From Dokdonella fugitiva (lineage in GTDB: Bacteria; Pseudomonadota; Gammaproteobacteria; Xanthomonadales; Rhodanobacteraceae), in NCBI RefSeq assembly GCF_014138265.1, contig NZ_JACGXL010000009.1, forward strand, positions 1 through 64,000: DNA of 64,000 nucleotides, written 5' to 3'. The notes below the pieces were generated by a model. It was not told the DNA's origin. It saw only the letters and a program-made list of their open reading frames with translations, and searched no databases. Shown piece after piece: positions 1-64,000 of this stretch. Position numbers and translations under genes: made by a program. Position 1 is the first letter of the stretch, and every line of letters starts with the position of its first letter.

Positions 1-68
1 AGCGATTGCACAGCGCGCTGGGCAACCGCTCACCCGAAGACTTCGCCGCGCAGGCGGTGTCTAATTAG
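1..68 (+). pseudogene. 3' end of IS3-family transposase (OrfB), cut by window edge
   Basis: From base 3 an open frame reads RLHSALGNRSPEDFAAQAVSN and stops at TAG 66-68. The HSALGNRSPEDF block is the typical C-terminus of IS3-family DDE transposases (the 'xHSALGYRTPxEF' signature after the last catalytic Glu). Only these 21 codons are in the window, so whether the rest is intact cannot be judged. The right end of the element appears to follow directly. Typed as pseudogene only because it is partial here. Confidence 0.75.
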
Positions 69-69
69 A

Positions 70-95
70 CTGTCCGAGAAACCCGGGGTGGTCCA
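70..95 (+). mobile_element. Probable right terminal inverted repeat of the IS3-family element
   Basis: Directly after the transposase stop lies a stretch whose reverse complement begins TGGACCACCCCGGGTTTCTC, with the TG/CA outer dinucleotide expected for IS3-family ends. The left end is outside the window, so the repeat cannot be matched to a partner. The boundary at base 95 is inferred from the CA terminus. Confidence 0.5.
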
Positions 96-150
96 GGTGC
101 TTGCGCTGGACTGTGCTCCTGTCCGGACCTGCTCACTGTCGAATGTTCTT

Positions 151-177
151 CCTTCGTGTCCTTCGTGTCCTTCGTGT
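151..177. repeat. Three tandem copies of a 9-bp unit (CCTTCGTGT)
   Basis: Bases 151-159, 160-168 and 169-177 are identical CCTTCGTGT units, placed between the IS end and the stop of the DUF456 gene. This resembles intergenic 'cacgaaggacacgaagg' repeats seen in many proteobacterial genomes. No coding role is seen. Confidence 0.8.
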
Positions 178-192
178 TTCAATCTTTGCTTC

Positions 193-678
193 TCACGCCA
201 GGAAGGCGAACGCGAAGATGCCGAGCATCGCGAAGCAGATCGCGAGCTTGGCGATCGCGCCGACGAGGAAGCCGATCCACGCGCCGACGCCGACGCCGGT
301 CGCCTTGCGCAAGGTGCCGCCGGCGACGAGTTCGCCGACGAGCGCCCCGACGAACGGGCCGAGCAGCAGGCCGGGCAGTCCGAAGAACAGGCCGAGCAGG
401 GTGCCGAGCGCGGCGCCGATGACGGCATGGCGACTCGCGCCGACCTTCTTCGCACCGAGCAGGCCGGCGACGAAGTCGATGCCGAGTGCGATCACGGCGA
501 GCGCGCCGAGCACGAACAGCGTGAATGCACCGACGTGGGCGAAGCCGTCGGTCCAGGCCGCGAGCAGCAGGCCGCAGAACACGAGCGGCACGCCCGGCAG
601 CGCGGGCAGCACGGTGCCGACGAGACCGACGACGACGAGGATGACGGCGAGGACGTACCAGAGGGCGTGAAGGTCCAT
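193..678 (-). CDS. DUF456 family membrane protein
   Basis: A 161-residue, almost entirely hydrophobic protein with about four to five membrane segments. It has the DUF456 pattern: an N-terminal PALPGVPLVF turn after the first helix, then two Gly-rich glycine-zipper repeats (ALGTLLGLFFGLPGLLLGPF, then VGALVGELVAGG). The family is small inner-membrane proteins of unknown function; the glycine zippers suggest helix packing or oligomerisation. It is monocistronic on the minus strand between the IS remnant and an inverted repeat. Length and ends fit the family. Confidence 0.85.
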   Translation of the reverse strand: MDLHALWYVLAVILVVVGLVGTVLPALPGVPLVFCGLLLAAWTDGFAHVGAFTLFVLGALAVIALGIDFVAGLLGAKKVGASRHAVIGAALGTLLGLFFGLPGLLLGPFVGALVGELVAGGTLRKATGVGVGAWIGFLVGAIAKLAICFAMLGIFAFAFLA

Positions 679-823
679 TCGGCGATCCGGTTCGGCGGTG
701 CGGCCACTCTAGCCGATCCGGGTTTCGATCGTGCGCGCGCCGCAAGGCGCGAGTCGCTCGTCCTCACCGGGTTGTCCACGATGTGCTAGCAACGATGGGT
801 GTGCGGTCGTGATGTGTTCAACC

Positions 824-909
824 CTTCAAGGGGAGGGCTGGGTGGGGATGGTGTTGTTCGAGCGCCGCGCGATTGAAAACACCGTCCCCTCCCGACCTCC
901 CCCTTGAAT
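824..909. repeat. Imperfect ~30-bp inverted repeat (REP/MITE-like)
   Basis: The left arm starts TTCAAGGGGAGGG at 824. The right arm, read on the minus strand from about 909, starts TTCAAGGGGGAGG. The two arms continue to match imperfectly through GGTGTT and are separated by about 23 bases. The element lies in the gap between the DUF456 and TonB-like genes. No ORF in it is convincing. It could act as a folded transcript end or be a remnant of a miniature element. Confidence 0.65.
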
Positions 910-958
910 GGGGAGACTTCAAAGCGCGAAGCGTGGCGTCAGCCTGACGTTCTCGCTC

Positions 959-1621
959 TCATGCGCGATCGAGGCGGAACTCGATCGGCACCGTGCCCCA
1001 CGCCGCGATCGCCTGGCCATCGCGCAGCACCGGCTTGAAATGCGCACGCTGCACCGCCTCGCGCGCGGCGTTGTCGAGATCTGCATGGCCCGAGCTGCGT
1101 GCGATCTCGATGCGCTGCACGTTGCCGCTCGGGTCGACGAGCACGCTGAGCAGCACTTCCCCCTGCTGGCGCGAGCGCAGCGCGGTCGCCGGATACTTGA
1201 GCTTCAGGGCGCCGTCGTAGGCGAGGCGTCGCGTTTCGCCGGTACCGGCGCCGTCGGCGACGTCGCTCGTCGCCGACGGCGTCGTCGGCTGCACCGGCGT
1301 GGCATCGATCGGCGCGGGCGGCGCCGGTACTTCGATCACGCTGCGTACCGGTACCGGTGGTGCCACCGGTGGCGGTTGCGGCGTCGCGTGATGCACGGGC
1401 GCACGCGGCGGTGGCAGCTGTTCCGGCGGAGGTGGCGGCACCGGCGGCGGCGTGTCGATGAGGCTCGCGGCCACCGGCCGCGATTCGATGCGCTCGACCT
1501 GCATCGCGAGCGGCACCGCGACCGCCATCGCGGCGACCGCGTGCATGAGGAAACTCGTGCTCAGCGCGGCGATGCGCTGCCAGTCGGGTTGCGGATGGTG
1601 TGCGGCTGCGCGGGTCGCCAT
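959..1621 (-). CDS. TonB-family energy-transducing protein
   Basis: A 220-residue protein with the classical TonB plan: one membrane anchor at about residues 18-40, a Pro-rich periplasmic spacer at about 57-120, and a C-terminal TonB domain at about 135-220 (YPATALRSRQQGEVLLSV, then RSSGHADLDNAAREAV and FKP). Such proteins couple the ExbB/ExbD proton channel to outer-membrane receptors. No exbB or exbD is adjacent, so it is probably one of several orphan TonB paralogues. It follows the upstream minus-strand membrane-protein gene by about 60 bases and may share its transcript. Confidence 0.85.
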   Translation of the reverse strand: MATRAAAHHPQPDWQRIAALSTSFLMHAVAAMAVAVPLAMQVERIESRPVAASLIDTPPPVPPPPPEQLPPPRAPVHHATPQPPPVAPPVPVRSVIEVPAPPAPIDATPVQPTTPSATSDVADGAGTGETRRLAYDGALKLKYPATALRSRQQGEVLLSVLVDPSGNVQRIEIARSSGHADLDNAAREAVQRAHFKPVLRDGQAIAAWGTVPIEFRLDRA

Positions 1622-1684
1622 GGTCGTGCCTCCTCCGGTAGTTGCGAAGGCGGTAACGCGGCAGCGTGCGCGGCGGGGTTGACG

Positions 1685-2506
1685 TCAGCGCGTGTCGCCG
1701 TCGGTCGGCGGCTCGCCCATCGCTCGCGCGAAGCGTTCCTCGAAACGGCCGAGCCTGCGTCCCCAGATCGGCAGGGTCAGGTTCGTCAGCTGCAGGAACA
1801 GGCGCCAGCCGACCAGCCAGAACGCGAAGAATGCAGGCGCGACGAGCGGCGTGCCGCGTTGCACGAACGCGTCGTCCGCATGCAGCGCGAACACGGCGAT
1901 GAGCAGCGCGCCGCCGAGCAGGAAGGCCAGCGCGAACGGATAGGTGAACCCGTAGCGTGCGGTTTCGCGCGGACCGAAGGCGAGGTAGGCGTCGATGTAG
2001 TCGCCGCGGCGCACGACGTCGAGCAGCAGGAAGGCGGCCGTCGTCAGTGCCGCAACCGCCATCGAGCGGTGATCGAAACGTTGCAGCAACGGCGCGAGCC
2101 AGTCGTGCAGCGAAGCGCCCGTGGGTTTCGGCGCGACGCATTCGATCAGGCCGAGGCCGAGGCCGCCCCACACGACGGCGAGGTGGATCGCGTAGCCGAG
2201 CGCGGTGAGCGCGCGCGGTCGTTCGCCCCCCGATGGCGGCGCCGCCGTGGACAGCACGCGCGCGATCACTGCGACGCCGTAGATCGTGCCTTCGGCGAGG
2301 TAGAGCAGGATCACGTCGAGGGGTTGCAGCCGCCCGAGGAGCCACAACACGATCGGCAGCCCGCTGCTCGCGACGATGAGTCCGGCCTGGCTCCACAGCC
2401 GCGCCGACGGCGGCGGTTCGGGCAGCAGGTGCTGCAGGCCGCGCATCGTCGCCTTGTTCGATGCGGAGGCCTGCAGGAAACGCTGGTAATCGCGCGGTTC
2501 GGGCAT
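1685..2506 (-). CDS. DUF6498-like multi-pass membrane protein
   Basis: A 273-residue protein with about six predicted membrane segments. An early segment, LDVILLYLAEGTIYG, resembles the 'llYwxE' signature of DUF6498 proteins. The ends are charged and soluble (MPEPRDYQRF at the N-terminus, MGEPPTDGDTR at the C-terminus). Function is unknown. The start has no strong ribosome binding site, so it could shift slightly. It precedes the TonB-like gene on the same strand. Confidence 0.6.
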   Translation of the reverse strand: MPEPRDYQRFLQASASNKATMRGLQHLLPEPPPSARLWSQAGLIVASSGLPIVLWLLGRLQPLDVILLYLAEGTIYGVAVIARVLSTAAPPSGGERPRALTALGYAIHLAVVWGGLGLGLIECVAPKPTGASLHDWLAPLLQRFDHRSMAVAALTTAAFLLLDVVRRGDYIDAYLAFGPRETARYGFTYPFALAFLLGGALLIAVFALHADDAFVQRGTPLVAPAFFAFWLVGWRLFLQLTNLTLPIWGRRLGRFEERFARAMGEPPTDGDTR

Positions 2507-2560
2507 GAGTCGGGCGTGCGACGCGGCAGAGTCGGTCGACCGTACCGGATCGCGCAGCGA

Positions 2561-3637
2561 TCAGGCGTCCTTGGCCCCGAATGCATAGGTGCGACACGCG
2601 TCGGAGTCGTCGTCGAAGGAGTCCCGGCCGTTGGGATCGGCGGCGCGCTTGGCATCCCTCACGGCGTACAGGCGCTTCGCTTCCTCGCGATCGTGCATCT
2701 GGCAGGCGAACTGCGCGAACTCATGCCACGTCGCCGGCGCGGCGAGCTGGGGTTCAAGCACGCGAAAGCCTTCCTTCATCAGCGTCCAGTCCGCCTTCGT
2801 GTCCGCCAGGGTGTAGCGGCCCTGGTCCCAGGAGGCGAGCGAGTACAACAGCGGATACATGCCTTTGCCCAGGCGCTTGGCGCGCCGGGTCGCCGTCCGC
2901 GCCGCTTCGTCCATCGCCTCGAACGAGCCACCCCATTTCGGTTGTGCGAACTCCATCGGCAGGCGCGCGATGTCGACGCTGTCGGGCCAGTGTTTCGCAG
3001 CTTCGGCGACGAGCTTCTCGCCTTCGCGCGGATTGGAGGCCTGAAACGCATAGGTCGCCTTGAGCTGACACCAAGCCCCCGATTTGCGAACCTTCGGCGA
3101 TGCTGCGTCGAGCGCCGCCATGGCCTTGCCGAGATTCTTGCGGAAAAGTTCCCATGCTTCTGGCGCCACCGTGGATGCGAATCCACTGCCGCGAGCAGCC
3201 CAGGCGCGCCTACCCCAGAGCATCGCTTCTGCCACTGCGGCGAAGCCGTCGTCTCCCTTGGCATCCTTCCAGCTCTGGATGATCGCCTGGGCTTGTTCGA
3301 CCGGTTGGCGTAACCCGCCGTTCATCCCCTGTATCCAGGCTTCGAAGAAATAGTCGCCGGATTCGAACTGCGCGTTGGAGTATGCGAGGTCGTCCTCCGC
3401 GCGCTGGACCAGATCGAAGTCCGGATTCGCGAATAGCATGCGGACATGCTCGAGCGCGATGGAGTACGTCGGCCATGGCGGCGCCTCCGCACACTGCGTG
3501 CCCGGCAATGCATGTCCCCCGTAGGCGAGGCATTTGTTGGGCCGCATGTCCCATGGCCAATGCTTCGCGGCCGGCGCGGGGGATTGCGCGAACACCAGCG
3601 GAGCAGCCAGTGCGAAGAGGGCGAGCAGGGGCTTCAT
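2561..3637 (-). CDS. Exported DUF4034-like protein of unknown function
   Basis: The chosen start, MKPLLALFALAAPLVFAQ, gives a clean Sec signal peptide and is preceded by an AGGAGA ribosome binding site; the frame is open further upstream, but that part reads as noise. The mature part (about 340 residues) contains tetratricopeptide-like helical stretches (DDLAYSNAQFESGDYFFEAW, QPVEQAQAIIQSW, REGEKLVAEAAKHWPDS) and resembles DUF4034 proteins with a helical, Trp-rich core. No catalytic motif was seen. It is probably periplasmic. Confidence 0.6.
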   Translation of the reverse strand: MKPLLALFALAAPLVFAQSPAPAAKHWPWDMRPNKCLAYGGHALPGTQCAEAPPWPTYSIALEHVRMLFANPDFDLVQRAEDDLAYSNAQFESGDYFFEAWIQGMNGGLRQPVEQAQAIIQSWKDAKGDDGFAAVAEAMLWGRRAWAARGSGFASTVAPEAWELFRKNLGKAMAALDAASPKVRKSGAWCQLKATYAFQASNPREGEKLVAEAAKHWPDSVDIARLPMEFAQPKWGGSFEAMDEAARTATRRAKRLGKGMYPLLYSLASWDQGRYTLADTKADWTLMKEGFRVLEPQLAAPATWHEFAQFACQMHDREEAKRLYAVRDAKRAADPNGRDSFDDDSDACRTYAFGAKDA

Positions 3638-3765
3638 CGGTCTCTCCTTTGGTTTACGCGCGATCGTACCCAGCGCCCGCAACCGCGTTCGCGCGGGGCA
3701 CGATCGTCGTGCCGCTGGTCGCGGCACACTCATGGCGAACGAGCGAAGCGAGGGAAGCGTCGGGC

Positions 3766-4461
3766 CTAGACGCGCCCCACCACCGGCAGCAGTGCGCCCG
3801 TCACCGCGGCAGCCTGGTCCGAGACGAGGAACAGGATCACCTCGGCGAGCTGTTCCGGTTTCACCCACTTGCCGAAATCCGCCTTCGGCATGTCGGCACG
3901 GTTCGGTGGCGTGTCGATGATGCTCGGCAGGATCGCGTTGACGGTGATGTTCGCGTCCTTGAGTTCCTCGGCGAGCGCCTCGGTGAGGCGCATCACGCCC
4001 GCCTTCGACGCGGCGTACGCGCCCATGCCGGCCGCGGCTTTCGTCGCCGCATTCGCGCCGACGTTGACGATGCGGCCTGCGGCGCTCTTGCGCAGGTGCG
4101 GTAGTGCGGCCTTGCTCGCCGCGGCTGCGGTGCGCACGTTGATGCGATAGAGCAGGTCCCAGGTGTCGATGCTGCCGTCGGCGAGCGTTTCCCAGCGGAA
4201 CGCACCGGCGATGTTGACGAGTGCATCGAGGCCGCCGAGCGTGTTCGCGGCGTCGTCGATCGCCTTGCGCGCGCCGTCGCCGTCGGCGATGTCGGCGCCG
4301 CCGATCGCGACGACGCCGGCGTCGGCGAGGCCGGCCGGTGCGCTATCCGCGCGGTCGATCGCGGCCACCTTGGCGCCGGCTGCGCTCGCCACGCGCGCGA
4401 CCGCCGCGCCGAGCGTGCCGAACCCGCCGGTGATCGCGATGCGCTTGCCCTGCACGTTCAT
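3766..4461 (-). CDS. Short-chain dehydrogenase/reductase (SDR)
   Basis: A 231-residue classical SDR. It has the cofactor motif TGGFGTLGAAV near the N-terminus (TGxxxGxG type), the NIAGA strand motif, and the catalytic Tyr-x-x-x-Lys as YAASK after GRIVNVGANAA. The catalytic Ser position of the usual S-Y-K set appears replaced by the GANAA stretch. A GGAGG site sits just upstream of ATG 4461. The open frame continues upstream without SDR similarity, so this start is preferred. The substrate cannot be told. Confidence 0.85.
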   Translation of the reverse strand: MNVQGKRIAITGGFGTLGAAVARVASAAGAKVAAIDRADSAPAGLADAGVVAIGGADIADGDGARKAIDDAANTLGGLDALVNIAGAFRWETLADGSIDTWDLLYRINVRTAAAASKAALPHLRKSAAGRIVNVGANAATKAAAGMGAYAASKAGVMRLTEALAEELKDANITVNAILPSIIDTPPNRADMPKADFGKWVKPEQLAEVILFLVSDQAAAVTGALLPVVGRV

Positions 4462-4624
4462 GAAACCTCCTGCACCGACTTTGGAACGAACATCATAGTC
4501 GAGCGCGCCCGCATGCGGCGTCGCAGCACGGCGGCTGCGGCGTGTTAAGGCGCGATTGAGGCGGGCAGGACTAGCGTGCAATCGCGATTCCGCCCGGGTC
4601 CACATGCGACCGAGGAGGCAGCGA

Positions 4625-5122
4625 ATGAAATTCCGCCAGGTTTTCTGCGCACAGGACTTCGCGACCGCCCAGGCGGCGATGCTCGCCGCACGCGCGGCGG
4701 GCGCCGACGACGAGGACATCTCGCTGATCGCGCGCGCGGACATCGAGATGGAGCGTTTGCCGCACGAACGGCTCGACACGTCCACCGACATGCTGCCGTC
4801 GGCGCTGCGCGGCGCCGGGCTAGGCGCCGCGCTCGGCATCTTCGGTGCGCTCATCGCGCTGCTGATTCCCGCGGTCGAGATGAACTTCGCAGGTGCCTGC
4901 CTCGTCGTGCTCGTCGGCGCGATGGTCGGCGCGTGGAGTGCCGCACTGGTCGGCTCGACCGTGCCGAACCACGTGCGCCGCAAATTCGAACGCGAGATCG
5001 ACGCCGGCAACATCCTCGTCGTCGTCGACGACCAGCGCGACCACGAAGCGCAGGTGCGCGAGGCGGTGCGGCACGCGGGCGCGACGCCGCTGCCATTCCA
5101 CGACGCGTCCGTGCTGAGCTGA
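4625..5122 (+). CDS. Small membrane protein with a glycine-rich hairpin (DUF1269-like)
   Basis: A 165-residue protein. The N-terminal soluble part (about 55 residues) starts FRQVFCAQDFATAQAAMLAA and is acidic. Two membrane segments follow at about 62-85 and 88-112 (ALRGAGLGAALGIFGALIAL; ACLVVLVGAMVGAWSAALVG). The tail, IDAGNILVVVDDQRDHEAQV, is like that of DUF1269/'magnesium transporter-like' stress proteins that modulate soluble and membrane halves. GAGGAGG lies just upstream of ATG 4625. The gene is divergent from the SDR and convergent with the CoA-transferase. Confidence 0.65.
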   Translation: MKFRQVFCAQDFATAQAAMLAARAAGADDEDISLIARADIEMERLPHERLDTSTDMLPSALRGAGLGAALGIFGALIALLIPAVEMNFAGACLVVLVGAMVGAWSAALVGSTVPNHVRRKFEREIDAGNILVVVDDQRDHEAQVREAVRHAGATPLPFHDASVLS

Positions 5123-5218
5123 CAGCCGGGCGAGTCCCACCCATTTTTTTGGGCGGCTTCGATCGCGACCGCGTTATTGGGGACGCGCTCCGGTCGAAGT
5201 CCGCCTCCCTTCGAGCCT
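5123..5218. terminator. Possible shared terminator between convergent genes
   Basis: The gap between two converging genes holds CCCATTTTTTTGGG (about 5140-5153) flanked by GC-rich bases. The inverted-repeat arms are short (4 bp), so a bidirectional terminator is only a weak suggestion. Confidence 0.3.
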
Positions 5219-7180
5219 TCAATGTGCGCGCGAACGCTCGATCGCGCCGCGCACGAGCCGCGCCAGTACGCGTTCGCCGACCGACGCGGGTCGCTCGAGA
5301 TCGAGCCGCGCGAGCAGCGCAGCATCCTCCGCGCGTCCGCCCGGTGCGAGCAGCGCCGCGACGAGCGACGGCCAGCGGCGCGGATCGCCGATGCGCGCCT
5401 TCAACCACAACAAGGCCGGCAGCACGCGCAGCTCGGTCGCGTCGAAGTCGCTGCCGAACGGGAACGCGGGCAGCAGGCCGGCCGCCTTCGCCGCGCGCAG
5501 GCGCTCGGCGAGCGCCTCCGGCGTGTTCGCACGCCACGCGTCGGGCACGCGGAAATCGCGAGGAAGCTTGCCGTTGCGCACGGCAGTCGCGGCGAGCTCG
5601 TCGACGAAGCGCGCGTCGGCGATCGCGAGCATCGCGCGCACGCACGCCTCGTCGGAGCGGCCGCGCAAGTCGGCGACGCCGTACTCGGTCACGTAGATGT
5701 CGCGCAGGTGGCGCGGGATCGTCGTGTGGCCGTAGCTCCAGCGGATGTTCGATTCGAGTACGCGCCCGTTCGTTCGCGTCGCGCGCAGCAGCAGCGCCGA
5801 TCGCCCGCCCGCGAGCGCGTGCGCCATCGCGACGAAGTTGTACTGGCCGCCGACGCCGCTGACGACGCGGCCGTCCTCGAGCGCATCCGAGGTCGCCGCG
5901 CCGAGCAGGGTGGCCATCATGCAGGTGTTGAAGAAGCGCGCGTCGCGGCGTTGCGCGGCGTCGAGTTGTTCATGGCCGCCGTAGAGCTGGTTCACGTCCG
6001 ACACCGCGCTCATCGCGAGCCCGGCGTAGTCGTCGCCGTCGAGCGCGCGCAGCCACGCGTAGAAATCCTTCGAGCCGAGGTAGAACGCACCCTTGAGGTA
6101 GTGCCCGCCACGCAACGTGGCCGGATCCACGGCGCGCCCGTCGGCGAGCGCGCGTTCGACCTCGAGGTCGTCATGCACGCGCCGCACGAGGATGCCGGCT
6201 TTGCGCAGGTGCATGAAGCCATCCATGATCATCTCGCTGGCGCCGTACAGGCCGCGCTCGAACGGCGCGACGCCGCCCCAGCGCGCGACGAGCGCGTCGT
6301 CCGCCGCGTCGCTGCCGCGCAACGCGGCGACGGCCGAGCGATAGTCGGCGTTGCGCTGCTGGCGCAGCAGCAGCGCCTGCACGATCGCGTCGGACAGCGC
6401 GCCGATGCCGATCTGCAAGGTGCCGCCGTCGCGCACGAGCGTGCTCGCGTGCAGGCCGATCGCGTACTCGGCGGGGTCGACCGCATTGCGCGGCAGCGCG
6501 AACAGCGGCTGCGCCGGCGTGCTGCCGTCGACGAGCCCGTCGAAGAACTCCGCGCCGACTTCGGCCGCGCCGCCGAGGAACGGCAGCTCCGGGTGCACGA
6601 CGCCGATCACCAGCGGCCGGCGGCCGCCGTTCGCCGCGATCGCTTCGAGCACGTCGAGCGTCACGTCCGGGTTGCACGACAGGCTGTAGCGCGCGTCGGC
6701 ACCGCTGCCACGCGCGGCGACGAGCTGCACGATCGCGTGCAGCCCGGCGCGCTCGGCGAGATCGCGTGCGACCGAGGTGTAGTTGATGCTCGCGTAGTCG
6801 CGCTGCGCACGCGCCGCGTGCATCATCGCGCCGGACTGGAAGTAGAACTCCTCGACGCGCACGTTCGCCGGCACGCGATCCGCCTTCATGTCGACGACGT
6901 AGTCGAGCCGCGGATAGTCCGCACCGAACTGGCGCGCGAGGAACGGTCCGAGGAAGCGCCGCTCGAGATCGGTGGCGGCTTCGGGCAGGTCGAGCGACAG
7001 TGCGGTGTAGAGCGTCAAGCGGCGTGTCGGATCGGCTTTGAATCGTGCATAGAGCGCATTCAGCAGGTGATTCGGCTTGCCCAGCCCGAGCGGGGCCGCG
7101 ACCGCGACGCGCTCGCCGCCGCGCTGCACGATGCGTTCGACCGCATCGGCGATGGACAACGAGGCACTCGTCGCGTTCAC
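5219..7180 (-). CDS. Acetyl-CoA hydrolase/transferase family protein
   Basis: A 653-residue member of the CoA-transferase superfamily, longer than the usual 430-500 residues but matching the long subfamily. Landmarks are an N-terminal CoA-transferase half (RVAVAAPLGLGKPNHLLNAL), the oxyanion-type GIGIGALSDAIVQAL motif, and a C-terminal half with NFVAMAHALAGGRS, the block SYGHTTIPRHLRDIYVTEYG and VADLRGRSDEACVRAML. It should move CoA between acyl-CoA and a carboxylate, or hydrolyse acyl-CoA. GTG 7180 with GGAG upstream is chosen because the frame further upstream lacks similarity. Confidence 0.8.
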   Translation of the reverse strand: MNATSASLSIADAVERIVQRGGERVAVAAPLGLGKPNHLLNALYARFKADPTRRLTLYTALSLDLPEAATDLERRFLGPFLARQFGADYPRLDYVVDMKADRVPANVRVEEFYFQSGAMMHAARAQRDYASINYTSVARDLAERAGLHAIVQLVAARGSGADARYSLSCNPDVTLDVLEAIAANGGRRPLVIGVVHPELPFLGGAAEVGAEFFDGLVDGSTPAQPLFALPRNAVDPAEYAIGLHASTLVRDGGTLQIGIGALSDAIVQALLLRQQRNADYRSAVAALRGSDAADDALVARWGGVAPFERGLYGASEMIMDGFMHLRKAGILVRRVHDDLEVERALADGRAVDPATLRGGHYLKGAFYLGSKDFYAWLRALDGDDYAGLAMSAVSDVNQLYGGHEQLDAAQRRDARFFNTCMMATLLGAATSDALEDGRVVSGVGGQYNFVAMAHALAGGRSALLLRATRTNGRVLESNIRWSYGHTTIPRHLRDIYVTEYGVADLRGRSDEACVRAMLAIADARFVDELAATAVRNGKLPRDFRVPDAWRANTPEALAERLRAAKAAGLLPAFPFGSDFDATELRVLPALLWLKARIGDPRRWPSLVAALLAPGGRAEDAALLARLDLERPASVGERVLARLVRGAIERSRAH

Positions 7181-7401
7181 GCGGGCTCCGTGGCCGGAAT
7201 CGACGTGACGAAGCGTACCGCATGCGTGGCCGGATCGAGCGTCGTCGCGCGGATCCCGGCATGACGCATGCTTGCGCGAACTGCTCCTGAGGAGATCGAC
7301 GCATGGGGAACCGCAGTCCGATCGGGTGCTTTCTCCCTCGGCGAACGGCATGATCGTGCCCGATGCGAGGAAGAGCCGGATCGACAGCTGGGAGGAACGG
7401 C

Positions 7402-7773
7402 ATGAGGCGCTTGCTTGTCCTGGGATCGATCGTCGCCTGCGCTTCCTGCGCGTCGTCGACGATCGGCATGCGTCCCGACCGCATCGGAGTCGCAGCCCTC
7501 GTCGCGGACCCCGCGCACAGGGATGGCACCCGCGTGGACGTGGTCGGGCGGTTCGAATTCTCGCCCGACACGAGCGCCCTGTATGCCGATTCCGGCGGCG
7601 CGTCCGTTGCGCTCGACCTGCCGCGATCGGAAGCGGAGATGGTCGACCTCCAACGCAAGGACGGACACAGGCTGCGGGTGATCGGTATGTTCGACGCACG
7701 GTGGTGTTCGCATGCCTGCCTGGGCCGTGGGCACATCGGCAGCATCGAGCTGGTCGAGGAAGCGCGGGAATGA
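7402..7773 (+). CDS. Small lipoprotein of unknown function
   Basis: A 123-residue protein starting MRRLLVLGSIVACASC, which is a type II signal peptide with lipobox ACASC, so it is probably lipidated at Cys16. The mature part has alternating strands (TRVDVVGRFEFS, ASVALDLPR, HRLRVIGMFDARWCSHACLG) typical of a small beta-barrel or OB-like fold. GGAGG lies six bases before ATG 7402. The gene is divergent from the CoA-transferase, leaving a 221-base gap in which no other gene is convincing. Confidence 0.7.
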   Translation: MRRLLVLGSIVACASCASSTIGMRPDRIGVAALVADPAHRDGTRVDVVGRFEFSPDTSALYADSGGASVALDLPRSEAEMVDLQRKDGHRLRVIGMFDARWCSHACLGRGHIGSIELVEEARE

Positions 7774-7871
7774 CGCGACTACACGCCGGATCGTGGCTCT
7801 CGTTGCAGGGTCGAGCGATCGATCCGGGCGGCGCGTGCCGGGGCGGTGCCACGCGGCAACTCATGCGTCGA

Positions 7872-9140
7872 TCAGGGTGACGCTCGCGGCGTCCCGCTGC
7901 CCGCATCGCCCAGTCGTGCTGCCTGCGCGACGAGGTAGTCGCGCTCCGGCGTACTCGCGGTCTTCGCCGCTGCGGCGAGGTAGTGCTCGATCGCGCGCGC
8001 GGGTTCGCCGGCACGCTCGAACAGGTGCGCGCGCACGGCGTCGAGTCGATGATGGCCGGCGATGCGCCGGTCCGTCGACAGCGCATCGAGTCGTTCGAGT
8101 CCCGCAGCGGGTCCGTGCACCATTGCCAGCGCGATCGCGTGGTTGAGCGCGACCATCGGGTTGTCGGCGAGGCGCAGCAGCACCGTGTAGAGCGCGAGGA
8201 TCTGCGGCCAGTCGGTCGCGGCCGCGCTCTCTGCTTCGTCGTGCACGGCGGCGATCGCGGCCTGCAGTTGGTACGCGCCGACCGCGCCGCGTGCGAGCGT
8301 CGCCGAGATCAGCGCGACGCCTTCGTCGATGAGCGCGCGGTTCCATAGCCCGCGGTCCTGTTGGTCGAGCGGCACGAGTTCGCCCGCGGCGCCGGTGCGT
8401 GCGGGGCGGCGCGCGTCGGTGAGCAGCATCAGCGCCAGCAGGCCGGCGACTTCGCCCTCGCGCGGCAGCAGTGCGTGCACGTCGCGGGCGAGGCGAATCG
8501 CCTCGTCGGACAGGTCGGTGCGGTGCAGCGCATCGCCGCTGCTCGTCGCGTAGCCCTCGTTGAACACGAGGTAGAGCACGTGCAGCACCGCGTCGAGGCG
8601 CGCGGCACGCTCGTCTGCATCGGGCATCGCGAACGGCACGCCCGAATCGCGGATCGTCTGCTTGGCGCGGCTGATCCGCTGCGCCATCGTCGCTTCCGGC
8701 ACGAGGAACGCGCGCGCGATCTCGGCCGTGGCGAGGCCGCCCACGGCGCGCAGCGTCAGCGCGATCGCCGACGACGGCGTGAGCGCGGGATGGCAGCACA
8801 TGAACAGCAGCACGAGCGTGTCGTCGCGATCCACGGGGAAATCGCCGTCGTCGAACACGGGTTCCAGCGCCGGCGCTTCCCACAATGCGAGCAGCGTCTC
8901 GCGCTGCCGCCGGGCGAGCTCGCTGCGCACCTGGTCCGTCATGCGCCTGCCGGCGACGTGGATGAGCCATGCGCGCGGATTCTCCGGCCGCCCTTCCGTC
9001 GGCCACTGCAATGCGGCGGCGAGCAGCGCTTCCTGCACCGCGTCTTCCGACGCGGCGAAGTCGCCGTAGCGGCGCACGACGGCGCCGAGCACCTGCGGTG
9101 CGAGCTGGCGCAGCAGGGACTCGACGCCGGTGCGTTCCAT
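7872..9140 (-). CDS. ECF sigma factor with C-terminal extension (ECF42/DUF6596 type)
   Basis: A 422-residue sigma-70-like factor. Region 2 is at about residues 15-80 (YGDFAASEDAVQEALLAA, PRAWLIHVAGRRMTDQ) and region 4 at about 115-165 (LTLRAVGGLATAEIARAF, EATMAQRISRAKQ). A helical, TPR-like C-terminal extension of about 240 residues contains VLYLVFNEGYATSSG and NPMVALNHAIAL. This architecture, next to a DGPF/YCII gene, is the hallmark of the ECF42 group, which has no classical anti-sigma factor. Its ATG overlaps the stop of the upstream YCII gene (ATGA), so the two are translationally coupled. Confidence 0.9.
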   Translation of the reverse strand: MERTGVESLLRQLAPQVLGAVVRRYGDFAASEDAVQEALLAAALQWPTEGRPENPRAWLIHVAGRRMTDQVRSELARRQRETLLALWEAPALEPVFDDGDFPVDRDDTLVLLFMCCHPALTPSSAIALTLRAVGGLATAEIARAFLVPEATMAQRISRAKQTIRDSGVPFAMPDADERAARLDAVLHVLYLVFNEGYATSSGDALHRTDLSDEAIRLARDVHALLPREGEVAGLLALMLLTDARRPARTGAAGELVPLDQQDRGLWNRALIDEGVALISATLARGAVGAYQLQAAIAAVHDEAESAAATDWPQILALYTVLLRLADNPMVALNHAIALAMVHGPAAGLERLDALSTDRRIAGHHRLDAVRAHLFERAGEPARAIEHYLAAAAKTASTPERDYLVAQAARLGDAGSGTPRASP

Positions 9141-9538
9141 CACGCGTCGACCGGCGGTGCGCTCATGACCTGGCGCACTTCGATCGGCATGTTGAGCGGT
9201 GCACCACCCTTGCCGGGCGCCGCCGATGCCTGCGCCGCGATCGCGTAGGCGCGCTCGGTGCTGTCGACGTCGACGATCCAGAAGCCCGCGAGGAACTCCT
9301 TCGCCTCGGCGAACGGCCCGTCGGTGTCGGGAGAGCCGTCGGCGCGGGCGCGCACGAGCTTCGCTTCCTCCGGTCCCGCGAGTCCCTGCGCGTCGACGAG
9401 CTCGCCGGCCGCCTTGAGCTGCGCGTTGAGATCCATCATGAAGCGGATGTGCGCCTGGATGTCCTTCGGCGGCCAGGTGCCGATGCCCGCGGTCGACCAG
9501 CCCGCCTTCGGCGCGTGCATCATGAGCATGTATTTCAT
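9140..9538 (-). CDS. YCII/DGPF-domain protein, partner of the ECF sigma factor
   Basis: A 132-residue YCII-related protein with the diagnostic motif DTDGPFAEAKEFLAGFWIVD, an N-terminal MKYMLMMH strand, and the dimer-forming alpha/beta barrel pattern. DGPF proteins are regularly encoded next to ECF42 sigma factors and are thought to belong to the same regulon. Strong purine stretches upstream (AGGAGGAAAG) support ATG 9538. Confidence 0.9.
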   Translation of the reverse strand: MKYMLMMHAPKAGWSTAGIGTWPPKDIQAHIRFMMDLNAQLKAAGELVDAQGLAGPEEAKLVRARADGSPDTDGPFAEAKEFLAGFWIVDVDSTERAYAIAAQASAAPGKGGAPLNMPIEVRQVMSAPPVDA

Positions 9539-9953
9539 GGACTTTCCTCCTTTCGAGCCGACCGGAATGGCTGGCTTTCACGGGTAAGTCGGAGCCGGGC
9601 CCGCGTTCTCTACATGCCCGGCGAAAAAAGATGGAGCGATCGAGGTTACGTCGTCGTCGGCGAGCGCGTCCACGCTACGCGTCGCGGCCGCTTTCGCACG
9701 GCGGAGTCTGCCCGTACGCGGGCGGCCTGACACCGGCGCGCCGGGCGCTGCTTCGCGCCAAATTGCATGCCAGCAGTAAACGCATTCGCCGGACGATGTC
9801 TCAAAGCCGCGCCGTCCGGCGTACGTCGACGCGTGCGGGCGGCGTGCGCTGCAACCTCGTACATCGCGCGTAGGAGATTTCGTACACACGAAGGAACGGT
9901 GCGGTCACGAACGCGCGCGATAATGCGACCTCGCACGAATGGAATTTTGCACA

Positions 9954-9984
9954 GTGCGGATCGGGAGCTCGCCGCGATCCGCAC
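9954..9984 (+). promoter_or_regulatory. Perfect 10-bp inverted repeat upstream of the activator gene
   Basis: Arms GTGCGGATCG (9954-9963) and CGATCCGCAC (9975-9984) are separated by 11 bases, about 75 bases before the activator start. It could be an operator or a leader hairpin. No run of T follows, so a terminator is less likely. Confidence 0.5.
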
Positions 9985-10033
9985 GAAATCGGCACGTCGC
10001 GGACGCGGCGACCGGCATCGGCGGGTGCGGGAA

Positions 10034-10050
10034 CACCACGATCCGTGGTG
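10034..10050 (+). promoter_or_regulatory. Hairpin abutting the activator's ribosome binding site
   Basis: CACCACG-ATC-CGTGGTG is a perfect 7-bp stem ending 10 bases before ATG 10060. The GGGAG ribosome binding site begins inside the 3' arm, so folding would partly hide it. A role in limiting translation is inference. Confidence 0.4.
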
Positions 10051-10059
10051 GGAGCTGCA

Positions 10060-11097
<1,038 letters not shown>

Positions 11098-11256
11098 TCG
11101 CTCCGGGCCGTGCATCATGCCCGCAGCCGAGGATCCGCGTCCGGCCCGAATGTCGAGCCAGCGTCGTGCGCGCGTGTGCGGCGCGCGGCGTGCTACTACC
11201 TCAGGCGCCAAGGCGCCCTGCCGCTTCGTCCGCTTCCGCCGCGCGTCGCCGCGCAT

Positions 11257-11272
11257 GGGTCGCGCGCGACCC
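11257..11272. promoter_or_regulatory. 16-bp perfect palindrome, candidate activator (UAS) site
   Basis: GGGTCGCGCGCGACCC is a perfect palindrome centred about 106 bases upstream of the -24 element of the sigma-54 promoter, a normal distance for an enhancer-binding protein. A further half-site, GGGTCGC, is at 11289-11295, so GCGACCC/GGGTCGC arms also pair across 11266-11295. Assignment to the adjacent activator is inference. Confidence 0.5.
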
Positions 11273-11369
11273 GGAACGTTCGCGCCGCGGGTCGCCGTTG
11301 CCCCGGGTTGCGTAGTCCGCAAAGTATAAAAAACGCCGCTGTGATGCGCCGCGCGGGTGGCTTCGCGCG

Positions 11370-11385
11370 TGGCACGCCGTTTGCG
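11370..11385 (+). promoter_or_regulatory. Sigma-54 (-24/-12) promoter of the injection-system operon
   Basis: TGGCAC-GCCGT-TTGCG matches the consensus TGGCAC-N5-TTGCW at all positions but the last. The invariant GG (11371-11372) and GC (11383-11384) are correctly spaced. Transcription would start near 11396, giving a leader of about 22 bases before the GTG of the first gene, with GGAGGGG at 11407-11413. An enhancer-binding protein gene immediately upstream supports the call. Confidence 0.85.
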
Positions 11386-11418
11386 TTACCCGGTGCATGT
11401 GTGCGTGGAGGGGCCGGC

Positions 11419-11697
11419 GTGAGTGATCGCAGCGAAGGCGGTTCCGACGGCACGGGCCAGGAGATCGAGATGACGGTCGTGAGCTACCTGCGCAGCCATC
11501 CCGAGGCGGCGGACACGCTCGAAGGCATCGTGTCGTGGTGGCTGCCGCTGCAGCGCTACGCGCTCGAAAAGGCGCGCATCGAGGCGGCGCTCACGCGCCT
11601 CGTCGACGCCGGCGTGCTGAGGCGCGACCCGCTTCCCGACGGCGAGAAGCTCTATTCGCTGGTGACCGACGCGCGACACACGACCCGCGGGCAATGA
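11419..11697 (+). CDS. Small winged-helix-like protein, first gene of the eCIS operon
   Basis: A 92-residue protein whose core, TVVSYLRSHPEAADTLEGIV, followed by ARIEAALTRLVDAGVL and LYSLV, reads as a winged helix-turn-helix. Small proteins of this type recur in eCIS clusters, where their role is not established. GTG 11419 is chosen because GGAGGGG lies five bases upstream and close behind the sigma-54 promoter; an internal ATG at 11470 is an alternative. It could be a DNA-binding regulator or a structural accessory. Confidence 0.65.
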   Translation: MSDRSEGGSDGTGQEIEMTVVSYLRSHPEAADTLEGIVSWWLPLQRYALEKARIEAALTRLVDAGVLRRDPLPDGEKLYSLVTDARHTTRGQ

Positions 11698-11732
11698 CGG
11701 CGGCCACGGCCGCGAAGACGAAGGAGATGACT

Positions 11733-13715
<1,983 letters not shown>

Positions 13716-13725
13716 GGAGACCGCC

Positions 13726-14259
13726 ATGGCCCAGTTCAAAGCCAATTCGACCCGATTCGATCCGTACAAGAACTTCAAGTTCCGCGTCGTGTGGGACAAG
13801 CACACGGTCGCCGGCGTCAGCAAGGTCAGCTCGCTCAAGCGCACGACCGAAGTGGTCAAGCACCGCGAGGGCGCCGATCCGAGCAGCAGCCGCAAGTCGC
13901 CCGGTCGCACCGAGTACGAGGCGATCACGCTCGAGCGCGGCGTCACGCACGATCCCGACTTCGAGCAGTGGTGCAACAAGGTGTGGAACTACGGCGCCGG
14001 GCTCGGCAAGGAGGTCTCGCTGAAGGATTTCCGCAAGAACATCCAGATCGAGATCTTCAACGAGGCCGGCCAGCTCGTGCTGCGCTACAACGTGCATCGC
14101 TGCTGGGTGTCCGAGTACCAGGCGACGTCCGACCTCGACGCGAACGGCAACGCGGTGCTGATCCAGCACCTCAAACTCGAGAACGAGGGCTGGGAGCGCG
14201 ACTACGCGCTGGCCGAGCCGACCGAGGAAGCGTTCGACGAACCGCCGCTGGTCGCCTGA
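13726..14259 (+). CDS. Inner tube protein (T4 gp19/Hcp-like)
   Basis: A 177-residue phage tail tube protein. The N-terminal DPYKNFKFRVVWDKHTVAGV, then KVSSLKRTTEVV, GRTEYEAITLERGVTHDPDF and the WNY motif, match the conserved tube family found as Afp1/5 and Pvc1/5. It follows the sheath gene after ten bases with GAGGAG upstream. Only one tube-type gene of this length is present here, whereas the Afp and PVC loci have more than one. Confidence 0.9.
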   Translation: MAQFKANSTRFDPYKNFKFRVVWDKHTVAGVSKVSSLKRTTEVVKHREGADPSSSRKSPGRTEYEAITLERGVTHDPDFEQWCNKVWNYGAGLGKEVSLKDFRKNIQIEIFNEAGQLVLRYNVHRCWVSEYQATSDLDANGNAVLIQHLKLENEGWERDYALAEPTEEAFDEPPLVA

Positions 14260-14268
14260 CGCGCCGCC

Positions 14269-15015
14269 ATGCGCATCCCGTCCGACAGCGACCTGCTCGA
14301 CGCGTGCGAACGAGGGCGCGGCGCGACGCCGGTCGCGCGCGCACTGCTGTTGCTGCGGGCGGCCTGCCCGGAGCACTCGTACGACGAACTCGCGCGCTTG
14401 CCGCTCGGTCGCCGCAACGCGCTGCTGATTGCGTTGCGCGCGCGCTGCCTCGGCGACGCCATCGTCGGCGTCGCACCGTGCCCGCGCTGCGGCGCGACGG
14501 TCGAGATCGCGTTCGATGCAGCCGATTTCGGCGTCGGCTCCGATGCGGACGCAGACAGCACCGAGGCGGCCGAATACGAACTGCGGTTCGGCCCGTATCG
14601 CGCTCGCTTCCGCCTGCCGAACAGCGCCGACCTGCGCGGCCTCGACGAGGCCGGCGACGCGCTCGCGATCGGTCGCGAACTCGTGCGGCGCTGCGTCCTC
14701 GACGTGCGCCGCGGCAGCGCGGCGTGCGCGGACGCGCAATGGCCGACCGCGCTGGTCGAGGCCATCGCCGAGCGCTTCGGCGAGCTGGATCCGCACGCGG
14801 ACATCACGCTCGCGGTGCATTGCGCCGACTGCGCGCATGCCTGGCAGCAGGCGTTCGACGTCGGCGAATTCCTCTACGGCGAATTCGCCGCGCGCACGCG
14901 GCGTCTGCTCGACGAGATCGTCCGCCTCGCGAGCGCGTTCGGCTGGACCGAAGGCGAGATCCTCGCGCTGCCGGCGGCGCGCCGGCAGAGCTACCTCGAG
15001 CGGCTGGAGGGCTGA
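14269..15015 (+). CDS. Baseplate-associated protein with two CxxC pairs (gp26/28-like)
   Basis: A 248-residue protein with CPRC (about residues 68-71) and CADC (about 185-188) pairs that could bind one zinc ion. The first half is helical, with RNALLIALRARCLGDAIVGV and the Cys site, and the centre is beta-rich. It sits where eCIS and phage loci often encode a CxxC-containing baseplate protein similar to the T4 gp26/gp28 hub group. Exact identity is uncertain. It is close to both neighbours, and its role in assembly is inferred from context. Confidence 0.55.
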   Translation: MRIPSDSDLLDACERGRGATPVARALLLLRAACPEHSYDELARLPLGRRNALLIALRARCLGDAIVGVAPCPRCGATVEIAFDAADFGVGSDADADSTEAAEYELRFGPYRARFRLPNSADLRGLDEAGDALAIGRELVRRCVLDVRRGSAACADAQWPTALVEAIAERFGELDPHADITLAVHCADCAHAWQQAFDVGEFLYGEFAARTRRLLDEIVRLASAFGWTEGEILALPAARRQSYLERLEG

Positions 15016-15016
15016 C

Positions 15017-15772
15017 ATGCTGCGCGCACTCGGCCATCTCGCCGCACGCGAACTCGGCATCGCGCGCACCGATGCGGTGCCGTTGCTCGCGCCGCGACTG
15101 CCGTCGCGCTACGAGGCGGTCGAGGCGGCCGCGCCGACGCCGGTCGACGCGGACGCCCCGCACGACGCGGCGCGCCGACCGGTCGTCGACCGGTCGGCGG
15201 CGCCGCTCGCCACGGCGAGCGAGCGGATCGACGCGGCACCAGGCATGGACGGCGAACGCGTCGCGCCGACAGACGCCCCCGCATCGGTGCCCGCGGTCGT
15301 CGTACACGAAGTGCGCAGGCCCGTGCCACAACCCGACCCGGTGCCACGCGTGGTCGTCGTGCCGTCGCCGCGGTCGCCCGCGTCGACCGAGCGCGAAGCC
15401 GCTGCCGCAGTCGCGCCGCTCGCATCACCGCGAACCGCCGAGCCCGCGCGTGGCGATCGCGAACCACCGACGCACGGTCGCGATGAGGCATCGCACGCGC
15501 TGCCGCCGTCGCAACCGCGTGCGAAGACACCCGCGCGCGACGACACGTCCGGCCCGCGCGAAGGCGCCGCGCTGCAACCGCTGCTGCCGCCGCGGATGCC
15601 CGTGCGCAGCACGTTGCCGACGGCGGCCGCGCCGGTCCACGTCACGATCGGCCGCATCGAAATCCGAGCGGCCAAGGACGCGGCGGCGGAACCGGCATCC
15701 GGCGCCCGTCGCGCGAACTCGCCGAGCCTCGCCGCCTACCTGCGCCGGCGCAGCGAAGGAGGGCGCTCGTGA
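15017..15772 (+). CDS. Pro/Ala-rich eCIS protein with conserved C-terminal motif
   Basis: A 251-residue protein of low complexity. A short folded N-terminus (MLRALGHLAARELGIARTDAV) is followed by about 170 residues of Pro/Ala/Arg linker, and then a C-terminal peptide, VHVTIGRIEIRA followed by SPSLAAYLRRRSEGG. That TIGRIE-RA/L-YLRRR tail recurs in proteins of otherwise divergent eCIS clusters. The function is unknown; the linker suggests a tether between assembly parts. It overlaps the next gene by four bases (GTGA). Confidence 0.65.
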   Translation: MLRALGHLAARELGIARTDAVPLLAPRLPSRYEAVEAAAPTPVDADAPHDAARRPVVDRSAAPLATASERIDAAPGMDGERVAPTDAPASVPAVVVHEVRRPVPQPDPVPRVVVVPSPRSPASTEREAAAAVAPLASPRTAEPARGDREPPTHGRDEASHALPPSQPRAKTPARDDTSGPREGAALQPLLPPRMPVRSTLPTAAAPVHVTIGRIEIRAAKDAAAEPASGARRANSPSLAAYLRRRSEGGRS

Positions 15773-17100
15773 GCAGCCCGCTTGCCATCGCCACGGTCAC
15801 AGCGACCCTGCTCGACCTGCTCAACGACGGACTCGTCAACAACGACCTCTCCGCAGTCGGCAGCTACAAGGTCAGCGCGATGCCGCCGGACCGCGTGTCG
15901 ACCGGTGCGCAGGAGCCGAATCAGATCAACCTGTTCCTCTACCGCGTCTCGCCGAACAGTGGCTGGAGCAACGTCGGCCTGCCGTCGCATGCGGCGAACG
16001 GTGACCGGCTCGCCAATCCGCCGCTCGCGCTCGACCTGCACTACCTCATGACCGCGTACGGCCAGCAGGATCTCGCCGCCGAAGTGCTGCTCGGCTACGC
16101 GATGGAACTGCTGCACGACATGCGTGTGCTGCCGCGCGGCGCGATCCGCAAGGCGCTCAGCCCGGACAACCCCGTCACGCAGGCGCTCGCGCTCACCGAC
16201 GCGCAGGGCCGCAGCGCGGCCGACCTCGCCGAACAGATCGAACAGATCAAGCTCGCGCCGAACTACCTCGGCTCGGAGGAACTTTCCAAGCTGTGGACGG
16301 CGATGCAGGCGCGCTATCGGCCGAGCATGGCCTATACCGTGTCGGTCGTGCTGATCCAGGGCGTGAAGGCGACGCGCGACGCATTGCCGGTGCTGCGCCG
16401 CGGCCCCGAGGATCGTGGCGCGCAGGCGTCGACCGGCATCAAGCCGCCACCGCCGAGCATGCCGACGCTGCTCACGCTCGTCATCCGCGACGCGGCGAAC
16501 CGGCGCAGGACCGCAGCGGAGCTCGCCGACACGCTCGTGCTCGACGGCGTCAATCTCGCCGGCGACACGGTCACCGCGCAGTTCCGCCACGCGCTGCTCG
16601 CGGCGCCGATCGAACGGCCGCTCGACGCGGGCGCGACGGCGTCGAGCGTGCGCGTGACCTTGCCCGATCCCGCGGTCGACGCGACCGCGGCGACCGACTG
16701 GCCGGCCGGCAACTACACGATCACGCTGCGCATCCAGCGCGCGGGCAAGCCCGATCGCTACACCGACGCGCTGCCGTTCGCACTCGCGCCGCGCCTGCAA
16801 CCGCCGCTGCCGATCGCCGCCGCGCGTGCGGCCGACGGTTCGCTCGCGCTCGCCCTCGACGTGCTGCCGCAGGTGTGGCCGGGCCAGCGCGCATACCTGC
16901 TGCTCGGCGGCGACGGCTACGCGGCGCCGGCGCCTGCGGCGAAGACCGGCACCTTGTCGTTCGCGATCCCGCACGTGGAGCCGACCGAAACCCCGCTGCC
17001 GTTGCGCGTGCAGGTCGACGGCGTCGACAGCGTGCTCGTCACCGACGTCGACGCCTCGCCGCCCGCGTTCGATCCCGACCGGAGCATCACGATCACATGA
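15769..17100 (+). CDS. DUF4255 (Pvc16-like) tail terminator/cap protein
   Basis: A 443-residue protein. Residues 1-190 form the DUF4255/Pvc16 N-terminal domain: LAIATVTATLLDLLNDGL, then QINLFLYRVSPNSGWSNVGL, LALDLHYLMTAYGQQDLAAE and LGYAMELLHDMRVL. Two Ig-like beta domains follow (about 210-320 and 330-443). The family caps the tube and sheath end distal to the baseplate. The GTG start overlaps the preceding stop, and the stop overlaps the AAA gene's ATG, so the three genes are translationally coupled. Confidence 0.85.
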   Translation: MSSPLAIATVTATLLDLLNDGLVNNDLSAVGSYKVSAMPPDRVSTGAQEPNQINLFLYRVSPNSGWSNVGLPSHAANGDRLANPPLALDLHYLMTAYGQQDLAAEVLLGYAMELLHDMRVLPRGAIRKALSPDNPVTQALALTDAQGRSAADLAEQIEQIKLAPNYLGSEELSKLWTAMQARYRPSMAYTVSVVLIQGVKATRDALPVLRRGPEDRGAQASTGIKPPPPSMPTLLTLVIRDAANRRRTAAELADTLVLDGVNLAGDTVTAQFRHALLAAPIERPLDAGATASSVRVTLPDPAVDATAATDWPAGNYTITLRIQRAGKPDRYTDALPFALAPRLQPPLPIAAARAADGSLALALDVLPQVWPGQRAYLLLGGDGYAAPAPAAKTGTLSFAIPHVEPTETPLPLRVQVDGVDSVLVTDVDASPPAFDPDRSITIT

Positions 17101-19181
17101 GCACGAAGAGCGAGTGGGAACGGGCGAACCAGGCCTACCTGTCGGCCGCATTGCAATGGCTGCGCGTGCGGCTCGCGCAGGCGAGTCCGGCGACCGTCGC
17201 GAGTGCCGCGCCGGTCGTCGCGTCCACCGCGCCCTCGTGGTGGCGGCGTGGCGCAGGCATCGCGCCGGCGGTGGCGCCGACGACGCCTGCAGCGATCCCC
17301 GATGACGGCGCGGTCGCCGCCGCGCGCGCGGCGATGGCGTCCGCCGAGGAATCGACACCGCCGCCGGCGCTGCGCCTGCTCGCCGACGCGTGCGGGCTGT
17401 CGACGTTCGAGCGGCAGACCCTGCTGCTGTGCGCCGCGCTCGAGATCGACAGCGGCTTCGCCGCCGCGTGCGCGCGTGCGCAGGGCGACCTGGCGAAGCC
17501 GCATCCGACCTTCGCGCTCGCGCTCGCCTTGCTCGAGGAGCCGAGCTGGGAAGCCCTCGCGCCCGAGCGGCCGTTGCGCGCGCTGCGCCTGATCGAGATC
17601 GCGCCGTCGGGCAGTCAGGCGCTGATTGCCGCGCCACTGCGCATCGACGAGCGCGTCGCTGCGTTCCTCAAGGGGCTCAATTACCTCGACGAACGCCTCG
17701 CCACGCTGTGCTCGCCGATCGAGGAACTCGCCGCGCCGGCGTCCGATGCATTGCCGCTCGCACAGCAAGCGGTCGTCGATGCATTCGAGCACGGCGTGCG
17801 TTCCGGCGCGTCGCTGCTGCACCTGCACGGCGCGAGCGCGCGCGAGCGCCTGGCGCTCGCCGGTTCGCTCGCGCAGCGACTCGGCCTCGGCGCGCTCACG
17901 TTGCCGGCCGACGTGCTGCCCGCACGCGGCGTCGAACTCGATGCATTCATCCAGTTGTGGCGGCGCGAGAGCCTGCTGCTGCCCCTGCTGCTGGTGGTCG
18001 AACTCGCCGACGGCGAGACCGCACCGGACGCGGTGTGCGCGCGCGTGCAGCGGCTCGCCGCGCGCATCCACGCGCCGGTGGTCGTGTCGGCACAGGATGC
18101 GCTCGGCAGCCTGCCGCCGGAGACGCTCGTCGGCGAAGCGCGTCGCGCGAGCGCGGGCGAACAGCGCGCCGCGTGGCAACACGCGCTCGTCGCGCTCGGC
18201 GACGACGCGGAAGCGCTCGCTGCGCGCATGGCGGGACAGTTCGATCTCGATTTCGCCACGATCGCCGCGACCGCCGAACACGCGCTCGCCGAAGGCGACC
18301 GGACGGCGCTGGCCGCGCGTCTGTGGTCCGCCTGCACGCAACGCGCGCGCCCGGCGCTGCGGCAACTCGCGCGGCGCATCGAGCCGCGCGCGGACTGGGA
18401 CGCGCTCGTGCTACCCGCCCACGAGAAGGAGCAGCTTCGGCGCATCGCCGAGCAGGTGCGCCAGCGCGGTCGCGTCTACGACGACTACGGCTTCCGCGCG
18501 CGCAGCCACCGCGGCCTCGGCATCACCGCGCTGTTCTGCGGCGAGAGTGGCACCGGCAAGACGCTCGCCGCCGAGGTGCTCGCCGGCGAGCTCGGCCTCG
18601 CGCTCTATCGCATCGATCTCTCCGCGGTCGTCGACAAGTACATCGGCGAAACGGAGAAGAACCTGCGGCGCGTGTTCGACGCGACCGAGGACGGCGGCGC
18701 GATCCTGTTCTTCGACGAGGCCGACGCGCTGTTCGGCAAGCGCAGCGAAGTGCGCGACAGCCACGACCGCTACGCGAACATCGAGATCAACTACCTGCTG
18801 CAGCGCATGGAAGCATTCACCGGCCTGGCGATCCTCGCGACGAACATGAAGCACGCGCTCGACGTCGCGTTCATGCGGCGCCTGCGTTTCGTCGTGAACT
18901 TCCCGTTCCCGGGCGCGGCGGAGCGGCGCGCGATCTGGGCGTCCGCGTTCCCCGCGGCGACGCCGCGCGACGGCATCGACCTCGACCAGCTCGCGCGCAT
19001 CAACCTCAGCGGCGGTTCGATCCAGAACGTCGCGATGAACGCGGCCTTCCTCGCCGCCGAGGGCGGCGCGCCGGTCGACATGCCGCACCTGCTCGACGCG
19101 GTGCGCATGGAGATGCGCAAGCTCGAGCGTTCCACCCACGGCGCGCGCGCGCCGGCCACCGCGCCGCGCGCGGTGCAATGA
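17097..19181 (+). CDS. AAA+ ATPase of the injection system (Afp15/Pvc15-like)
   Basis: A 694-residue AAA+ protein. The N-terminal 400 residues form a helical and degenerate ATPase-like half. The C-terminal half is an active AAA module: Walker A GESGTGKT at 482-489, Walker B ILFFDEADALFG with Asp-Glu at 540-541, sensor/arginine region VAFMRRLRFVVNFPFPG, and the lid. eCIS ATPases of this type are required for assembly or cargo loading. It is coupled to the cap gene by an ATGA overlap. Confidence 0.9.
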   Translation: MSTKSEWERANQAYLSAALQWLRVRLAQASPATVASAAPVVASTAPSWWRRGAGIAPAVAPTTPAAIPDDGAVAAARAAMASAEESTPPPALRLLADACGLSTFERQTLLLCAALEIDSGFAAACARAQGDLAKPHPTFALALALLEEPSWEALAPERPLRALRLIEIAPSGSQALIAAPLRIDERVAAFLKGLNYLDERLATLCSPIEELAAPASDALPLAQQAVVDAFEHGVRSGASLLHLHGASARERLALAGSLAQRLGLGALTLPADVLPARGVELDAFIQLWRRESLLLPLLLVVELADGETAPDAVCARVQRLAARIHAPVVVSAQDALGSLPPETLVGEARRASAGEQRAAWQHALVALGDDAEALAARMAGQFDLDFATIAATAEHALAEGDRTALAARLWSACTQRARPALRQLARRIEPRADWDALVLPAHEKEQLRRIAEQVRQRGRVYDDYGFRARSHRGLGITALFCGESGTGKTLAAEVLAGELGLALYRIDLSAVVDKYIGETEKNLRRVFDATEDGGAILFFDEADALFGKRSEVRDSHDRYANIEINYLLQRMEAFTGLAILATNMKHALDVAFMRRLRFVVNFPFPGAAERRAIWASAFPAATPRDGIDLDQLARINLSGGSIQNVAMNAAFLAAEGGAPVDMPHLLDAVRMEMRKLERSTHGARAPATAPRAVQ

Positions 19182-19274
19182 GGACGCGACCGTGGCGCAG
19201 GCGAACACGCGCGACCTCGACGGCCACCCGGGCGCGAAGGGCCGTTGCCCTGGGCGGTGGATGAGGGCAGGCGC

Positions 19275-19565
19275 ATGAGCGTGCACCTGCACATCGACCG
19301 CCTCGTGCTCGACGGCGTCGCACTCGACCGTGCCGAGGCGCGCCGGCTGCAGCTCGCGCTGGAACGCATGCTCGCCGCGCGCTTCGCCGATCCCGCGTTG
19401 CAAGCGGGTCTGCGGCGATCGCCGTCGATCGAGTCTCGCGCGGTGAACGCTGCGGAGACCGTCGCAGCGGCGCCACCCGAGGCCAGCGCGGCACGGATCG
19501 CCGACCACGTCGCCGCGATCGCGCTCGGAGCGCGATCACGCCCCGTGCCGCCGCGGAGTCGATGA
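19275..19565 (+). CDS. Small conserved eCIS protein (IDRLVLDG family)
   Basis: A 96-residue protein starting MSVHLHIDRLVLDGVALDRA, a short N-terminal signature (HIxRLVLDG) found in small ORFs of many eCIS loci next to the ATPase. A helix follows (EARRLQLALERMLAARFADP), then an Ala/Pro-rich tail. The function is unknown. Its position between the ATPase and the DUF4157 gene is conserved, suggesting an assembly or loading partner. Confidence 0.65.
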   Translation: MSVHLHIDRLVLDGVALDRAEARRLQLALERMLAARFADPALQAGLRRSPSIESRAVNAAETVAAAPPEASAARIADHVAAIALGARSRPVPPRSR

Positions 19566-19602
19566 TGAGCCGCCCCTCGCAACCGCGTCGGGAGTGCGCG
19601 CC

Positions 19603-22248
19603 GTGAATGCGCACGCCGCATCGAAGGGCGCCGTCGCGGCCGTGCAGGGAATGCGGCGCGCCTCGATCGCGCGTCCGTGCGCGTGCGAGGAGACCGGGCA
19701 GCACTGCGAACGCTGCGCCATGGGCGGCACCGCGCAGCGTGGGATCGCTCGCTCGCATCCATCGCCGGCCATGCCGCGCGAAGCGCGCGACGTCCTGGCG
19801 ACGCCCGGCGTGCCGCTGGATGCGCCGCTCGCGGACGCGTTCGGACGGCGATTCGACCACGATTTTTCCGGCGTGCGCCTGCACACCGACGCGACGGCCG
19901 CAGCCGCGGCGCAGGCACTGGACGCGAACGCGTTCACCGCAGGCCGCCACATCGTGTTCGGTGCAGGACGCCATCGTCCCGAGAGTGGCGACGGCCTGCA
20001 CCTGCTCGCGCACGAACTCGCACATGTCGTGCAGCAATCACATCTTCGTGACGCACACGTGCGCGTGCTGGGCGTAGGGGCAGCGGCATCGCAGGCGGAA
20101 GTCGAGGCGCATCGTGCCGCTGCGCTGGTCACGCGGGGCGGCCGAGCGCGCGTGGCGAGGGTGGCCGAGCCGCTGATACAGCGCGACGGTCCTGCGTCGA
20201 AGCAGGGCAACAACGCGCCGGCGCCCGTGGTGCCGCCGTTCGAATCGTTCAAGGAGCTGTGGAATCGCTTCGAAGACCTGCGCCAGGCCGGCCGCGATCG
20301 CGAGGCCGAGGCGCTCGCGCCCGCGATCGTCGGCAGCCTGATGGGCGACGACGTGATCGCGCACGCCGGTGACCTCGTGCATTGGCTGCTCGCGCGCGGG
20401 CTTCGCGCGCTGGCGCTGCAGGCGCTCGGGCATCTGGAGACGGTCTGGTGGATCCGTTTCGTGGCGGACAAGCCGGCTGCCGCCAAGGCCGCCGGATGGT
20501 TCGATCGCTCGAGTGCGCAGGACCTGATCGCCGAGGCGGAGACGAGCGTGGCGGCGAACGACCACACGATGGCGTTCGAGTTGCTCGGCGTCGCCTACCT
20601 GATGCTGCAGATCCAGTACCTCATGCTGTCGGATGCGCGGATACGTTCATTGAACGACCTGATGCAGACCCAGCGCCGTTCCGCCGCGCCGGGCAGCCGT
20701 GCGTTCGACGTGCCGATCGCCCGCATCATTACCTACTCGCAGATCGGCGGCCTGCTCGCCGACATGCGCAAGATCCTCGCGTTCTACAGCGTGCGCGAGC
20801 GCGAGGCGACCGCGAAAGGGCTGACGCTCGACGCGACGCGCTTCGCCATGCTCGGTGCGCGGCTGCGCCAGCGCATCCGCGACCGTTACCTCATCTCAGG
20901 CGACGGCGACGCGCAGCGCGGCGTGACGATGGAAGCGACCTTGGGGGACGATCGCCGACGCGGCCCCGGCTACGACCTGCACGGCGCGCGCGGTCCGGAC
21001 GAGTTCGTCACGCCTCTCCCGGGCGAGCCGCTGCCCGACGAGCTCGGCACGCATCCGACCTACAGTGCGTCGATGGACGACGTCTTCGCGCGCGTCGGCG
21101 GCCAGGAGGATTTCCTCACCCAATTGCTGGCGCACCCGGAGATCCGCCGGCGCTTCGGCAGCCGCCGGATCGACATGAACGACGACGCCACGCGCTACGC
21201 CGTGTGGAGCGAGATGCTCGCCGTGTTCCAGCGACAGCCGACCGCCGGTTGCTCCAACGCACTCTGCTCGCTGTTGCGCCTGATCGAGCGATACCTGCAG
21301 AACTTCACCGTGCACACCGGCTACAACATCGACGACTTCGGCACGTCGTACCTGAACCGGCCGTTCCCCGAGGACTTGCTGGGACGCGTGGTACGCGACT
21401 GCGGCGTCTACGCCGTGACGGTGGCGTACGAGGTCTATCGCAGCGCGCGCGCGGCCAAGCCGCAGGTGCCGGTCCACCTGCAGCTGTTCAACACGCTCGA
21501 GCACTTCATGCTCGTCGTCCACGACGACACCACGCACGAGCACTACGTCGTCAGCAACGACCAGATCATCGGTCCACGCACCGGCAATCCCGTCGGCAGC
21601 GTCGCCACCACGTACGCCGGCGTGATGGGACATCCGTTCGGCGTCAGCGCGGCCGGCAGCAGCCAGCAGCTCGGCATCGATCTGTCCGATGCGGCGTTCC
21701 GCGCGCGCCTGTGGCAGAGCTACGAAACCGGTGCGCGGCTCGCGCTCGATGCGGGCAAGCCGCCGCCGGGCAATACCCGCCCGGCGGGGGAGCGCACCCA
21801 CGAGGCGTACAAGGGCTACTACGACGCGATGACGCGTTTCGATGCCGCGGCGCAGGCGTCACACGCGCAGCTGGAGCAACTGATGGCGACGTTCGCGCAG
21901 GCGCCCGCGACGCGCATGCGCGCCGTCGACGCGGCGTTGCCGCAGCTCGACCGGGCCGGAACCGCGATGGCGGCGATCATCGACGCGATCGTCAGCAGCC
22001 CGCGCATCGGCCTGCGCCCGGGACCGAACCTGCCGATGCAACGCGAGGCGCTGTTGACCGCGCCCACCGGCGTCCCCGTGCAGCCGCTTGCCCGCATCGG
22101 CAAGGCGTTGATGTTCGCCGAACGCAACGGACACGCGTTGACGAAGGACGAAACCGTGTTGCTCGCCTGGTTGCGGAAGTCGCCATTCCCGAGCTTGAGC
22201 AGCGAACTCGCGACTTACGACGCGGCCGGGCGGCCGCCGCGCTTCTGA
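19603..22248 (+). CDS. DUF4157 (eCIS-core) protein with a large C-terminal enzyme-like domain
   Basis: An 881-residue protein encoded within the structural operon. The N-terminus has a Cys motif (CACEETGQHCERC, about 26-38), then the DUF4157 domain (about 65-150) with FDHDFSGVRLHTD and LLAHELAHVVQQ (His137). A long helical middle region follows. The C-terminal part has VRDCGVYAVTVAYEVY (Cys600), NTLEHFMLVVHDD (His634) and HYVVSNDQI (Asn652/Asp653), an order and spacing like a papain/NlpC-type Cys-His-Asn/Asp enzyme. Catalysis is inference; it could instead be structural. GTG 19603 (GGAG at 19591) is preferred; 19594 is possible. Confidence 0.75.
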   Translation: MNAHAASKGAVAAVQGMRRASIARPCACEETGQHCERCAMGGTAQRGIARSHPSPAMPREARDVLATPGVPLDAPLADAFGRRFDHDFSGVRLHTDATAAAAAQALDANAFTAGRHIVFGAGRHRPESGDGLHLLAHELAHVVQQSHLRDAHVRVLGVGAAASQAEVEAHRAAALVTRGGRARVARVAEPLIQRDGPASKQGNNAPAPVVPPFESFKELWNRFEDLRQAGRDREAEALAPAIVGSLMGDDVIAHAGDLVHWLLARGLRALALQALGHLETVWWIRFVADKPAAAKAAGWFDRSSAQDLIAEAETSVAANDHTMAFELLGVAYLMLQIQYLMLSDARIRSLNDLMQTQRRSAAPGSRAFDVPIARIITYSQIGGLLADMRKILAFYSVREREATAKGLTLDATRFAMLGARLRQRIRDRYLISGDGDAQRGVTMEATLGDDRRRGPGYDLHGARGPDEFVTPLPGEPLPDELGTHPTYSASMDDVFARVGGQEDFLTQLLAHPEIRRRFGSRRIDMNDDATRYAVWSEMLAVFQRQPTAGCSNALCSLLRLIERYLQNFTVHTGYNIDDFGTSYLNRPFPEDLLGRVVRDCGVYAVTVAYEVYRSARAAKPQVPVHLQLFNTLEHFMLVVHDDTTHEHYVVSNDQIIGPRTGNPVGSVATTYAGVMGHPFGVSAAGSSQQLGIDLSDAAFRARLWQSYETGARLALDAGKPPPGNTRPAGERTHEAYKGYYDAMTRFDAAAQASHAQLEQLMATFAQAPATRMRAVDAALPQLDRAGTAMAAIIDAIVSSPRIGLRPGPNLPMQREALLTAPTGVPVQPLARIGKALMFAERNGHALTKDETVLLAWLRKSPFPSLSSELATYDAAGRPPRF

Positions 22249-22264
22249 CCGACGGATCGATGCC

Positions 22265-22936
22265 ATGCCTGCGCCCGACACCGGTTTCCCCGCCTCCCCG
22301 CAGATCCTCAAGGCGGGCCTCGTGCTGCTCGATCCGGTCACCGGAACGCAGCGCAGGATCATCGTGCTGCAGTACAACCCCGACCAGTTGCACCGATCGC
22401 TGCAGGTGCAGGCGACGAGCGGCGAAGGGGGCGAGCGTTCCGAAGCGCTGCGCCTCAAGGGTCCGCCGGTCGAGACGATCAAGCTCGAAGCGGAGATCGA
22501 CGCGACCGACCAGCTCGAGGATCCCGACAGCCACGCGATCGCCGTGCAGAACGGCATCCATCCGCAGCTCGCCGCACTGGAGCTGATGGTCTACCCGACG
22601 TCGGGGCAGTTGCTCAACAACCTCGCGCTGTCGATCGCCGGCGCGGTCGAGATCGTGCCGATGCAGGCCCCGCTCACCGTGTTCGTGTGGAGCCGCAGCC
22701 GCATCGTGCCGGTGCGCGTGACCGAGTTCTCGATCACCGAGGAAGCGTTCGACACCGAGCTCAATCCGATCCGCGCCAAGGTCAGCCTCGGCATGCGCGT
22801 GCTCAGCGTGAACGACCTCGGCTACGAGCACCGCGGCAGCGCGCTCTACCTCGCCCATCTCGCCGCGAAGCAGGTGCTCGCCGCGCAATCGGCCGACGGT
22901 GCTCTCGGCGCGTTCGGCCTGGAGAAGCTGCCATGA
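22265..22936 (+). CDS. CIS tube/hub-adaptor protein (Afp7/Pvc7 N-domain-like)
   Basis: A 223-residue protein with the 'contractile injection system tube protein' pattern: ILVLQYNPDQL-like IIVLQYNPDQLHRSLQVQ, then GPPVETIKLEAEIDATDQL, PLTVFVWSRSRIVPVRVTEF and FDTELNPIRAKVSLGMRVL. In Afp and PVC this domain is fused to LysM and forms the first tube layer above the spike. Here the LysM-like part is a separate gene, overlapping by four bases (ATGA). Start ATG 22265. Confidence 0.85.
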   Translation: MPAPDTGFPASPQILKAGLVLLDPVTGTQRRIIVLQYNPDQLHRSLQVQATSGEGGERSEALRLKGPPVETIKLEAEIDATDQLEDPDSHAIAVQNGIHPQLAALELMVYPTSGQLLNNLALSIAGAVEIVPMQAPLTVFVWSRSRIVPVRVTEFSITEEAFDTELNPIRAKVSLGMRVLSVNDLGYEHRGSALYLAHLAAKQVLAAQSADGALGAFGLEKLP

Positions 22937-23319
22937 TCGATGCGATGCAGTACCAGCTCGGGGTGGATCCGGCGCAATTGCTGCTCGGGCTCGACGCGCT
23001 GCGCGTGCGCCCGTTCCCGGTCACGAGCCGCTACTACAACGTGCCCGTGAAGATCGTCACCGACGCGAGCGGCGAAGACCGTGCCTGCCTCGCGCGCCGT
23101 TTCTCGCCCGATCCCGATCGCCTCGCGCTCGTGCGCCTGCACGCGGTAGTCGAGCACGAGCGCCTCGACCTCGTCGCCGCGCGCGAGATCGGCGACCCCG
23201 AACAGTTCTGGCGCATCTGCGACGCGAACCGGGCTCTGCGCCCCGACGACCTCGAGCAGGTCGGCCTCGCGCTGCGCATCACCTTGCCGGAAGGCGTGCC
23301 GGGAGCGGGCGATGCTTGA
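22933..23319 (+). CDS. LysM/gp53-like baseplate protein
   Basis: A 128-residue protein. The N-terminal half has VRPFPVTSRYYNVPVKIVTD. The C-terminal half, VVEHERLDLVAAREIGDPEQ then FWRICDANRALRPDDLEQVG, reads as a LysM-like module and resembles T4 gp53-type wedge proteins. It lies between the tube adaptor and the gpD hub, overlapping both (4 and 8 bases), as expected for proteins needed in equal amounts. Confidence 0.7.
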   Translation: MIDAMQYQLGVDPAQLLLGLDALRVRPFPVTSRYYNVPVKIVTDASGEDRACLARRFSPDPDRLALVRLHAVVEHERLDLVAAREIGDPEQFWRICDANRALRPDDLEQVGLALRITLPEGVPGAGDA

Positions 23320-24430
23320 CGGCATCCAGCTCACGCTGCTGATCGGCGCGCTGTTGCCCGAGCCGGTGCCGCAGGCGCTCGTCGATGCGCTGCAGAGTGC
23401 GCAGGTGACGTCGCAGGCGGGCGAACGCAGCGGCTTCCAGCTCGTGTTCGGCGTCGGCAAGGGCGCGCCGGGCGTCGGCGCGCTGCTCGAACAGGGCTAC
23501 TTCGACCCGCCGCGTCGCGTCGTCATCGTCGCGATGGTGAACGGCTCGCCGAACGTGCTCATGGACGGCGTCATCACGCGCCACGATCTCGCGCCGAGCA
23601 ACGAGCCGGGCCAGTCGAAGCTGACCGTGACCGGCGAAGACCTCAGCCGCATGCTCGACCTCATCGACTTCAGCTGGCTCATCAAGTATCCGGCGATGCC
23701 GGCCGAGGCGCGCGTCGCGCTGATCCTCGCCAAGTACGCGATGTACGGCATCGTGCCGGCGATCGTGCCGAGCATCATGATCGACGTGCCGCTGCCGACC
23801 GACACGATCCCCGGCCACCGCGGTACCGACCTGCAGTACCTCAACCTGCTCGCGCAGCGCGTCGGCTACGTGTTCTACCTGCAGCCGGGGCCGCTACCCG
23901 GCATGAACATCGCGTACTGGGGACCGGAGATCCGCGTCGGCGTGCCGCAGGCCGCGCTCGTCGTCAATTCCGACGCGCACAGCAACGTCGAGTCGATGAG
24001 CTTCAGCTTCGACGGCTTCGCCAAGACCTTGAACGTGATCCTGATCCTGCTCAAGGAAACGCACATCCCGATCCCGATCCCGGTGCCGGACGTCAATCCG
24101 ATCAGTCCGCCGCTCGGTCCGCGCATGCCGGTACCGCTGCGCATCGAGCCGATGACCGGGCTCGCCAAATTCACGCCGATCCAGGCCGCGCTCATCGCGA
24201 TCGCGCGCGCCGCGCGCACCGCCGACGTGGTCAGCGGCTCCGGCTCGCTCGACGTCGTGCGCTACGGCCAGCTGCTGCAGGCGCGCCAGCTCGTCGAGGT
24301 GCGTGGCGCGGGCCTGCCGCACGACGGCTGGCATTACGTCAAGAGCGTCACGCACCAGATCAAGCCGGGCGAATTCAAGCAGAGCTTCACGCTCGCGCGC
24401 AACGCATTCATGCCGTGGACCGGCGGCTGA
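23312..24430 (+). CDS. Phage late control D (gpD/gp27-like) hub protein
   Basis: A 372-residue protein with the gpD/VgrG hub fold: N-terminal GIQLTLLIGALLPEPVPQAL, GFQLVFGVGKG, LMDGVITRHDLAPSNEPGQS and LTVTGEDLSRMLDL, a central YLNLLAQRVGYVFYLQPGP, and a C-terminal GWHYVKSVTHQIKPGEFKQS. It should form the trimeric hub linking tube and spike in the baseplate. It overlaps the preceding gene by eight bases. Confidence 0.85.
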   Translation: MLDGIQLTLLIGALLPEPVPQALVDALQSAQVTSQAGERSGFQLVFGVGKGAPGVGALLEQGYFDPPRRVVIVAMVNGSPNVLMDGVITRHDLAPSNEPGQSKLTVTGEDLSRMLDLIDFSWLIKYPAMPAEARVALILAKYAMYGIVPAIVPSIMIDVPLPTDTIPGHRGTDLQYLNLLAQRVGYVFYLQPGPLPGMNIAYWGPEIRVGVPQAALVVNSDAHSNVESMSFSFDGFAKTLNVILILLKETHIPIPIPVPDVNPISPPLGPRMPVPLRIEPMTGLAKFTPIQAALIAIARAARTADVVSGSGSLDVVRYGQLLQARQLVEVRGAGLPHDGWHYVKSVTHQIKPGEFKQSFTLARNAFMPWTGG

Positions 24431-24455
24431 CACACGACACGGAGGAGCCAAGCAC

Positions 24456-25088
24456 ATGGCCAAGCGCAAGACGATGCAGGATCTGGGCTACGTCGAGGAC
24501 ATGTCGGGCATGTTCTCGCCGCCGTCACCCGACGACGACGACGCGGGCAGCCGCTCCGGCGTACGCCACTACTACGGCAAGTACCGCGGCACGGTGCTGC
24601 AGAACGTCGACCCGATGCGCAGCGGCCGCCTGCAGGTGCAGGTGCCCGACGTGTATGGCCCGAACTTCTCGACCTGGGCGCTGCCGTGCCTGCCGTCCGG
24701 CGGCATGCTCACCGGCATGTACGTCGCGCCGCCGATCGGCGCAGGCGTGTGGGTCGAGTTCGAGCAGGGCGATCCCGATTATCCGATCTGGGTCGGCTGC
24801 TGGTGGGGCAGCCTCGCCGAGACGCCGAACCAGGCCAAGATCACCACGCCCGGCGTGCCCGTGATCACGCTCGAATCGCTCGGCCAGAAGGCGATCGTGA
24901 TCAGCGACACGCCGGTGCCGCCGCTGCTGCCGCAGGGCGGCATCCTGCTCAGCGCGGGCCCGCAGACGTTTATCGCGGTCGGCCCCGCCGGCATCAACAT
25001 CCAGAGCCCGTTGACCAGCCTCAACCTGACGCTGCCGCCGGGCGCGGGCGTGGTCAACGTCAACAACGGCGCACTGCTCGTGAAATGA
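24456..25088 (+). CDS. Baseplate spike protein (gpV/gp5 OB-fold)
   Basis: A 210-residue protein. The OB-fold core is at about residues 35-130: KYRGTVLQNVDPMRSGRLQV, VPDVYG, WALPCLPSGG, then IGAGVWVEFEQGDPDYPIWV and GCWWG. A repetitive hydrophobic C-terminus (about 140-210, with GGILLSAGPQTFIAVGPAGI and LNLTLPPGAGVVNVNNG) is consistent with a trimeric beta-helix needle. GGAGGAG lies upstream of ATG 24456. The PAAR-like tip gene follows. Confidence 0.9.
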   Translation: MAKRKTMQDLGYVEDMSGMFSPPSPDDDDAGSRSGVRHYYGKYRGTVLQNVDPMRSGRLQVQVPDVYGPNFSTWALPCLPSGGMLTGMYVAPPIGAGVWVEFEQGDPDYPIWVGCWWGSLAETPNQAKITTPGVPVITLESLGQKAIVISDTPVPPLLPQGGILLSAGPQTFIAVGPAGINIQSPLTSLNLTLPPGAGVVNVNNGALLVK

Positions 25089-25096
25089 GGTGTCGC

Positions 25097-25423
25097 ATGC
25101 CCGGTTTCCTGCTCACCGTCGCTTCCCCGTGCACCTGCACGCACCTCACCGGCAAGGCGACCACGTCGGCGCCGAATCCGCGCGTGATCGTGATGGCGCA
25201 AGCGAGCGTGCTGATCACCGCGCCGTACCTGATCGCGGGTTGCCTCAATCCCGTCGTGAGCGGTGGGCAGTGCACCGCCGCGAAGTTCCTCGCCGGCGCG
25301 ACCCGCGTGCTGTCGATGGGGCAGCCGCTCGCGCTCGCGATGACGCCGTCGCCGTCGCTCGGCACGCCGACGCCGGCACCGATGGTGACGCCGCCGAGCC
25401 AGACGCGCGTGTTCGCGATGTGA
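25097..25423 (+). CDS. PAAR-like spike tip protein
   Basis: A 108-residue protein rich in short beta turns. Cys and His near the N-terminus (PCTCTHLTGKATTSAPNPRV) and a third Cys (SGGQCTAAKF) fit a small PAAR-like cone that binds a metal ion and sharpens the spike. PAAR-like proteins normally follow the spike gene. An upstream ATG at 25085 is possible; 25097 is preferred because GAGG lies before it. Confidence 0.75.
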   Translation: MPGFLLTVASPCTCTHLTGKATTSAPNPRVIVMAQASVLITAPYLIAGCLNPVVSGGQCTAAKFLAGATRVLSMGQPLALAMTPSPSLGTPTPAPMVTPPSQTRVFAM

Positions 25424-25430
25424 GGGCCGC

Positions 25431-25790
25431 ATGGACATCGACTATCCGTTCCGCTTCGGCAACGACGGTCGCACCGCGAGCACCGGGCTCGACGACCACG
25501 TGCGCGACATGATCGAGCAACTGCTGTTCACGAGCCCGGGCGAACGCGTCAACCGCCCCGAGTTCGGCAGCGGCCTCATGCAGCTCGTGTTCGCGCCGAA
25601 CAGCCCCGAGCTCGCGGCGACGCTCAAGTTCGGCCTGCAGGCCTCGCTGGTGCAATGGCTCGGCGACGTCATCGACATCGTCGCGATCGACGTCGCGGCG
25701 CAGGACGCCGAACTGCGCGTCGAACTCGCCTATCGCGTGCGCGCGAGCGGCGAACTGCGCAACGACAGCTTCGTGCGGAGCGTGCCATGA
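25431..25790 (+). CDS. GPW/gp25 baseplate wedge protein
   Basis: A 119-residue gp25-family protein: MDIDYPFRFGNDGRTASTGL, then DMIEQLLFTSPGERVNRPEF and GSGLMQLVFAPNS. The family is lysozyme-related but non-enzymatic, and in the baseplate it nucleates sheath assembly. Its stop overlaps the ATG of the next gene. Confidence 0.95.
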   Translation: MDIDYPFRFGNDGRTASTGLDDHVRDMIEQLLFTSPGERVNRPEFGSGLMQLVFAPNSPELAATLKFGLQASLVQWLGDVIDIVAIDVAAQDAELRVELAYRVRASGELRNDSFVRSVP

Positions 25791-28519
25791 GCGAATCGAC
25801 GATCGCGCGCATCGGCTGCGACGCGCTGCCCGCGTGCGGCGAGCAGCGCCGCCGCGCGACGCTGCATGCCGGCGCCAACCTCAACGGCATCGACTACATC
25901 GAGGTCGGCGCCGACATGCGCACGCTGTGCGTGCACCTGTTCGCCGGTGTGCCCGAAGGCCTCGGCGTCGCCAACGTGCGCGTGCGCGGCGGCCGTCGCG
26001 TGCAGGGCCTCGTCGCGCTCGAGGTCGACGTCGACGAAGCCGACGACATGCACGACGACGCCTGCCTGCGCGTCGTGCTCGACCGCGCCGGCGACCATTC
26101 GCCGTACTGCCTGTGCCTCGTCGAGGCGGATTCGCCGGCCGATCCCGACGCCTGGCGCGCGCTCGCGGGCTTCGATCCACGCTACGCCTGCGCCGAGTTC
26201 CGCGTGCGGCTCGACTGCGGCGAGCAGCCCGATTGCGTCGCGCCCGCCCCGCCGTGTCGGGACACCGAGCCGACGCCGCCGATCGACTACCTTGCCAAGG
26301 ACTACGCGAGTTTCCGCAAGCTCATCCTCGACCGCCTCGCGCAGACGATGCCGCAATGGCGCGAGCGCCACGTGCCCGATCTCGGCGTCACGCTGGTCGA
26401 GCTGCTCGCCTATCGCGCTGACCGACTCAGCTACTTCCAGGACGCGGTCGCGACCGAGGCCTACCTCGACACCGCGCACCGGCGCATCTCGGTACGACGC
26501 CACGCCCGCCTCGTCGACTATCGCCTGCACGAGGGTTGCAACGCACGCGCGTTCGTCACGCTCGCGCTCGACGGCACGGACGAGCTCGATCTCGCGCTCG
26601 CCGACCTTCGCTTCGTCGTGCCGCCGCCGGACGAACCGCTCGCCGTGCCGGGCACGCTCGACACCGCGCGCCTCGACGCGATGCGCGCGCGCGGCGCGCT
26701 CGTGTTCGAGCCGATGCCGCTCGCCGCCGGCGTCGACACGCTGCACGTCGTCGCGGCGCACGCCGCGATCCGCATCCATACCTGGGGCGACGACATCTGC
26801 TGCCTGCCGCGCGGCACGACGCGCGCGACGCTCGTCGATGCGCGCGACACGCCGCCGCCGACACCCGTGGGCGCGGTGCCGAACGCCGCTGCCGCGCCAT
26901 CGCGTCCGCTGCAGCTCGCCGCCGGCGACCTGCTCGTGTTCGAGGAGGTCCGCGGCAGCCAGACCGGCAACCCGGCCGACGCCGATCCGGCGCACCGCCA
27001 CGTCGTGCGCCTCACGCGCGTCGAGCCGGGCGTCGATGCGCTCTACGGCGTCGACCTGCTCGAAGTGGAATGGGACGCCTGCGACGCGCTGCCGTTCGAC
27101 CTCTGCCTGTCTGTGCGCCTGCCTGCGCCCGGATGCACGCGCGTGCACGACGTCGCGCTCGCGCGCGGCAACGTCGTGCTCGTCGATCACGGCGAAACCC
27201 TGCGCGGCGAATGCGATTGCGCACCGCTCTGCGCGCCGCCGGGTTCGGTCGTGCTGCCGCCGGGCATCGCGCGCTCGCTCGCCGCGATGCCCGACGCGTG
27301 CGAGCGTTGCGCGAACCTTGGCGAAGAGTGCTGGCTCGTCGACGGCGAAGCCGGCCATGGCTGTTGCGGCTGCGAGGACGGCGTCGGCGACATCATGCAA
27401 CGACCGGGCGCGCGCACGCGCCGACTGCGCGGCGCGCCGCTCACGTTCGCGGTGCCGCTCGAGCCGGGCGTGCCCGCGTGCCGCCTCGCGCCGCAGGATC
27501 CGCGCGCGGCGCTGCCGCAGCTCGCCGTGTACGGCGGCCCGCTCGAACAGATCCTCGTCGCCGGCGCGCCCGACGCGACGTGGCGCTGGCAGGCGCGTCA
27601 GGACCTGCTCGCGAGCGAACCGGATGCGCGCGACGTCGTCGCCGAGATCGACGACGACGGCGGCGTGCAACTGCGCTTCGGCGACGGCACGCTCGGCCGC
27701 GCGCCGCAGGCGGGCGAGTTCTTCCGCGCGCGCCTGCGTATCGGCAACGGCACGATCGGCAACGTCGGCCGCGACAGCATCGTCTGGCTCGTGCTGCGCG
27801 ACGGCGCTCCGTCGGGCGCGCGCCTGACGCCACGCAATCCGCTGCCGGCGCAGGGTGGCTGCGCACCGGAGACGATCGCCGACGCGAAGCTGTACGCTCC
27901 CGGTGCGTTCCGCGCCGAGCTGCGCCGCGCAATCACGCCCGACGACTACGCCGCGCTCGCGCGCCGCACGCCTGGCCTGCAAGGCGCGGGTTGCGCGTTC
28001 GAGTGGACCGGCAGCTGGTACGAGGCGAACGTCGTCGTCGATCCGCTGGACACGGAGCGGCTCGATCCCGCGCTCGCCACGCGCATCGCGCGCGACCTGC
28101 ATCGCTTCCGCCGCATCGGCCACGACCTCGCCGTCGACGGCGCGCGCTACGTACCGCTCGCGATCACCGTCGCGGTGTGCGTGCAGCCCGATTTCCTCGT
28201 CGCCCACGTCGAGGCGGAACTGCGCGACCGCTTCGGCTCCGGCCTGCGCCGCGACGGCGCGCGCGCGTGGTTCCATCCCGACCGCCTTCGCCTCGGCGAA
28301 GCGGTGTACGCGAGCCGCATCGTCGCCGAGGTGCAGTCGGTCACCGGCGTCGCGCACGCCGAGGTCGTCGGGCTCGCGCGCATGGATCCGGTCGACGCCA
28401 GCGACGCGGTCGCTGCCGGCGTGCTCGTGCTCGCCGCGCGCGAGATCGCGCAGGTCGACGGCGATGCGGATTACCCCGACCGCGGCAGCATCCGCTTCGT
28501 GATGGGAGGTGGCCGATGA
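25787..28519 (+). CDS. Baseplate assembly protein J-like (gp6-type), first copy
   Basis: A 910-residue putative baseplate wedge protein. Landmarks: PPIDYLAKDYASFRKLILDR (about residue 165), VPDLGVTLVELLAYRADRLS and YFQDAVATEAYLDTAHRRIS, then the C-terminal gp6/J region with LRFGDGTLGRAPQAGEFFRA, AITPDDYAALARRTPGLQGA and VTGVAHAEVVG. A Cys-rich inserted stretch at about residues 480-530 (ACERCANLGEECW, HGCCGCEDG) may bind metal. It is coupled to both flanking genes by four-base overlaps. Confidence 0.9.
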   Translation: MSESTIARIGCDALPACGEQRRRATLHAGANLNGIDYIEVGADMRTLCVHLFAGVPEGLGVANVRVRGGRRVQGLVALEVDVDEADDMHDDACLRVVLDRAGDHSPYCLCLVEADSPADPDAWRALAGFDPRYACAEFRVRLDCGEQPDCVAPAPPCRDTEPTPPIDYLAKDYASFRKLILDRLAQTMPQWRERHVPDLGVTLVELLAYRADRLSYFQDAVATEAYLDTAHRRISVRRHARLVDYRLHEGCNARAFVTLALDGTDELDLALADLRFVVPPPDEPLAVPGTLDTARLDAMRARGALVFEPMPLAAGVDTLHVVAAHAAIRIHTWGDDICCLPRGTTRATLVDARDTPPPTPVGAVPNAAAAPSRPLQLAAGDLLVFEEVRGSQTGNPADADPAHRHVVRLTRVEPGVDALYGVDLLEVEWDACDALPFDLCLSVRLPAPGCTRVHDVALARGNVVLVDHGETLRGECDCAPLCAPPGSVVLPPGIARSLAAMPDACERCANLGEECWLVDGEAGHGCCGCEDGVGDIMQRPGARTRRLRGAPLTFAVPLEPGVPACRLAPQDPRAALPQLAVYGGPLEQILVAGAPDATWRWQARQDLLASEPDARDVVAEIDDDGGVQLRFGDGTLGRAPQAGEFFRARLRIGNGTIGNVGRDSIVWLVLRDGAPSGARLTPRNPLPAQGGCAPETIADAKLYAPGAFRAELRRAITPDDYAALARRTPGLQGAGCAFEWTGSWYEANVVVDPLDTERLDPALATRIARDLHRFRRIGHDLAVDGARYVPLAITVAVCVQPDFLVAHVEAELRDRFGSGLRRDGARAWFHPDRLRLGEAVYASRIVAEVQSVTGVAHAEVVGLARMDPVDASDAVAAGVLVLAAREIAQVDGDADYPDRGSIRFVMGGGR

Positions 28520-31500
28520 GCTGCTGTGCATCCTGCGGGCAGCACGCCTGCGCCTGCGGCTGCGGCCCGCGTGCGGGCACACCGCTGCCGCTGTACAACC
28601 GGCCCGGCCTCGTTGCGATCGATTACCGCGTCGGCCGCTGGGGCGACTTCCGCGCGACGATGCAGGCACAGCTGAGTTCGGCTGCGCTGCCCGCGCTCGG
28701 CGGCCTGCGCACGCGCGAGGACGACGACGCTTCGATCGCGTTGCTCGACGCGTGGGCGATGACCGTCGACGTGCTGTCGTTCTACCAGGAGCGCATCGCC
28801 AACGAGGGCTACCTGCGCACCGCGACCGAGCGGCTCTCGCTCGCCGAACTCGCGCGCCTCGTCGGCTACGAGCCGCGGCCCGGCGTCGCCGCGAGCGTGC
28901 ACCTCGCCTATACGCTCGACGACAAGGCCGAGCCGGTGCGCATCCTCGCCGGCTCGCGCGCGCAGAGCGTGCCCGGCCCGGGCGAGAAGATGCAGTCGTT
29001 CGAGACGAGCGACGAACTGCTCGCGCGACCGGAATGGAACCGCCTGCAGGTGCGTTCGGGACGGATCGAGCAGATCGCGCCGGCGGACGCGCTGCTGCGC
29101 GGCGGGCTCGTGCTCGCGGGCGCGGCGACGCGGTTAGGCCCGGGCGAACGCGTCCTGTTCGACTACACGCGCAGCGCCGGCCTGCAGATCGTGCGCACGG
29201 TCGCGAGTGCGGAATCCGACTTCGCGCCCACGCACGACCGCCTCAACGTGCGCCTGCAGCCGACCGCGTTCGCGCGCAATGCGGCGATGCGCGCGGTCGC
29301 CGCGCAGCTCGTCGCGACGGGCGCTGCGGCGCACGATGCGCTGAAGGCGCCGGGCGCCCCCGCGACGCCGCCGGCGTGGGTGCGCGAGGTCGTCGTCGCG
29401 CTGCGCAGCGCGCTGCTCGACGCCGACGTCGGCGAACTGTTCGTGCGGCTCGATCGCAACCTCCCCGATGCGCCGCCGGCCGGCGTGTTCCATTCGTTGT
29501 TCGTCGCCGCGGCGAAGCTGCACGACATGATCGCGGATGCGACTGACGCACCCGACGACGCCGATCCGCCACCGCCGACGGCAAGCGCGATCACCGACGT
29601 GATCGGCGTGCTCGACCATCGCGCGGTCGTGCCGCGACTGCCGGCGCTGTCGCCGGTGACCCTGCTCGCGGCGGGCGGCGACGCGGTGCCGCAGCTCATG
29701 AGCCGCTTCGCACCACGCCTGCGCGACGTGCTCTATCCCGCCTGGCGCAACCTGCCGGTCAGCGCGACCGCGGCGACGCTCGACGGCCTGTACGCACTGC
29801 GCATCGCCGCGCCGCTGTTCGCCTACAACGCGCCGCAACCGCCGGCAGGACCGGGCATCGTGGCGCTGGCCGCGACCCAGGGTTCGCCACGCGCGGTGAT
29901 CCATCTCGACAACGTCTATTCGGGCGTGCTCGCCGGCAGCTGGGCGGTCGCGCAGGTCGACACGCGCAGCATTCCGCTGCGCGTCGAGGCGGCGAAGACG
30001 GTCACGTACTCCGAGCGCGGCGTCACCGCCGCGACCACGCAGCTCGCGCTCGTCGCGCCGGACGCGTACTCGGGCGCGCTCGTGCGCACCGCGCAGGCGC
30101 AGCAGTTCGACCGCATGCTCGTGTTCGCGCAGGGCGAACGCCTGCAACTCGCGCGCACGCCGTCGGCGACGCCGCTCGCCGGCGCGTCGATCGAGCTCGA
30201 CGAACTCTACGACGGGCTCAAGCCGGGGCGCTGGATCATCGTCGGCGGCGAGCGCCGCGACGTGCTCGATCTCGACGGCAAGCCGGTGCCCGGCATCCAT
30301 GGCGGCGAACTCGCGCTCGTCGTCGGCGTCGCGCAGGCGCACGATCCGGCCGTTCCCGGCGACTACACGCACACGACGCTGCAGCTCGCGCAGTCGCTGC
30401 GCTATGCCTACGCCTACGACGACGAGCTCGCGGTCTACGGCAACGTCGCCCGCGCGACGCACGGCGAGACGCGCGGCGAAGTGCTCGGCAGCGGCGACGC
30501 ACGCAAGCCGATCCAGCGCTTCGCGCTGAAGCAGGCGCCGCTCACCTACGTCGCCGCGGCGACGCCGCAGGGCGTCGCCACCACGCTCGAAGTGCGCGTC
30601 AACGACGTGCGCTGGCACGAGACCGCGCAGCCTGCGTTCGCCGCGCCCGGCGAGCGCGTCTACAGCGTGCGCCAGGACGACGAAGGCAACAGCACGGTGA
30701 TCTTCGGCAGTCGCGCCGCGCGCGTGCCGAGCGGCAGCGAGAACCTGCGCGCGGCCTACCGCAGCGGCATCGGCCGCGACGGCAACGTGAAGGCGGGCCA
30801 GGTCAGCCTGCTCGCGAGCAAACCGAGCGGCGTGCGCGACGTGGTCAATCCGTTGCGCGCGTCGGGCGGCGCCGACCGCGACGGCATCGAGGCGATCCGG
30901 CGCAACGCGCCGATCGCGGTGATGGCACTGGACCGCCTCGTCTCGCTGCCGGACTACGCCGACTTCGCGCGCGCGTTCGCCGGCATCGGCCAGGCCGCCG
31001 CCGATCGCGTCGGCGACCGCGTGGTCGTGACGATCGCCGGCGGCGACGACGCGCCGATCGACGAGGATTCGGACCTGTACCAGGCGCTCGCGACCGCGCT
31101 GCGCCGCTACGGCGATCCGCAGCTGCGCGTCGAGGTCGTGTCGCGTGAGCTCGTCGCACTCGTCGTCGGCGCGAACATCGCGCTCGATCCCGACTACGAC
31201 TGGAAGGTCGTGCAACCGCAACTGCGTGCGGCGCTGCTGCACCGCTTCGCCTTCGAACGCCGTGCGCTCGGCCGGCGCGCCTACCTCAGCGAGGTGGTGG
31301 CCGAACTGCAGCGCGTGCGCGGCGTCGTCTACGCCGACGTCGACCTTTTCGACGGCATCGACGAGCTCGACCTGCGCGATCCGCAGCGCCTGCAGCAGCG
31401 CCTCGCCGCGCTCGCCGCGGCCGACCAGCCGCACGCGTTCGTCGCCGCGCGCCACGCGCGCGACGAAAGCGCCGCCGACGGCTCGCGCAGCCTGCGCCCG

Positions 31501-31572
31501 GCGCAGCTTGCCTACCTCGTGCCGAGTGTCGCCGAGACGCTCGTGCTGAACCTGCTGCCTTCCGCGAGGTGA
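28516..31572 (+). CDS. Baseplate assembly protein J-like (gp6-type), second copy
   Basis: A 1018-residue protein paralogous in plan to the preceding gene: VLSFYQERIANEGYLRTATE, then LARLVGYEPRPGVAASVHLA, and a C-terminal VIFGSRAARVPSGSENLRAA, LDRLVSLPDYADFARAFAGI and AYLSEVVAELQRVRGVVYAD. The first 20 residues are unusually Cys-rich (MSCCASCGQHACACGCGP), seven Cys in all, and may bind metal. Two tandem J-type proteins are common in eCIS, where they form the two wedge layers (Afp11/12). Confidence 0.85.
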   Translation: MSCCASCGQHACACGCGPRAGTPLPLYNRPGLVAIDYRVGRWGDFRATMQAQLSSAALPALGGLRTREDDDASIALLDAWAMTVDVLSFYQERIANEGYLRTATERLSLAELARLVGYEPRPGVAASVHLAYTLDDKAEPVRILAGSRAQSVPGPGEKMQSFETSDELLARPEWNRLQVRSGRIEQIAPADALLRGGLVLAGAATRLGPGERVLFDYTRSAGLQIVRTVASAESDFAPTHDRLNVRLQPTAFARNAAMRAVAAQLVATGAAAHDALKAPGAPATPPAWVREVVVALRSALLDADVGELFVRLDRNLPDAPPAGVFHSLFVAAAKLHDMIADATDAPDDADPPPPTASAITDVIGVLDHRAVVPRLPALSPVTLLAAGGDAVPQLMSRFAPRLRDVLYPAWRNLPVSATAATLDGLYALRIAAPLFAYNAPQPPAGPGIVALAATQGSPRAVIHLDNVYSGVLAGSWAVAQVDTRSIPLRVEAAKTVTYSERGVTAATTQLALVAPDAYSGALVRTAQAQQFDRMLVFAQGERLQLARTPSATPLAGASIELDELYDGLKPGRWIIVGGERRDVLDLDGKPVPGIHGGELALVVGVAQAHDPAVPGDYTHTTLQLAQSLRYAYAYDDELAVYGNVARATHGETRGEVLGSGDARKPIQRFALKQAPLTYVAAATPQGVATTLEVRVNDVRWHETAQPAFAAPGERVYSVRQDDEGNSTVIFGSRAARVPSGSENLRAAYRSGIGRDGNVKAGQVSLLASKPSGVRDVVNPLRASGGADRDGIEAIRRNAPIAVMALDRLVSLPDYADFARAFAGIGQAAADRVGDRVVVTIAGGDDAPIDEDSDLYQALATALRRYGDPQLRVEVVSRELVALVVGANIALDPDYDWKVVQPQLRAALLHRFAFERRALGRRAYLSEVVAELQRVRGVVYADVDLFDGIDELDLRDPQRLQQRLAALAAADQPHAFVAARHARDESAADGSRSLRPAQLAYLVPSVAETLVLNLLPSAR

Positions 31573-31575
31573 CCC

Positions 31576-33879
31576 TTGGACAACGGTCTCGACACGCTCT
31601 ACCAGCTGCTGCCCGCGTTCCATCGCTCGCGCGATGCCGACGCCGGCCATCCGCTGCGCGACTTCCTGCGCGTGCTCGAAGCGCAGGCGCAGGTGATCGA
31701 CGCGGACATCGCGAGGCTGTACGACAACTGGTTCATCGAAACCTGCGACGACTGGGTGGTGCCGTACATCGGCGACCTGCTCGGCTACACCCTGCTGCCG
31801 GAAGCGGCGACGCTCGGCGACCTCGGCCGGCCGGCGCGCCGCCTCGGTCGCGTGCTCGCGCCGCGCCGCGACGTCGCCAACACGATCGCCGCGCGCCGCC
31901 GCAAGGGCACGCTGTCGCTGCTCGAGGACCTCGCGCGCGACGCCGCCGACTGGCCCGCGCGCGCGGTCGAGTTCTACCGCCTGCTCGGCTGGATGCAGCA
32001 CCTCGACCACGTCCATCCGCAGCGCGGCCGCACCGCCGACCTGCGCCGGCCCGGTCCGTTCGAGCAGCTCGGCGGCGCGTTCGATCCGTTCGCGCGCAGC
32101 GTCGACGTACGCCGGCTCGGCAGCACGCAACGGCGGGGGCGCTACTCGATTCCCGCGGTCGGCCTGTTCGTGTTCCGCCTGCGCAGCTACGGCGTAACGC
32201 GCACGCCCGCCTACTGCCTCGAGGAACGCGGCGCGCATTGCTTCACGTTCAGTGCGCTCGGCAACGACACGGCGCTGTACCAGCGCGTCGTCGCCGAGAC
32301 CGAGCCGACGCACATCGCGCACGAGGAGAACTTGCCCGTGCCGCTGCGCCATCATCGGTTCGCCGTGCGCGGCGACGATGCGCGCTACGGCGAAGCATCG
32401 GCCGCGTGCTACGGCGAAGGTCGCAGCGTGCTCGTGCACGCGCCGGACTGGCCGGCGAAGGGGCAGGGCGTGCCGGTGCCGCGCGAGCGCGTGATCCCGG
32501 CCGATCTCGGCCGCTGGAAGGCGCACGTGCCGCGCGACCACGTCGCGATCGACGTGCAGCGCGGCCGCCTGATGTTCCCGGCGGACCAGCGTCCGCGCCG
32601 CGGCGTCTGGTGCGACTACCGCTACGGTTTCGCCGCCGACCTCGGCGGCGGCGAGTACGCGCGCTGCACGCCGCTGCTCGACGATGCGGTGCGCTACTAC
32701 GTGCACGCCGCACAGCCCGACGACCCGGCGCCATCGAAGCCGCTGTCGCCGCAGCACCACGCGAGCATCGACGATGCGCTGCAGGCGTGGACGCAGGCGA
32801 AGGACGCTGCGGTCGCCGCGGCCGTGCAACGCGCGCTCGACGCCGGCATGTCGCCGGACGATGCGGCGGACGAGGGACGCCGCCAGCGCCCGCGCGCGTT
32901 GATCGTCGAGCTCGTCGCGAGCGGCATCTACGACGGTCGCATCGAGATGCAACTCGAAGCGGGCGAAGCGATCCAGATCCGCGCGGCCGACCGCACGCGA
33001 CCGATCCTGCGGCTGCTCGACTACCGCGCGAGCCAGGCCGACGGCATCACGCTCGCCGGGCGGCGCGGCAGTCGCGTGATCCTCGACGGCCTGCTCGTCG
33101 CCGGGCGCGGCATCGAAGTCGCGCCGCCGACGGGCGACGGCGTGGCCGCGGACGACGACCTGTGCGAGGTCGTGATCCGCCACTGCACGCTCGTGCCCGG
33201 CTGGTCGCTGCATTGCGACTGCGACCCGCGGCGACCGGGCGAACCGAGCATCACGCTCTCCGGCTCGCGCGCGGCGCTGCGCATCGAGCACAGCATCGTC
33301 GGCCCGATCGCGATCGTCGGCGCGCACGGCGAGGCGCCCGTGCTGAACCTCTGCGACAGCATCGTCGATGCGACCGGTCGCGAGCGCGTCGCGATCGGCG
33401 CGCCGGAAGAAGCGGTCGCCCACGTCGAAGCACGCATCGTGCGCTGCACGGTCGTCGGCGAAACCCAAGTCCACGCGATCGCGCTAGCCGAGGACTCGAT
33501 CTTCGACGGACGCGTGCGCACGTTGCGGCGCCAGCGAGGCTGCATGCGCTTCTGCTGGGCGCCGTACGGCTCGCGCACGCCGCGCCGCTTCCATTGCCAG
33601 CCCGACCTCGCGCTCGAAGCCGCCGGCCACGACGCGGCGAAACGCGCCGCCGTGCTGCGCGCGATCGCGCCCGCGTTCATGAGCGAACGCTACGGCACGC
33701 CCGACTACGCGCGCCTCGACGACGCCTGCTGCGACGAGATCGCGAAAGGCGCGTCGGACGAAGGCGCGATGGGCGCGTTCCACGACCTGTACGAACCGCA
33801 GCGCCTCGCCAACCTCGCCGCGCGGCTCGTCGAATACAGTCCGGCCGGCGCGGGCGCCGGCCTCATCCTTGCGAGCTAG
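31576..33879 (+). CDS. Tail-I-like baseplate protein (P2 gpI/Afp13-region type)
   Basis: A 767-residue protein. Residues 1-130 resemble phage tail protein I: LYQLLPAFHRSRDADAGHPL, RDFLRVLEAQAQVIDADIAR, LYDNWFIETCDDWVVPYIGD, LLGY. The C-terminal half is a right-handed beta-helix-like region (DGLLVAGRGIEVAPPTGDG, CEVVIRHCTLVPGWSLHCDC, LRIEHSIVGPIAIVGAHGEA). The start codon is TTG 31576 with GCGAGGTGA upstream. It probably joins wedges to the distal fibre part or itself acts as a surface-exposed adhesin. Confidence 0.75.
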   Translation: MDNGLDTLYQLLPAFHRSRDADAGHPLRDFLRVLEAQAQVIDADIARLYDNWFIETCDDWVVPYIGDLLGYTLLPEAATLGDLGRPARRLGRVLAPRRDVANTIAARRRKGTLSLLEDLARDAADWPARAVEFYRLLGWMQHLDHVHPQRGRTADLRRPGPFEQLGGAFDPFARSVDVRRLGSTQRRGRYSIPAVGLFVFRLRSYGVTRTPAYCLEERGAHCFTFSALGNDTALYQRVVAETEPTHIAHEENLPVPLRHHRFAVRGDDARYGEASAACYGEGRSVLVHAPDWPAKGQGVPVPRERVIPADLGRWKAHVPRDHVAIDVQRGRLMFPADQRPRRGVWCDYRYGFAADLGGGEYARCTPLLDDAVRYYVHAAQPDDPAPSKPLSPQHHASIDDALQAWTQAKDAAVAAAVQRALDAGMSPDDAADEGRRQRPRALIVELVASGIYDGRIEMQLEAGEAIQIRAADRTRPILRLLDYRASQADGITLAGRRGSRVILDGLLVAGRGIEVAPPTGDGVAADDDLCEVVIRHCTLVPGWSLHCDCDPRRPGEPSITLSGSRAALRIEHSIVGPIAIVGAHGEAPVLNLCDSIVDATGRERVAIGAPEEAVAHVEARIVRCTVVGETQVHAIALAEDSIFDGRVRTLRRQRGCMRFCWAPYGSRTPRRFHCQPDLALEAAGHDAAKRAAVLRAIAPAFMSERYGTPDYARLDDACCDEIAKGASDEGAMGAFHDLYEPQRLANLAARLVEYSPAGAGAGLILAS

Positions 33880-33888
33880 GAGCAGATC

Positions 33889-35562
33889 ATGAAAGGCGAT
33901 TTCGCGCGCGTGACATTCGACCGCACCCGGCACTACAGCCAGGTGCTGCAGCAGCAGGGACGCGTGCTGCTCGAGGCGGACTGGAACGAGCAGGGCGCGC
34001 TCATGCTGCATGCGTTGCGCGCCCTCACGGTCGACCTCATGGGCCCGTGCTGGGCCGCCGGCGACGGCTTTCGCATCGACACCAGCGATCCGAAGAATCC
34101 GAACAAGACCGTACCGACACCGGCCTGGCGGCTGTCGCACGGGCGCTTCTACGTCGACGGCATCGCCTGCGAGAACGACCGGCCGTGCGCGCTCGCGGCG
34201 CAACCGTACGCGCCGACGCCCGACCACGATCCAGGCAGCGCGAAGTCCGGCTTCGAGCAACTCGACGCGCCGTACGCGCTCTGGCTCGACGTGTGGGAGC
34301 GTCACCTGAGCGCGGTCGAGGAGCCGGCGCTGCTCGACGGCGCGCTCGGCGGCATCGACACCGCCTCGCGCGCGCAGGTCGTGTGGCAGGTGCGCGCGTG
34401 GACCGAGGAGCGCGCGAAGGCATGGCTGCTCGACCTCGAGGCCGCGATCAAGGCGCGCGCGGACGCGGCCGATCCACAGTCGGCCGAGGCCGCGCAGCTC
34501 GGCAAGGTCGGCGCCGAGATCGACAAGCTCGTCAAGGGCGGGCTGCACGCGGCGTTCGGCAAGCTCGGCGGCAATCCGCCGACCGCATCGGACGACAGTT
34601 GCGCGCGCCTGCGCTGGTGCCTCGACGCGCGCGCGCGTTACGCGTGCCCGCAACTGCGTGCGCAGATCAAGCCGGCCGAGTCCGACGAGGATCCGTGCGT
34701 GATCGCCGCCGACGCGCGCTACCGCGGCTGCGAGAACCAGCTCTATCGCGTCGAGATCCATGCCGGCGGCGCCGCGGGCACGGCGACGTTCAAGTGGTCG
34801 CGCGAGAACGGTTCGGTGCTGTTCCCGATCGTCACGCAAGGCACGCCTGGCGAGGCGGCGGCGGACGGCAGCGCGTCGATGACGATCGAACTCGCGCACC
34901 TCGGTCGCGACGAACGCCTCGGCTTGCGCAACGACGATTGGGTCGAACTCGTCGACGACGACTACACGCTCGGCCAGCGCGCGTGGGCGCTGCTGCAGGT
35001 CACGGCGGTCGACGCGGTGCATCGCGCCGTCACCGTGCGCGTGCCGAAGAACGTGCAGCCCTACCTCGTGTCGGGCAGCCAGCATCCGTTCCTGCGCCGC
35101 TGGGACCAGCGCGAGGACCTCGGCGTGGCCGGCGCCGTCGACGTCGTCGAAGGCAAGGCGATCGACCTCGAGTGCGGCATCCAGGTCGCGTTCGAGACCG
35201 GCGGCTTCTACGCGACCGGTGACTACTGGGTGATTCCCGCGCGCGTTGCCGGCAACGGCTCGATCGACTGGCCGACCGACCCGGCCGCGCCGGACCCGGA
35301 CCTGCCCGGCGTCGCACGTCGCGCGAGTGGCCTGCATCACGTCGCCGTGCTCGGCGGCGCGGATGCGGAAGGCCTGTGGCGCGAATGCTGCTGCCGTCAC
35401 GTGCCGATCTGCCTCGAGCACGCGGTCGCGTTCGATCCCGTCGTCGATGCGGTCGCGTCGCCGGCGAAGCCGCCCACGAAGACCGCACCGGTGAAGAAGG
35501 CGCCGGTGAAGAAGGCGCCCGTGAAGAAGGCGCCGTCGAAGTCCCCGCACGGCCACGGCTAG
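33889..35562 (+). CDS. DUF6519 eCIS protein with Lys-rich C-terminal repeat
   Basis: A 557-residue protein starting MKGDFARVTFDRTRHYSQVL, then QQQGRVLLEADWNEQGALML, the DUF6519 signature. DUF6519 proteins sit at the 3' end of eCIS structural blocks and are likely peripheral (fibre/adhesin-like) parts; this role is not proven. The last 25 residues are basic, with three tandem VKKAP units encoded by exact 15-bp repeats, suggesting an unfolded, charged tail. GGAG lies upstream of ATG 33889. Confidence 0.8.
   Translation: MKGDFARVTFDRTRHYSQVLQQQGRVLLEADWNEQGALMLHALRALTVDLMGPCWAAGDGFRIDTSDPKNPNKTVPTPAWRLSHGRFYVDGIACENDRPCALAAQPYAPTPDHDPGSAKSGFEQLDAPYALWLDVWERHLSAVEEPALLDGALGGIDTASRAQVVWQVRAWTEERAKAWLLDLEAAIKARADAADPQSAEAAQLGKVGAEIDKLVKGGLHAAFGKLGGNPPTASDDSCARLRWCLDARARYACPQLRAQIKPAESDEDPCVIAADARYRGCENQLYRVEIHAGGAAGTATFKWSRENGSVLFPIVTQGTPGEAAADGSASMTIELAHLGRDERLGLRNDDWVELVDDDYTLGQRAWALLQVTAVDAVHRAVTVRVPKNVQPYLVSGSQHPFLRRWDQREDLGVAGAVDVVEGKAIDLECGIQVAFETGGFYATGDYWVIPARVAGNGSIDWPTDPAAPDPDLPGVARRASGLHHVAVLGGADAEGLWRECCCRHVPICLEHAVAFDPVVDAVASPAKPPTKTAPVKKAPVKKAPVKKAPSKSPHGHG
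35491..35535 (+). repeat. Three tandem 15-bp repeats encoding VKKAP
   Basis: GTGAAGAAGGCGCCG, GTGAAGAAGGCGCCC and GTGAAGAAGGCGCCG follow one another at 35491, 35506 and 35521. They are identical except for the last base of the second copy, so the array is recent and could change copy number by slippage. It encodes the basic C-terminal tail of the DUF6519 protein. Confidence 0.9.
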
Positions 35563-35568
35563 CGACGC

Positions 35569-37293
35569 ATGCACGCGCAGCGCACGGCGGCCGGCGAGAC
35601 GAAGCGATCGGTGGATTCATCGCTCGCCTGCGCCGCTCGCGCGCGTGCGGCGTCGCACGCGCACGCGACGATCGCCTCGCCGTCGACGCGTGGATTCGAT
35701 CTCAGCATCGTGCCCGCGTCGGTGTCGGTGCAACGCAAGCCCGCGTTGAGCGAACCCGGCGACGCACTCGAGCGCGAAGCCGACGTCGCCGCCGACCGCG
35801 TGATGCGCATGGCCGACGCGCCGGCGATGACGCCCGCATCCGCGCCGCCGCTGCAGCGCAAGTGCACCGCCTGCCAGGACGACGAGCGCAGGATCCACGC
35901 GCGCCGCGAGTCCGCCGCGCCGGCGTCCGCCGATGCGGACACCGCGACGGCCGCGCGCGTCGCGAGCCGCGGCGGCGCACCCTTGCCGGACGCGTTGCGC
36001 GGCTACTACGAACCGCGCTTCGGCCACGATTTCAGCCACGTGCGCGTGCACACGGACGCGGAAGCCGCGCATGCGGCGCGCGACGTCGGCGCGCAGGCCT
36101 ACACGTTCGGCCATCACATCGTGTTCGGCGGCGGCCGCTACGCGCCTTCGAGCACGGCCGGGCGGCACCTGATCGCGCACGAACTCGCGCACGTCGTGCA
36201 GCAGGGTTCGCGCGGCGCGAGCCTGCAGCGCAAGCTGCTCGTCGACGAGAAGGCGTCGGACGACCCGAAGACCGCGTCGGCGACGATCGACGCGCTGATC
36301 GGCAAGCTCTGTCCCGACTTCGAGGTCGCCAAGGGCGGCCTCGTCACGCCGAAGAAGGGCAGCGATTGCGCGAGCTTCAAGTTCGGCGCGATCGCCAAGG
36401 GCAAGCAGAAGCTCGGCTGCTGCTGCCTGTGCACGCTGACCGCCGCGCCGGATACCTGGCGCGTGGTCGTGTCGATCAACGAAGCGCCGACCACCGATTC
36501 GGCCAAACGCGAAGTGCGCATGACGCCGACGTCGGGCGCGGCCGCGCCGGACCTGCGCTACTGGACCTCGGGACCGACCCAGACCGTGAAGGCGCAAGCG
36601 CCGGAGGAAGCGTTCGGCCACGAGCTGTGCGGACACGCGGCGCTCATGCAGATCAAGGCGCACCCGTCGAGCCTCGCCTCGACGCCCGATCGCGCATTCA
36701 GCGACGTGCACGATCCGACCGTGCGCGTGCAGGATGCGCTCGGCAAGGAAGTGGGTTTCCCCGGCGATCGCGGACTCGCCGGCGGCGGCTCGCATCGCGG
36801 CGAATCACTGCGCGTGTTCTCGATCGGTCCGTTCGGTGCCGACGCCGACGATCCGGCGCCGTTCGCGGCGCAGATCAAGGCCGCGGTGGATTTCATGAAC
36901 GGCAACGCGAACCTGTTCGTCGACGCGGTCGGCTTGCGCGATGCCAAGGACAAGAAGCCGAGCGTGAGCGGATCGCGCGCGAGCAAGGTGCAGGCGGAAC
37001 TCAAGACGGGCGTGAAGGCACTCACGACGAAGGTGAAGACGACGCCGAAGGGGCCGGAGGAAACACTCGACCGCGTGCAACCATCCACCGACGGCGGCAG
37101 CGGTGCGAGCCCGATCGTCGACCTGCGCATGGCGTTCAGGCCGGCCGGCCTGGTCAGTCCGGTCGGCAAGGCGCCGCCAGCGACGCCCGTGCACGTCGAT
37201 CCCGAGTTCCCCGCCGTGGTGAAGGCGCTCAAGGCCGGCGGCAAGGGCACCAACGAATGCCACAAGCTGCTGTCCGACACGGCCTGGCCATGA
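35569..37293 (+). CDS. DUF4157-tagged cargo candidate with HExxxH motif
   Basis: A 574-residue protein. The N-terminal tag has VQRKPALSEPGDALEREADV, a QRKCTACQDD motif and the DUF4157 domain (EPRFGHDFSHVRVHTD; IAHELAHVVQQG, His204). The C-terminal region (about 225-574) has CCCLCTL and AFGHELCGHAALMQIKAHPS, an HExxxH-type metal-binding candidate (His351, Glu352, His356), then GGGSHRGESLRVFSIGPF. A metallohydrolase or structural role is possible; the spacing is not the canonical HExxH. It starts seven bases after the DUF6519 stop. Confidence 0.7.
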   Translation: MHAQRTAAGETKRSVDSSLACAARARAASHAHATIASPSTRGFDLSIVPASVSVQRKPALSEPGDALEREADVAADRVMRMADAPAMTPASAPPLQRKCTACQDDERRIHARRESAAPASADADTATAARVASRGGAPLPDALRGYYEPRFGHDFSHVRVHTDAEAAHAARDVGAQAYTFGHHIVFGGGRYAPSSTAGRHLIAHELAHVVQQGSRGASLQRKLLVDEKASDDPKTASATIDALIGKLCPDFEVAKGGLVTPKKGSDCASFKFGAIAKGKQKLGCCCLCTLTAAPDTWRVVVSINEAPTTDSAKREVRMTPTSGAAAPDLRYWTSGPTQTVKAQAPEEAFGHELCGHAALMQIKAHPSSLASTPDRAFSDVHDPTVRVQDALGKEVGFPGDRGLAGGGSHRGESLRVFSIGPFGADADDPAPFAAQIKAAVDFMNGNANLFVDAVGLRDAKDKKPSVSGSRASKVQAELKTGVKALTTKVKTTPKGPEETLDRVQPSTDGGSGASPIVDLRMAFRPAGLVSPVGKAPPATPVHVDPEFPAVVKALKAGGKGTNECHKLLSDTAWP

Positions 37294-38816
37294 CGATGCA
37301 CGCGCATGCGCACAAGCCGAACGCGCCGGTCGCATCCGCGTGCGTGCCGCCGCCGATCCAGCGCAAGCCGTCGATCAGCACGCCCGGCGACGCCTTCGAG
37401 CGCGAAGCCGATGCGGTCGCCGATCGCGTGCTGCGCATGGCCGATGCGCCCGTGTCAGGCGCGACGTCACCAACCGTGCAACGCACGTGCGCCGCCTGCG
37501 AGGACGACGCGCGCAAGCGCATGCAGCGTCGCGCGGCGGGCGGCGATGCCGCGCTCGACACGACGGCCGCCGCGCACGCCGCAGCGCACGGCGGCGAACC
37601 GCTCGCATCGGAGGTGCGTGCGTACTTCGAGCCGCGCTTCGGCCGCGACTTCAGCCGCGTGCGCGTGCACACCGACGACAGCGCGACGCGCGCGGTGCAG
37701 GCACGCGCGTACACCTACGGCAGCGACATCGTGTTCGGTCGCGGCGAGTACGCGCCGTCGACGCACGCGGGCCGGCACCTGCTCGCGCACGAGTTGACCC
37801 ACGTCGTGCAGCAGGGTGCTGCGAGCTTGCACCCGCACGCACGTGCGGCACCGTCGATCGCGCGCGCGCCATCGGCCGTGCAGCGCCAGGCGGCGCAGGA
37901 GCCGCCGCTCGAGTCGGACGATGCGCTGCTCGCCTGCCTCGCGCTCGCGCCGTGGCCGTTGAAGGGCATGTGCTTCGACCTGGCGTCGAAGCCTCGTGCG
38001 AAGCCGAAGACGTTCGACGATCCGCGTTGTCGCGATCCGAAACCTCCCGCGCCGACGCCGGCGCCCGCACCGGGCGTGTCGCCGCCGCAGGGACTTCCGC
38101 CGCTGCCGTTCTTCCACGGTACCACCTGGGCGATCGCGCAGACGATTCCCGGCAACGTCAAGCCGCTCGGCGGCGGCGACTTCGGCCAGGGCTTCTACAC
38201 CCATCACGACGCGGACATGGGCAAGGCGTCCGAACGCGCGCGCTGGGAAGGTTGCCGCCTGTGCCAGAAGCTGACGCCGAAGGTGCGCTATGCGGGCGTG
38301 ATCCGCTTCGACGTCGAGGCCGATGCGTACAAGAAGCTGTTCAGCAGTCGCAAGACGTTCGGCCTCACCTCGACCAAGCAGGCCGACTACGCCGCGCGGC
38401 AGAAGGATTGGCTCGACTTCGTCAGCGGCACCGGGCGCGGGCGCGAGGCGAAGCCGGGCTACGACACCGCGCATATGGCGTGGCGCCACCCGCGCGTCGA
38501 TCCGCCGCCGGACCAGGGCTTCGACCTCATCGAAGGGCCGATGTACAAGGGCGTCGAAGGCCTGCCGGGTTCGAGCGTGCCGGCGCGCTCCGCCTTCGAT
38601 CCGTACGCCGAAGGCACGGCGTTGCCGCAGCAGGTCGTGTGGAACCACGATCGCGCGCTCGGCGTGCTCAACGCGGCGAAGACCACGCTCAAGCAGTACG
38701 ACGCGCAGGACCACTGCAAGGAAGTCGATCCGCCGGTCGCGGTGAAGGCCGCGGCATCCGCCACCGAAGATCCGAAGGCGCGCGAGGAAGCGCGCATCGG
38801 CATGACCGGACACTGA
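37290..38816 (+). CDS. DUF4157-tagged ADP-ribosyltransferase-like (DUF3990) cargo candidate
   Basis: A 508-residue protein. It carries the shared tag IQRKPSISTPGDAFEREADA, QRTCAACEDD, and the DUF4157 domain (LLAHELTHVVQQG). After a Pro-rich linker (about 250-270), the C-terminal domain resembles DUF3990: PFFHGTTWAIAQTI (His276), GGGDFGQGFYTH (Tyr303) and LPQQVVWNHDRALGVL (Gln447/448), the H-Y-Q order of PARP-like ADP-ribosyltransferase folds. Two Cys (GCRLCQK) follow the second motif. ATG overlaps the preceding stop (ATGA). It is a probable toxin payload, but activity is not shown. Confidence 0.75.
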   Translation: MTMHAHAHKPNAPVASACVPPPIQRKPSISTPGDAFEREADAVADRVLRMADAPVSGATSPTVQRTCAACEDDARKRMQRRAAGGDAALDTTAAAHAAAHGGEPLASEVRAYFEPRFGRDFSRVRVHTDDSATRAVQARAYTYGSDIVFGRGEYAPSTHAGRHLLAHELTHVVQQGAASLHPHARAAPSIARAPSAVQRQAAQEPPLESDDALLACLALAPWPLKGMCFDLASKPRAKPKTFDDPRCRDPKPPAPTPAPAPGVSPPQGLPPLPFFHGTTWAIAQTIPGNVKPLGGGDFGQGFYTHHDADMGKASERARWEGCRLCQKLTPKVRYAGVIRFDVEADAYKKLFSSRKTFGLTSTKQADYAARQKDWLDFVSGTGRGREAKPGYDTAHMAWRHPRVDPPPDQGFDLIEGPMYKGVEGLPGSSVPARSAFDPYAEGTALPQQVVWNHDRALGVLNAAKTTLKQYDAQDHCKEVDPPVAVKAAASATEDPKAREEARIGMTGH

Positions 38817-38817
38817 C

Positions 38818-39150
38818 ATGCGCCTCGACGAGCTGACCCGGCGCCTCGACGCGATCGCCTGGCACGAGCAGGTCGAACACACGCTGGCCGAGCGCACCGC
38901 GCCGGCGGCCGTACCCGACCACGCGATGGTCGAGCGCGAGCTCGGCACGCTCGCCGGGGAGGTCGATCGCGCATTGCTCGACGCGCTCGAGGCCGAAGAC
39001 GGCTACCTCATCTGGGCCCTGCGTCTCGCTGCGCACATCGATCCGGCGGCAGCGCGCGAACGAGCACGAGCCTATTGCGACAGCAGCAATGCGCGTGTGC
39101 GCTACTGGGCCCGTCGCATCGCGCGTGCGAACGAAGCGCTGGAGCCGTGA
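38818..39150 (+). CDS. Small helical protein between two cargo genes
   Basis: A 110-residue, acidic, all-helical protein (MRLDELTRRLDAIAWHEQVE, REGTLAGE-like helices, YLIWALRLAAHIDPAAARE, VRYWARRIARANEAL), with HEAT-repeat-like spacing. It is not recognised as a known family. It lies one base after the ART-like gene's stop and three before the next cargo gene. It could be an immunity protein or a chaperone/adaptor for loading; both are inference. Confidence 0.6.
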   Translation: MRLDELTRRLDAIAWHEQVEHTLAERTAPAAVPDHAMVERELGTLAGEVDRALLDALEAEDGYLIWALRLAAHIDPAAARERARAYCDSSNARVRYWARRIARANEALEP

Positions 39151-39152
39151 GC

Positions 39153-41342
39153 ATGCACGCGAGCGCACGATCGAGCAGCGCCACAGCGGCCGCGGCGGAA
39201 CCGGCCGCGCGCGATGCGGCGACGCGACCGCGCCTGCCCGGCGCGCCGACGACGGCGACCGCGCACGGGTTCGATCTTGCGCGCGTGCCCGCGCGCGCCG
39301 CGCCGATGCAGCGCAAGCCCGCGATCAGCACGCCCGGCGACGCCTTCGAGCGCGAAGCCGACGCGGTCGCCGACCGCGTGCTGCGCATGGCCGATCCGCA
39401 GGCGATCGGCGTGACGCCGCCGGCGGTGCAGCGGAAGTGCGCTGCCTGCGAGGACGACGAGAAGAAGAAGCTGCACGCCAAGCACGATGCGCCGACGGCC
39501 AACGATGCGACGCTCGATACCGATGTCGCCGCGCATGCGGCGCGGCACGGCGGTCGACCGCTGTCGCACGACCTGCGCGCGTACTTCGAACCGCGATTCG
39601 GCCATGACTTCAGCCAGGTGCGCGTGCACACCGACGGCGACGCGGCGCAGGCCGCGCGCGGCGTGCAGGCGCGCGCCTACACGCTCGGCCGCGACATCGT
39701 GTTCGGCGCGGGCCAGTACGCGCCGGCGACGAGTTCGGGCCGCCACCTGCTCGCGCACGAACTCACCCACGTCGTGCAGCAGGGCGGCACGCGCCGCGCG
39801 ACCACGACTACCGCGGCCGGTACCGTGCAGCGCGCGCCGCCCGCGCCGAGTACCGCGGCCGGCAGCGACTTCGACATCGTCGGCAAGCCCGGCAGCGCGG
39901 CCGGGCACACGACGCGCATCCACTTCGACAAGAACAGCGACACGATCGACAGCGACGAGGACAAGAAGCTCGCGCCGTTCAAGAGCGACGAGGTCACGCT
40001 CAACGCGCACCAGAGCGAGGAGGAGGCGGCGGGCACCGCGGGCAAGCGCGCGACTGCGGCGAAGGCTGCGCTCGTCGCGCTCGGCCATCCGGCGGCGACC
40101 ATCCACGTCACCGTGGTCGGCGTGACCGCGCAGCTCGACTACGCCAACGCGCGCATCGTCGAGATCGTGCCGAAAGGCAAGAAGGCGACGAAGAGCAAGT
40201 GCCCGGTGTCGCCGAAGCTGGCGGACATGGCGGTGTCGTGCAAGGGCGTCAAGCGCAGCGCGCCGTTCCGCGCCGCGGTGAAGGCCGCGCGCGACGCGAT
40301 CGCCAAGTCGCGCGACAAGCTCAAGAAGGACGTCGCCAAGGGCACGCCGGACGCGGCCACGCTCGCCGTCGTCAAGACGCATTTCGCGAAGCCGTCCAAC
40401 GCGGACAAGGTGCGCACCAAGCTCGGCGAGATCGACGCGTTCCTCAAGAACCTGCCCGCGATCACCGAATGCCACAACGAGTGCGACCCCGATTGCGCCA
40501 ACCCCGCCTACTGGGACCCGAACCGCACGAAGATCGTGTTGTGCGCAGGCTTCGACGGTCGCGACCCGCAGGCGCAGGCCGGCCTCGTCATGCACGAGGC
40601 GACGCACGGCGTGCCGACGATCCAGAGCCAAGACCTCGGCTACGCGAGCGATCGCATCATCAACTTCCTCGACGAGACGCACGCGTTCAAGAACACCGAC
40701 AGCTACACCACGCTCGTGCGCGACCTCACCTCGATCGGCAAGTTCGCCGACGACGTGCCCAAGGACACATTCAGCGGACTCGGCAAGCACAAGATCGGCG
40801 GCGTCGACGTCGACGACAAGGACACGATCGGCGAAGCCGCCGCACTCGCGGAGAAGTGGTGCATCTGGGCCTACCAGGACCTGCAGTTCCTCTACGGCGG
40901 CATCCAGGACGCGATCGCCGGTTCGAAGACGCTCAACGGGCCGAACCTCAAGGAAGTGCAGGGCTCGCTGCACACGCATTTCGGCCTCACCGACGCCGCG
41001 CTCAAGCCGACCTTCGCCGACCAGACCAAGGTCGCCGCGCTCGAGGATCACTTCGAGCGCTTCGGTATCAACACCTTCAACCAGCCGGTCGCGTTCGCCA
41101 AGGCGGCGCCGGCGAAGGACACGGCTTGGGGCACGTCGAAACCGGACGTGCCCGGCGGCAAGGCCGTCGTGCAGCCGAACGTCGACGTCGGCGACGACTT
41201 CTGGGCGAAGTCGTCGCCGCAGGCGCGCGCGCGCCTGCTCATCGAGGCGATGGTGCGCGCGAGCAAGGATGCGAGCGCGGCGAAGGCGAACGCGTACGCG
41301 CTGTTCGCGTTCGATCGCAGCAAGACGCCGGAGCGCCTCTGA
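39153..41342 (+). CDS. DUF4157-tagged aspzincin-like (M35) metallopeptidase cargo candidate
   Basis: A 729-residue protein. It has the shared tag (MQRKPAISTPGDAFEREADA; QRKCAACEDDEKKK) and DUF4157 (LLAHELTHVVQQG, near residue 202). An OmpA-like segment at about 250-330 follows (IHFDKNSDTIDSDEDKKL, VTLNAHQSEEE). A Lys-rich region leads to a peptidase motif: GLVMHEATHGV (HExxH, His481/Glu482/His485), then QDLGYAS (GTxDxxY-like) and FKNTDSYTTL, which fit the aspzincin/lysine-specific M35 pattern. It may be a peptidase payload. ATG 39153, with GGAG upstream, is chosen. Confidence 0.75.
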   Translation: MHASARSSSATAAAAEPAARDAATRPRLPGAPTTATAHGFDLARVPARAAPMQRKPAISTPGDAFEREADAVADRVLRMADPQAIGVTPPAVQRKCAACEDDEKKKLHAKHDAPTANDATLDTDVAAHAARHGGRPLSHDLRAYFEPRFGHDFSQVRVHTDGDAAQAARGVQARAYTLGRDIVFGAGQYAPATSSGRHLLAHELTHVVQQGGTRRATTTTAAGTVQRAPPAPSTAAGSDFDIVGKPGSAAGHTTRIHFDKNSDTIDSDEDKKLAPFKSDEVTLNAHQSEEEAAGTAGKRATAAKAALVALGHPAATIHVTVVGVTAQLDYANARIVEIVPKGKKATKSKCPVSPKLADMAVSCKGVKRSAPFRAAVKAARDAIAKSRDKLKKDVAKGTPDAATLAVVKTHFAKPSNADKVRTKLGEIDAFLKNLPAITECHNECDPDCANPAYWDPNRTKIVLCAGFDGRDPQAQAGLVMHEATHGVPTIQSQDLGYASDRIINFLDETHAFKNTDSYTTLVRDLTSIGKFADDVPKDTFSGLGKHKIGGVDVDDKDTIGEAAALAEKWCIWAYQDLQFLYGGIQDAIAGSKTLNGPNLKEVQGSLHTHFGLTDAALKPTFADQTKVAALEDHFERFGINTFNQPVAFAKAAPAKDTAWGTSKPDVPGGKAVVQPNVDVGDDFWAKSSPQARARLLIEAMVRASKDASAAKANAYALFAFDRSKTPERL

Positions 41343-41379
41343 CCATGGGCACGCATCGCACGCCGACAGGAGACGCAGG

Positions 41380-42351
41380 ATGAGCAGCGAAGCGCTGCTC
41401 GCGACGGTCGAGCTGCCGTTCGGTGGCGGCGACGGCACCTGCGCGGCGGCGTTCGACGGCCGGCTGCACTTGTTCGTCGTCGACGGCGCGCGCAGCACGC
41501 ATGCGTCGATCGACGCTTCGGGTCGCGCGAGCGCGTACTCGCACGATGTCGCGTTCGCGGTCGTCGATGCCGCCGCGACCGGCGACGGTCTCGTGCTCGT
41601 CGGCGACGTCGACGACGGCCGCCTCGTCGTCGCCGCGCTCGATGCGGACGGCCGCGAGCGCTGGCGCCACGCGCTCGACGCCGCGTCGCCACTGCTGCAC
41701 GCGCCGATCGTGCGCGCGTACGGCGATCGCGCAACGGTCGCGTGGGAGGAGGAGCGCGGTGACGCCAGCGTGCTCGCGTGGTGCGACGTCGACGCGGACG
41801 GTGCGACGCCGGTGCAGCGCATGCCGCTCGCCGATACGACGCTGCGGCTCGCCGCGACGGCGATCGACGACGGGCTCGTCGTCGCGCGCCTCGCCGGCAT
41901 GCCGCCGCGCGCGACGCTCCTGCGCATCGTCGGCGGCGCGGTCGTCGCGCAGCGCGAGGTCAGCGACGCTTGCAACGGGCCGATCGCCTTGGCGCGCGAC
42001 GGCGATGGCATCGCGCTCGCCGGATGCGATGACGCGCACCTCGTCGTCTCGCGCTTCGATGCGAAGCTCACGCCGCTCGGACCCGCGCGGACCGTGGCCG
42101 CAACGAAGATCGATCGCCTGGGCGCGTTCGACGGCGGCCACGCCGTGTTCGTCGGCACGCGCTGGCCCGCGAAGCCCGCCGTGCACGGCATCGTTCCCGC
42201 GGACGGGGCATCCGCGCGCGTCTTCATCGCGCAGCGCGCGTTCGAGTTGCCGCAACCCGTCGGCCGCGTCGAGGCCGGCGGATGGATCGGCGATCGCTTC
42301 GTGCTCGTGCACGGCGACGACATCCTCGCGGCCAGCGTCTTCGCGGGCTGA
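41380..42351 (+). CDS. Propeller-like repeat protein inside the cargo array
   Basis: A 323-residue protein of repeated beta strands (LLATVELPFGGGDGTCAAAF, FDGRLHLFVVDG, GLVLVGDVDDGRLVVAALDA, ATVAWEEERGDASVLAWCD, VVARLAGMPPRATLLRIVGG), a pattern of a WD/beta-propeller with degenerate repeats. It has no signal peptide. It lies between the peptidase and nuclease cargo genes. It might be a receptor-binding part, a cargo protein without leader, or an immunity protein; the sequence does not decide. AGGAGA precedes ATG 41380. Confidence 0.6.
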   Translation: MSSEALLATVELPFGGGDGTCAAAFDGRLHLFVVDGARSTHASIDASGRASAYSHDVAFAVVDAAATGDGLVLVGDVDDGRLVVAALDADGRERWRHALDAASPLLHAPIVRAYGDRATVAWEEERGDASVLAWCDVDADGATPVQRMPLADTTLRLAATAIDDGLVVARLAGMPPRATLLRIVGGAVVAQREVSDACNGPIALARDGDGIALAGCDDAHLVVSRFDAKLTPLGPARTVAATKIDRLGAFDGGHAVFVGTRWPAKPAVHGIVPADGASARVFIAQRAFELPQPVGRVEAGGWIGDRFVLVHGDDILAASVFAG

Positions 42352-42456
42352 GGCCGCGCGCTCGTCCTGATTGCACTCCCGATGGCGTTCTCCGTAGCGT
42401 CGCACCCGCCTTCGCGCCGACGCGATGCGGTGCAGACCCAGCCATGGAGGTGCCTC

Positions 42457-44421
42457 GTGTTCACAGCCGTCGACAAGGCCCGTTCCCCGACGCCCGGCAC
42501 GTCGTCGCCGGCGCGCGCGCACGACAGGCCCCCCGCTGCGGCTTCGGCATCCACCGCGCCCGGCTTCGACCTTGCGGCGGTCCCCGCACGCGCGCAACGC
42601 AAGCCCGCGGTCAGCCATCCCGCCGACGCAGCCGAGCGCGAAGCCGATGCGGTAGCCGATCGCATCATGCGCGACGCCGCACCCGAGCCGATCGCGCGCG
42701 CGGGCACCGGCGTGCAGCGCAAGTGCGCCGCGTGCGAAGACGAAGGCAAGCCCGCGATCCAGCGCAAGCCCGCGGCACACGCGCCCGCGGCTGCGCTCGA
42801 TACGCCCGCGGCCGCTCGCACCGCGAGCAGCGGCGGCTCGCCGCTGTCGCCCGCCCTGCGCGCGTTCTACGAACCGCGCCTCGGCCACGATTTCAGCGAC
42901 GTGCGCGTGCATGCCGACGGCGAAGCCGCGCTCGCGGCGCGCGGCGTCAACGCGCGCGCGTATACGTTCGGCAGCCACATCGTGTTCGGCGCGGGCCAGT
43001 TCGCGCCGGCGACCCCAGGCGGGCGGCGCCTGCTCGCGCACGAACTCACCCACGTCGTGCAGCAGGGCGGCGCGGCCGCCGCCGACGGCGTCATCGCGCG
43101 CGACGCCGAGGAAGCCGAACCGATGATCGAACTCGAGATCGACTCGTTGCCGCAGATGCCGAGTGCGGCCGAGCAGGAAGCGTTCAACCGCGAACGCGAA
43201 GCCGGCGTGATGCCGAACGCGCCGCCGGTCGCGTTCCACGACCGCGGCGCGCACACCAACTGGGCGGCCGCGTTCGACTACCGCGACAAGCAGATGCAGG
43301 CCTGGAGCCGCCTCGCCCGGCTCGAAGCCGACGTCATCGTCGTGCTCGAGTCCGGCGGCGATCCACCGGGCTTCATCACGACCGGGCCGACGCAACGCTC
43401 CGCGGATGCGGACTACAACGTGGTCGAGTACCGGCCACGCATCTTCCACGTGCTCGATGCGATCGAGTGGACGGTCGAGCACATCGACCGCGACGACGCC
43501 GCGAGCGCCTACCTGAAATTCGTGTTCGGCGATCTCGGGCGCAAGCCGAACCAGGGCACGCCGGTATCGTTCATCGGCTCCAATCCCGGCTACCTCGACA
43601 TGCAAGGCCTCGACCCGGACGGCAGCAAGCGCATCGAAGCATTCAAGCGCGGCATCGAGAAACGCAACCGTCGCCTCGGCCGCAAGCCGAAGACCGCCGC
43701 CGATCCGAAGCCCCAGCCGAAGATCGCCGTCGACGCCGATTTCCAGGTCGACACCGACCAGCGCCGCAAGGGTCGCAACCCGTGCGAACCGCACCTCACG
43801 CTGCCGGAAGCCAAGCGACCGCACTACGGTCGTTACCGGTCCGACGTGCTCGGCTCGCGCCTCGCCGCGTACCCCACGGAGATCATCAACCGCCTGCGCA
43901 CCACCGCCTACGAACGCGAGTCCGACCAGGTCAACAAATGGCTGAAGGCGATGGACCCCGACACCGGGCTCATGACGAAGAGCGTGTTCCAGCGCGGCAT
44001 GGACATGCTCACGAAGGACGCGAAATGCGGCAAGGACAAGGACTGCATCGCCAGGCAGCGCAAGCGCGTGCTGAAGCCCGATTGGGCACCCGACGGTTCG
44101 AAGAAGCAGATGGACGTCGACCACATCATCGAGCTGCAACTCGGCGGCCTGCTCGGCAACGAGGCGCTCGACCAGTTCGACAACTACGAACTGCTCGACT
44201 CCAGCACCAACTCGTCGGTCGGCTCCACGCTCGACAAGGACCTGCAGAAGGAACGCGCGCGCCTCAAGAAGGAATGCCCCAAGTACGTCCCCAACTGGGA
44301 CCACGTGATGATGGTGTTCTCCCTGCCGATCTTCGCGGGCGGCGGCAAGGCGCCCGGGCAGCGCTGGTCGCGCCAGCAGATCGCGGGGGGCGAGCATCTG
44401 GATGCCTACAGGAGACGGTGA
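42457..44421 (+). CDS. DUF4157-tagged HNH-type nuclease cargo candidate
   Basis: A 654-residue protein. The shared tag (AQRKPAVSHPADAAEREADA; QRKCAACEDEG) and DUF4157 domain (LLAHELTHVVQQG, near residue 195) form the N-terminal third. The C-terminus carries a beta-beta-alpha-metal nuclease pattern: KKQMDVDHIIELQLGG (Asp555, His556), then DNYELLDSSTNSSVGSTLDK, matching DHxxEL...N...N toxins. A long middle region is of unknown fold. GTG 42457 is favoured by GGAGG six bases upstream; ATG 42382 is an alternative. A 105-base gap before it may hold a separate promoter. Confidence 0.75.
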   Translation: MFTAVDKARSPTPGTSSPARAHDRPPAAASASTAPGFDLAAVPARAQRKPAVSHPADAAEREADAVADRIMRDAAPEPIARAGTGVQRKCAACEDEGKPAIQRKPAAHAPAAALDTPAAARTASSGGSPLSPALRAFYEPRLGHDFSDVRVHADGEAALAARGVNARAYTFGSHIVFGAGQFAPATPGGRRLLAHELTHVVQQGGAAAADGVIARDAEEAEPMIELEIDSLPQMPSAAEQEAFNREREAGVMPNAPPVAFHDRGAHTNWAAAFDYRDKQMQAWSRLARLEADVIVVLESGGDPPGFITTGPTQRSADADYNVVEYRPRIFHVLDAIEWTVEHIDRDDAASAYLKFVFGDLGRKPNQGTPVSFIGSNPGYLDMQGLDPDGSKRIEAFKRGIEKRNRRLGRKPKTAADPKPQPKIAVDADFQVDTDQRRKGRNPCEPHLTLPEAKRPHYGRYRSDVLGSRLAAYPTEIINRLRTTAYERESDQVNKWLKAMDPDTGLMTKSVFQRGMDMLTKDAKCGKDKDCIARQRKRVLKPDWAPDGSKKQMDVDHIIELQLGGLLGNEALDQFDNYELLDSSTNSSVGSTLDKDLQKERARLKKECPKYVPNWDHVMMVFSLPIFAGGGKAPGQRWSRQQIAGGEHLDAYRRR

Positions 44422-44541
44422 CAAGTCCGTCCGGTGTGCTCCGATGGATAGCGCCTGCCGGGCATCGTCCGCTTGTGCGCGACGCATGCCGATGTTGGCG
44501 TAGGATGGCCGTTCCTCGTCGATGAGTCGGCGCACGGCGCG

Positions 44542-44793
44542 ATGAGCCAGCAGCCCGCCACCACCGGTCAAGTGATCCAGGCCATCGGCCTCGTCCTTGT
44601 GATGCTCGCCGCGCTCATTGCGGGGGTCGTCTATCCGGACAGCGCGATCGGAAGCTTGATCGCGACGTCCCATGGGATCTTCGCGATCATCGTAGTCGGC
44701 GTCCTGTTTTCGACCGCCGTCGCAGCAGCCTTCGAGCGGTGGAGCTCGCGGCGCGCGCCGCCTGCGCCGGGCCCTGAACGGAGCGAAACGTGA
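44542..44793 (+). CDS. Small two-helix membrane protein
   Basis: An 83-residue protein with two membrane segments (IQAIGLVLVMLAALIAGVVY; GIFAIIVVGVLFSTAVAAAF) and a Pro-rich basic tail. It has no known family. It is downstream of the nuclease cargo gene and could be unrelated to the injection system. There is no clear ribosome binding site. Confidence 0.45.
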   Translation: MSQQPATTGQVIQAIGLVLVMLAALIAGVVYPDSAIGSLIATSHGIFAIIVVGVLFSTAVAAAFERWSSRRAPPAPGPERSET

Positions 44794-44876
44794 ATGCATC
44801 GTCGTCCAGACTCATTCATGGGCTCGTGGTTTGCGCCCACCGACTCTTTCGTCCTTGATGGCAAGGCGTTGTCGGC

Positions 44877-45683
44877 GTGAGGTCGAGCGCCGCTTCCGCG
44901 CCACCGGCTCGCCGATACGGGGCTGCACTCGTGGTCCTTCCCGGTCTGGATGGATCGGCGGTCCCGTCGGACGCGTTCGTCGAGGTCGCGCGATCGAGGT
45001 TCGAATCCGTCGTCGCGATTTCATATCCGCCGGATCGAATCCTCGACTACGGCGAGCTTGAGGCGTTTGTTCGAGACCTCTTGCCGAACGAGCCCTACAT
45101 CCTTCTCGGGCAGTCATTCTCCGGCCCCATTGCACTTGCGATCGCAGCGAGCCGCCCACCCGGTCTGATCGGCCTGGTTCTCTCGACGACGTTCTCCCGA
45201 AGTCCTTTGCCTTGGCTGTCGCCCCTCGCATCGCTTGCGCGTCTTGCGCCGGTTCGGATGCTGCCGCGGGCGCTGCTGTCGTGGTGGCTTCTTGGTCGTT
45301 GGGCTACGCCGCGACTGCAATCGGCGTTGCAACGTTCCCTTCGATCGGTCGAGCCTGCGGTGCTTCGCTCCAGGGCGGCGAACGCCCTGAGGGTCGATGC
45401 GTCATCGCGCCTGGGCGCGATCTCGATGCCGGTGCTGTATCTCCGGGCGAGCGGGGACCGATTGCTCTCCGCGGCTGCGGGCGCTCGCATCGTCGCATCG
45501 ATCCCTCGAGCCGAAGGCGAGGAAATTTCCGGCCCTCACTTGCTGCTGCAAGCGGCGCCGGAGGCATGCGCCGAAGCCGTTTCCAGGTTCGCCTCCCGCC
45601 TCGCCATCGAGGAGAACGGAGCGTCGGAGGGAGTGGGGCTTGATCGCAGCGATCAAGGAACAAGCGACAATGACCGGTCGTGA
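44877..45683 (+). CDS. Alpha/beta hydrolase
   Basis: A 268-residue alpha/beta hydrolase. Oxyanion motif VVLPGLDGS, nucleophile elbow LLGQSFSGPI (Ser), a lid region, then strand VLYLRASGDRLL (catalytic Asp candidate) and GPHLLLQAAP (catalytic His). The substrate is unknown. GTG 44877 is used; codon use is less GC3-biased than in the neighbouring injection-system genes. It ends eight bases from the stop of the convergent TetR gene. Confidence 0.75.
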   Translation: MRSSAASAPPARRYGAALVVLPGLDGSAVPSDAFVEVARSRFESVVAISYPPDRILDYGELEAFVRDLLPNEPYILLGQSFSGPIALAIAASRPPGLIGLVLSTTFSRSPLPWLSPLASLARLAPVRMLPRALLSWWLLGRWATPRLQSALQRSLRSVEPAVLRSRAANALRVDASSRLGAISMPVLYLRASGDRLLSAAAGARIVASIPRAEGEEISGPHLLLQAAPEACAEAVSRFASRLAIEENGASEGVGLDRSDQGTSDNDRS

Positions 45684-45690
45684 TCCAGCC

Positions 45691-46356
45691 TCAGCCCGCC
45701 GTGACCGCCCGGCGACGCCGCGACACCGGCTGCTCCTCCTCCGAACAGAGTCGAAGGAAATCGCGCACGGCGATTCCAACCCGCCGATCGATCTCCTTCG
45801 CCCGCGGCGCCTCGCGCGCGCGCAGCAGCAGGCTCACCATCAGGTCGCCCCAGAGCAGCGCGAGGTAGCACGCGGCCATCTCGCTGGCGTCGCCGGCGGC
45901 GAGCACGCCGGCGGCTTGGCCTTGCGCGACGAGGTCGCGCACAGCCTTGCGGACGAGCTGGCGCGCGGTCTCGAGCGTCGAAGCGACTTCGGGTGCGCGC
46001 TGCGATTCGGTGATCGCGAGGCGGAACACGGCCATCACGCCGGGGTCGCCGACTTCGCGCAGGATCGTCGCGCCGAGCGTCGACAGCATCGCCACGAATT
46101 CCTCGCGACTGCTCGGCGGCGGCAGCCGCGCGGGCAGCGGCACGCGTCCCGCGCGGTCGGCGATGCAGGCGGCGAGCATCGCCTGCTTGTTGTCGAACAG
46201 GGCGTAGAGCTCGCGCTTGGACACGCGCGCCCGCGTGGCGATCTTCAACGTGCTCGCCTCGGCGTAGCCGAGTTCCATGAACGTCTCCATTGCCGCGCGC
46301 AGGACGCGCTCGCGCGCGGAGGGCGGGTCGGGCACGACTTCCGTCGGCGTCTTCAC
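45691..46356 (-). CDS. TetR-family transcriptional regulator
   Basis: A 221-residue regulator with N-terminal HTH (ARERVLRAAMETFMELGYAE, STLKIATRARVSKRELYALF, then NKQAML) and a C-terminal ligand domain. GTG 46356 with AAGGAAAG upstream is preferred; the open frame upstream covers the operator region. Two copies of a palindromic operator lie between it and the divergent membrane-protein gene, so autoregulation and control of that gene are likely. Confidence 0.85.
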   Translation of the reverse strand: MKTPTEVVPDPPSARERVLRAAMETFMELGYAEASTLKIATRARVSKRELYALFDNKQAMLAACIADRAGRVPLPARLPPPSSREEFVAMLSTLGATILREVGDPGVMAVFRLAITESQRAPEVASTLETARQLVRKAVRDLVAQGQAAGVLAAGDASEMAACYLALLWGDLMVSLLLRAREAPRAKEIDRRVGIAVRDFLRLCSEEEQPVSRRRRAVTAG

Positions 46357-46372
46357 GAAAACTTTCCTTGCG

Positions 46373-46392
46373 CTGGTACCGGGCGGTACCGT
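46373..46392. promoter_or_regulatory. Proximal TetR operator
   Basis: CTGGTACCGGGCGGTACCGT: two GGTACC/CGGTACC arms in dyad order, 17 bases upstream of the TetR GTG. It is a slightly degenerate copy of the second operator 32 bases away. Confidence 0.7.
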
Positions 46393-46404
46393 AGCATGAT
46401 TCCG

Positions 46405-46424
46405 CTGGTACCGGTCGGTACCAG
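46405..46424. promoter_or_regulatory. Distal TetR operator (near-perfect palindrome)
   Basis: CTGGTACCG-GT-CGGTACCAG has perfect 9-bp arms around a 2-bp centre. Spacing to the first copy (32 bp centre to centre, about three helical turns) would allow side-by-side binding in the divergent promoter region. Confidence 0.75.
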
Positions 46425-46512
46425 ACCGGTTCGGATGCGCCCGGACAGGCTTGCAAGCCATGCGCATCCAGGGCGCCGTCGACTGCGGCAGCGCCACTCA
46501 CGGGAGTCGACC

Positions 46513-47025
46513 ATGTCCCCGGCCAACATCTTCAGTCTCCATCTCGTCCTGGGCTACGTCGCCTGGTTCCTCTGTTTTCGCACCTACCTCTGGCCATGGC
46601 TGCGGTCGATCGATCCCGTAGATGCACAACGCGTGATCGCGACCCTGCACAGCTTCCGCTTCTTCGGACTCGTGTTCATCGTTCCGGGTGTCGTCGGCAT
46701 GGGCCTGCCGGCGCACTTCACGTCGTTCGCGGCGTACGGCGATCTCGCGACCGGCGTGCTGGCTCTTCTGGCGCTGCTCGCCTTCCGGGCGCGCGCGGTG
46801 TTCCTGCCGCTCGTCGTCGCCTTCAACGTCGTGGGCACGGTCGATCTCCTCGTCGACTACTTCCACGCAGTTCATGCCGATCTGCCCGCGGTCGCCGGTG
46901 AGCTCGGCGCGGCGTACGTCATTCCGATCCTCTACGTGCCGCTGCTCGCGATCACGCACGTCGCAGCCTTCGTGCTGCTCGTGCGACCGGCGACGCGCCC
47001 AGCGCAAACGCACGCGGGAGCCTGA
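46513..47025 (+). CDS. Four-helix membrane protein divergent from TetR
   Basis: A 170-residue protein with four predicted membrane segments (FSLHLVLGYVAWFLCFRTYL, RFFGLVFIVPGVVGMGLPAH, LATGVLALLALLAFRARAVF, VIPILYVPLLAITHVAAFVL). It resembles small uncharacterised integral-membrane proteins of the DUF4345/DoxX-like size class, but no family is certain. The two TetR operators upstream suggest it is the regulator's main target. Confidence 0.7.
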   Translation: MSPANIFSLHLVLGYVAWFLCFRTYLWPWLRSIDPVDAQRVIATLHSFRFFGLVFIVPGVVGMGLPAHFTSFAAYGDLATGVLALLALLAFRARAVFLPLVVAFNVVGTVDLLVDYFHAVHADLPAVAGELGAAYVIPILYVPLLAITHVAAFVLLVRPATRPAQTHAGA

Positions 47026-47101
47026 AGCGGTACCGGGCTATGGACTTGCCACCGCGTGCATCCGAACATGGCGCCCGATCGAGGCGATCGTCGCCGGCAC
47101 C

Positions 47102-48601
47102 GTGCAGCGCGTGGGCAACCTGTTCGAAATCGTCCTCACCCCACCGCCGAAGGGAAGCCGCCAGTCGGCGGAATCCATCTACGCGCAGTTGCGCGCGGCG
47201 ATCCTCGACGGCCGGCTGGTCGCCGCGGCGAAGCTTCCGGTGGAGCGGCAGTCGGCGCTGTTCTTCGGCGTGTCGCGCAACACCGCTGCGCGCGCGTACG
47301 CGAAGCTCGCGCTCGAAGGCCTGGTCGAATCGCGGCGCGGTTCCGGCACGTACGTGTTGCCGAAGCGGAAGAGGCCGCCGCGCGAACGCGCGCCGTCACG
47401 GCGAACGCCCGATCCGCGCCTGAATCCGCTATGGTCGCGACCCGAGCTGTCGCGCGCACTCGACTTCTGGAACGACCGTCGGCGGACGCCTGCGCCGCGC
47501 GCGAGCGCATCGATCGACTTCCGCCCCGCGCTGGTCGATCCGCGCCTGTTCCCGTTCGACGTGTTCCGCCGCGTCAGCGCCGCGCAACTGCGGCGGATGG
47601 AATCGAAGCCGCCCGCGTTCAAGAGCCCGCAGGGCAACCAGGGTCACTATCCGCTGCGCGCAGCGATCGCGACGCACATCGGCGTGTCGCGCGCGGTCGC
47701 CTGCGAGCCCGACGATGTGCTCGTGACCGCCGGCGCGCAACAGGCGTTCGACCTGCTCGCGCGCGTGCTCGTGACGCCGGGCGAGACGACCGTCGCGATC
47801 GAGGATCCCGGCTACCCGCCGATGCGCGCGGCGTGGCTCGCCGCGGGCGCGAACATCGTGCCGATACCGGTGGACTCGCAAGGCCTCGTCGTCGACGCGT
47901 TGCCGGACGACGCGCGCATCGTCTGCGTCTGCCCGTCGCACCAGTTCCCGCTGGGCGTGTCGCTGTCCGCGCAGCGGCGCGCGGCGCTGCTCGCGTTCGC
48001 GCGCACGCGCGGCGCCGTCGTCGTCGAGGACGACTACGACGGCGAGTTCCGCCATGACGGCTCGCCGCTGCAGGCGCTGCATTCGGCCGCGACCGCCGAC
48101 GACGTGTTCTACGTCGGCACCTTCTCCAAGTGCATGTTCCCCGCGCTGCGCCTCGGCTTCGTCGTCGCGCCCGCGTGGGCGATGCCCGCGCTGACCCTGG
48201 CGAAGAACGGCCTCGACTGGCATTGCCCGACGCTCACGCAGATGGCCGTGGCCCGCTTCATCGCCGAGGGGCACCTGACGCAGCACGTGCGCAAGCTGCG
48301 CGACGTGCATCGCCAGCGACGCGACCGCCTGCGCGAAATCCTCCGCGCGGACTTCGCGGACGAGCTGTCGCCGATCGCATCGCACTACGGCATGCACGTC
48401 GCGGCGTTCTCGACGCGGTCCGGCCCGCTGGAGCGGGTGACCGCGCACCTGCTCGAATCGAACGTGCACCTGCACGCGTTCGAGCGCTACTTCTTCGGCG
48501 CGCCCGCGTCCGAAGGCCTCGTGTTCGGCTACGGCGCGGTCGACCTCGACGGCATCGAGCAGGGCCTGCACGCGTTGCGTCGCGTGCTGCGCGCGCGCTA
48601 G
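47102..48601 (+). CDS. MocR/PdxR-type regulator (GntR HTH + aminotransferase domain)
   Basis: A 499-residue fusion. The N-terminal GntR winged helix has QSAESIYAQLRAAILDGRLV, LPVERQSALFFGVSRNTAAR and ALEGLVESRRGSGTYVLP. A linker leads to a fold-type I aminotransferase domain with NQGHYPLRAAIATHIG, VTAGAQQAFDLLARVLVTPG, EDDYDGEFRHDGSPLQAL and the PLP lysine in GTFSKCMFPALRLGF. MocR regulators often control vitamin B6 or amino-acid metabolism; the target is unknown. The exact start (GTG 47102 or 47111) is uncertain. Confidence 0.8.
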   Translation: MQRVGNLFEIVLTPPPKGSRQSAESIYAQLRAAILDGRLVAAAKLPVERQSALFFGVSRNTAARAYAKLALEGLVESRRGSGTYVLPKRKRPPRERAPSRRTPDPRLNPLWSRPELSRALDFWNDRRRTPAPRASASIDFRPALVDPRLFPFDVFRRVSAAQLRRMESKPPAFKSPQGNQGHYPLRAAIATHIGVSRAVACEPDDVLVTAGAQQAFDLLARVLVTPGETTVAIEDPGYPPMRAAWLAAGANIVPIPVDSQGLVVDALPDDARIVCVCPSHQFPLGVSLSAQRRAALLAFARTRGAVVVEDDYDGEFRHDGSPLQALHSAATADDVFYVGTFSKCMFPALRLGFVVAPAWAMPALTLAKNGLDWHCPTLTQMAVARFIAEGHLTQHVRKLRDVHRQRRDRLREILRADFADELSPIASHYGMHVAAFSTRSGPLERVTAHLLESNVHLHAFERYFFGAPASEGLVFGYGAVDLDGIEQGLHALRRVLRAR

Positions 48602-48616
48602 CAACGCCCGCGCGGG

Positions 48617-49171
48617 TCACTTCTGCCGCGTCTGCGTCATGATCCAGTTGGTCTCCCACGTCTTGCCGCCGTCCGCGGAGAACGCCTGCTCGAAGCGCGA
48701 CGAATCCGGCGTGATGTCGGAGAAGCCGTTGCGCACGAGGATGTTCCGCCCTTCGAAGTTCTCCGCGCTGTAGAACAGCCCGCGCCCGTCCTTGAACTCG
48801 CCGATCATCGCGCCGTCGAGCATGCCCACGCTGCTGTTCGTCCAGTTGAGGTTCCACTGGTGCGACTGCGGGTTGTAGAGGCGGAGGCCGACGCCTTCGA
48901 TGTGGCCGGCCGGGCCTTGCACGTCGAGTTCGAACAGGCTCGCGCGCCCGTTCCACACCGTGCGGACGACCGACGTGCCGTCGTACTCGGTCCACGTCTT
49001 CGAATCCGCCAGCGGATGCACGAGGCGCGAAACGTGCGTCTTCCACGTGCCGAAGTTGAAGTCGAAGTCATGCTGGCCGTCATGCTCCGCGGCGCGCGAC
49101 GGCGCGGCGGCCGCAAGGAATATGGCCGTCGACACGGCGAGTGACGTGCGTGCGTTCGCAGGAAGGATCAT
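48617..49171 (-). CDS. Exported lipocalin-like protein (paralogue A)
   Basis: A 184-residue protein with a Sec signal peptide (MILPANARTSLAVSTAIFLA). The mature part, HDFDFNFGTWKTHVSRLVHP, then VVRTVWNGRASLFELDVQGP, GVGLRLYNPQSHQWNLNW and FEQAFSADGGKTWETNW, is a DUF1579-like beta-barrel. It is divergently transcribed from a clear paralogue (49440) that shares the same motif order, so one gene arose by inverted duplication. Confidence 0.75.
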   Translation of the reverse strand: MILPANARTSLAVSTAIFLAAAAPSRAAEHDGQHDFDFNFGTWKTHVSRLVHPLADSKTWTEYDGTSVVRTVWNGRASLFELDVQGPAGHIEGVGLRLYNPQSHQWNLNWTNSSVGMLDGAMIGEFKDGRGLFYSAENFEGRNILVRNGFSDITPDSSRFEQAFSADGGKTWETNWIMTQTRQK

Positions 49172-49439
49172 CGATGGATACCTGGATGGGTTGATGTGAA
49201 CGTGCGCCAGGAACGACGCATCGAAGGTCATTGTTGCGATCGCGCGCGCGACGCGAAGGACCACCTTCCGGAAAAGTCGCGGGTCACTTCGCGGAGGTGC
49301 CGCGCGTGCGAGGCCGCTCCGGAGCGGCGCGCCCGTCGCGCCAGGGTGGACCACGCAGATTCCTGCCGATTGGCCCCGTTGCGGCGTGCCGCGTTGCCTA
49401 GAGTCCCGCCATGGTTCCGGCAACGTGGAGGGTATGACG

Positions 49440-50006
49440 ATGTTCAGGCAATGGTTGCGTGGCGTGGCGATGGCAGGTGTCGTGGCAGGGGCGTCCTCGA
49501 TCGCGACGGCCGCGACGCCACGCGACGGCGCGCACGATTTCGACTTCGCCCGCGGCGTCTGGCACACGCACGCGACGCAAGTGCTCGACCCGTTCGACGG
49601 CGGCACGCACACCGTGACGTTCGACGGCACGAAGACCGCGCGGCCGATCTGGAACGGTCGCGCATGGCTCGAGGAAATCGAAGCGGACGGCCCGCAAGGA
49701 CACTGGGAAGGCGCGACCCTGTTCGTCTACAACGCCAAGAGCGGGCAGTGGAGCCAGACCTACATCGACAGCGACGGCGGCACCGTGGAGGCACCGACCA
49801 TCGGCAGCTTCAAGGACGGCCGCGGCGAACTGTTCGGCACGACGGTCCACAAGGGTCGCACCGTGCTAGTGCGCGGCGTCTGGTCCGACATCACCGCCGA
49901 CGCGCATCGCTTCGAGATAGCCTATTCGCAGGATGGCGGCCATACGTGGGCGACCGCGTTCAAGGCGGAGCTGACGCGCGTCAAGGATGCAGACGCGGGG
50001 CATTGA
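49440..50006 (+). CDS. Exported lipocalin-like protein (paralogue B)
   Basis: A 188-residue protein with a signal peptide (FRQWLRGVAMAGVVAGASSI). The motifs HDFDFARGVWHTHATQVLDP, PIWNGRAWLEEIEADGPQGH, FVYNAKSGQWSQTYIDSDG and EIAYSQDGGHTWATAFKAEL align with the divergent gene at 48617. GGAGGG lies seven bases before ATG 49440; ATG 49434 is too close to it. Function is unknown, probably ligand binding in the periplasm. Confidence 0.75.
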   Translation: MFRQWLRGVAMAGVVAGASSIATAATPRDGAHDFDFARGVWHTHATQVLDPFDGGTHTVTFDGTKTARPIWNGRAWLEEIEADGPQGHWEGATLFVYNAKSGQWSQTYIDSDGGTVEAPTIGSFKDGRGELFGTTVHKGRTVLVRGVWSDITADAHRFEIAYSQDGGHTWATAFKAELTRVKDADAGH

Positions 50007-50320
50007 AATGCGCTGCGCGGTGGGCTCGTCGAGCGAAACGTCGGAGTGCGACGTAACACCGTCGCGCTCGACAGGCTTGATCATCGGCCACGGCCGCGGG
50101 CGCATGCTTCGTGGCCGTTCGCGTCACGTACCGCACTGACGGCGAGGCTGGCTATACTCGACCGCGAGTGCCGACTCACGCGCGCAGCGCGCGCAACCAT
50201 GCCACGTGCCAATGTCATGCCGAAGTGGGGCTCATATGAACCGTCAGCACGACGGGCTGTCTACACGAGTACATTGATCAACGCTACGAGCGAGGGCTTT
50301 GCAGCCCTGGTGAGGCGCCG
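50007..50320. other. 314-base gap without a convincing gene
   Basis: No open frame here looks coding. TATACT at about 50152 could be part of a -10 element, but a matching -35 at proper distance was not seen. It separates the paralogue pair from a cluster of small genes with weaker GC3 bias. Confidence 0.4.
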
Positions 50321-50665
50321 ATGCCGCATGTGCCGTCGATGACATACGTCAGAGTGGAATGGCGCCATTCATTCCCCACCGAGCCCGTGACGATCTATTC
50401 CGAGCTCGACGAGCATCGACGGGAAGTTCGCAAGGTTGAAGTCTTTCCGGACGGCTCGTTCGGCTATGCGAGCAAACGGGCGGAAACGCCTTCGACGGGA
50501 TTGGGGCTCGTGCCCTTTCCCCCGCCGGCCGAAGTCGCGGAAGATCCGGCGTTCGATCCCGTCGAAATCACTGCTGATGAATTCGAGAAGATGTGGCGGA
50601 TTGCCTTGGATACGCTCCAGCTATCGAGCGTAGGTGAGCCAGGGCCGGACGATCGGGAGCCGTAG
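50321..50665 (+). CDS. DUF6881-domain protein
   Basis: A 114-residue protein: TYVRVEWRHSFPTEPVTIYS, ELDEHRREVRKVEVFPDGSF, GYAS, matching the DUF6881 pattern (YxxVxWxHxxPxEPVxxYSELD...RKVEVFxDG). The family is often found in immunity-gene arrays beside polymorphic toxins. GAGG lies before ATG 50321; ATG 50339 is an alternative. Confidence 0.8.
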   Translation: MPHVPSMTYVRVEWRHSFPTEPVTIYSELDEHRREVRKVEVFPDGSFGYASKRAETPSTGLGLVPFPPPAEVAEDPAFDPVEITADEFEKMWRIALDTLQLSSVGEPGPDDREP

Positions 50666-50717
50666 TCTCCGGCTCGCCCTTGCCCGAGTCTTCCCCTATG
50701 AACGAGAAGCCCAGCAA

Positions 50718-51233
50718 ATGACCAGCATATCTCTGATGGTGTTCGCAAAGCTGCTTGACGCCGGCCTGATGGCCTCCGAAGGCCGTCAGCTCGACGTTTC
50801 CGTGTACCTTGCGTGCTTCGAGGGTCATCCGGCCGTCGAGTTTGCAATCGCGAATCTGACGGATCACCGTGTCGCTATTCCCGATTCCTTTGCGCCGTGG
50901 AACTACGCCGGCAAAGGGATGAACTTGCGGCTCGATTTCAAAGGCTCGGAAGACACCTTGTCCGCGGGAGCTGCAAGCAGGAAGAGCCGTGGCATCCGGC
51001 CGGGTCGAGCAAAGGTCTAGGTGGATGCAAAGGAAAAGGTCACGCGATACGTGAGATTCTCGGAGATGTTCGGTGACATCGGCGGTGTGTTTGCCGGCCG
51101 CACCGCTGATTTGACTTGGGAGTACAGCTATCCGCCTGGGTTCGGCGTGCCGAGCGACGTCGTCGACCTGGGCGGATGGTCGGTAGATGAGGCCAGCATC
51201 AAGCGACAATGCGACAAGAAGGGGAATGGTTGA
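50718..51233 (+). pseudogene. Interrupted gene: one frame split by an amber stop
   Basis: Two open frames in the same reading frame are separated by a single TAG at 51018-51020. The upstream part (100 residues, FVSVYLACFEGHPAVEFAIA-type, ends RGIRPGRAKV) and the downstream part (starts VDAKEKVTRYVRFSEMFGD) read as one continuous domain. Translation could resume at GTG 51021, or the gene may be broken by a point mutation. The family was not recognised. It is flanked by small hypothetical genes of low GC3 bias. Confidence 0.6.
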
Positions 51234-51323
51234 ATCGCGCCTCACCTCACCGCGACTGCTCACCCTCCGTCCTTCCTCGGCGCTCCACTCTCCGTCCCTT
51301 CTCAACCGCCTCCGTCCTCGGCC

Positions 51324-51695
51324 ATGAACGCGAGCAAGCAGCTATCGAACCAGAAGGACGTCGCCAGGGCGACATTGGAGGCGGGCTGCCATGCGTATGA
51401 GGACGGGCACATCGCCAGGGCGGCACGCCTGTTCCTGAAGGCTGCAAGGTTGGGAAGCGTCGAGGCGCAGGTGAACCTGGGAAACATCCTCGCTGCGGGA
51501 ACCCGGAGCGCCGCGCCGGACTTCGATGGAGCCAGGTTCTGGTATCGGAAGGCCGCAGAACGCGGATCGCCTGAGGCCGCCTGGAATCTCACGATCCGTT
51601 ATCGCGGCAGGGGAAACGTCCGCATGCATCGGTTCTGGCTCGAACGAGCCGCGCGAATGGGCAGTGAGGATGCGATCGAGCAGATCGGCGTGTAG
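51324..51695 (+). CDS. Sel1-repeat protein
   Basis: A 123-residue protein with about two and a half Sel1/TPR-like repeats (GHIARAARLFLKAARLGSVE, AQVNLGNILAAG, GARFWYRKAAERGSPEAAWN, FWLERAARMGSEDAIEQIG). Sel1 proteins mediate protein-protein contacts and commonly occur as immunity-like or regulatory genes. It has no signal peptide. Confidence 0.75.
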   Translation: MNASKQLSNQKDVARATLEAGCHAYEDGHIARAARLFLKAARLGSVEAQVNLGNILAAGTRSAAPDFDGARFWYRKAAERGSPEAAWNLTIRYRGRGNVRMHRFWLERAARMGSEDAIEQIGV

Positions 51696-51712
51696 GCCTG
51701 CGGAGACACGGA

Positions 51713-51991
51713 ATGACGACCAACGGAATGAGCAGCGCTTTGTGGAAGTACGTTACCCTCGTCGTCGCTAGCTCCTTGACCGTCGGCGCGATGGTCGGAT
51801 GCGTATGTGCTTTCTCAGTAAAGCAGGTCGCTATCTTCGCTAAGCCTCATCTAAGCGATAGCCAATTGCATTCGATTTTCTTGGTTGCCTTCACGCCATT
51901 CTTCCTCATGGGGCTGCACATGGGATTCGTCGAAATCGTTCGTGTCGTCCGCGCTGCCAGAAGGGACGAAGCATCAAATGACGCGGAGTAG
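51713..51991 (+). CDS. Small two-helix membrane protein
   Basis: A 92-residue protein with two membrane segments (LVVASSLTVGAMVGCVCAFS; HSIFLVAFTPFFLMGLHMGF) and a charged C-terminus (VVRAARRDEASNDAE). GGAG lies upstream. No family was recognised. Confidence 0.55.
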   Translation: MTTNGMSSALWKYVTLVVASSLTVGAMVGCVCAFSVKQVAIFAKPHLSDSQLHSIFLVAFTPFFLMGLHMGFVEIVRVVRAARRDEASNDAE

Positions 51992-52147
51992 CGTCGGGTT
52001 CGGTCGCGGTCAGGTCTGCCGCGCTGCGTTCGATTCGACTGGCGCTCGGAAGCGGCGAGCGGCTCATCTATTCGACACGCCGACAGCACGTCAGCAGGCT
52101 GCGTTCGCCGTCGACGAGGCTCGACCGAACTTCAATCAGGAGTGCTG

Positions 52148-52663
52148 ATGCAATTGAAGCCGCTTTGGCGCGCGGTGCCGAGGAGCGCCAGCCTACTGGT
52201 GCTAGCGGTGCTCGCGCTTGTGTGGACCAAGACGTTCCTGTGGGCGCCGCTTCTGCTATTGGCCATCTTCTTCTTCGCTGTCGATGTACTCGGCATCCAC
52301 AAGCGCATGCTCTCGAAAGGCGAATCCATGGAGGAGACGCCATCAACCTACGGTGTACTCGGCGACTATGTGGTCGATGAGGCGCCGTCCCACGGGTTGT
52401 TCATCCGGCTCTGCGAGCGGGCGGTCTTCGTCGACATCAAGCAAGACCGAATGGTGGACCTCCGAAAGGCTCGGGCAGCGTTTCTATACGAGCATCAAGC
52501 GGCGTTGGACGAGCAACTCTGCCGATTCATGAGGGCCAATCCATCATTCGCGACGCGCTCGATCCGGTACATTGGCCTTCATTCCGAGGATATCGAGCAG
52601 GGCGAGGTCTTCCGGGATCCGGACGGCTACACGCTGCTGAAGGGTTTGACCTTCATCGCGTAG
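52148..52663 (+). CDS. Membrane-anchored protein of unknown function
   Basis: A 171-residue protein. Two hydrophobic segments near the N-terminus (PRSASLLVLAVLALVW; LWAPLLLLAIFFFAVDVLG) are followed by a soluble domain (YGVLGDYVVDEAPSHGLFIR, CRFMRANPSFATRSIRYIGL). CAGGAG lies five bases before ATG 52148. No known domain was recognised. Confidence 0.6.
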   Translation: MQLKPLWRAVPRSASLLVLAVLALVWTKTFLWAPLLLLAIFFFAVDVLGIHKRMLSKGESMEETPSTYGVLGDYVVDEAPSHGLFIRLCERAVFVDIKQDRMVDLRKARAAFLYEHQAALDEQLCRFMRANPSFATRSIRYIGLHSEDIEQGEVFRDPDGYTLLKGLTFIA

Positions 52664-52755
52664 AGGGCGATGAGATCGCCGCTCGCTGATTGAGGCCGGA
52701 GTTTGAAGGCGGATAGAGCCGGGTCGCGTCGGCCGGATCCGCCGCCGTGCCGCGC

Positions 52756-53238
52756 TCAATGCGCTTGCTGCTGCAACACCTGATTCACCTGCGGATTGCT
52801 TTCCAGCGCCTTGATCTTGTCGTTGTCGAGCAGGCTCGTGTAGTCGCCTTTCTCGATCGCCTGCATGATCGCCGGATCGTTCAGGATGGCCTGGATCTGC
52901 GGATCGTTCTGCAGGCTCATGATCGCCTTCATCGTCTCGGGATCCTGGGCAAGGCGCTGCTGGACCTGCTGGATTTCCTGGCCCATTCCGCCATCGCGCG
53001 CCGGCGCATCGCTGCGATTCGCGCTGCTGCCGTCGTACACGATCCGCGCGATGTTCTCCTGCGTGACCTGCACGGCGCCCAGGCTGGGTGACATCACGGT
53101 GTACACGCCGTCCTTGATGCCCTGGATGTCGCCCTGGATCCGGCTGCCGTCCTTGAGTTCGATCGTCGGCGACGCGAGCGCGACGGAGGCGAGGCCGAGC
53201 CATGCGGCGGCGAAGCCTGCTTTGAGGAACGTTCTCAT
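52756..53238 (-). CDS. Exported protein with STI1-like DP repeats
   Basis: A 160-residue protein with signal peptide MRTFLKAGFAAAWLGLASVA, an N-terminal beta part (IELKDGSRIQGDIQGIKDGV, VQVTQENIARIVYDG) and a C-terminal helical part (AIMSLQNDPQIQAILNDP, AIMQAIEKGDYTSLLDNDKI, ALESNPQVNQVLQQ) whose spaced Asn/Asp-Pro pairs resemble STI1/Hop domains. Such a periplasmic STI1-like protein is unusual; a chaperone-like role is inference. Confidence 0.65.
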   Translation of the reverse strand: MRTFLKAGFAAAWLGLASVALASPTIELKDGSRIQGDIQGIKDGVYTVMSPSLGAVQVTQENIARIVYDGSSANRSDAPARDGGMGQEIQQVQQRLAQDPETMKAIMSLQNDPQIQAILNDPAIMQAIEKGDYTSLLDNDKIKALESNPQVNQVLQQQAH

Positions 53239-53320
53239 GGGCATCATCCGGGTCGGTCGATGGACCCGCATCCTACTCCCCGGACGATGCACTCGGATGC
53301 GAACCGCTTCCCGTGTGCGT

Positions 53321-53351
53321 GAAGAAACACCCGGGCCTCCCTGCCCGGGTG
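53321..53351 (-). terminator. Intrinsic terminator of the M12 peptidase gene
   Basis: Arms CACCCGGGC (53328-53336) and GCCCGGGTG (53343-53351) pair perfectly around a 6-base loop. On the minus strand the hairpin is followed by TTTCTTC. It lies 18 bases after the stop of the peptidase gene. Confidence 0.75.
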
Positions 53352-53368
53352 CCCCTCTCTCTCTCACA

Positions 53369-54631
53369 TCAACGGAACGCCGCCACCGTCGCCGCCGTGT
53401 TGTTGAGCACGCGGTGGTTGTCGCTGCGCGTGGTCGTGCCCATCGCGTGGCCGCCGTAGGTGATGCCCGGGTTCGACCAGTAGTTGAGGCGCGTGCAGCC
53501 GCTCGTGCAGTCGTAGGCCATGATCGTGCGCCAGCCGCCGGCGGCGTACTGGTAGCCGTGGCCGTACTTGTACGGCGTGTTGGTCGGGTCGTTGGTCGGG
53601 TCGTGGCGCGCGGCCTGCAGGTGGCCGATCTCGTGCGCGAACGAGTAGTAGCCGGTCGCGCAGTCCCAGTACACCTCGGCGAACGCGGTCGTCGCGGTCG
53701 CCTTGATCGCCGACGCGAGGCCGCAGTACGCGGTGTTCGTCACCAGCAGCACGCCGACGTCCGCGGCCGAGCTGTTGCGCAAGCCGTGGATGCTGTCCAT
53801 GTAGCCGTCGGACGTGCCGCGGTAGCGCGCGAGGTCGGTGTCGAAGTTGCCGGTTTCGCTGTAGCTCACCTGCGACGTCGTCGCCAGCTGCATCGTGATC
53901 GCCACGCCGCTGTTCGCGTAGCCCTGGTTCGACTCGGCCACGGCGAGATTGATCAAGCCCGCCACGTCACCCACCTGCGACGCCACGCCCTGCGTGTAGT
54001 TCACCATCACGCGGATCACCGTGTTCGCGGTGACCGCGTCCGGCGCCATCGCCTCGAGGTCCATCGCCTTGGACGCGTCGAACAGCTTGCGGTACGCGGC
54101 CGGCGGATGATCCGGCGGCATCGCCGACTGGTCCACCTCGACGATCGCCGTGCGTCCGTCGTGCAGCGGGCGGATCGCGTACAGCTGGCCGAGGATGCGC
54201 ACGTTGCCGGTGAGCTTGCCGTCGTGCACGACCAGCGTCGCATCGTTCATCGGATCGGTCGCGACTTCGTTCGGGCCGAACGCCGCGCGCGAGGTCGCAA
54301 GGTTCGCGACCGTGCCGTGCCAGACGAGCGAACCGTCCTCGCTGCGGTACGACGACACGCGCTGCAGCGGCACGTCCAGCGCGCCGCCGAAGTCGAGGTT
54401 GAGCAGCACGGCGTCGGTGCGCTCGTCGAGCAGCGCCGTGTCGGCGACGACCAGCTGCATCGCATGCGTCGACGGCTGGGCCGACAGCGCCTGGAATGCG
54501 GAATCCGTCTCCGGCGCCTTCATCACGAGCGGCGCAGGCGAGAACAGCGCCGAAGCCGCGAAGGCGGAACCGAACGGCGCGGCGACGAGTGCGCCGGCCA
54601 GACAGCGTGCGAGTTGCGTGGAATGCTTCAT
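53369..54631 (-). CDS. Secreted M12-like (reprolysin-type) metallopeptidase
   Basis: A 420-residue zinc metallopeptidase of the metzincin clan. Signal peptide (MKHSTQLARCLAGALVAAPF), a propeptide-like region (about 40-190), then a catalytic domain with ANTVIRVMVNYTQGVASQVG, the motif SFAHEIGHLQAARHD (HExGHxxxxxHD) and the Met-turn TIMAYDC. Three more Cys could form disulfides. GAGGGAG lies upstream of ATG 54631. Secreted peptidases like this fit a degradative or predatory lifestyle. The M23 gene is divergently encoded next to it. Confidence 0.85.
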   Translation of the reverse strand: MKHSTQLARCLAGALVAAPFGSAFAASALFSPAPLVMKAPETDSAFQALSAQPSTHAMQLVVADTALLDERTDAVLLNLDFGGALDVPLQRVSSYRSEDGSLVWHGTVANLATSRAAFGPNEVATDPMNDATLVVHDGKLTGNVRILGQLYAIRPLHDGRTAIVEVDQSAMPPDHPPAAYRKLFDASKAMDLEAMAPDAVTANTVIRVMVNYTQGVASQVGDVAGLINLAVAESNQGYANSGVAITMQLATTSQVSYSETGNFDTDLARYRGTSDGYMDSIHGLRNSSAADVGVLLVTNTAYCGLASAIKATATTAFAEVYWDCATGYYSFAHEIGHLQAARHDPTNDPTNTPYKYGHGYQYAAGGWRTIMAYDCTSGCTRLNYWSNPGITYGGHAMGTTTRSDNHRVLNNTAATVAAFR

Positions 54632-54956
54632 CGGTGTGGCTCCCTCAGGTAGTGCCGACGCAACCAGCGGATCCGCCCTCGATCGGCGGCGCTCGGCGGT
54701 TTCGGTACCCACGAGCGGACCCGCATCCCCAACGCCCGATCTTCGGCGCGTGCGGTCGCGAAAGGAGCGACGCAGTGCACGGTTTTGGAAAATGAGGGAA
54801 AGTTCAGCGGGCGCCCGGCGACCATGCCGATGTCGCGCCGCCTTCGGCGATCCATGAGCCGCACGTGAACGAATCGCCGCGCGCGCCTCCTCGTTCCGCT
54901 CACATTGAGCGTGTGCAGCCTACGTTGCTCTCCACGTCGATCGCCGGGGAATCGCC
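54632..54956. other. 325-base divergent region between two secreted-peptidase genes
   Basis: No gene is seen. It should contain promoters for both peptidase genes. It holds hairpin motif copy A (54750-54787), which is upstream of the M23 gene and is echoed upstream of the SGNH hydrolase gene. Confidence 0.5.
54750..54787 (+). ncRNA. Two-copy hairpin motif, copy A (candidate cis element)
   Basis: Sequence has TGCGGT (54751-54756), stem GTCGC/GCGAC, then GACGCAGTGCACGGTTTTGG. TGCG pairs with TGCA (one G-U) in an outer stem. Copy B at 56053 shares TGCGGT and GACGCAGYGCACGGTTYYGG, but its inner stem differs and still pairs. It lies about 170 bases before the M23 peptidase start. It may be a dispersed repeat instead. 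Confidence 0.4.
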
Positions 54957-55877
54957 ATGCGCACTCGTTCCGTCGTGTCCGCCGCCATCGCGGCGTCGTT
55001 GATGGCGTCGTCCGCCATCGGCGCCAACGTCGTCACCGTGCAGCAGGGGGGCGTCGGTCGCTGGACCGGCATGGCCGCGAAGGATTGCGCGATCTACGGC
55101 AAGCGCTACGCAGCGGTCGATGCCGCCTGCTACTACCCGGTCGACATCCGCGCCAAGCCCGGCGCGCACGCGATCGCGTTGTGGGACCAGGACGGCAAGA
55201 AGCACGACGGCACGCTGCGCGTCGAGAAGAGCGACTTCCCGGACGTGCAGATGACCTTGCCCGATACGCTCGATCGCTTCCTGCACATCAGCAACGACGA
55301 CCTCGCGCGTGCCAAGGGCGACCGCGCCGCCGTCGCGAAGATCCTCGGCGGCACGCTCGATGCGCCGTCGTTCTCGCTGCCGCTCGCCGCGCCGACCGCG
55401 AGCCTGCCCAAGAGCGAGGACGACTTCGGCAGCCTGCGCACGTTCGACGCCGAACACCGCAGCCTGCACAGCGGCCGCGACTATCCCGTGCCCGAAGGCA
55501 ATACCGTGAAAGCCGTCGCCGACGGCAAGGTCGTGCTCGCCGCGGACCAGTTCTTCTCCGGCAACTCCGTGTTCGTCGACCACGGCGACGGCCTGGTCAG
55601 CATGAACTTCCATCTCGCGTCGATCGCGGTGAAGGAGGGCGACGTCGTCAAGCGCGGCCAGCCGCTCGGCAAGATCGGTGCGACCGGTCGCGCGACCGGA
55701 CCGCACCTGCACCTGGGCTTGCGCTGGCTCGGCAAGCGCATCGACCCCGCGCTCCTGCTCGCTTCGCCGAACGCGCTGCCGTCCGTCGCCGACACGCCGG
55801 CGCAAGCGCAGCGCAAGATCGACAAGGCGCAATCGCGCGAGCCGCCCGAGAAGGACGACGTCGACGACGAGGGTTGA
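54957..55877 (+). CDS. M23-family peptidase (peptidoglycan hydrolase)
   Basis: A 306-residue exported protein (MRTRSVVSAAIAASLMASSA signal). The C-terminal domain has M23/LytM landmarks: LHSGRDYPVPEGNTVKAVAD (HxxxD), SVFVDHGDGLVSMNFHLASI and GATGRATGPHLHLGLRW (HxH). These residues bind zinc and cut peptidoglycan cross-links. The N-terminal half may be a targeting domain. It is divergent from the M12 peptidase and ends in an Asp/Glu-rich tail. Confidence 0.85.
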   Translation: MRTRSVVSAAIAASLMASSAIGANVVTVQQGGVGRWTGMAAKDCAIYGKRYAAVDAACYYPVDIRAKPGAHAIALWDQDGKKHDGTLRVEKSDFPDVQMTLPDTLDRFLHISNDDLARAKGDRAAVAKILGGTLDAPSFSLPLAAPTASLPKSEDDFGSLRTFDAEHRSLHSGRDYPVPEGNTVKAVADGKVVLAADQFFSGNSVFVDHGDGLVSMNFHLASIAVKEGDVVKRGQPLGKIGATGRATGPHLHLGLRWLGKRIDPALLLASPNALPSVADTPAQAQRKIDKAQSREPPEKDDVDDEG

Positions 55878-56342
55878 GCGGTACCGTCGTCGTAACCCCG
55901 GTTCGACTCCGTCACTGGGGCGATCAGGCCGGAACGTCACACCCGTTGGAAACCACGCCCCGCGCAGGGTCGCCATCTCGCGGATCGCCGTGTTCGCGCG
56001 ATCGCCTCCGGCGCATCGCCCCGAGGTTCATCGTCTCCGACGCGTGAACAGCTTGCGGTACGCCCCAAAGGGGCGACGCAGCGCACGGTTCCGGCTCCAG
56101 CGGCGGGCAAATGTGTAGGAATCCACCCGGATCGAGCATTGCTTTCGCCGCATCGGGCGAGTGTCGGATCGCTCCCCACCTCCGGGCGGATACCGTCGCT
56201 TCCGGAAGGCGCGCCGGCCGCGTGGCCCCGTTTCACGCGAACCCGCGCGTTGCTGGACGAGCGGGCACTGCGGGTGCGGTCGCCGCTCGGGCGAACTCGC
56301 GCCGCGGTTCCAACCACCCTGCGTATCACCGAGGAGAGGTCC
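55878..56342. other. 465-base gap with motif copy B upstream of the SGNH gene
   Basis: No convincing gene; open frames here are shadows. It holds hairpin motif copy B (56053-56094). GAGGAG lies at its 3' end as the SGNH gene's ribosome binding site. A promoter for the SGNH gene is expected but not assigned. Confidence 0.5.
56053..56094 (+). ncRNA. Two-copy hairpin motif, copy B (candidate cis element)
   Basis: TGCGGTA then stem CGCCCC-AAA-GGGGCG, then ACGCAGCGCACGGTTCCGG. TGCG (56054-56057) pairs with CGCA (56082-56085). The inner stem differs from copy A but still pairs, and one outer pair changes from G-U to G-C. It lies about 250 bases before the SGNH hydrolase start. Two copies in the same orientation ahead of exported-enzyme genes suggest a cis-acting RNA or a dispersed repeat. 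Confidence 0.4.
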
Positions 56343-57944
56343 ATGACATTCCCATCCATTTCCCCGTATCGCGCGGGCAGCTCGCGCGCTCCCCGTGCCG
56401 CCGAAGCGCGCGCGCGCCGCACCGCTCGTCTCGGCCATTGCGTCGCCGCCCTGTGTGCCTTCGCGGCGATGTCGCTGGCGGGCGCGGGACCCGTCCACGC
56501 GATGAACCTGATGGCGCTCGGCGACTCGCTCGCCGAAGGCCTGTGCGCCAACGGCGGCACCACCGGAGCGACCGCCGACTGCGTCAATCCCTACGGCACC
56601 AACCCGGCCTATGCGACGGAGCTCGGCAACTACACCGCCTACCCGGACTTCTGCACCACCTTCGCGCAATCGATGGTGGAGAACTTCAATCCCGGCAACG
56701 ACAAGGGAGGCTTCCGCGGGCCGTTGCTCGGCAAGCTGCGCAGCGCCGGCACCACGGTCACGATGAAGGGCCACGTGAAGAGCGGCAGCACGCTCGCCCT
56801 GGCCGATCGTGCGCACGAAGGCCACGGCGCGTGGGAAACGCGCCACATCAATTATTGCGTGGGCGGCTACATGACCGCGCAGAACCCCGACACGGTGTTG
56901 CTCGAGATCGGCACCAACGACCTGCTCGGCGCCACGGCCGTGACCACCATCGCCGACAACATCATGGCGACCAAGACGACGATCGGCAGCGCGCGACGCC
57001 TGCTCATCGCGTCCGTGCCCGCCCACTACGTCGCCAGCGGCGCCAACTACGTGCGCGACACCGCGTTCGAGACGCGCCGCAAGGCCCTCGCGCAACAGGT
57101 CGCCGACCGCTCCAACTTCAACTATCCCTGCACGGCGCGCAACCTGCCCGACATGAGCGTGCTGAAGGCTTCGGAGATGAACAACGGCAGCGGTGCCGGC
57201 CTGCATCCGAACAATGCCGGCTACGAGCGCATGGCCGAGATCTGGAAGTCGTCGCTGCTCACGCCCGAATGCCAGTTCGACACGCGCACGTTCGTGACGA
57301 TCGGCGGCATCCTCATGGAGAGCATCACCGCGTACGGCCGCTACTGGCTGAACGGCGTCAGCGCCACGTACCACGAGAGCGGCACGCTCAATACCCCGGA
57401 CATCCCGCGCTACCAGTCCATCTGCGACACGCACCCGGTCTGCACGTTCGACACGCGCCTGTTCATCGACGGCCCGAGCGGTCCGCAGGAAAGCATCACC
57501 GCGTTCAACTGGATCTACAACTACACCTCCGCGGGCGCCCTGCAGAGCAGCAGCGCGCTGCGCAGCGTCACGCGCTACAACACCTACATCTGCACCTACG
57601 CCGCGCCCAACACCTGCGTGTTCGACACGCGAGCGATCCGCTCCGGCTCGGTCGAGACGATCACGGCGTACGGTCGCTACTTCGATTTCAACCAGTCGAC
57701 CGGTGCCTACATCGGCTCGGGCCTGCTCACCGGCGTGTCGCGCTACGTGCCGATCTGCAATCTCAAGCCCGCGTCGCAGACGTACTGCACGTTCGACACG
57801 CGCACCTACGTGCAGCTGCCCGGCATCGCGCAGTACATCGAGAGCATCACCGCCTACGGTCGCTACTGGAATTTCGACGCCGCGACCGGCGCACTGCTCG
57901 ACTCGGGCACGCTCGCGAGCGTGGCCAGCTACAAGCATCCGTGA
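56343..57944 (+). CDS. Secreted SGNH hydrolase with C-terminal repeats
   Basis: A 533-residue exported esterase-like protein. After a long N-region and signal (about 1-50), it shows SGNH blocks: MALGDSLAEG (Ser), LLEIGTNDLLG (Asn), GLHPNNAGYERM (Asp/His block). From about residue 310 come four repeats of about 55 residues with the pattern CxFDTRxF...ESITAYGRYW...SGxL...RY, probably a carbohydrate- or surface-binding module. GAGGAG precedes ATG 56343. The next gene (57996) may be cotranscribed. Confidence 0.8.
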   Translation: MTFPSISPYRAGSSRAPRAAEARARRTARLGHCVAALCAFAAMSLAGAGPVHAMNLMALGDSLAEGLCANGGTTGATADCVNPYGTNPAYATELGNYTAYPDFCTTFAQSMVENFNPGNDKGGFRGPLLGKLRSAGTTVTMKGHVKSGSTLALADRAHEGHGAWETRHINYCVGGYMTAQNPDTVLLEIGTNDLLGATAVTTIADNIMATKTTIGSARRLLIASVPAHYVASGANYVRDTAFETRRKALAQQVADRSNFNYPCTARNLPDMSVLKASEMNNGSGAGLHPNNAGYERMAEIWKSSLLTPECQFDTRTFVTIGGILMESITAYGRYWLNGVSATYHESGTLNTPDIPRYQSICDTHPVCTFDTRLFIDGPSGPQESITAFNWIYNYTSAGALQSSSALRSVTRYNTYICTYAAPNTCVFDTRAIRSGSVETITAYGRYFDFNQSTGAYIGSGLLTGVSRYVPICNLKPASQTYCTFDTRTYVQLPGIAQYIESITAYGRYWNFDAATGALLDSGTLASVASYKHP

Positions 57945-57950
57945 CGACCG

Positions 57951-57977
57951 CGAGGCGCGGGCATGGCCCGCGCCTCG
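57951..57977 (+). terminator. Strong 12-bp hairpin between SGNH gene and next gene
   Basis: CGAGGCGCGGGC-ATG-GCCCGCGCCTCG is a perfect 12-bp stem with a 3-base loop, starting six bases after the SGNH stop and ending 18 bases before the next ATG. No T tract follows, so it may terminate weakly, or stabilise or process a shared transcript. Confidence 0.6.
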
Positions 57978-57995
57978 CCTACAGGAGTCGACCCC

Positions 57996-59246
57996 ATGAA
58001 AGGTTTCATCACGCTCGCGTCGTACGCCCTCGCGCTCGCCGCCTCCTGCGCCGGCGCGACCGGCTTCCCGGACCAGGGCTTCAGTGCCGGCCCGCCACGC
58101 GTGCGCACCGACTACAACCTGTCCAACGAAGGCACCGCCGCCAATCCGCTCACGCGCGGCGCGTGCCTGTACCCGCCGAGCGGTTCGCCGCCGTACGTGG
58201 GGCCGTGCGCGACCGGGCCGAACGTCTACAGCCAGTCCAACTACTGGCGCCAGAACTGGCCCGCGTCGTGCGATGTCGCCGGCGCGAACTGCCTGTACTG
58301 GGTGCTCGGCCTCAACAACGAGGATGCGAGCAGCACGCTCAACCCGGGGCCGCCCGACGCATCGTTGCCGCGCGCCGCGCCGGGTTCGGGCATCATGGGT
58401 TTCAGCACGCTCTACGGCAACGACAACTTCCCGGGCGACACGCTGTGGCGCGCGCACCTCGTGCTGAACGTCTCGTCCGGCTTCGACAATCCGGCCCCCG
58501 GTGCGACACCGTTCCTGTCGCTGGGCGCGTTCGCCGGTCACGGCACCAACCCGACCATCGGCGTGCTCAATCCGAGCAGCGGTTCGGCGCTGTCGGTGGT
58601 TTCGTTCGGTGAACGCCTGTGGGGCTTCACCCCGCCGGTGCGCCGCTATCCCACGCAGGACTCGAGCATCGCCTCGTACCTGTGGATCGTCACCAAATGG
58701 GGCACCAAGCCGCGCATGATCGCGCTCATGCTCGCGCACGATCACTTCAAGAACAGCTCCGCCACCACCGTCGGGCACAACCACTGGAACTGGAACATCC
58801 AGGAATCGGTCTACTACCCGGGCGCCGACATCGTCTACATCGACGTCGAGGACGTCGTGTCCCATTGCGGCTACAGCATCCCGCGGCTGACCACCGTCGG
58901 CCAGGAAATCAACTACCGCATCGACGCGACACGCCTGTTCCGCTGCATGAGCAGCCACTTCGACGAGCCGTTCCCGACCACCGCAAACATCCCGATCACC
59001 GGCGTGATCTGGGCGAACGAAGCCACCGGCAAGGACGGCGGCATCTGGGTCGACGTGCACCAGATGAAGATGATCACCGCGACCGGCGCGCTCGCCGCCG
59101 GCGACGACGAGGTCCGCGACGGCGGCGCGATGCGCCTCGGCCCCGGCACCGGCGCGATCGCGAACGCGCTCGAACAGCGCTGCCTCGAATCGCCGGGCTG
59201 CTTCGAGCGCGAAAGCGCCACGCTCGATGACCGCGTCGGCCGCTAG
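57996..59246 (+). CDS. Exported protein of unknown function
   Basis: A 416-residue protein with signal peptide MKGFITLASYALALAASCAG. The mature part is rich in Gly, Asn and aromatic residues (TRGACLYPPSGSPPYVGP, SQSNYWRQNWPASCDVAGAN, MIALMLAHDHFKNSSATTVG, HNHWNWNIQESVYYPGADIV). Several Cys could form disulfides. No known family was recognised. AGGAG precedes ATG 57996. It sits among other secreted proteins. Confidence 0.65.
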   Translation: MKGFITLASYALALAASCAGATGFPDQGFSAGPPRVRTDYNLSNEGTAANPLTRGACLYPPSGSPPYVGPCATGPNVYSQSNYWRQNWPASCDVAGANCLYWVLGLNNEDASSTLNPGPPDASLPRAAPGSGIMGFSTLYGNDNFPGDTLWRAHLVLNVSSGFDNPAPGATPFLSLGAFAGHGTNPTIGVLNPSSGSALSVVSFGERLWGFTPPVRRYPTQDSSIASYLWIVTKWGTKPRMIALMLAHDHFKNSSATTVGHNHWNWNIQESVYYPGADIVYIDVEDVVSHCGYSIPRLTTVGQEINYRIDATRLFRCMSSHFDEPFPTTANIPITGVIWANEATGKDGGIWVDVHQMKMITATGALAAGDDEVRDGGAMRLGPGTGAIANALEQRCLESPGCFERESATLDDRVGR

Positions 59247-59607
59247 CCGACGACGCTTCGCACGCAGCGCATCCCGCCGGGAAGCCTTCGAGCGACCTCG
59301 AAGGCTTCCAGGCTCGCCAGGCCGGACGCGCCCACGCGCGGCCGGTACACGTCCTGCGCGCCACCGACGCGCAGCGCACCGCACGCGTGCAGGAGCACAC
59401 CCTGTGCGCGACTCGAGTTCACATCGAGCGTGATTCGAGCCGTGCTGGATGGTGCAACGTGCTCTTCGAAAAGAAGCCCGATTCCTTCCATGCCCATCGC
59501 ACGCACGCCTGGGCGCCGCTGGTACTTTCGGCACGCTCCGCAACCCGCGGATCGGGTCTAGTTTCCGGCGCATCGATCATCGCGATCCGCTGCAGGGGAT
59601 GGACGTC
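59247..59607 (+). other. 361-base gap with terminator-like hairpin
   Basis: GAAGCCTTCGAG-CGAC-CTCGAAGGCTTC (59281-59308) is a perfect 12-bp stem 35 bases after the preceding stop, likely transcript end, although no T run follows. The rest shows no gene. AGGGG at 59594-59598 is the ribosome binding site of the PhoD gene. Confidence 0.6.
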
Positions 59608-61689
59608 ATGCCGTCCGTGGGCCGCCGGGAATTCCTGAAGCTCTCCGTCGCGCTCGGCGCGTCGCTCGCCTGGGGCTGCACGCCGGTGCGCCCGTCATCG
59701 AGCGGCTGGCGCGAGCGTCGCGACCTGTATCCGCAAGGCGTCGCGTCGGGCGATCCCGACGACACCAGCGTGCTGCTCTGGACGCGTCGCCCGTATGCGG
59801 ACGGCCGCGACAACGCCACCTTGCACGTGGAAGTCGCGGACGATCCCGCGTTCACGCGCGTGGTCGCGAAGACGACGGCGCGCGTGCAGGCCGGCTCCGA
59901 CTGGACCTGCCGCGTGCTCGTCGGCCACCTGCAGGCGGCGCGCGAATACTGGTACCGCTTCGTGGACGAGGAGGGCAACGGCAGTCGCATCGGCCGCACG
60001 CTGACGGCGCCGGCGCCCGACGATCCGCGCCCGTCGCGCTTCGCCTTCGTCAGTTGCCAGGACATCTGCGAAGGCTATCTGAATGCCTATCGGCGCATGA
60101 TCTACGAAGACGAGCGCGCCGCACCCGAGGAGCGCATCGGTTTCGTGCTGCACCTGGGCGATTTCATCTACGAAGTCGTGCAGTACCCGGACCAGGTCAA
60201 GGACGGCCATCGCTACGATCGCCGCATCACGTTCCCGGTCAAGTTCCCGAAGGGCAAGATCGTCGCCAAGAACCGCTTCTGGGCGCCCGATTCGCTCGAC
60301 GACTATCGCGCCCTCTACCACGCCTACCTGCAAGACCCGCAGTTGCAGGACGCGCGTGCGCGCTGGCCGTTCGTCGCGATGTGGGACAACCACGAATTCT
60401 CCTGGCAGGGCTGGCAGTCGATCCAGGAATTCCCCGGCACCGAAGGCTGGGTGCCCGCGCAGACGCTGAAAGTCGCGGCGAACCAGGCCTGGTTCGAATA
60501 CCAGCCCGCGCGCGTGCTGCCGCCGGGCTCCACCCTGGACGTGTTCACGGCGCCGCACGTGGTCGACACGCTGGTCAAGGAGTTCGACGACGACGGCCTC
60601 GGCACCGAACCCAACAACCGCGCCGCGATCGACAGCCTCATCGCGTATCGCGCGTTGCGCTGGGGCCGGCACATCGACCTCCTCATCACCGACCAGCACA
60701 GTTTCCGTTCGCGCGACCCCGGCAGCCACGACGAGATCAATCCGCTGTTCGCGGACGACGTGCTCGGCTTCGTGCCCGAGGAACTGTGGGCGCAGCTCGA
60801 CGCCGGTCGCGACTACGCCGACGGCCATCCACCGGCGACGCTGTCGTTCGGCGACAAGAGCGTGGCGAACTACCGCGCCGGCGAAGCGCCGCAGACGGTG
60901 CTCGGCGCGAAGCAGAAGGCGTGGTTCCTCGAGCGCCTGCGCGGTGCGAAGGCGACCTGGAAGATCTGGGGCAATTCGCTCGGCACGCCGGACTGGCGCG
61001 TGGATCCGCAGCATCTCCCGCCTGCGCTCGGGACGTGGAGCGGCGCCGGTTATGGCCTCATGGCGACCGGCGACTGGGGCAGCACGTACCGCGAGCGCGC
61101 CGAGATCTTCGACGCCGTGCGCGACGCCGGCATCACCGGCTTCGCGATCGTCGCCGGCGATCGCCACAGCTTCTGGGCGGGCTACGCGGCGAAGGCGTTG
61201 CCACCCGCCGCGTTCGAGCCCGTCGGCGTCACCTTCGTCGGCGGCTCGCTCTGCTCGCCCGGCATGGCGGAAGCCAACGAGCACAACCTCAAAGCGGACA
61301 ACCCGCTGCGCCCGCTCTACGTCGCCAATCCCGGCGGCGGACCGCCGCAGGCGACCGTCAACCTGCTCATGCACCACGGCGTGCGCTCCGCGCTGGAGTA
61401 CGCGAGCAGCGGCGACCTCAAGAAGGCGCACGCGCTGCGCAATCCCGATCTCGCCCCGCACCTGTCCTTCGTCGACATGGGCGGCCACGGCTACGCCACC
61501 GTGCGCGTCGACGCCCGCACGATGGTCACGGAGTTCGTCTGCATCCCGCGGCCGATCGAACGCAGCACGCGCGCGGACGGCGGGCCGCTGCGTTATCGCG
61601 TGCGGCACGAAGTGGCGTTGTGGAAAGCGGGCGATAGGCCGCAGATGCGGCAGGTGGTCGTGGAGGGCGATGCGGGGCTGTCGGTGTAG
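59608..61689 (+). CDS. phoD: Tat-exported alkaline phosphatase D (PhoD) family protein
   Basis: A 693-residue PhoD-family phosphoesterase. The N-terminus GRREFLKLSVALGASLAWG is a twin-arginine signal. The PhoD core has YPQGVASGDPDDTSVLLWTR, FAFVSCQDICEGYLNAYRRM, VLHLGDFIYEV, FVAMWDNHEFSWQGW and FAIVAGDRHSFWAGYAAKAL, which carry metal ligands. It releases phosphate from phosphodiesters. AGGGG lies nine bases before ATG 59608; ATG 59599 is an alternative. Confidence 0.9.
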   Translation: MPSVGRREFLKLSVALGASLAWGCTPVRPSSSGWRERRDLYPQGVASGDPDDTSVLLWTRRPYADGRDNATLHVEVADDPAFTRVVAKTTARVQAGSDWTCRVLVGHLQAAREYWYRFVDEEGNGSRIGRTLTAPAPDDPRPSRFAFVSCQDICEGYLNAYRRMIYEDERAAPEERIGFVLHLGDFIYEVVQYPDQVKDGHRYDRRITFPVKFPKGKIVAKNRFWAPDSLDDYRALYHAYLQDPQLQDARARWPFVAMWDNHEFSWQGWQSIQEFPGTEGWVPAQTLKVAANQAWFEYQPARVLPPGSTLDVFTAPHVVDTLVKEFDDDGLGTEPNNRAAIDSLIAYRALRWGRHIDLLITDQHSFRSRDPGSHDEINPLFADDVLGFVPEELWAQLDAGRDYADGHPPATLSFGDKSVANYRAGEAPQTVLGAKQKAWFLERLRGAKATWKIWGNSLGTPDWRVDPQHLPPALGTWSGAGYGLMATGDWGSTYRERAEIFDAVRDAGITGFAIVAGDRHSFWAGYAAKALPPAAFEPVGVTFVGGSLCSPGMAEANEHNLKADNPLRPLYVANPGGGPPQATVNLLMHHGVRSALEYASSGDLKKAHALRNPDLAPHLSFVDMGGHGYATVRVDARTMVTEFVCIPRPIERSTRADGGPLRYRVRHEVALWKAGDRPQMRQVVVEGDAGLSV

Positions 61690-61751
61690 GCGTCGATCGC
61701 TGCGCAGCCTTCCGTGGATGCCACAGGTCTGCCGTCGCCCGTCGAGAAGTC

Positions 61752-61787
61752 GGGCACTCGCGCAGGCGCTTGCGTGCGGGAGTGCCC
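61752..61787 (+). terminator. Terminator-like hairpin after phoD
   Basis: GGGCACTC (61752-61759) and GAGTGCCC (61780-61787) pair perfectly; inner bases CGCGCA and TGCGTG extend it. It lies 63 bases after the phoD stop. No T run is adjacent. The 250-base gap up to the next gene shows nothing else. Confidence 0.5.
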
Positions 61788-61945
61788 AATCGTCGAACTG
61801 AAGCCGAATGCGAACAAGTCCAACGTGGACTGAACCCGGATTGGGGCCGGGCAAATCGAAGAGTCATGCCCTCGCCTCGATCTCGAGTGCTCGCTCGCAA
61901 GATGGCCGCTTCGGCAACCCGAGCGTCACCCATCCTTCGGGTGCT

Positions 61946-62557
61946 TCAATGCTTCTGCTTGATCTCGATATGGAATGCGGTTTCCGATTGCTTGACGACA
62001 CCAGCCGCGCACGTCGACGTGGGAGGGACGAAGACGCGCGCTTTCGCAATCATGGGTTCCTTGGTGGCTTCCTCGAGGAACTTGCATTTCTGTCCGTCCG
62101 GAATCGAGGACGGGGCCACATCGACGGCTTTCCAGTCGGTGACTTGCCCTGGGACGACGACATGCATGACGCAGGTGCGGTTTGCCGGCAATTCATGCAC
62201 CAGTGCGGTTGCGAGGACCGCAATCGCCTGATCGGCCGTCTTCCAGCTCTTGTCGGCCAGCAGTGTGTTCACCGCTCGATCGTGTTCCGGGCAGTAGTCG
62301 TCGAGGACCTTTTGCGCCCCCGGGCATTTCCCGTCACCACAATGCATCTTGTCCACCACCATGATGCGCGCGTGTTGTTCCGGCGTGCGGTCCGCGGAAG
62401 TGACCGCGAGACTTGGAACGTTGGCGCGCTCGGCGACCGCGCTGAGGACCGCCTTCACCGGAGCGGGAAGGTTGGCCGCTGCCTCGCCCTGAATGGTGGC
62501 GGCATGCGTCATCACCGGCATGACTGCGACAAGGGCGAACGTAATCAATCGATGCAT
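61946..62557 (-). CDS. Exported M15-like (degenerate D,D-peptidase fold) protein
   Basis: A 203-residue protein with signal peptide MHRLITFALVAVMPVMTHAA. Segments LAVTSADRTPEQHARIM and HVVVPGQVTDWKAVDVAPSS have the order of M15/VanY-type peptidases (SxxRxxxxQ...HxxGxAxD), but the second His/Asp set is altered, so activity is doubtful. Cys-rich stretch HCGDGKCPGAQKVLDDYC. AGGAGGAG precedes ATG 62557. A non-enzymatic protein with a related fold is an alternative. Confidence 0.5.
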   Translation of the reverse strand: MHRLITFALVAVMPVMTHAATIQGEAAANLPAPVKAVLSAVAERANVPSLAVTSADRTPEQHARIMVVDKMHCGDGKCPGAQKVLDDYCPEHDRAVNTLLADKSWKTADQAIAVLATALVHELPANRTCVMHVVVPGQVTDWKAVDVAPSSIPDGQKCKFLEEATKEPMIAKARVFVPPTSTCAAGVVKQSETAFHIEIKQKH

Positions 62558-62646
62558 GGCTCCTCCTACGTCGTCGGCGTCGATGTGTCATCGACGGGAT
62601 AAGCAAAGGGGTGCTGCGCGCGGCATGGATGCAAGGGTGGTGTCGG

Positions 62647-64000
62647 TCACGTGTGCCCGCCGGATGGCGCGTCGAATGCCCATTTGCTCCAGCGCATTCG
62701 GCTGCGCTCGTCGTGCGTGCGCCAGTCGACGTCGACCGCGAAGTTTCGGATCTGCTTCTCGGCCAACAGGGCCTGCAGGGGCTGGAGGGCGGTTGCCATC
62801 GGAGCAGGAAGGGCGACGATGCACGTCGCGAGCGGAACATGACTCGATTCGGTCAACGTGGTTTGCCGCGCCCAGGTTCCGTCATCCGCGATCTGGAGCG
62901 CACTTAGATATTGGCGATGGTAGAAGGTCATCCTCACCCATCCGCTGCCGCCGCCCCACAATGCGGGCTCCAGTGCACTCAGATGGGGTGCCGGTTCCGC
63001 GCCCTCGCCATTGGTGACGGGGGCGAGTGCCTTCAGCAACGAGTCCAAGCGGCTGTCAGCGATCGCGGGGACGGTTTGCCGTTGGGGCGGCCCGATTTCA
63101 GGGCTCGGCGGTGCGACGAAGGGTGCGCTGCACACCTGACTGGTCGTGAAGAACTCCCGAGAGAAGGGCCATGCGCTGCTTCCGCCGGCATGGTCGGAGT
63201 TGCGCTGAACCTGCGCGGCGAGGACAACGTCCTGCCATCGGCTCGACAGGACATCGACTGCGAGATAGAACGTCGGAGCGTCGCTAAGGTTCGCGCCAGG
63301 TCTTTCGTAGCAGATGAGCCCGACGATGCGGCTGGGGTCGTAGTAGACCTTGAAATCACCGGCATTGGCGGGATGCCACACTGTCCTTTCGTGGGCCAGG
63401 ACCACTCGCATCCGCGACTCTTCATCGGGCAGGTCGGACGTCGCCAACGCGCACGCATTCAATGGACCTTCCGCGAGCGCGGGCAGGCCGGACTTGCCGG
63501 CTTCGACGGAGCAGTTCATGACACCGTCGAGGATCAAGCCTGCGAGCCCTGGTGTCGTCGACGGGTCCTTCATCTTCAGCAGGCGATTGACGATGGATTC
63601 TTCGGTGTCGTGGCGGGCGTGCGAATCGTCCAACAGCACGGATGCGGGCCGATCCTGCAATTCGAGCACGATATCGTCGCTCCGGATGCCCGAGTGCAGG
63701 TCGCCCTCCCACTCGACGAGATATCGGGATATGTACTGATCGACACGCACAGCATGCGGCGATTGCATGCCGTCACTACCGAATCGCGTCAGCGTTGCCG
63801 GCCCTGCGGTCTTCTTACTGGCCAAGAGGTCTATTGCCGTCGTGTCGGCATGGTGGGCATAGCGCCCTACCTTGTCGTACTTCGTGTTGAACGCGGCCGG
63901 GCCACCGCCAGAAGCGGGGTCGCTGGTATTGCCCAACACCACCTTGGCATCGCCGGCCGGCTTGCGCGCCGGCATACGGAACTTGGATTCGCTTCCGTCG
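62647..64000 (-). CDS. Unknown protein, N-terminus beyond the window
   Basis: At least 450 residues in the window; the frame is open to the window's right edge, so the start is outside. It has no recognisable family. Features: SPHAVRVDQYISRYLVEWEG, ESIVNRLLKMKDPSTTPGLA, VYYDPSRIVGLICYERPGAN, and a C-terminal ALLAEKQIRNFAVDVDWRTH. Codon use is less GC3-biased than in the secreted-enzyme genes. It ends about 90 bases downstream of the M15-like gene's start. Confidence 0.7.
   Translation of the reverse strand, partial: DGSESKFRMPARKPAGDAKVVLGNTSDPASGGGPAAFNTKYDKVGRYAHHADTTAIDLLASKKTAGPATLTRFGSDGMQSPHAVRVDQYISRYLVEWEGDLHSGIRSDDIVLELQDRPASVLLDDSHARHDTEESIVNRLLKMKDPSTTPGLAGLILDGVMNCSVEAGKSGLPALAEGPLNACALATSDLPDEESRMRVVLAHERTVWHPANAGDFKVYYDPSRIVGLICYERPGANLSDAPTFYLAVDVLSSRWQDVVLAAQVQRNSDHAGGSSAWPFSREFFTTSQVCSAPFVAPPSPEIGPPQRQTVPAIADSRLDSLLKALAPVTNGEGAEPAPHLSALEPALWGGGSGWVRMTFYHRQYLSALQIADDGTWARQTTLTESSHVPLATCIVALPAPMATALQPLQALLAEKQIRNFAVDVDWRTHDERSRMRWSKWAFDAPSGGHT

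What the first reader, a model, noticed from the sequence alone, without database searches (positions are those of the whole stretch)
35569..44421. Array of DUF4157-tagged proteins with different C-terminal payload-like domains
Four consecutive large genes share one N-terminal module (QRKP...PGDAFEREADAVADR...QRKCAACEDD and DUF4157) but have unrelated C-termini: an HExxxH protein, a DUF3990 ADP-ribosyltransferase-like domain, an aspzincin-like HEATH/DLGY/NTDSY peptidase behind an OmpA-like segment, and an HNH-type nuclease. The pattern looks like a common loading tag with exchangeable cargo.
Basis: partly seen in the sequence, partly recalled or inferred. Interest (0 to 1): 0.8.

Follow-up and report, generated by a model that had tools for sequence, protein, structure and literature searches.

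The report
Injection cargo with rearranged protease tag
A bacterial phage-tail-like injection machine has a row of cargo-like proteins that share a front part and differ at the back, a known arrangement, but the shared front part looks like a small zinc-protease-type domain with one key helix moved to the other end of the chain.

Summary
The array is real. Four DUF4157 proteins (A-D) at 35569-44421 share an N-terminal module (58-69% identical) and have unrelated C-termini. They follow an eCIS locus with sheath, tube, baseplate and AAA ATPase genes. Two corrections: two ORFs interrupt the row, and a fifth DUF4157 protein (E, 19594-22248) lies among the structural genes. 'Tag plus exchangeable cargo' is published (Geller 2021, AlgoCIS Cgo1/2, Danov 2024, archaeal CIS), so that part is a new member of a known kind. 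Exchange is supported here: payload A is 57% identical to one in a Pyrinomonadaceae MAG, while A's tag is closest to its neighbours' tags.

Not found in print: the shared 'PGDxxEREADxxADRV' stretch matches the third-zinc-ligand helix of M48 peptidases (BepA). In A-D it lies 130-136 residues before HExxH; in E it lies 29 after, the usual order. In 228 non-redundant DUF4157 proteins it is before (131), after (51), both (9) or undetected (37), and the two places largely exclude each other. So the tag is probably a complete, circularly permuted mini-gluzincin. A hydrophobic-QR motif is concentrated in the linkers around it. Zinc binding, catalysis and loading are untested.

The parts
35569..37293 (+). 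Gene A: DUF4157 module plus payload with HELCGH (HExxxH); 574 aa
37290..38816 (+). Gene B: DUF4157 module plus DUF3990/ART-like payload (below cut-off); 508 aa
38818..39150 (+). 110-aa ORF between B and C, candidate immunity partner (inference from position)
39153..41342 (+). Gene C: DUF4157 module, OmpA-like segment (below cut-off), aspzincin M35 payload; 729 aa
41380..42351 (+). ORF between C and D, weak PQQ_2 propeller match (16.6 bits, cut-off 27.6); ORF opens at 41269, start at 41380 is my choice; candidate immunity partner (inference)
42382..44421 (+). Gene D: DUF4157 module plus HNH-like payload (no Pfam support in D); 679 aa
35761..35814 (+). A: relocated third-ligand-type helix (ExEADxxA), 136 residues before HExxH (HExxH at 36178-36192)
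37389..37442 (+). B: same helix, 130 residues before HExxH (37788-37802)
39339..39392 (+). C: same helix, 136 residues before HExxH (39756-39770)
42625..42678 (+). D: same helix, 135 residues before HExxH (43039-43053)
19594..22248 (+). Gene E: fifth DUF4157 protein, 884 aa, among structural genes
20089..20142 (+). E: helix in ordinary order, 29 residues after HExxH (20011-20025)
11535..15015 (+). Sheath (11535-13715), gp19-type tube (13726-14259), T4-type baseplate protein (14269-15015)
15769..17100 (+). Pvc16 N-terminal domain protein
17091..19181 (+). AAA ATPase with winged-helix domain (loading-ATPase candidate); start not determined
22265..25790 (+). CIS tube protein, weak VgrG-related hub (below cut-off), base_V spike protein, gp25
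25655..35562 (+). Baseplate region: gp6-like (below cut-off), baseplate J, an unassigned ORF (31576-33879), DUF6519

Best explanation
A-D, and probably E, are cargo of the eCIS encoded just upstream. Each has three parts: disordered leader and linkers with a repeated hydrophobic-QR(K) motif and a CxxC pair; a small M48-like gluzincin domain; and an exchangeable C-terminal payload. In A-D the third-ligand helix (ExEADxxA) lies in front of the HExxH core and docks back across a disordered linker; in E it follows the core as in ordinary gluzincins. Supported by computation: module sharing, unrelated payloads, the same helix in two chain positions, HExxH conservation, confinement of the QR motif to the flanks. 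Inferred: zinc binding, loading into the tube with help of the AAA ATPase, and that the domain takes part in docking, processing or release of the payload.
For: Module and payloads. Locus. Helix before 131, after 51, both 9, neither 37 of 228; regex exclusivity 22 of 51 against 7 of 128, p 7e-9, control window 1 of 51 against 0 of 128. 32 of 33 strongly scored downstream copies start 24-33 residues after HExxH. The A-D-type N-terminal block matches the E-type post-core block (hhalign 99.0%) and the post-core part of 63 proteins chosen only for lacking the upstream motif (97.2%; three controls 0.2-1.4%). BepA (M48) is the first PDB hit of both profiles (E 0.014-0.022), with the helix aligned in exchanged order for the A-D type. 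In BepA a glutamate on the next helix, E201, binds zinc (passages). AF2: relocated helix pLDDT about 92 between linkers of 48-59; E-type domain mean pLDDT 93. HExxH in 98 of 98. L140 carries nearly the same helix before and after the core. Cargo role: passages.
Against: 37 of 228 have no detectable helix although HExxH is kept. The helix part of the BepA match is weak by itself (3.9 and 1.0 bits), and the hhalign of the E-type profile with M48 stops before the helix. Foldseek finds no significant structure for either model. The helix-bearing alignments were chosen with a motif profile, so the invariance of its Glu is partly built in. At 55% clustering (25 proteins) exclusivity is p 0.021-0.11. 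Toxicity of AlgoCIS Cgo1 does not need its metalloprotease motifs (passage). No metal-site geometry was measured; loading not tested.
Confidence: 0.7

Rival explanations
1. Plain loading tag: the module only docks cargo to hub or tube; the zinc site is a structural relic and the helix relocation a harmless rearrangement.
For: DUF4157 proteins co-purify with spike and tube-initiator proteins in Streptomyces (passages) and fill the AlgoCIS tube; Cgo1 toxicity is independent of the metalloprotease motifs.
Against: The catalytic Glu of HExxH, not needed for mere docking, is kept in 98 of 98; one and only one helix copy is the rule in either position.
Confidence: 0.4
2. Self-processing protease: the domain cuts its own flanks, perhaps at the hydrophobic-QR sites, to free the payload or the leader.
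For: VQR, IQR, LQR and QRK are among the six most enriched flank tripeptides; the motif is near zero inside the core and near expectation in payloads; HExxH conserved.
Against: No cleavage data; a repeated motif may as well be a binding site; QR-x is not a specificity I know for M48 peptidases (recalled).
Confidence: 0.22
3. The EREAD stretch is an independent recognition motif for the loading machinery that merely resembles the M48 helix.
For: It lies in the N-terminal part where eCIS loading signals lie (passages).
Against: The same stretch follows the core in 51 of 228 and then is absent upstream; match to post-core blocks; confident helix between disordered linkers.
Confidence: 0.15
4. The C-termini are coat, fibre or baseplate parts rather than payloads.
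For: A-D lie next to structural genes.
Against: C has an aspzincin peptidase above cut-off; none of A-D has a Pfam match to a structural family.
Confidence: 0.04

Closest known systems
AlgoCIS cargo Cgo1/Cgo2 (PMC8894135, passages)
   Same: Two cargo proteins with a similar disordered N-terminus and DUF4157 and different C-termini, located in the tube
   Different: Four plus one here; helix position not described in the passages read
eCIS-associated toxins with DUF4157 (PMC8213781, PMC11297309, passages)
   Same: N-terminal DUF4157, variable C-terminal toxins, 3' end of the operon, loading hypothesis
   Different: Domain treated as the HExxH core; no mobile third-ligand helix or QR motif in the passages read
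Haloarchaeal CIS DUF4157 toxins with immunity genes (PMC11566945, passages)
   Same: Several DUF4157 proteins secreted sheath-dependently; downstream partner genes protect
   Different: Different host and payloads; partner ORFs here only inferred from position
M48 peptidases / BepA (PMC7950410, passages)
   Same: HExxH plus a later ExEAD helix whose Glu binds zinc
   Different: In A-D the helix precedes HExxH; in E-type proteins the spacing is 24-33, against 56-78 in 17 pattern-selected M48 proteins
VgrG2b C-terminal gluzincin (PMC6899460, passages)
   Same: Orthologues annotated DUF4157; solved zinc gluzincin delivered by a contractile system
   Different: Third ligand after HExxH; it is the toxin itself, not a carrier of another payload
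Mini-zincins DUF6647 and Tox-MPTase5 (PMC11467057, passages)
   Same: DUF4157 is already in Pfam peptidase clan MA; an upstream third ligand was suggested for these two other families
   Different: Not suggested for DUF4157 in the passages read; no comparison of two orders in one family

Membership tests
eCIS_core / DUF4157 (PF13699) | Profile match above cut-off | tested here: met
   A-D 105.8-113.2 bits, E 97.1 bits, cut-off 22
eCIS cargo (EAT) | Encoded next to an eCIS locus with structural genes and AAA ATPase | tested here: met
eCIS cargo (EAT) | Present in the particle and released on contraction | not testable with these tools
   Needs purified particles
eCIS cargo (EAT) | Toxic or enzymatic C-terminal domain | tested here: inconclusive
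   Aspzincin in C above cut-off; B below cut-off; D no family match in D itself (for a relative); A none
Gluzincin, clan MA(E) | HExxH | tested here: met
   A-E; 98 of 98 covered of 100 matches
Gluzincin, clan MA(E) | Third zinc ligand Glu on a further helix | tested here: inconclusive
   Matching helix found by profile; geometry not measured
Peptidase M48 | Third-ligand helix after HExxH in the chain | tested here: not met
   Not met in A-D (130-136 before); met in E (29 after). A-D are therefore called M48-like, not M48
Peptidase M48 | HPx4R active-site plug | not tested
   No search for it was made
Aspzincin M35 (gene C payload) | PF14521 above cut-off | tested here: met
   39.5 bits, cut-off 30
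DUF3990 (gene B payload) | PF13151 above cut-off | tested here: not met
   14.9 bits, cut-off 32.2
HNH nuclease (gene D payload) | HNH profile above cut-off | tested here: not met
   No HNH family in D; HNH_4 at E 0.12 in relative L087

The most novel reading that the evidence does not exclude
The common eCIS cargo domain is an active peptidase with a swapped helix. With the third-ligand helix placed in front of the core across a disordered, QR-studded linker, the zinc site can come apart and reassemble when the cargo threads through the tube, so the cargo cuts itself at flanking QR sites and frees the payload in the target.
Probability: 0.2. Interest if true: 0.88.

Novelty: new variant of a known kind. 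Interest (0 to 1): 0.6.

Why it matters
DUF4157 is the marker domain of eCIS cargo, and its role is called unknown in the papers read in passages. If its HExxH core pairs with one mobile third-ligand helix, the domain has a precise, testable active site, and its borders must be redrawn: the 79-position Pfam model leaves the helix out. Point changes could then separate docking from catalysis. The QR motif gives a second simple target for loading or processing tests.

Tried and rejected
Topology and place in the operon: no link. Next to an AAA or CIS-tube gene lie 37 of 95 helix-before and 13 of 31 helix-after proteins (loci under 7 kb and the window left out). Number and direction of helix moves: 22 changes on a core tree of 161 rows, but only 1 independent pair on supported branches, so not countable. 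Leader comparison: L155's module leader is 42-45% identical to its own neighbours' and 38-43% to window A-D's, which does not discriminate. Tag tree: A with L155 as one clade p-AU 0.055, not formally rejected; A-D as one clade is not in the best tree and not rejected (p 0.21). Payload B: no relative in 368 other genomes of the class sample. First genome-contig scan with gene A: 68 pattern matches, no relative. PDB hits other than BepA (E 0.19 and above) and RohQ for payload D (E 0.16) taken as chance. Viral structure library: no match for the A-D-type model. Strict-motif classing (U 125, D 23, UD 3, ID 1, none 104 of 256) was replaced by a motif profile and re-tested with plain regexes.

Rows dropped before counts: of 260 DUF4157 ORFs 4 had no HExxH in the match; 242 of the other 256 had a core score of at least 50, of which 228 remained at 85% identity; one search used the 179 with enough flank. 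Of the 9 'both' cases 5 have one weak member (score 3.8-6.9, threshold 3.4). Sampling bias: genome contigs gave the best 80 of 569 by similarity to a helix-before sequence, so the proportions are not population frequencies. The listing was cut; its totals were seen.

Novelty searches. Of every paper cited I saw passages found by terms, not whole texts; bioRxiv-only work is not in the library.
Full report
What is there. The window lies in a 4.77-Mb genome in 13 contigs. A relative in the same family group, G054, has a contig of 257,616 bases, the length of a Dyella subtropica contig found by name; from that I infer the family Rhodanobacteraceae. From about 11.5 to 35.6 kb the + strand encodes an eCIS: sheath, gp19-type tube, T4-type baseplate protein, Pvc16, AAA ATPase with a winged-helix domain, a DUF4157 protein (E), CIS tube, a hub (weak match), spike, gp25, gp6-like (weak match), baseplate J and DUF6519. 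Four further DUF4157 genes, A-D, follow at 35569-44421, with a 110-aa ORF between B and C and an ORF with a sub-threshold propeller match between C and D. The PF13699 search of the genome gives these five places. In the relatives search 22 of 119 genomes have a match; of 15 other same-genus genomes listed only G001 has one, below the cut-off. In the class sample it is 35 of 369.

Tag and payload. A-D share a module of about 160-170 residues at 58-69% identity; the C-terminal parts are unrelated. Payload A has a 56.5% identical relative over 359 columns in a Pyrinomonadaceae MAG (L155), also behind a DUF4157 module. That module is 46.7% identical to A's and stands 33rd in A's hit list, whereas A's best matches other than itself are the modules of C and B (59.5% and 59.7%). 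In a tree of 56 modules A, B and C lie in a 3-row set with support 99/92, and a 7-row set holding A-D has 100/98; holding A with L155 costs 30 log units, p-AU 0.055; holding A-D together costs 12, p 0.21. So the payload seems to have moved while the tag is local, but the formal test is borderline. Relatives of payload D sit behind modules of either order: L075 and L087 helix-before, L187 helix-after with a marginal score of 3.5.

The shared module is more than the Pfam core. I collected 260 DUF4157 ORFs from 162 sources, the window and 161 loci. In 228 non-redundant ones a motif profile puts the helix before in 131, after in 51, both in 9 and nowhere in 37. Of 33 strongly scored downstream copies 32 start 24-33 residues after the first His, one at 43. 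In four loci it sits 73-77 residues before HExxH, inside the core region (L044, L117, L040, L059). With plain regexes, in 179 proteins with enough flank, the downstream motif occurs in 22 of 51 without an upstream motif and in 7 of 128 with one (p 7e-9); 60-76 residues downstream the same count is 1 of 51 and 0 of 128. The strict and the context regex give p 0.0012 and 3e-8. After clustering at 65% (97 proteins) p is 0.039, 0.018 and 0.0003 for strict, relaxed and context regex; at 55% (25 proteins) 0.11, 0.021 and 0.026. Of the 9 'both' cases four score strongly twice; in L140 the two copies are nearly identical, as a duplication intermediate would be.

What the helix is. Profiles of both classes find BepA, an M48 peptidase, first in the PDB (E 0.014-0.022). 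With the A-D-type profile the core aligns to BepA 59-103 and the N-terminal helix to 156-172, so the order is exchanged; the helix pieces are weak by themselves (3.9 bits, and 1.0 bit for the E-type profile). In BepA the zinc is held by H136, H140, E201 on helix H5 and H246 (PMC7950410, passages); that the aligned NEQEADRIG stretch holds E201 is my inference from chain numbering. In 17 M48 proteins of related genomes, picked with a pattern, a similar stretch lies 56-78 residues after HExxH. By hhalign the A-D-type N-terminal block matches the E-type post-core block at 99.0% and the M48 set exactly at its helix, though with only 22.8% probability; the core alone matches M48 at 80.3%; the whole E-type profile matches M48 at 72.0% but the alignment ends before the helix. 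The post-core part of 63 proteins chosen only for lacking an upstream motif matches the A-D-type N-terminal block at 97.2%, against 0.2-1.4% for three control samples of helix-before proteins. AlphaFold2 gives the relocated helix pLDDT about 92 between linkers of about 48-59, and a compact E-type domain, mean pLDDT 93, with the helix at 92-98. Foldseek gives nothing significant; the best PDB hit of the E-type model is the small gluzincin abylysin, 104 columns against its 105 residues, E 1.5. I had no coordinates, so the metal site is unmeasured. HExxH is intact in 98 of 98 sequences covering it (100 matches; window, loci L034-L101 and L180-L194, the last found partly through an LLAHEL pattern).

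Linker motif. A tripeptide count over 228 proteins against shuffles ranks VQR, CAC, IQR, QRK, LQR and RKC highest in the flanks; QR occurs in 205 of 228 against 116 in shuffles. The hydrophobic-QR rate reaches 12 times expectation upstream and 7 times just after HExxH, is near zero inside the core, and is 0.6-2.9 times expectation beyond +160. Upstream, a four-Cys pattern occurs in 72 and a CxxC alone in 48 of 228.

Known and new. N-terminal DUF4157 with variable C-terminal toxins, the loading hypothesis, location in the tube, co-purification with spike proteins, sheath-dependent secretion and protective partner genes are in print (passages). DUF4157 is already in Pfam peptidase clan MA, and upstream third ligands were suggested for two other families (passages). 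VgrG2b's C-terminal domain, with orthologues annotated DUF4157, is a solved gluzincin in ordinary order (passages). Against a catalytic role stands that Cgo1 toxicity does not need its metalloprotease motifs (passage). In the searches I did not find the relocated helix, the two orders in one locus, or the QR motif.

Judgement. The array is a new member of a known kind; the rearranged zincin makes it a new variant. My odds: cargo about 0.85, complete permuted zinc site about 0.72, catalysis about 0.4, self-processing about 0.22.

Noticed in passing
10045-11097: A sigma-54-type activator (Sigma54_activat, Fis HTH) just upstream of the sheath gene; possible regulator of the eCIS (neighbours; match).
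   Followed up: no
19594-22248: E has a long C-terminal part with DCGVYA and a later EHFMLV stretch that looks like a Cys-His enzyme to me (recalled resemblance); no Pfam match, one relative L083.
   Followed up: partly
L044, L117, L040, L059: A third position of the helix, inside the core region, 73-77 residues before HExxH.
   Followed up: partly
L140 ORF at 491: Nearly identical helix segments before and after the core, like a duplication intermediate of the permutation.
   Followed up: partly
flanks of DUF4157 in 228 proteins: Cys patterns: four-Cys type in 72, single CxxC in 48, other Cys in 51, none in 57; a zinc knuckle or cysteine switch is possible.
   Followed up: no
L083, L088, L089 and others: 37 of 228 DUF4157 proteins keep HExxH but show no helix in either place; their third ligand, if any, is unknown.
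   Followed up: no
44877-46497: An alpha/beta hydrolase gene (+) and a TetR regulator gene (-) follow the array.
   Followed up: no
50001-52000: GC drops to 0.61 against about 0.70 around it.
   Followed up: no
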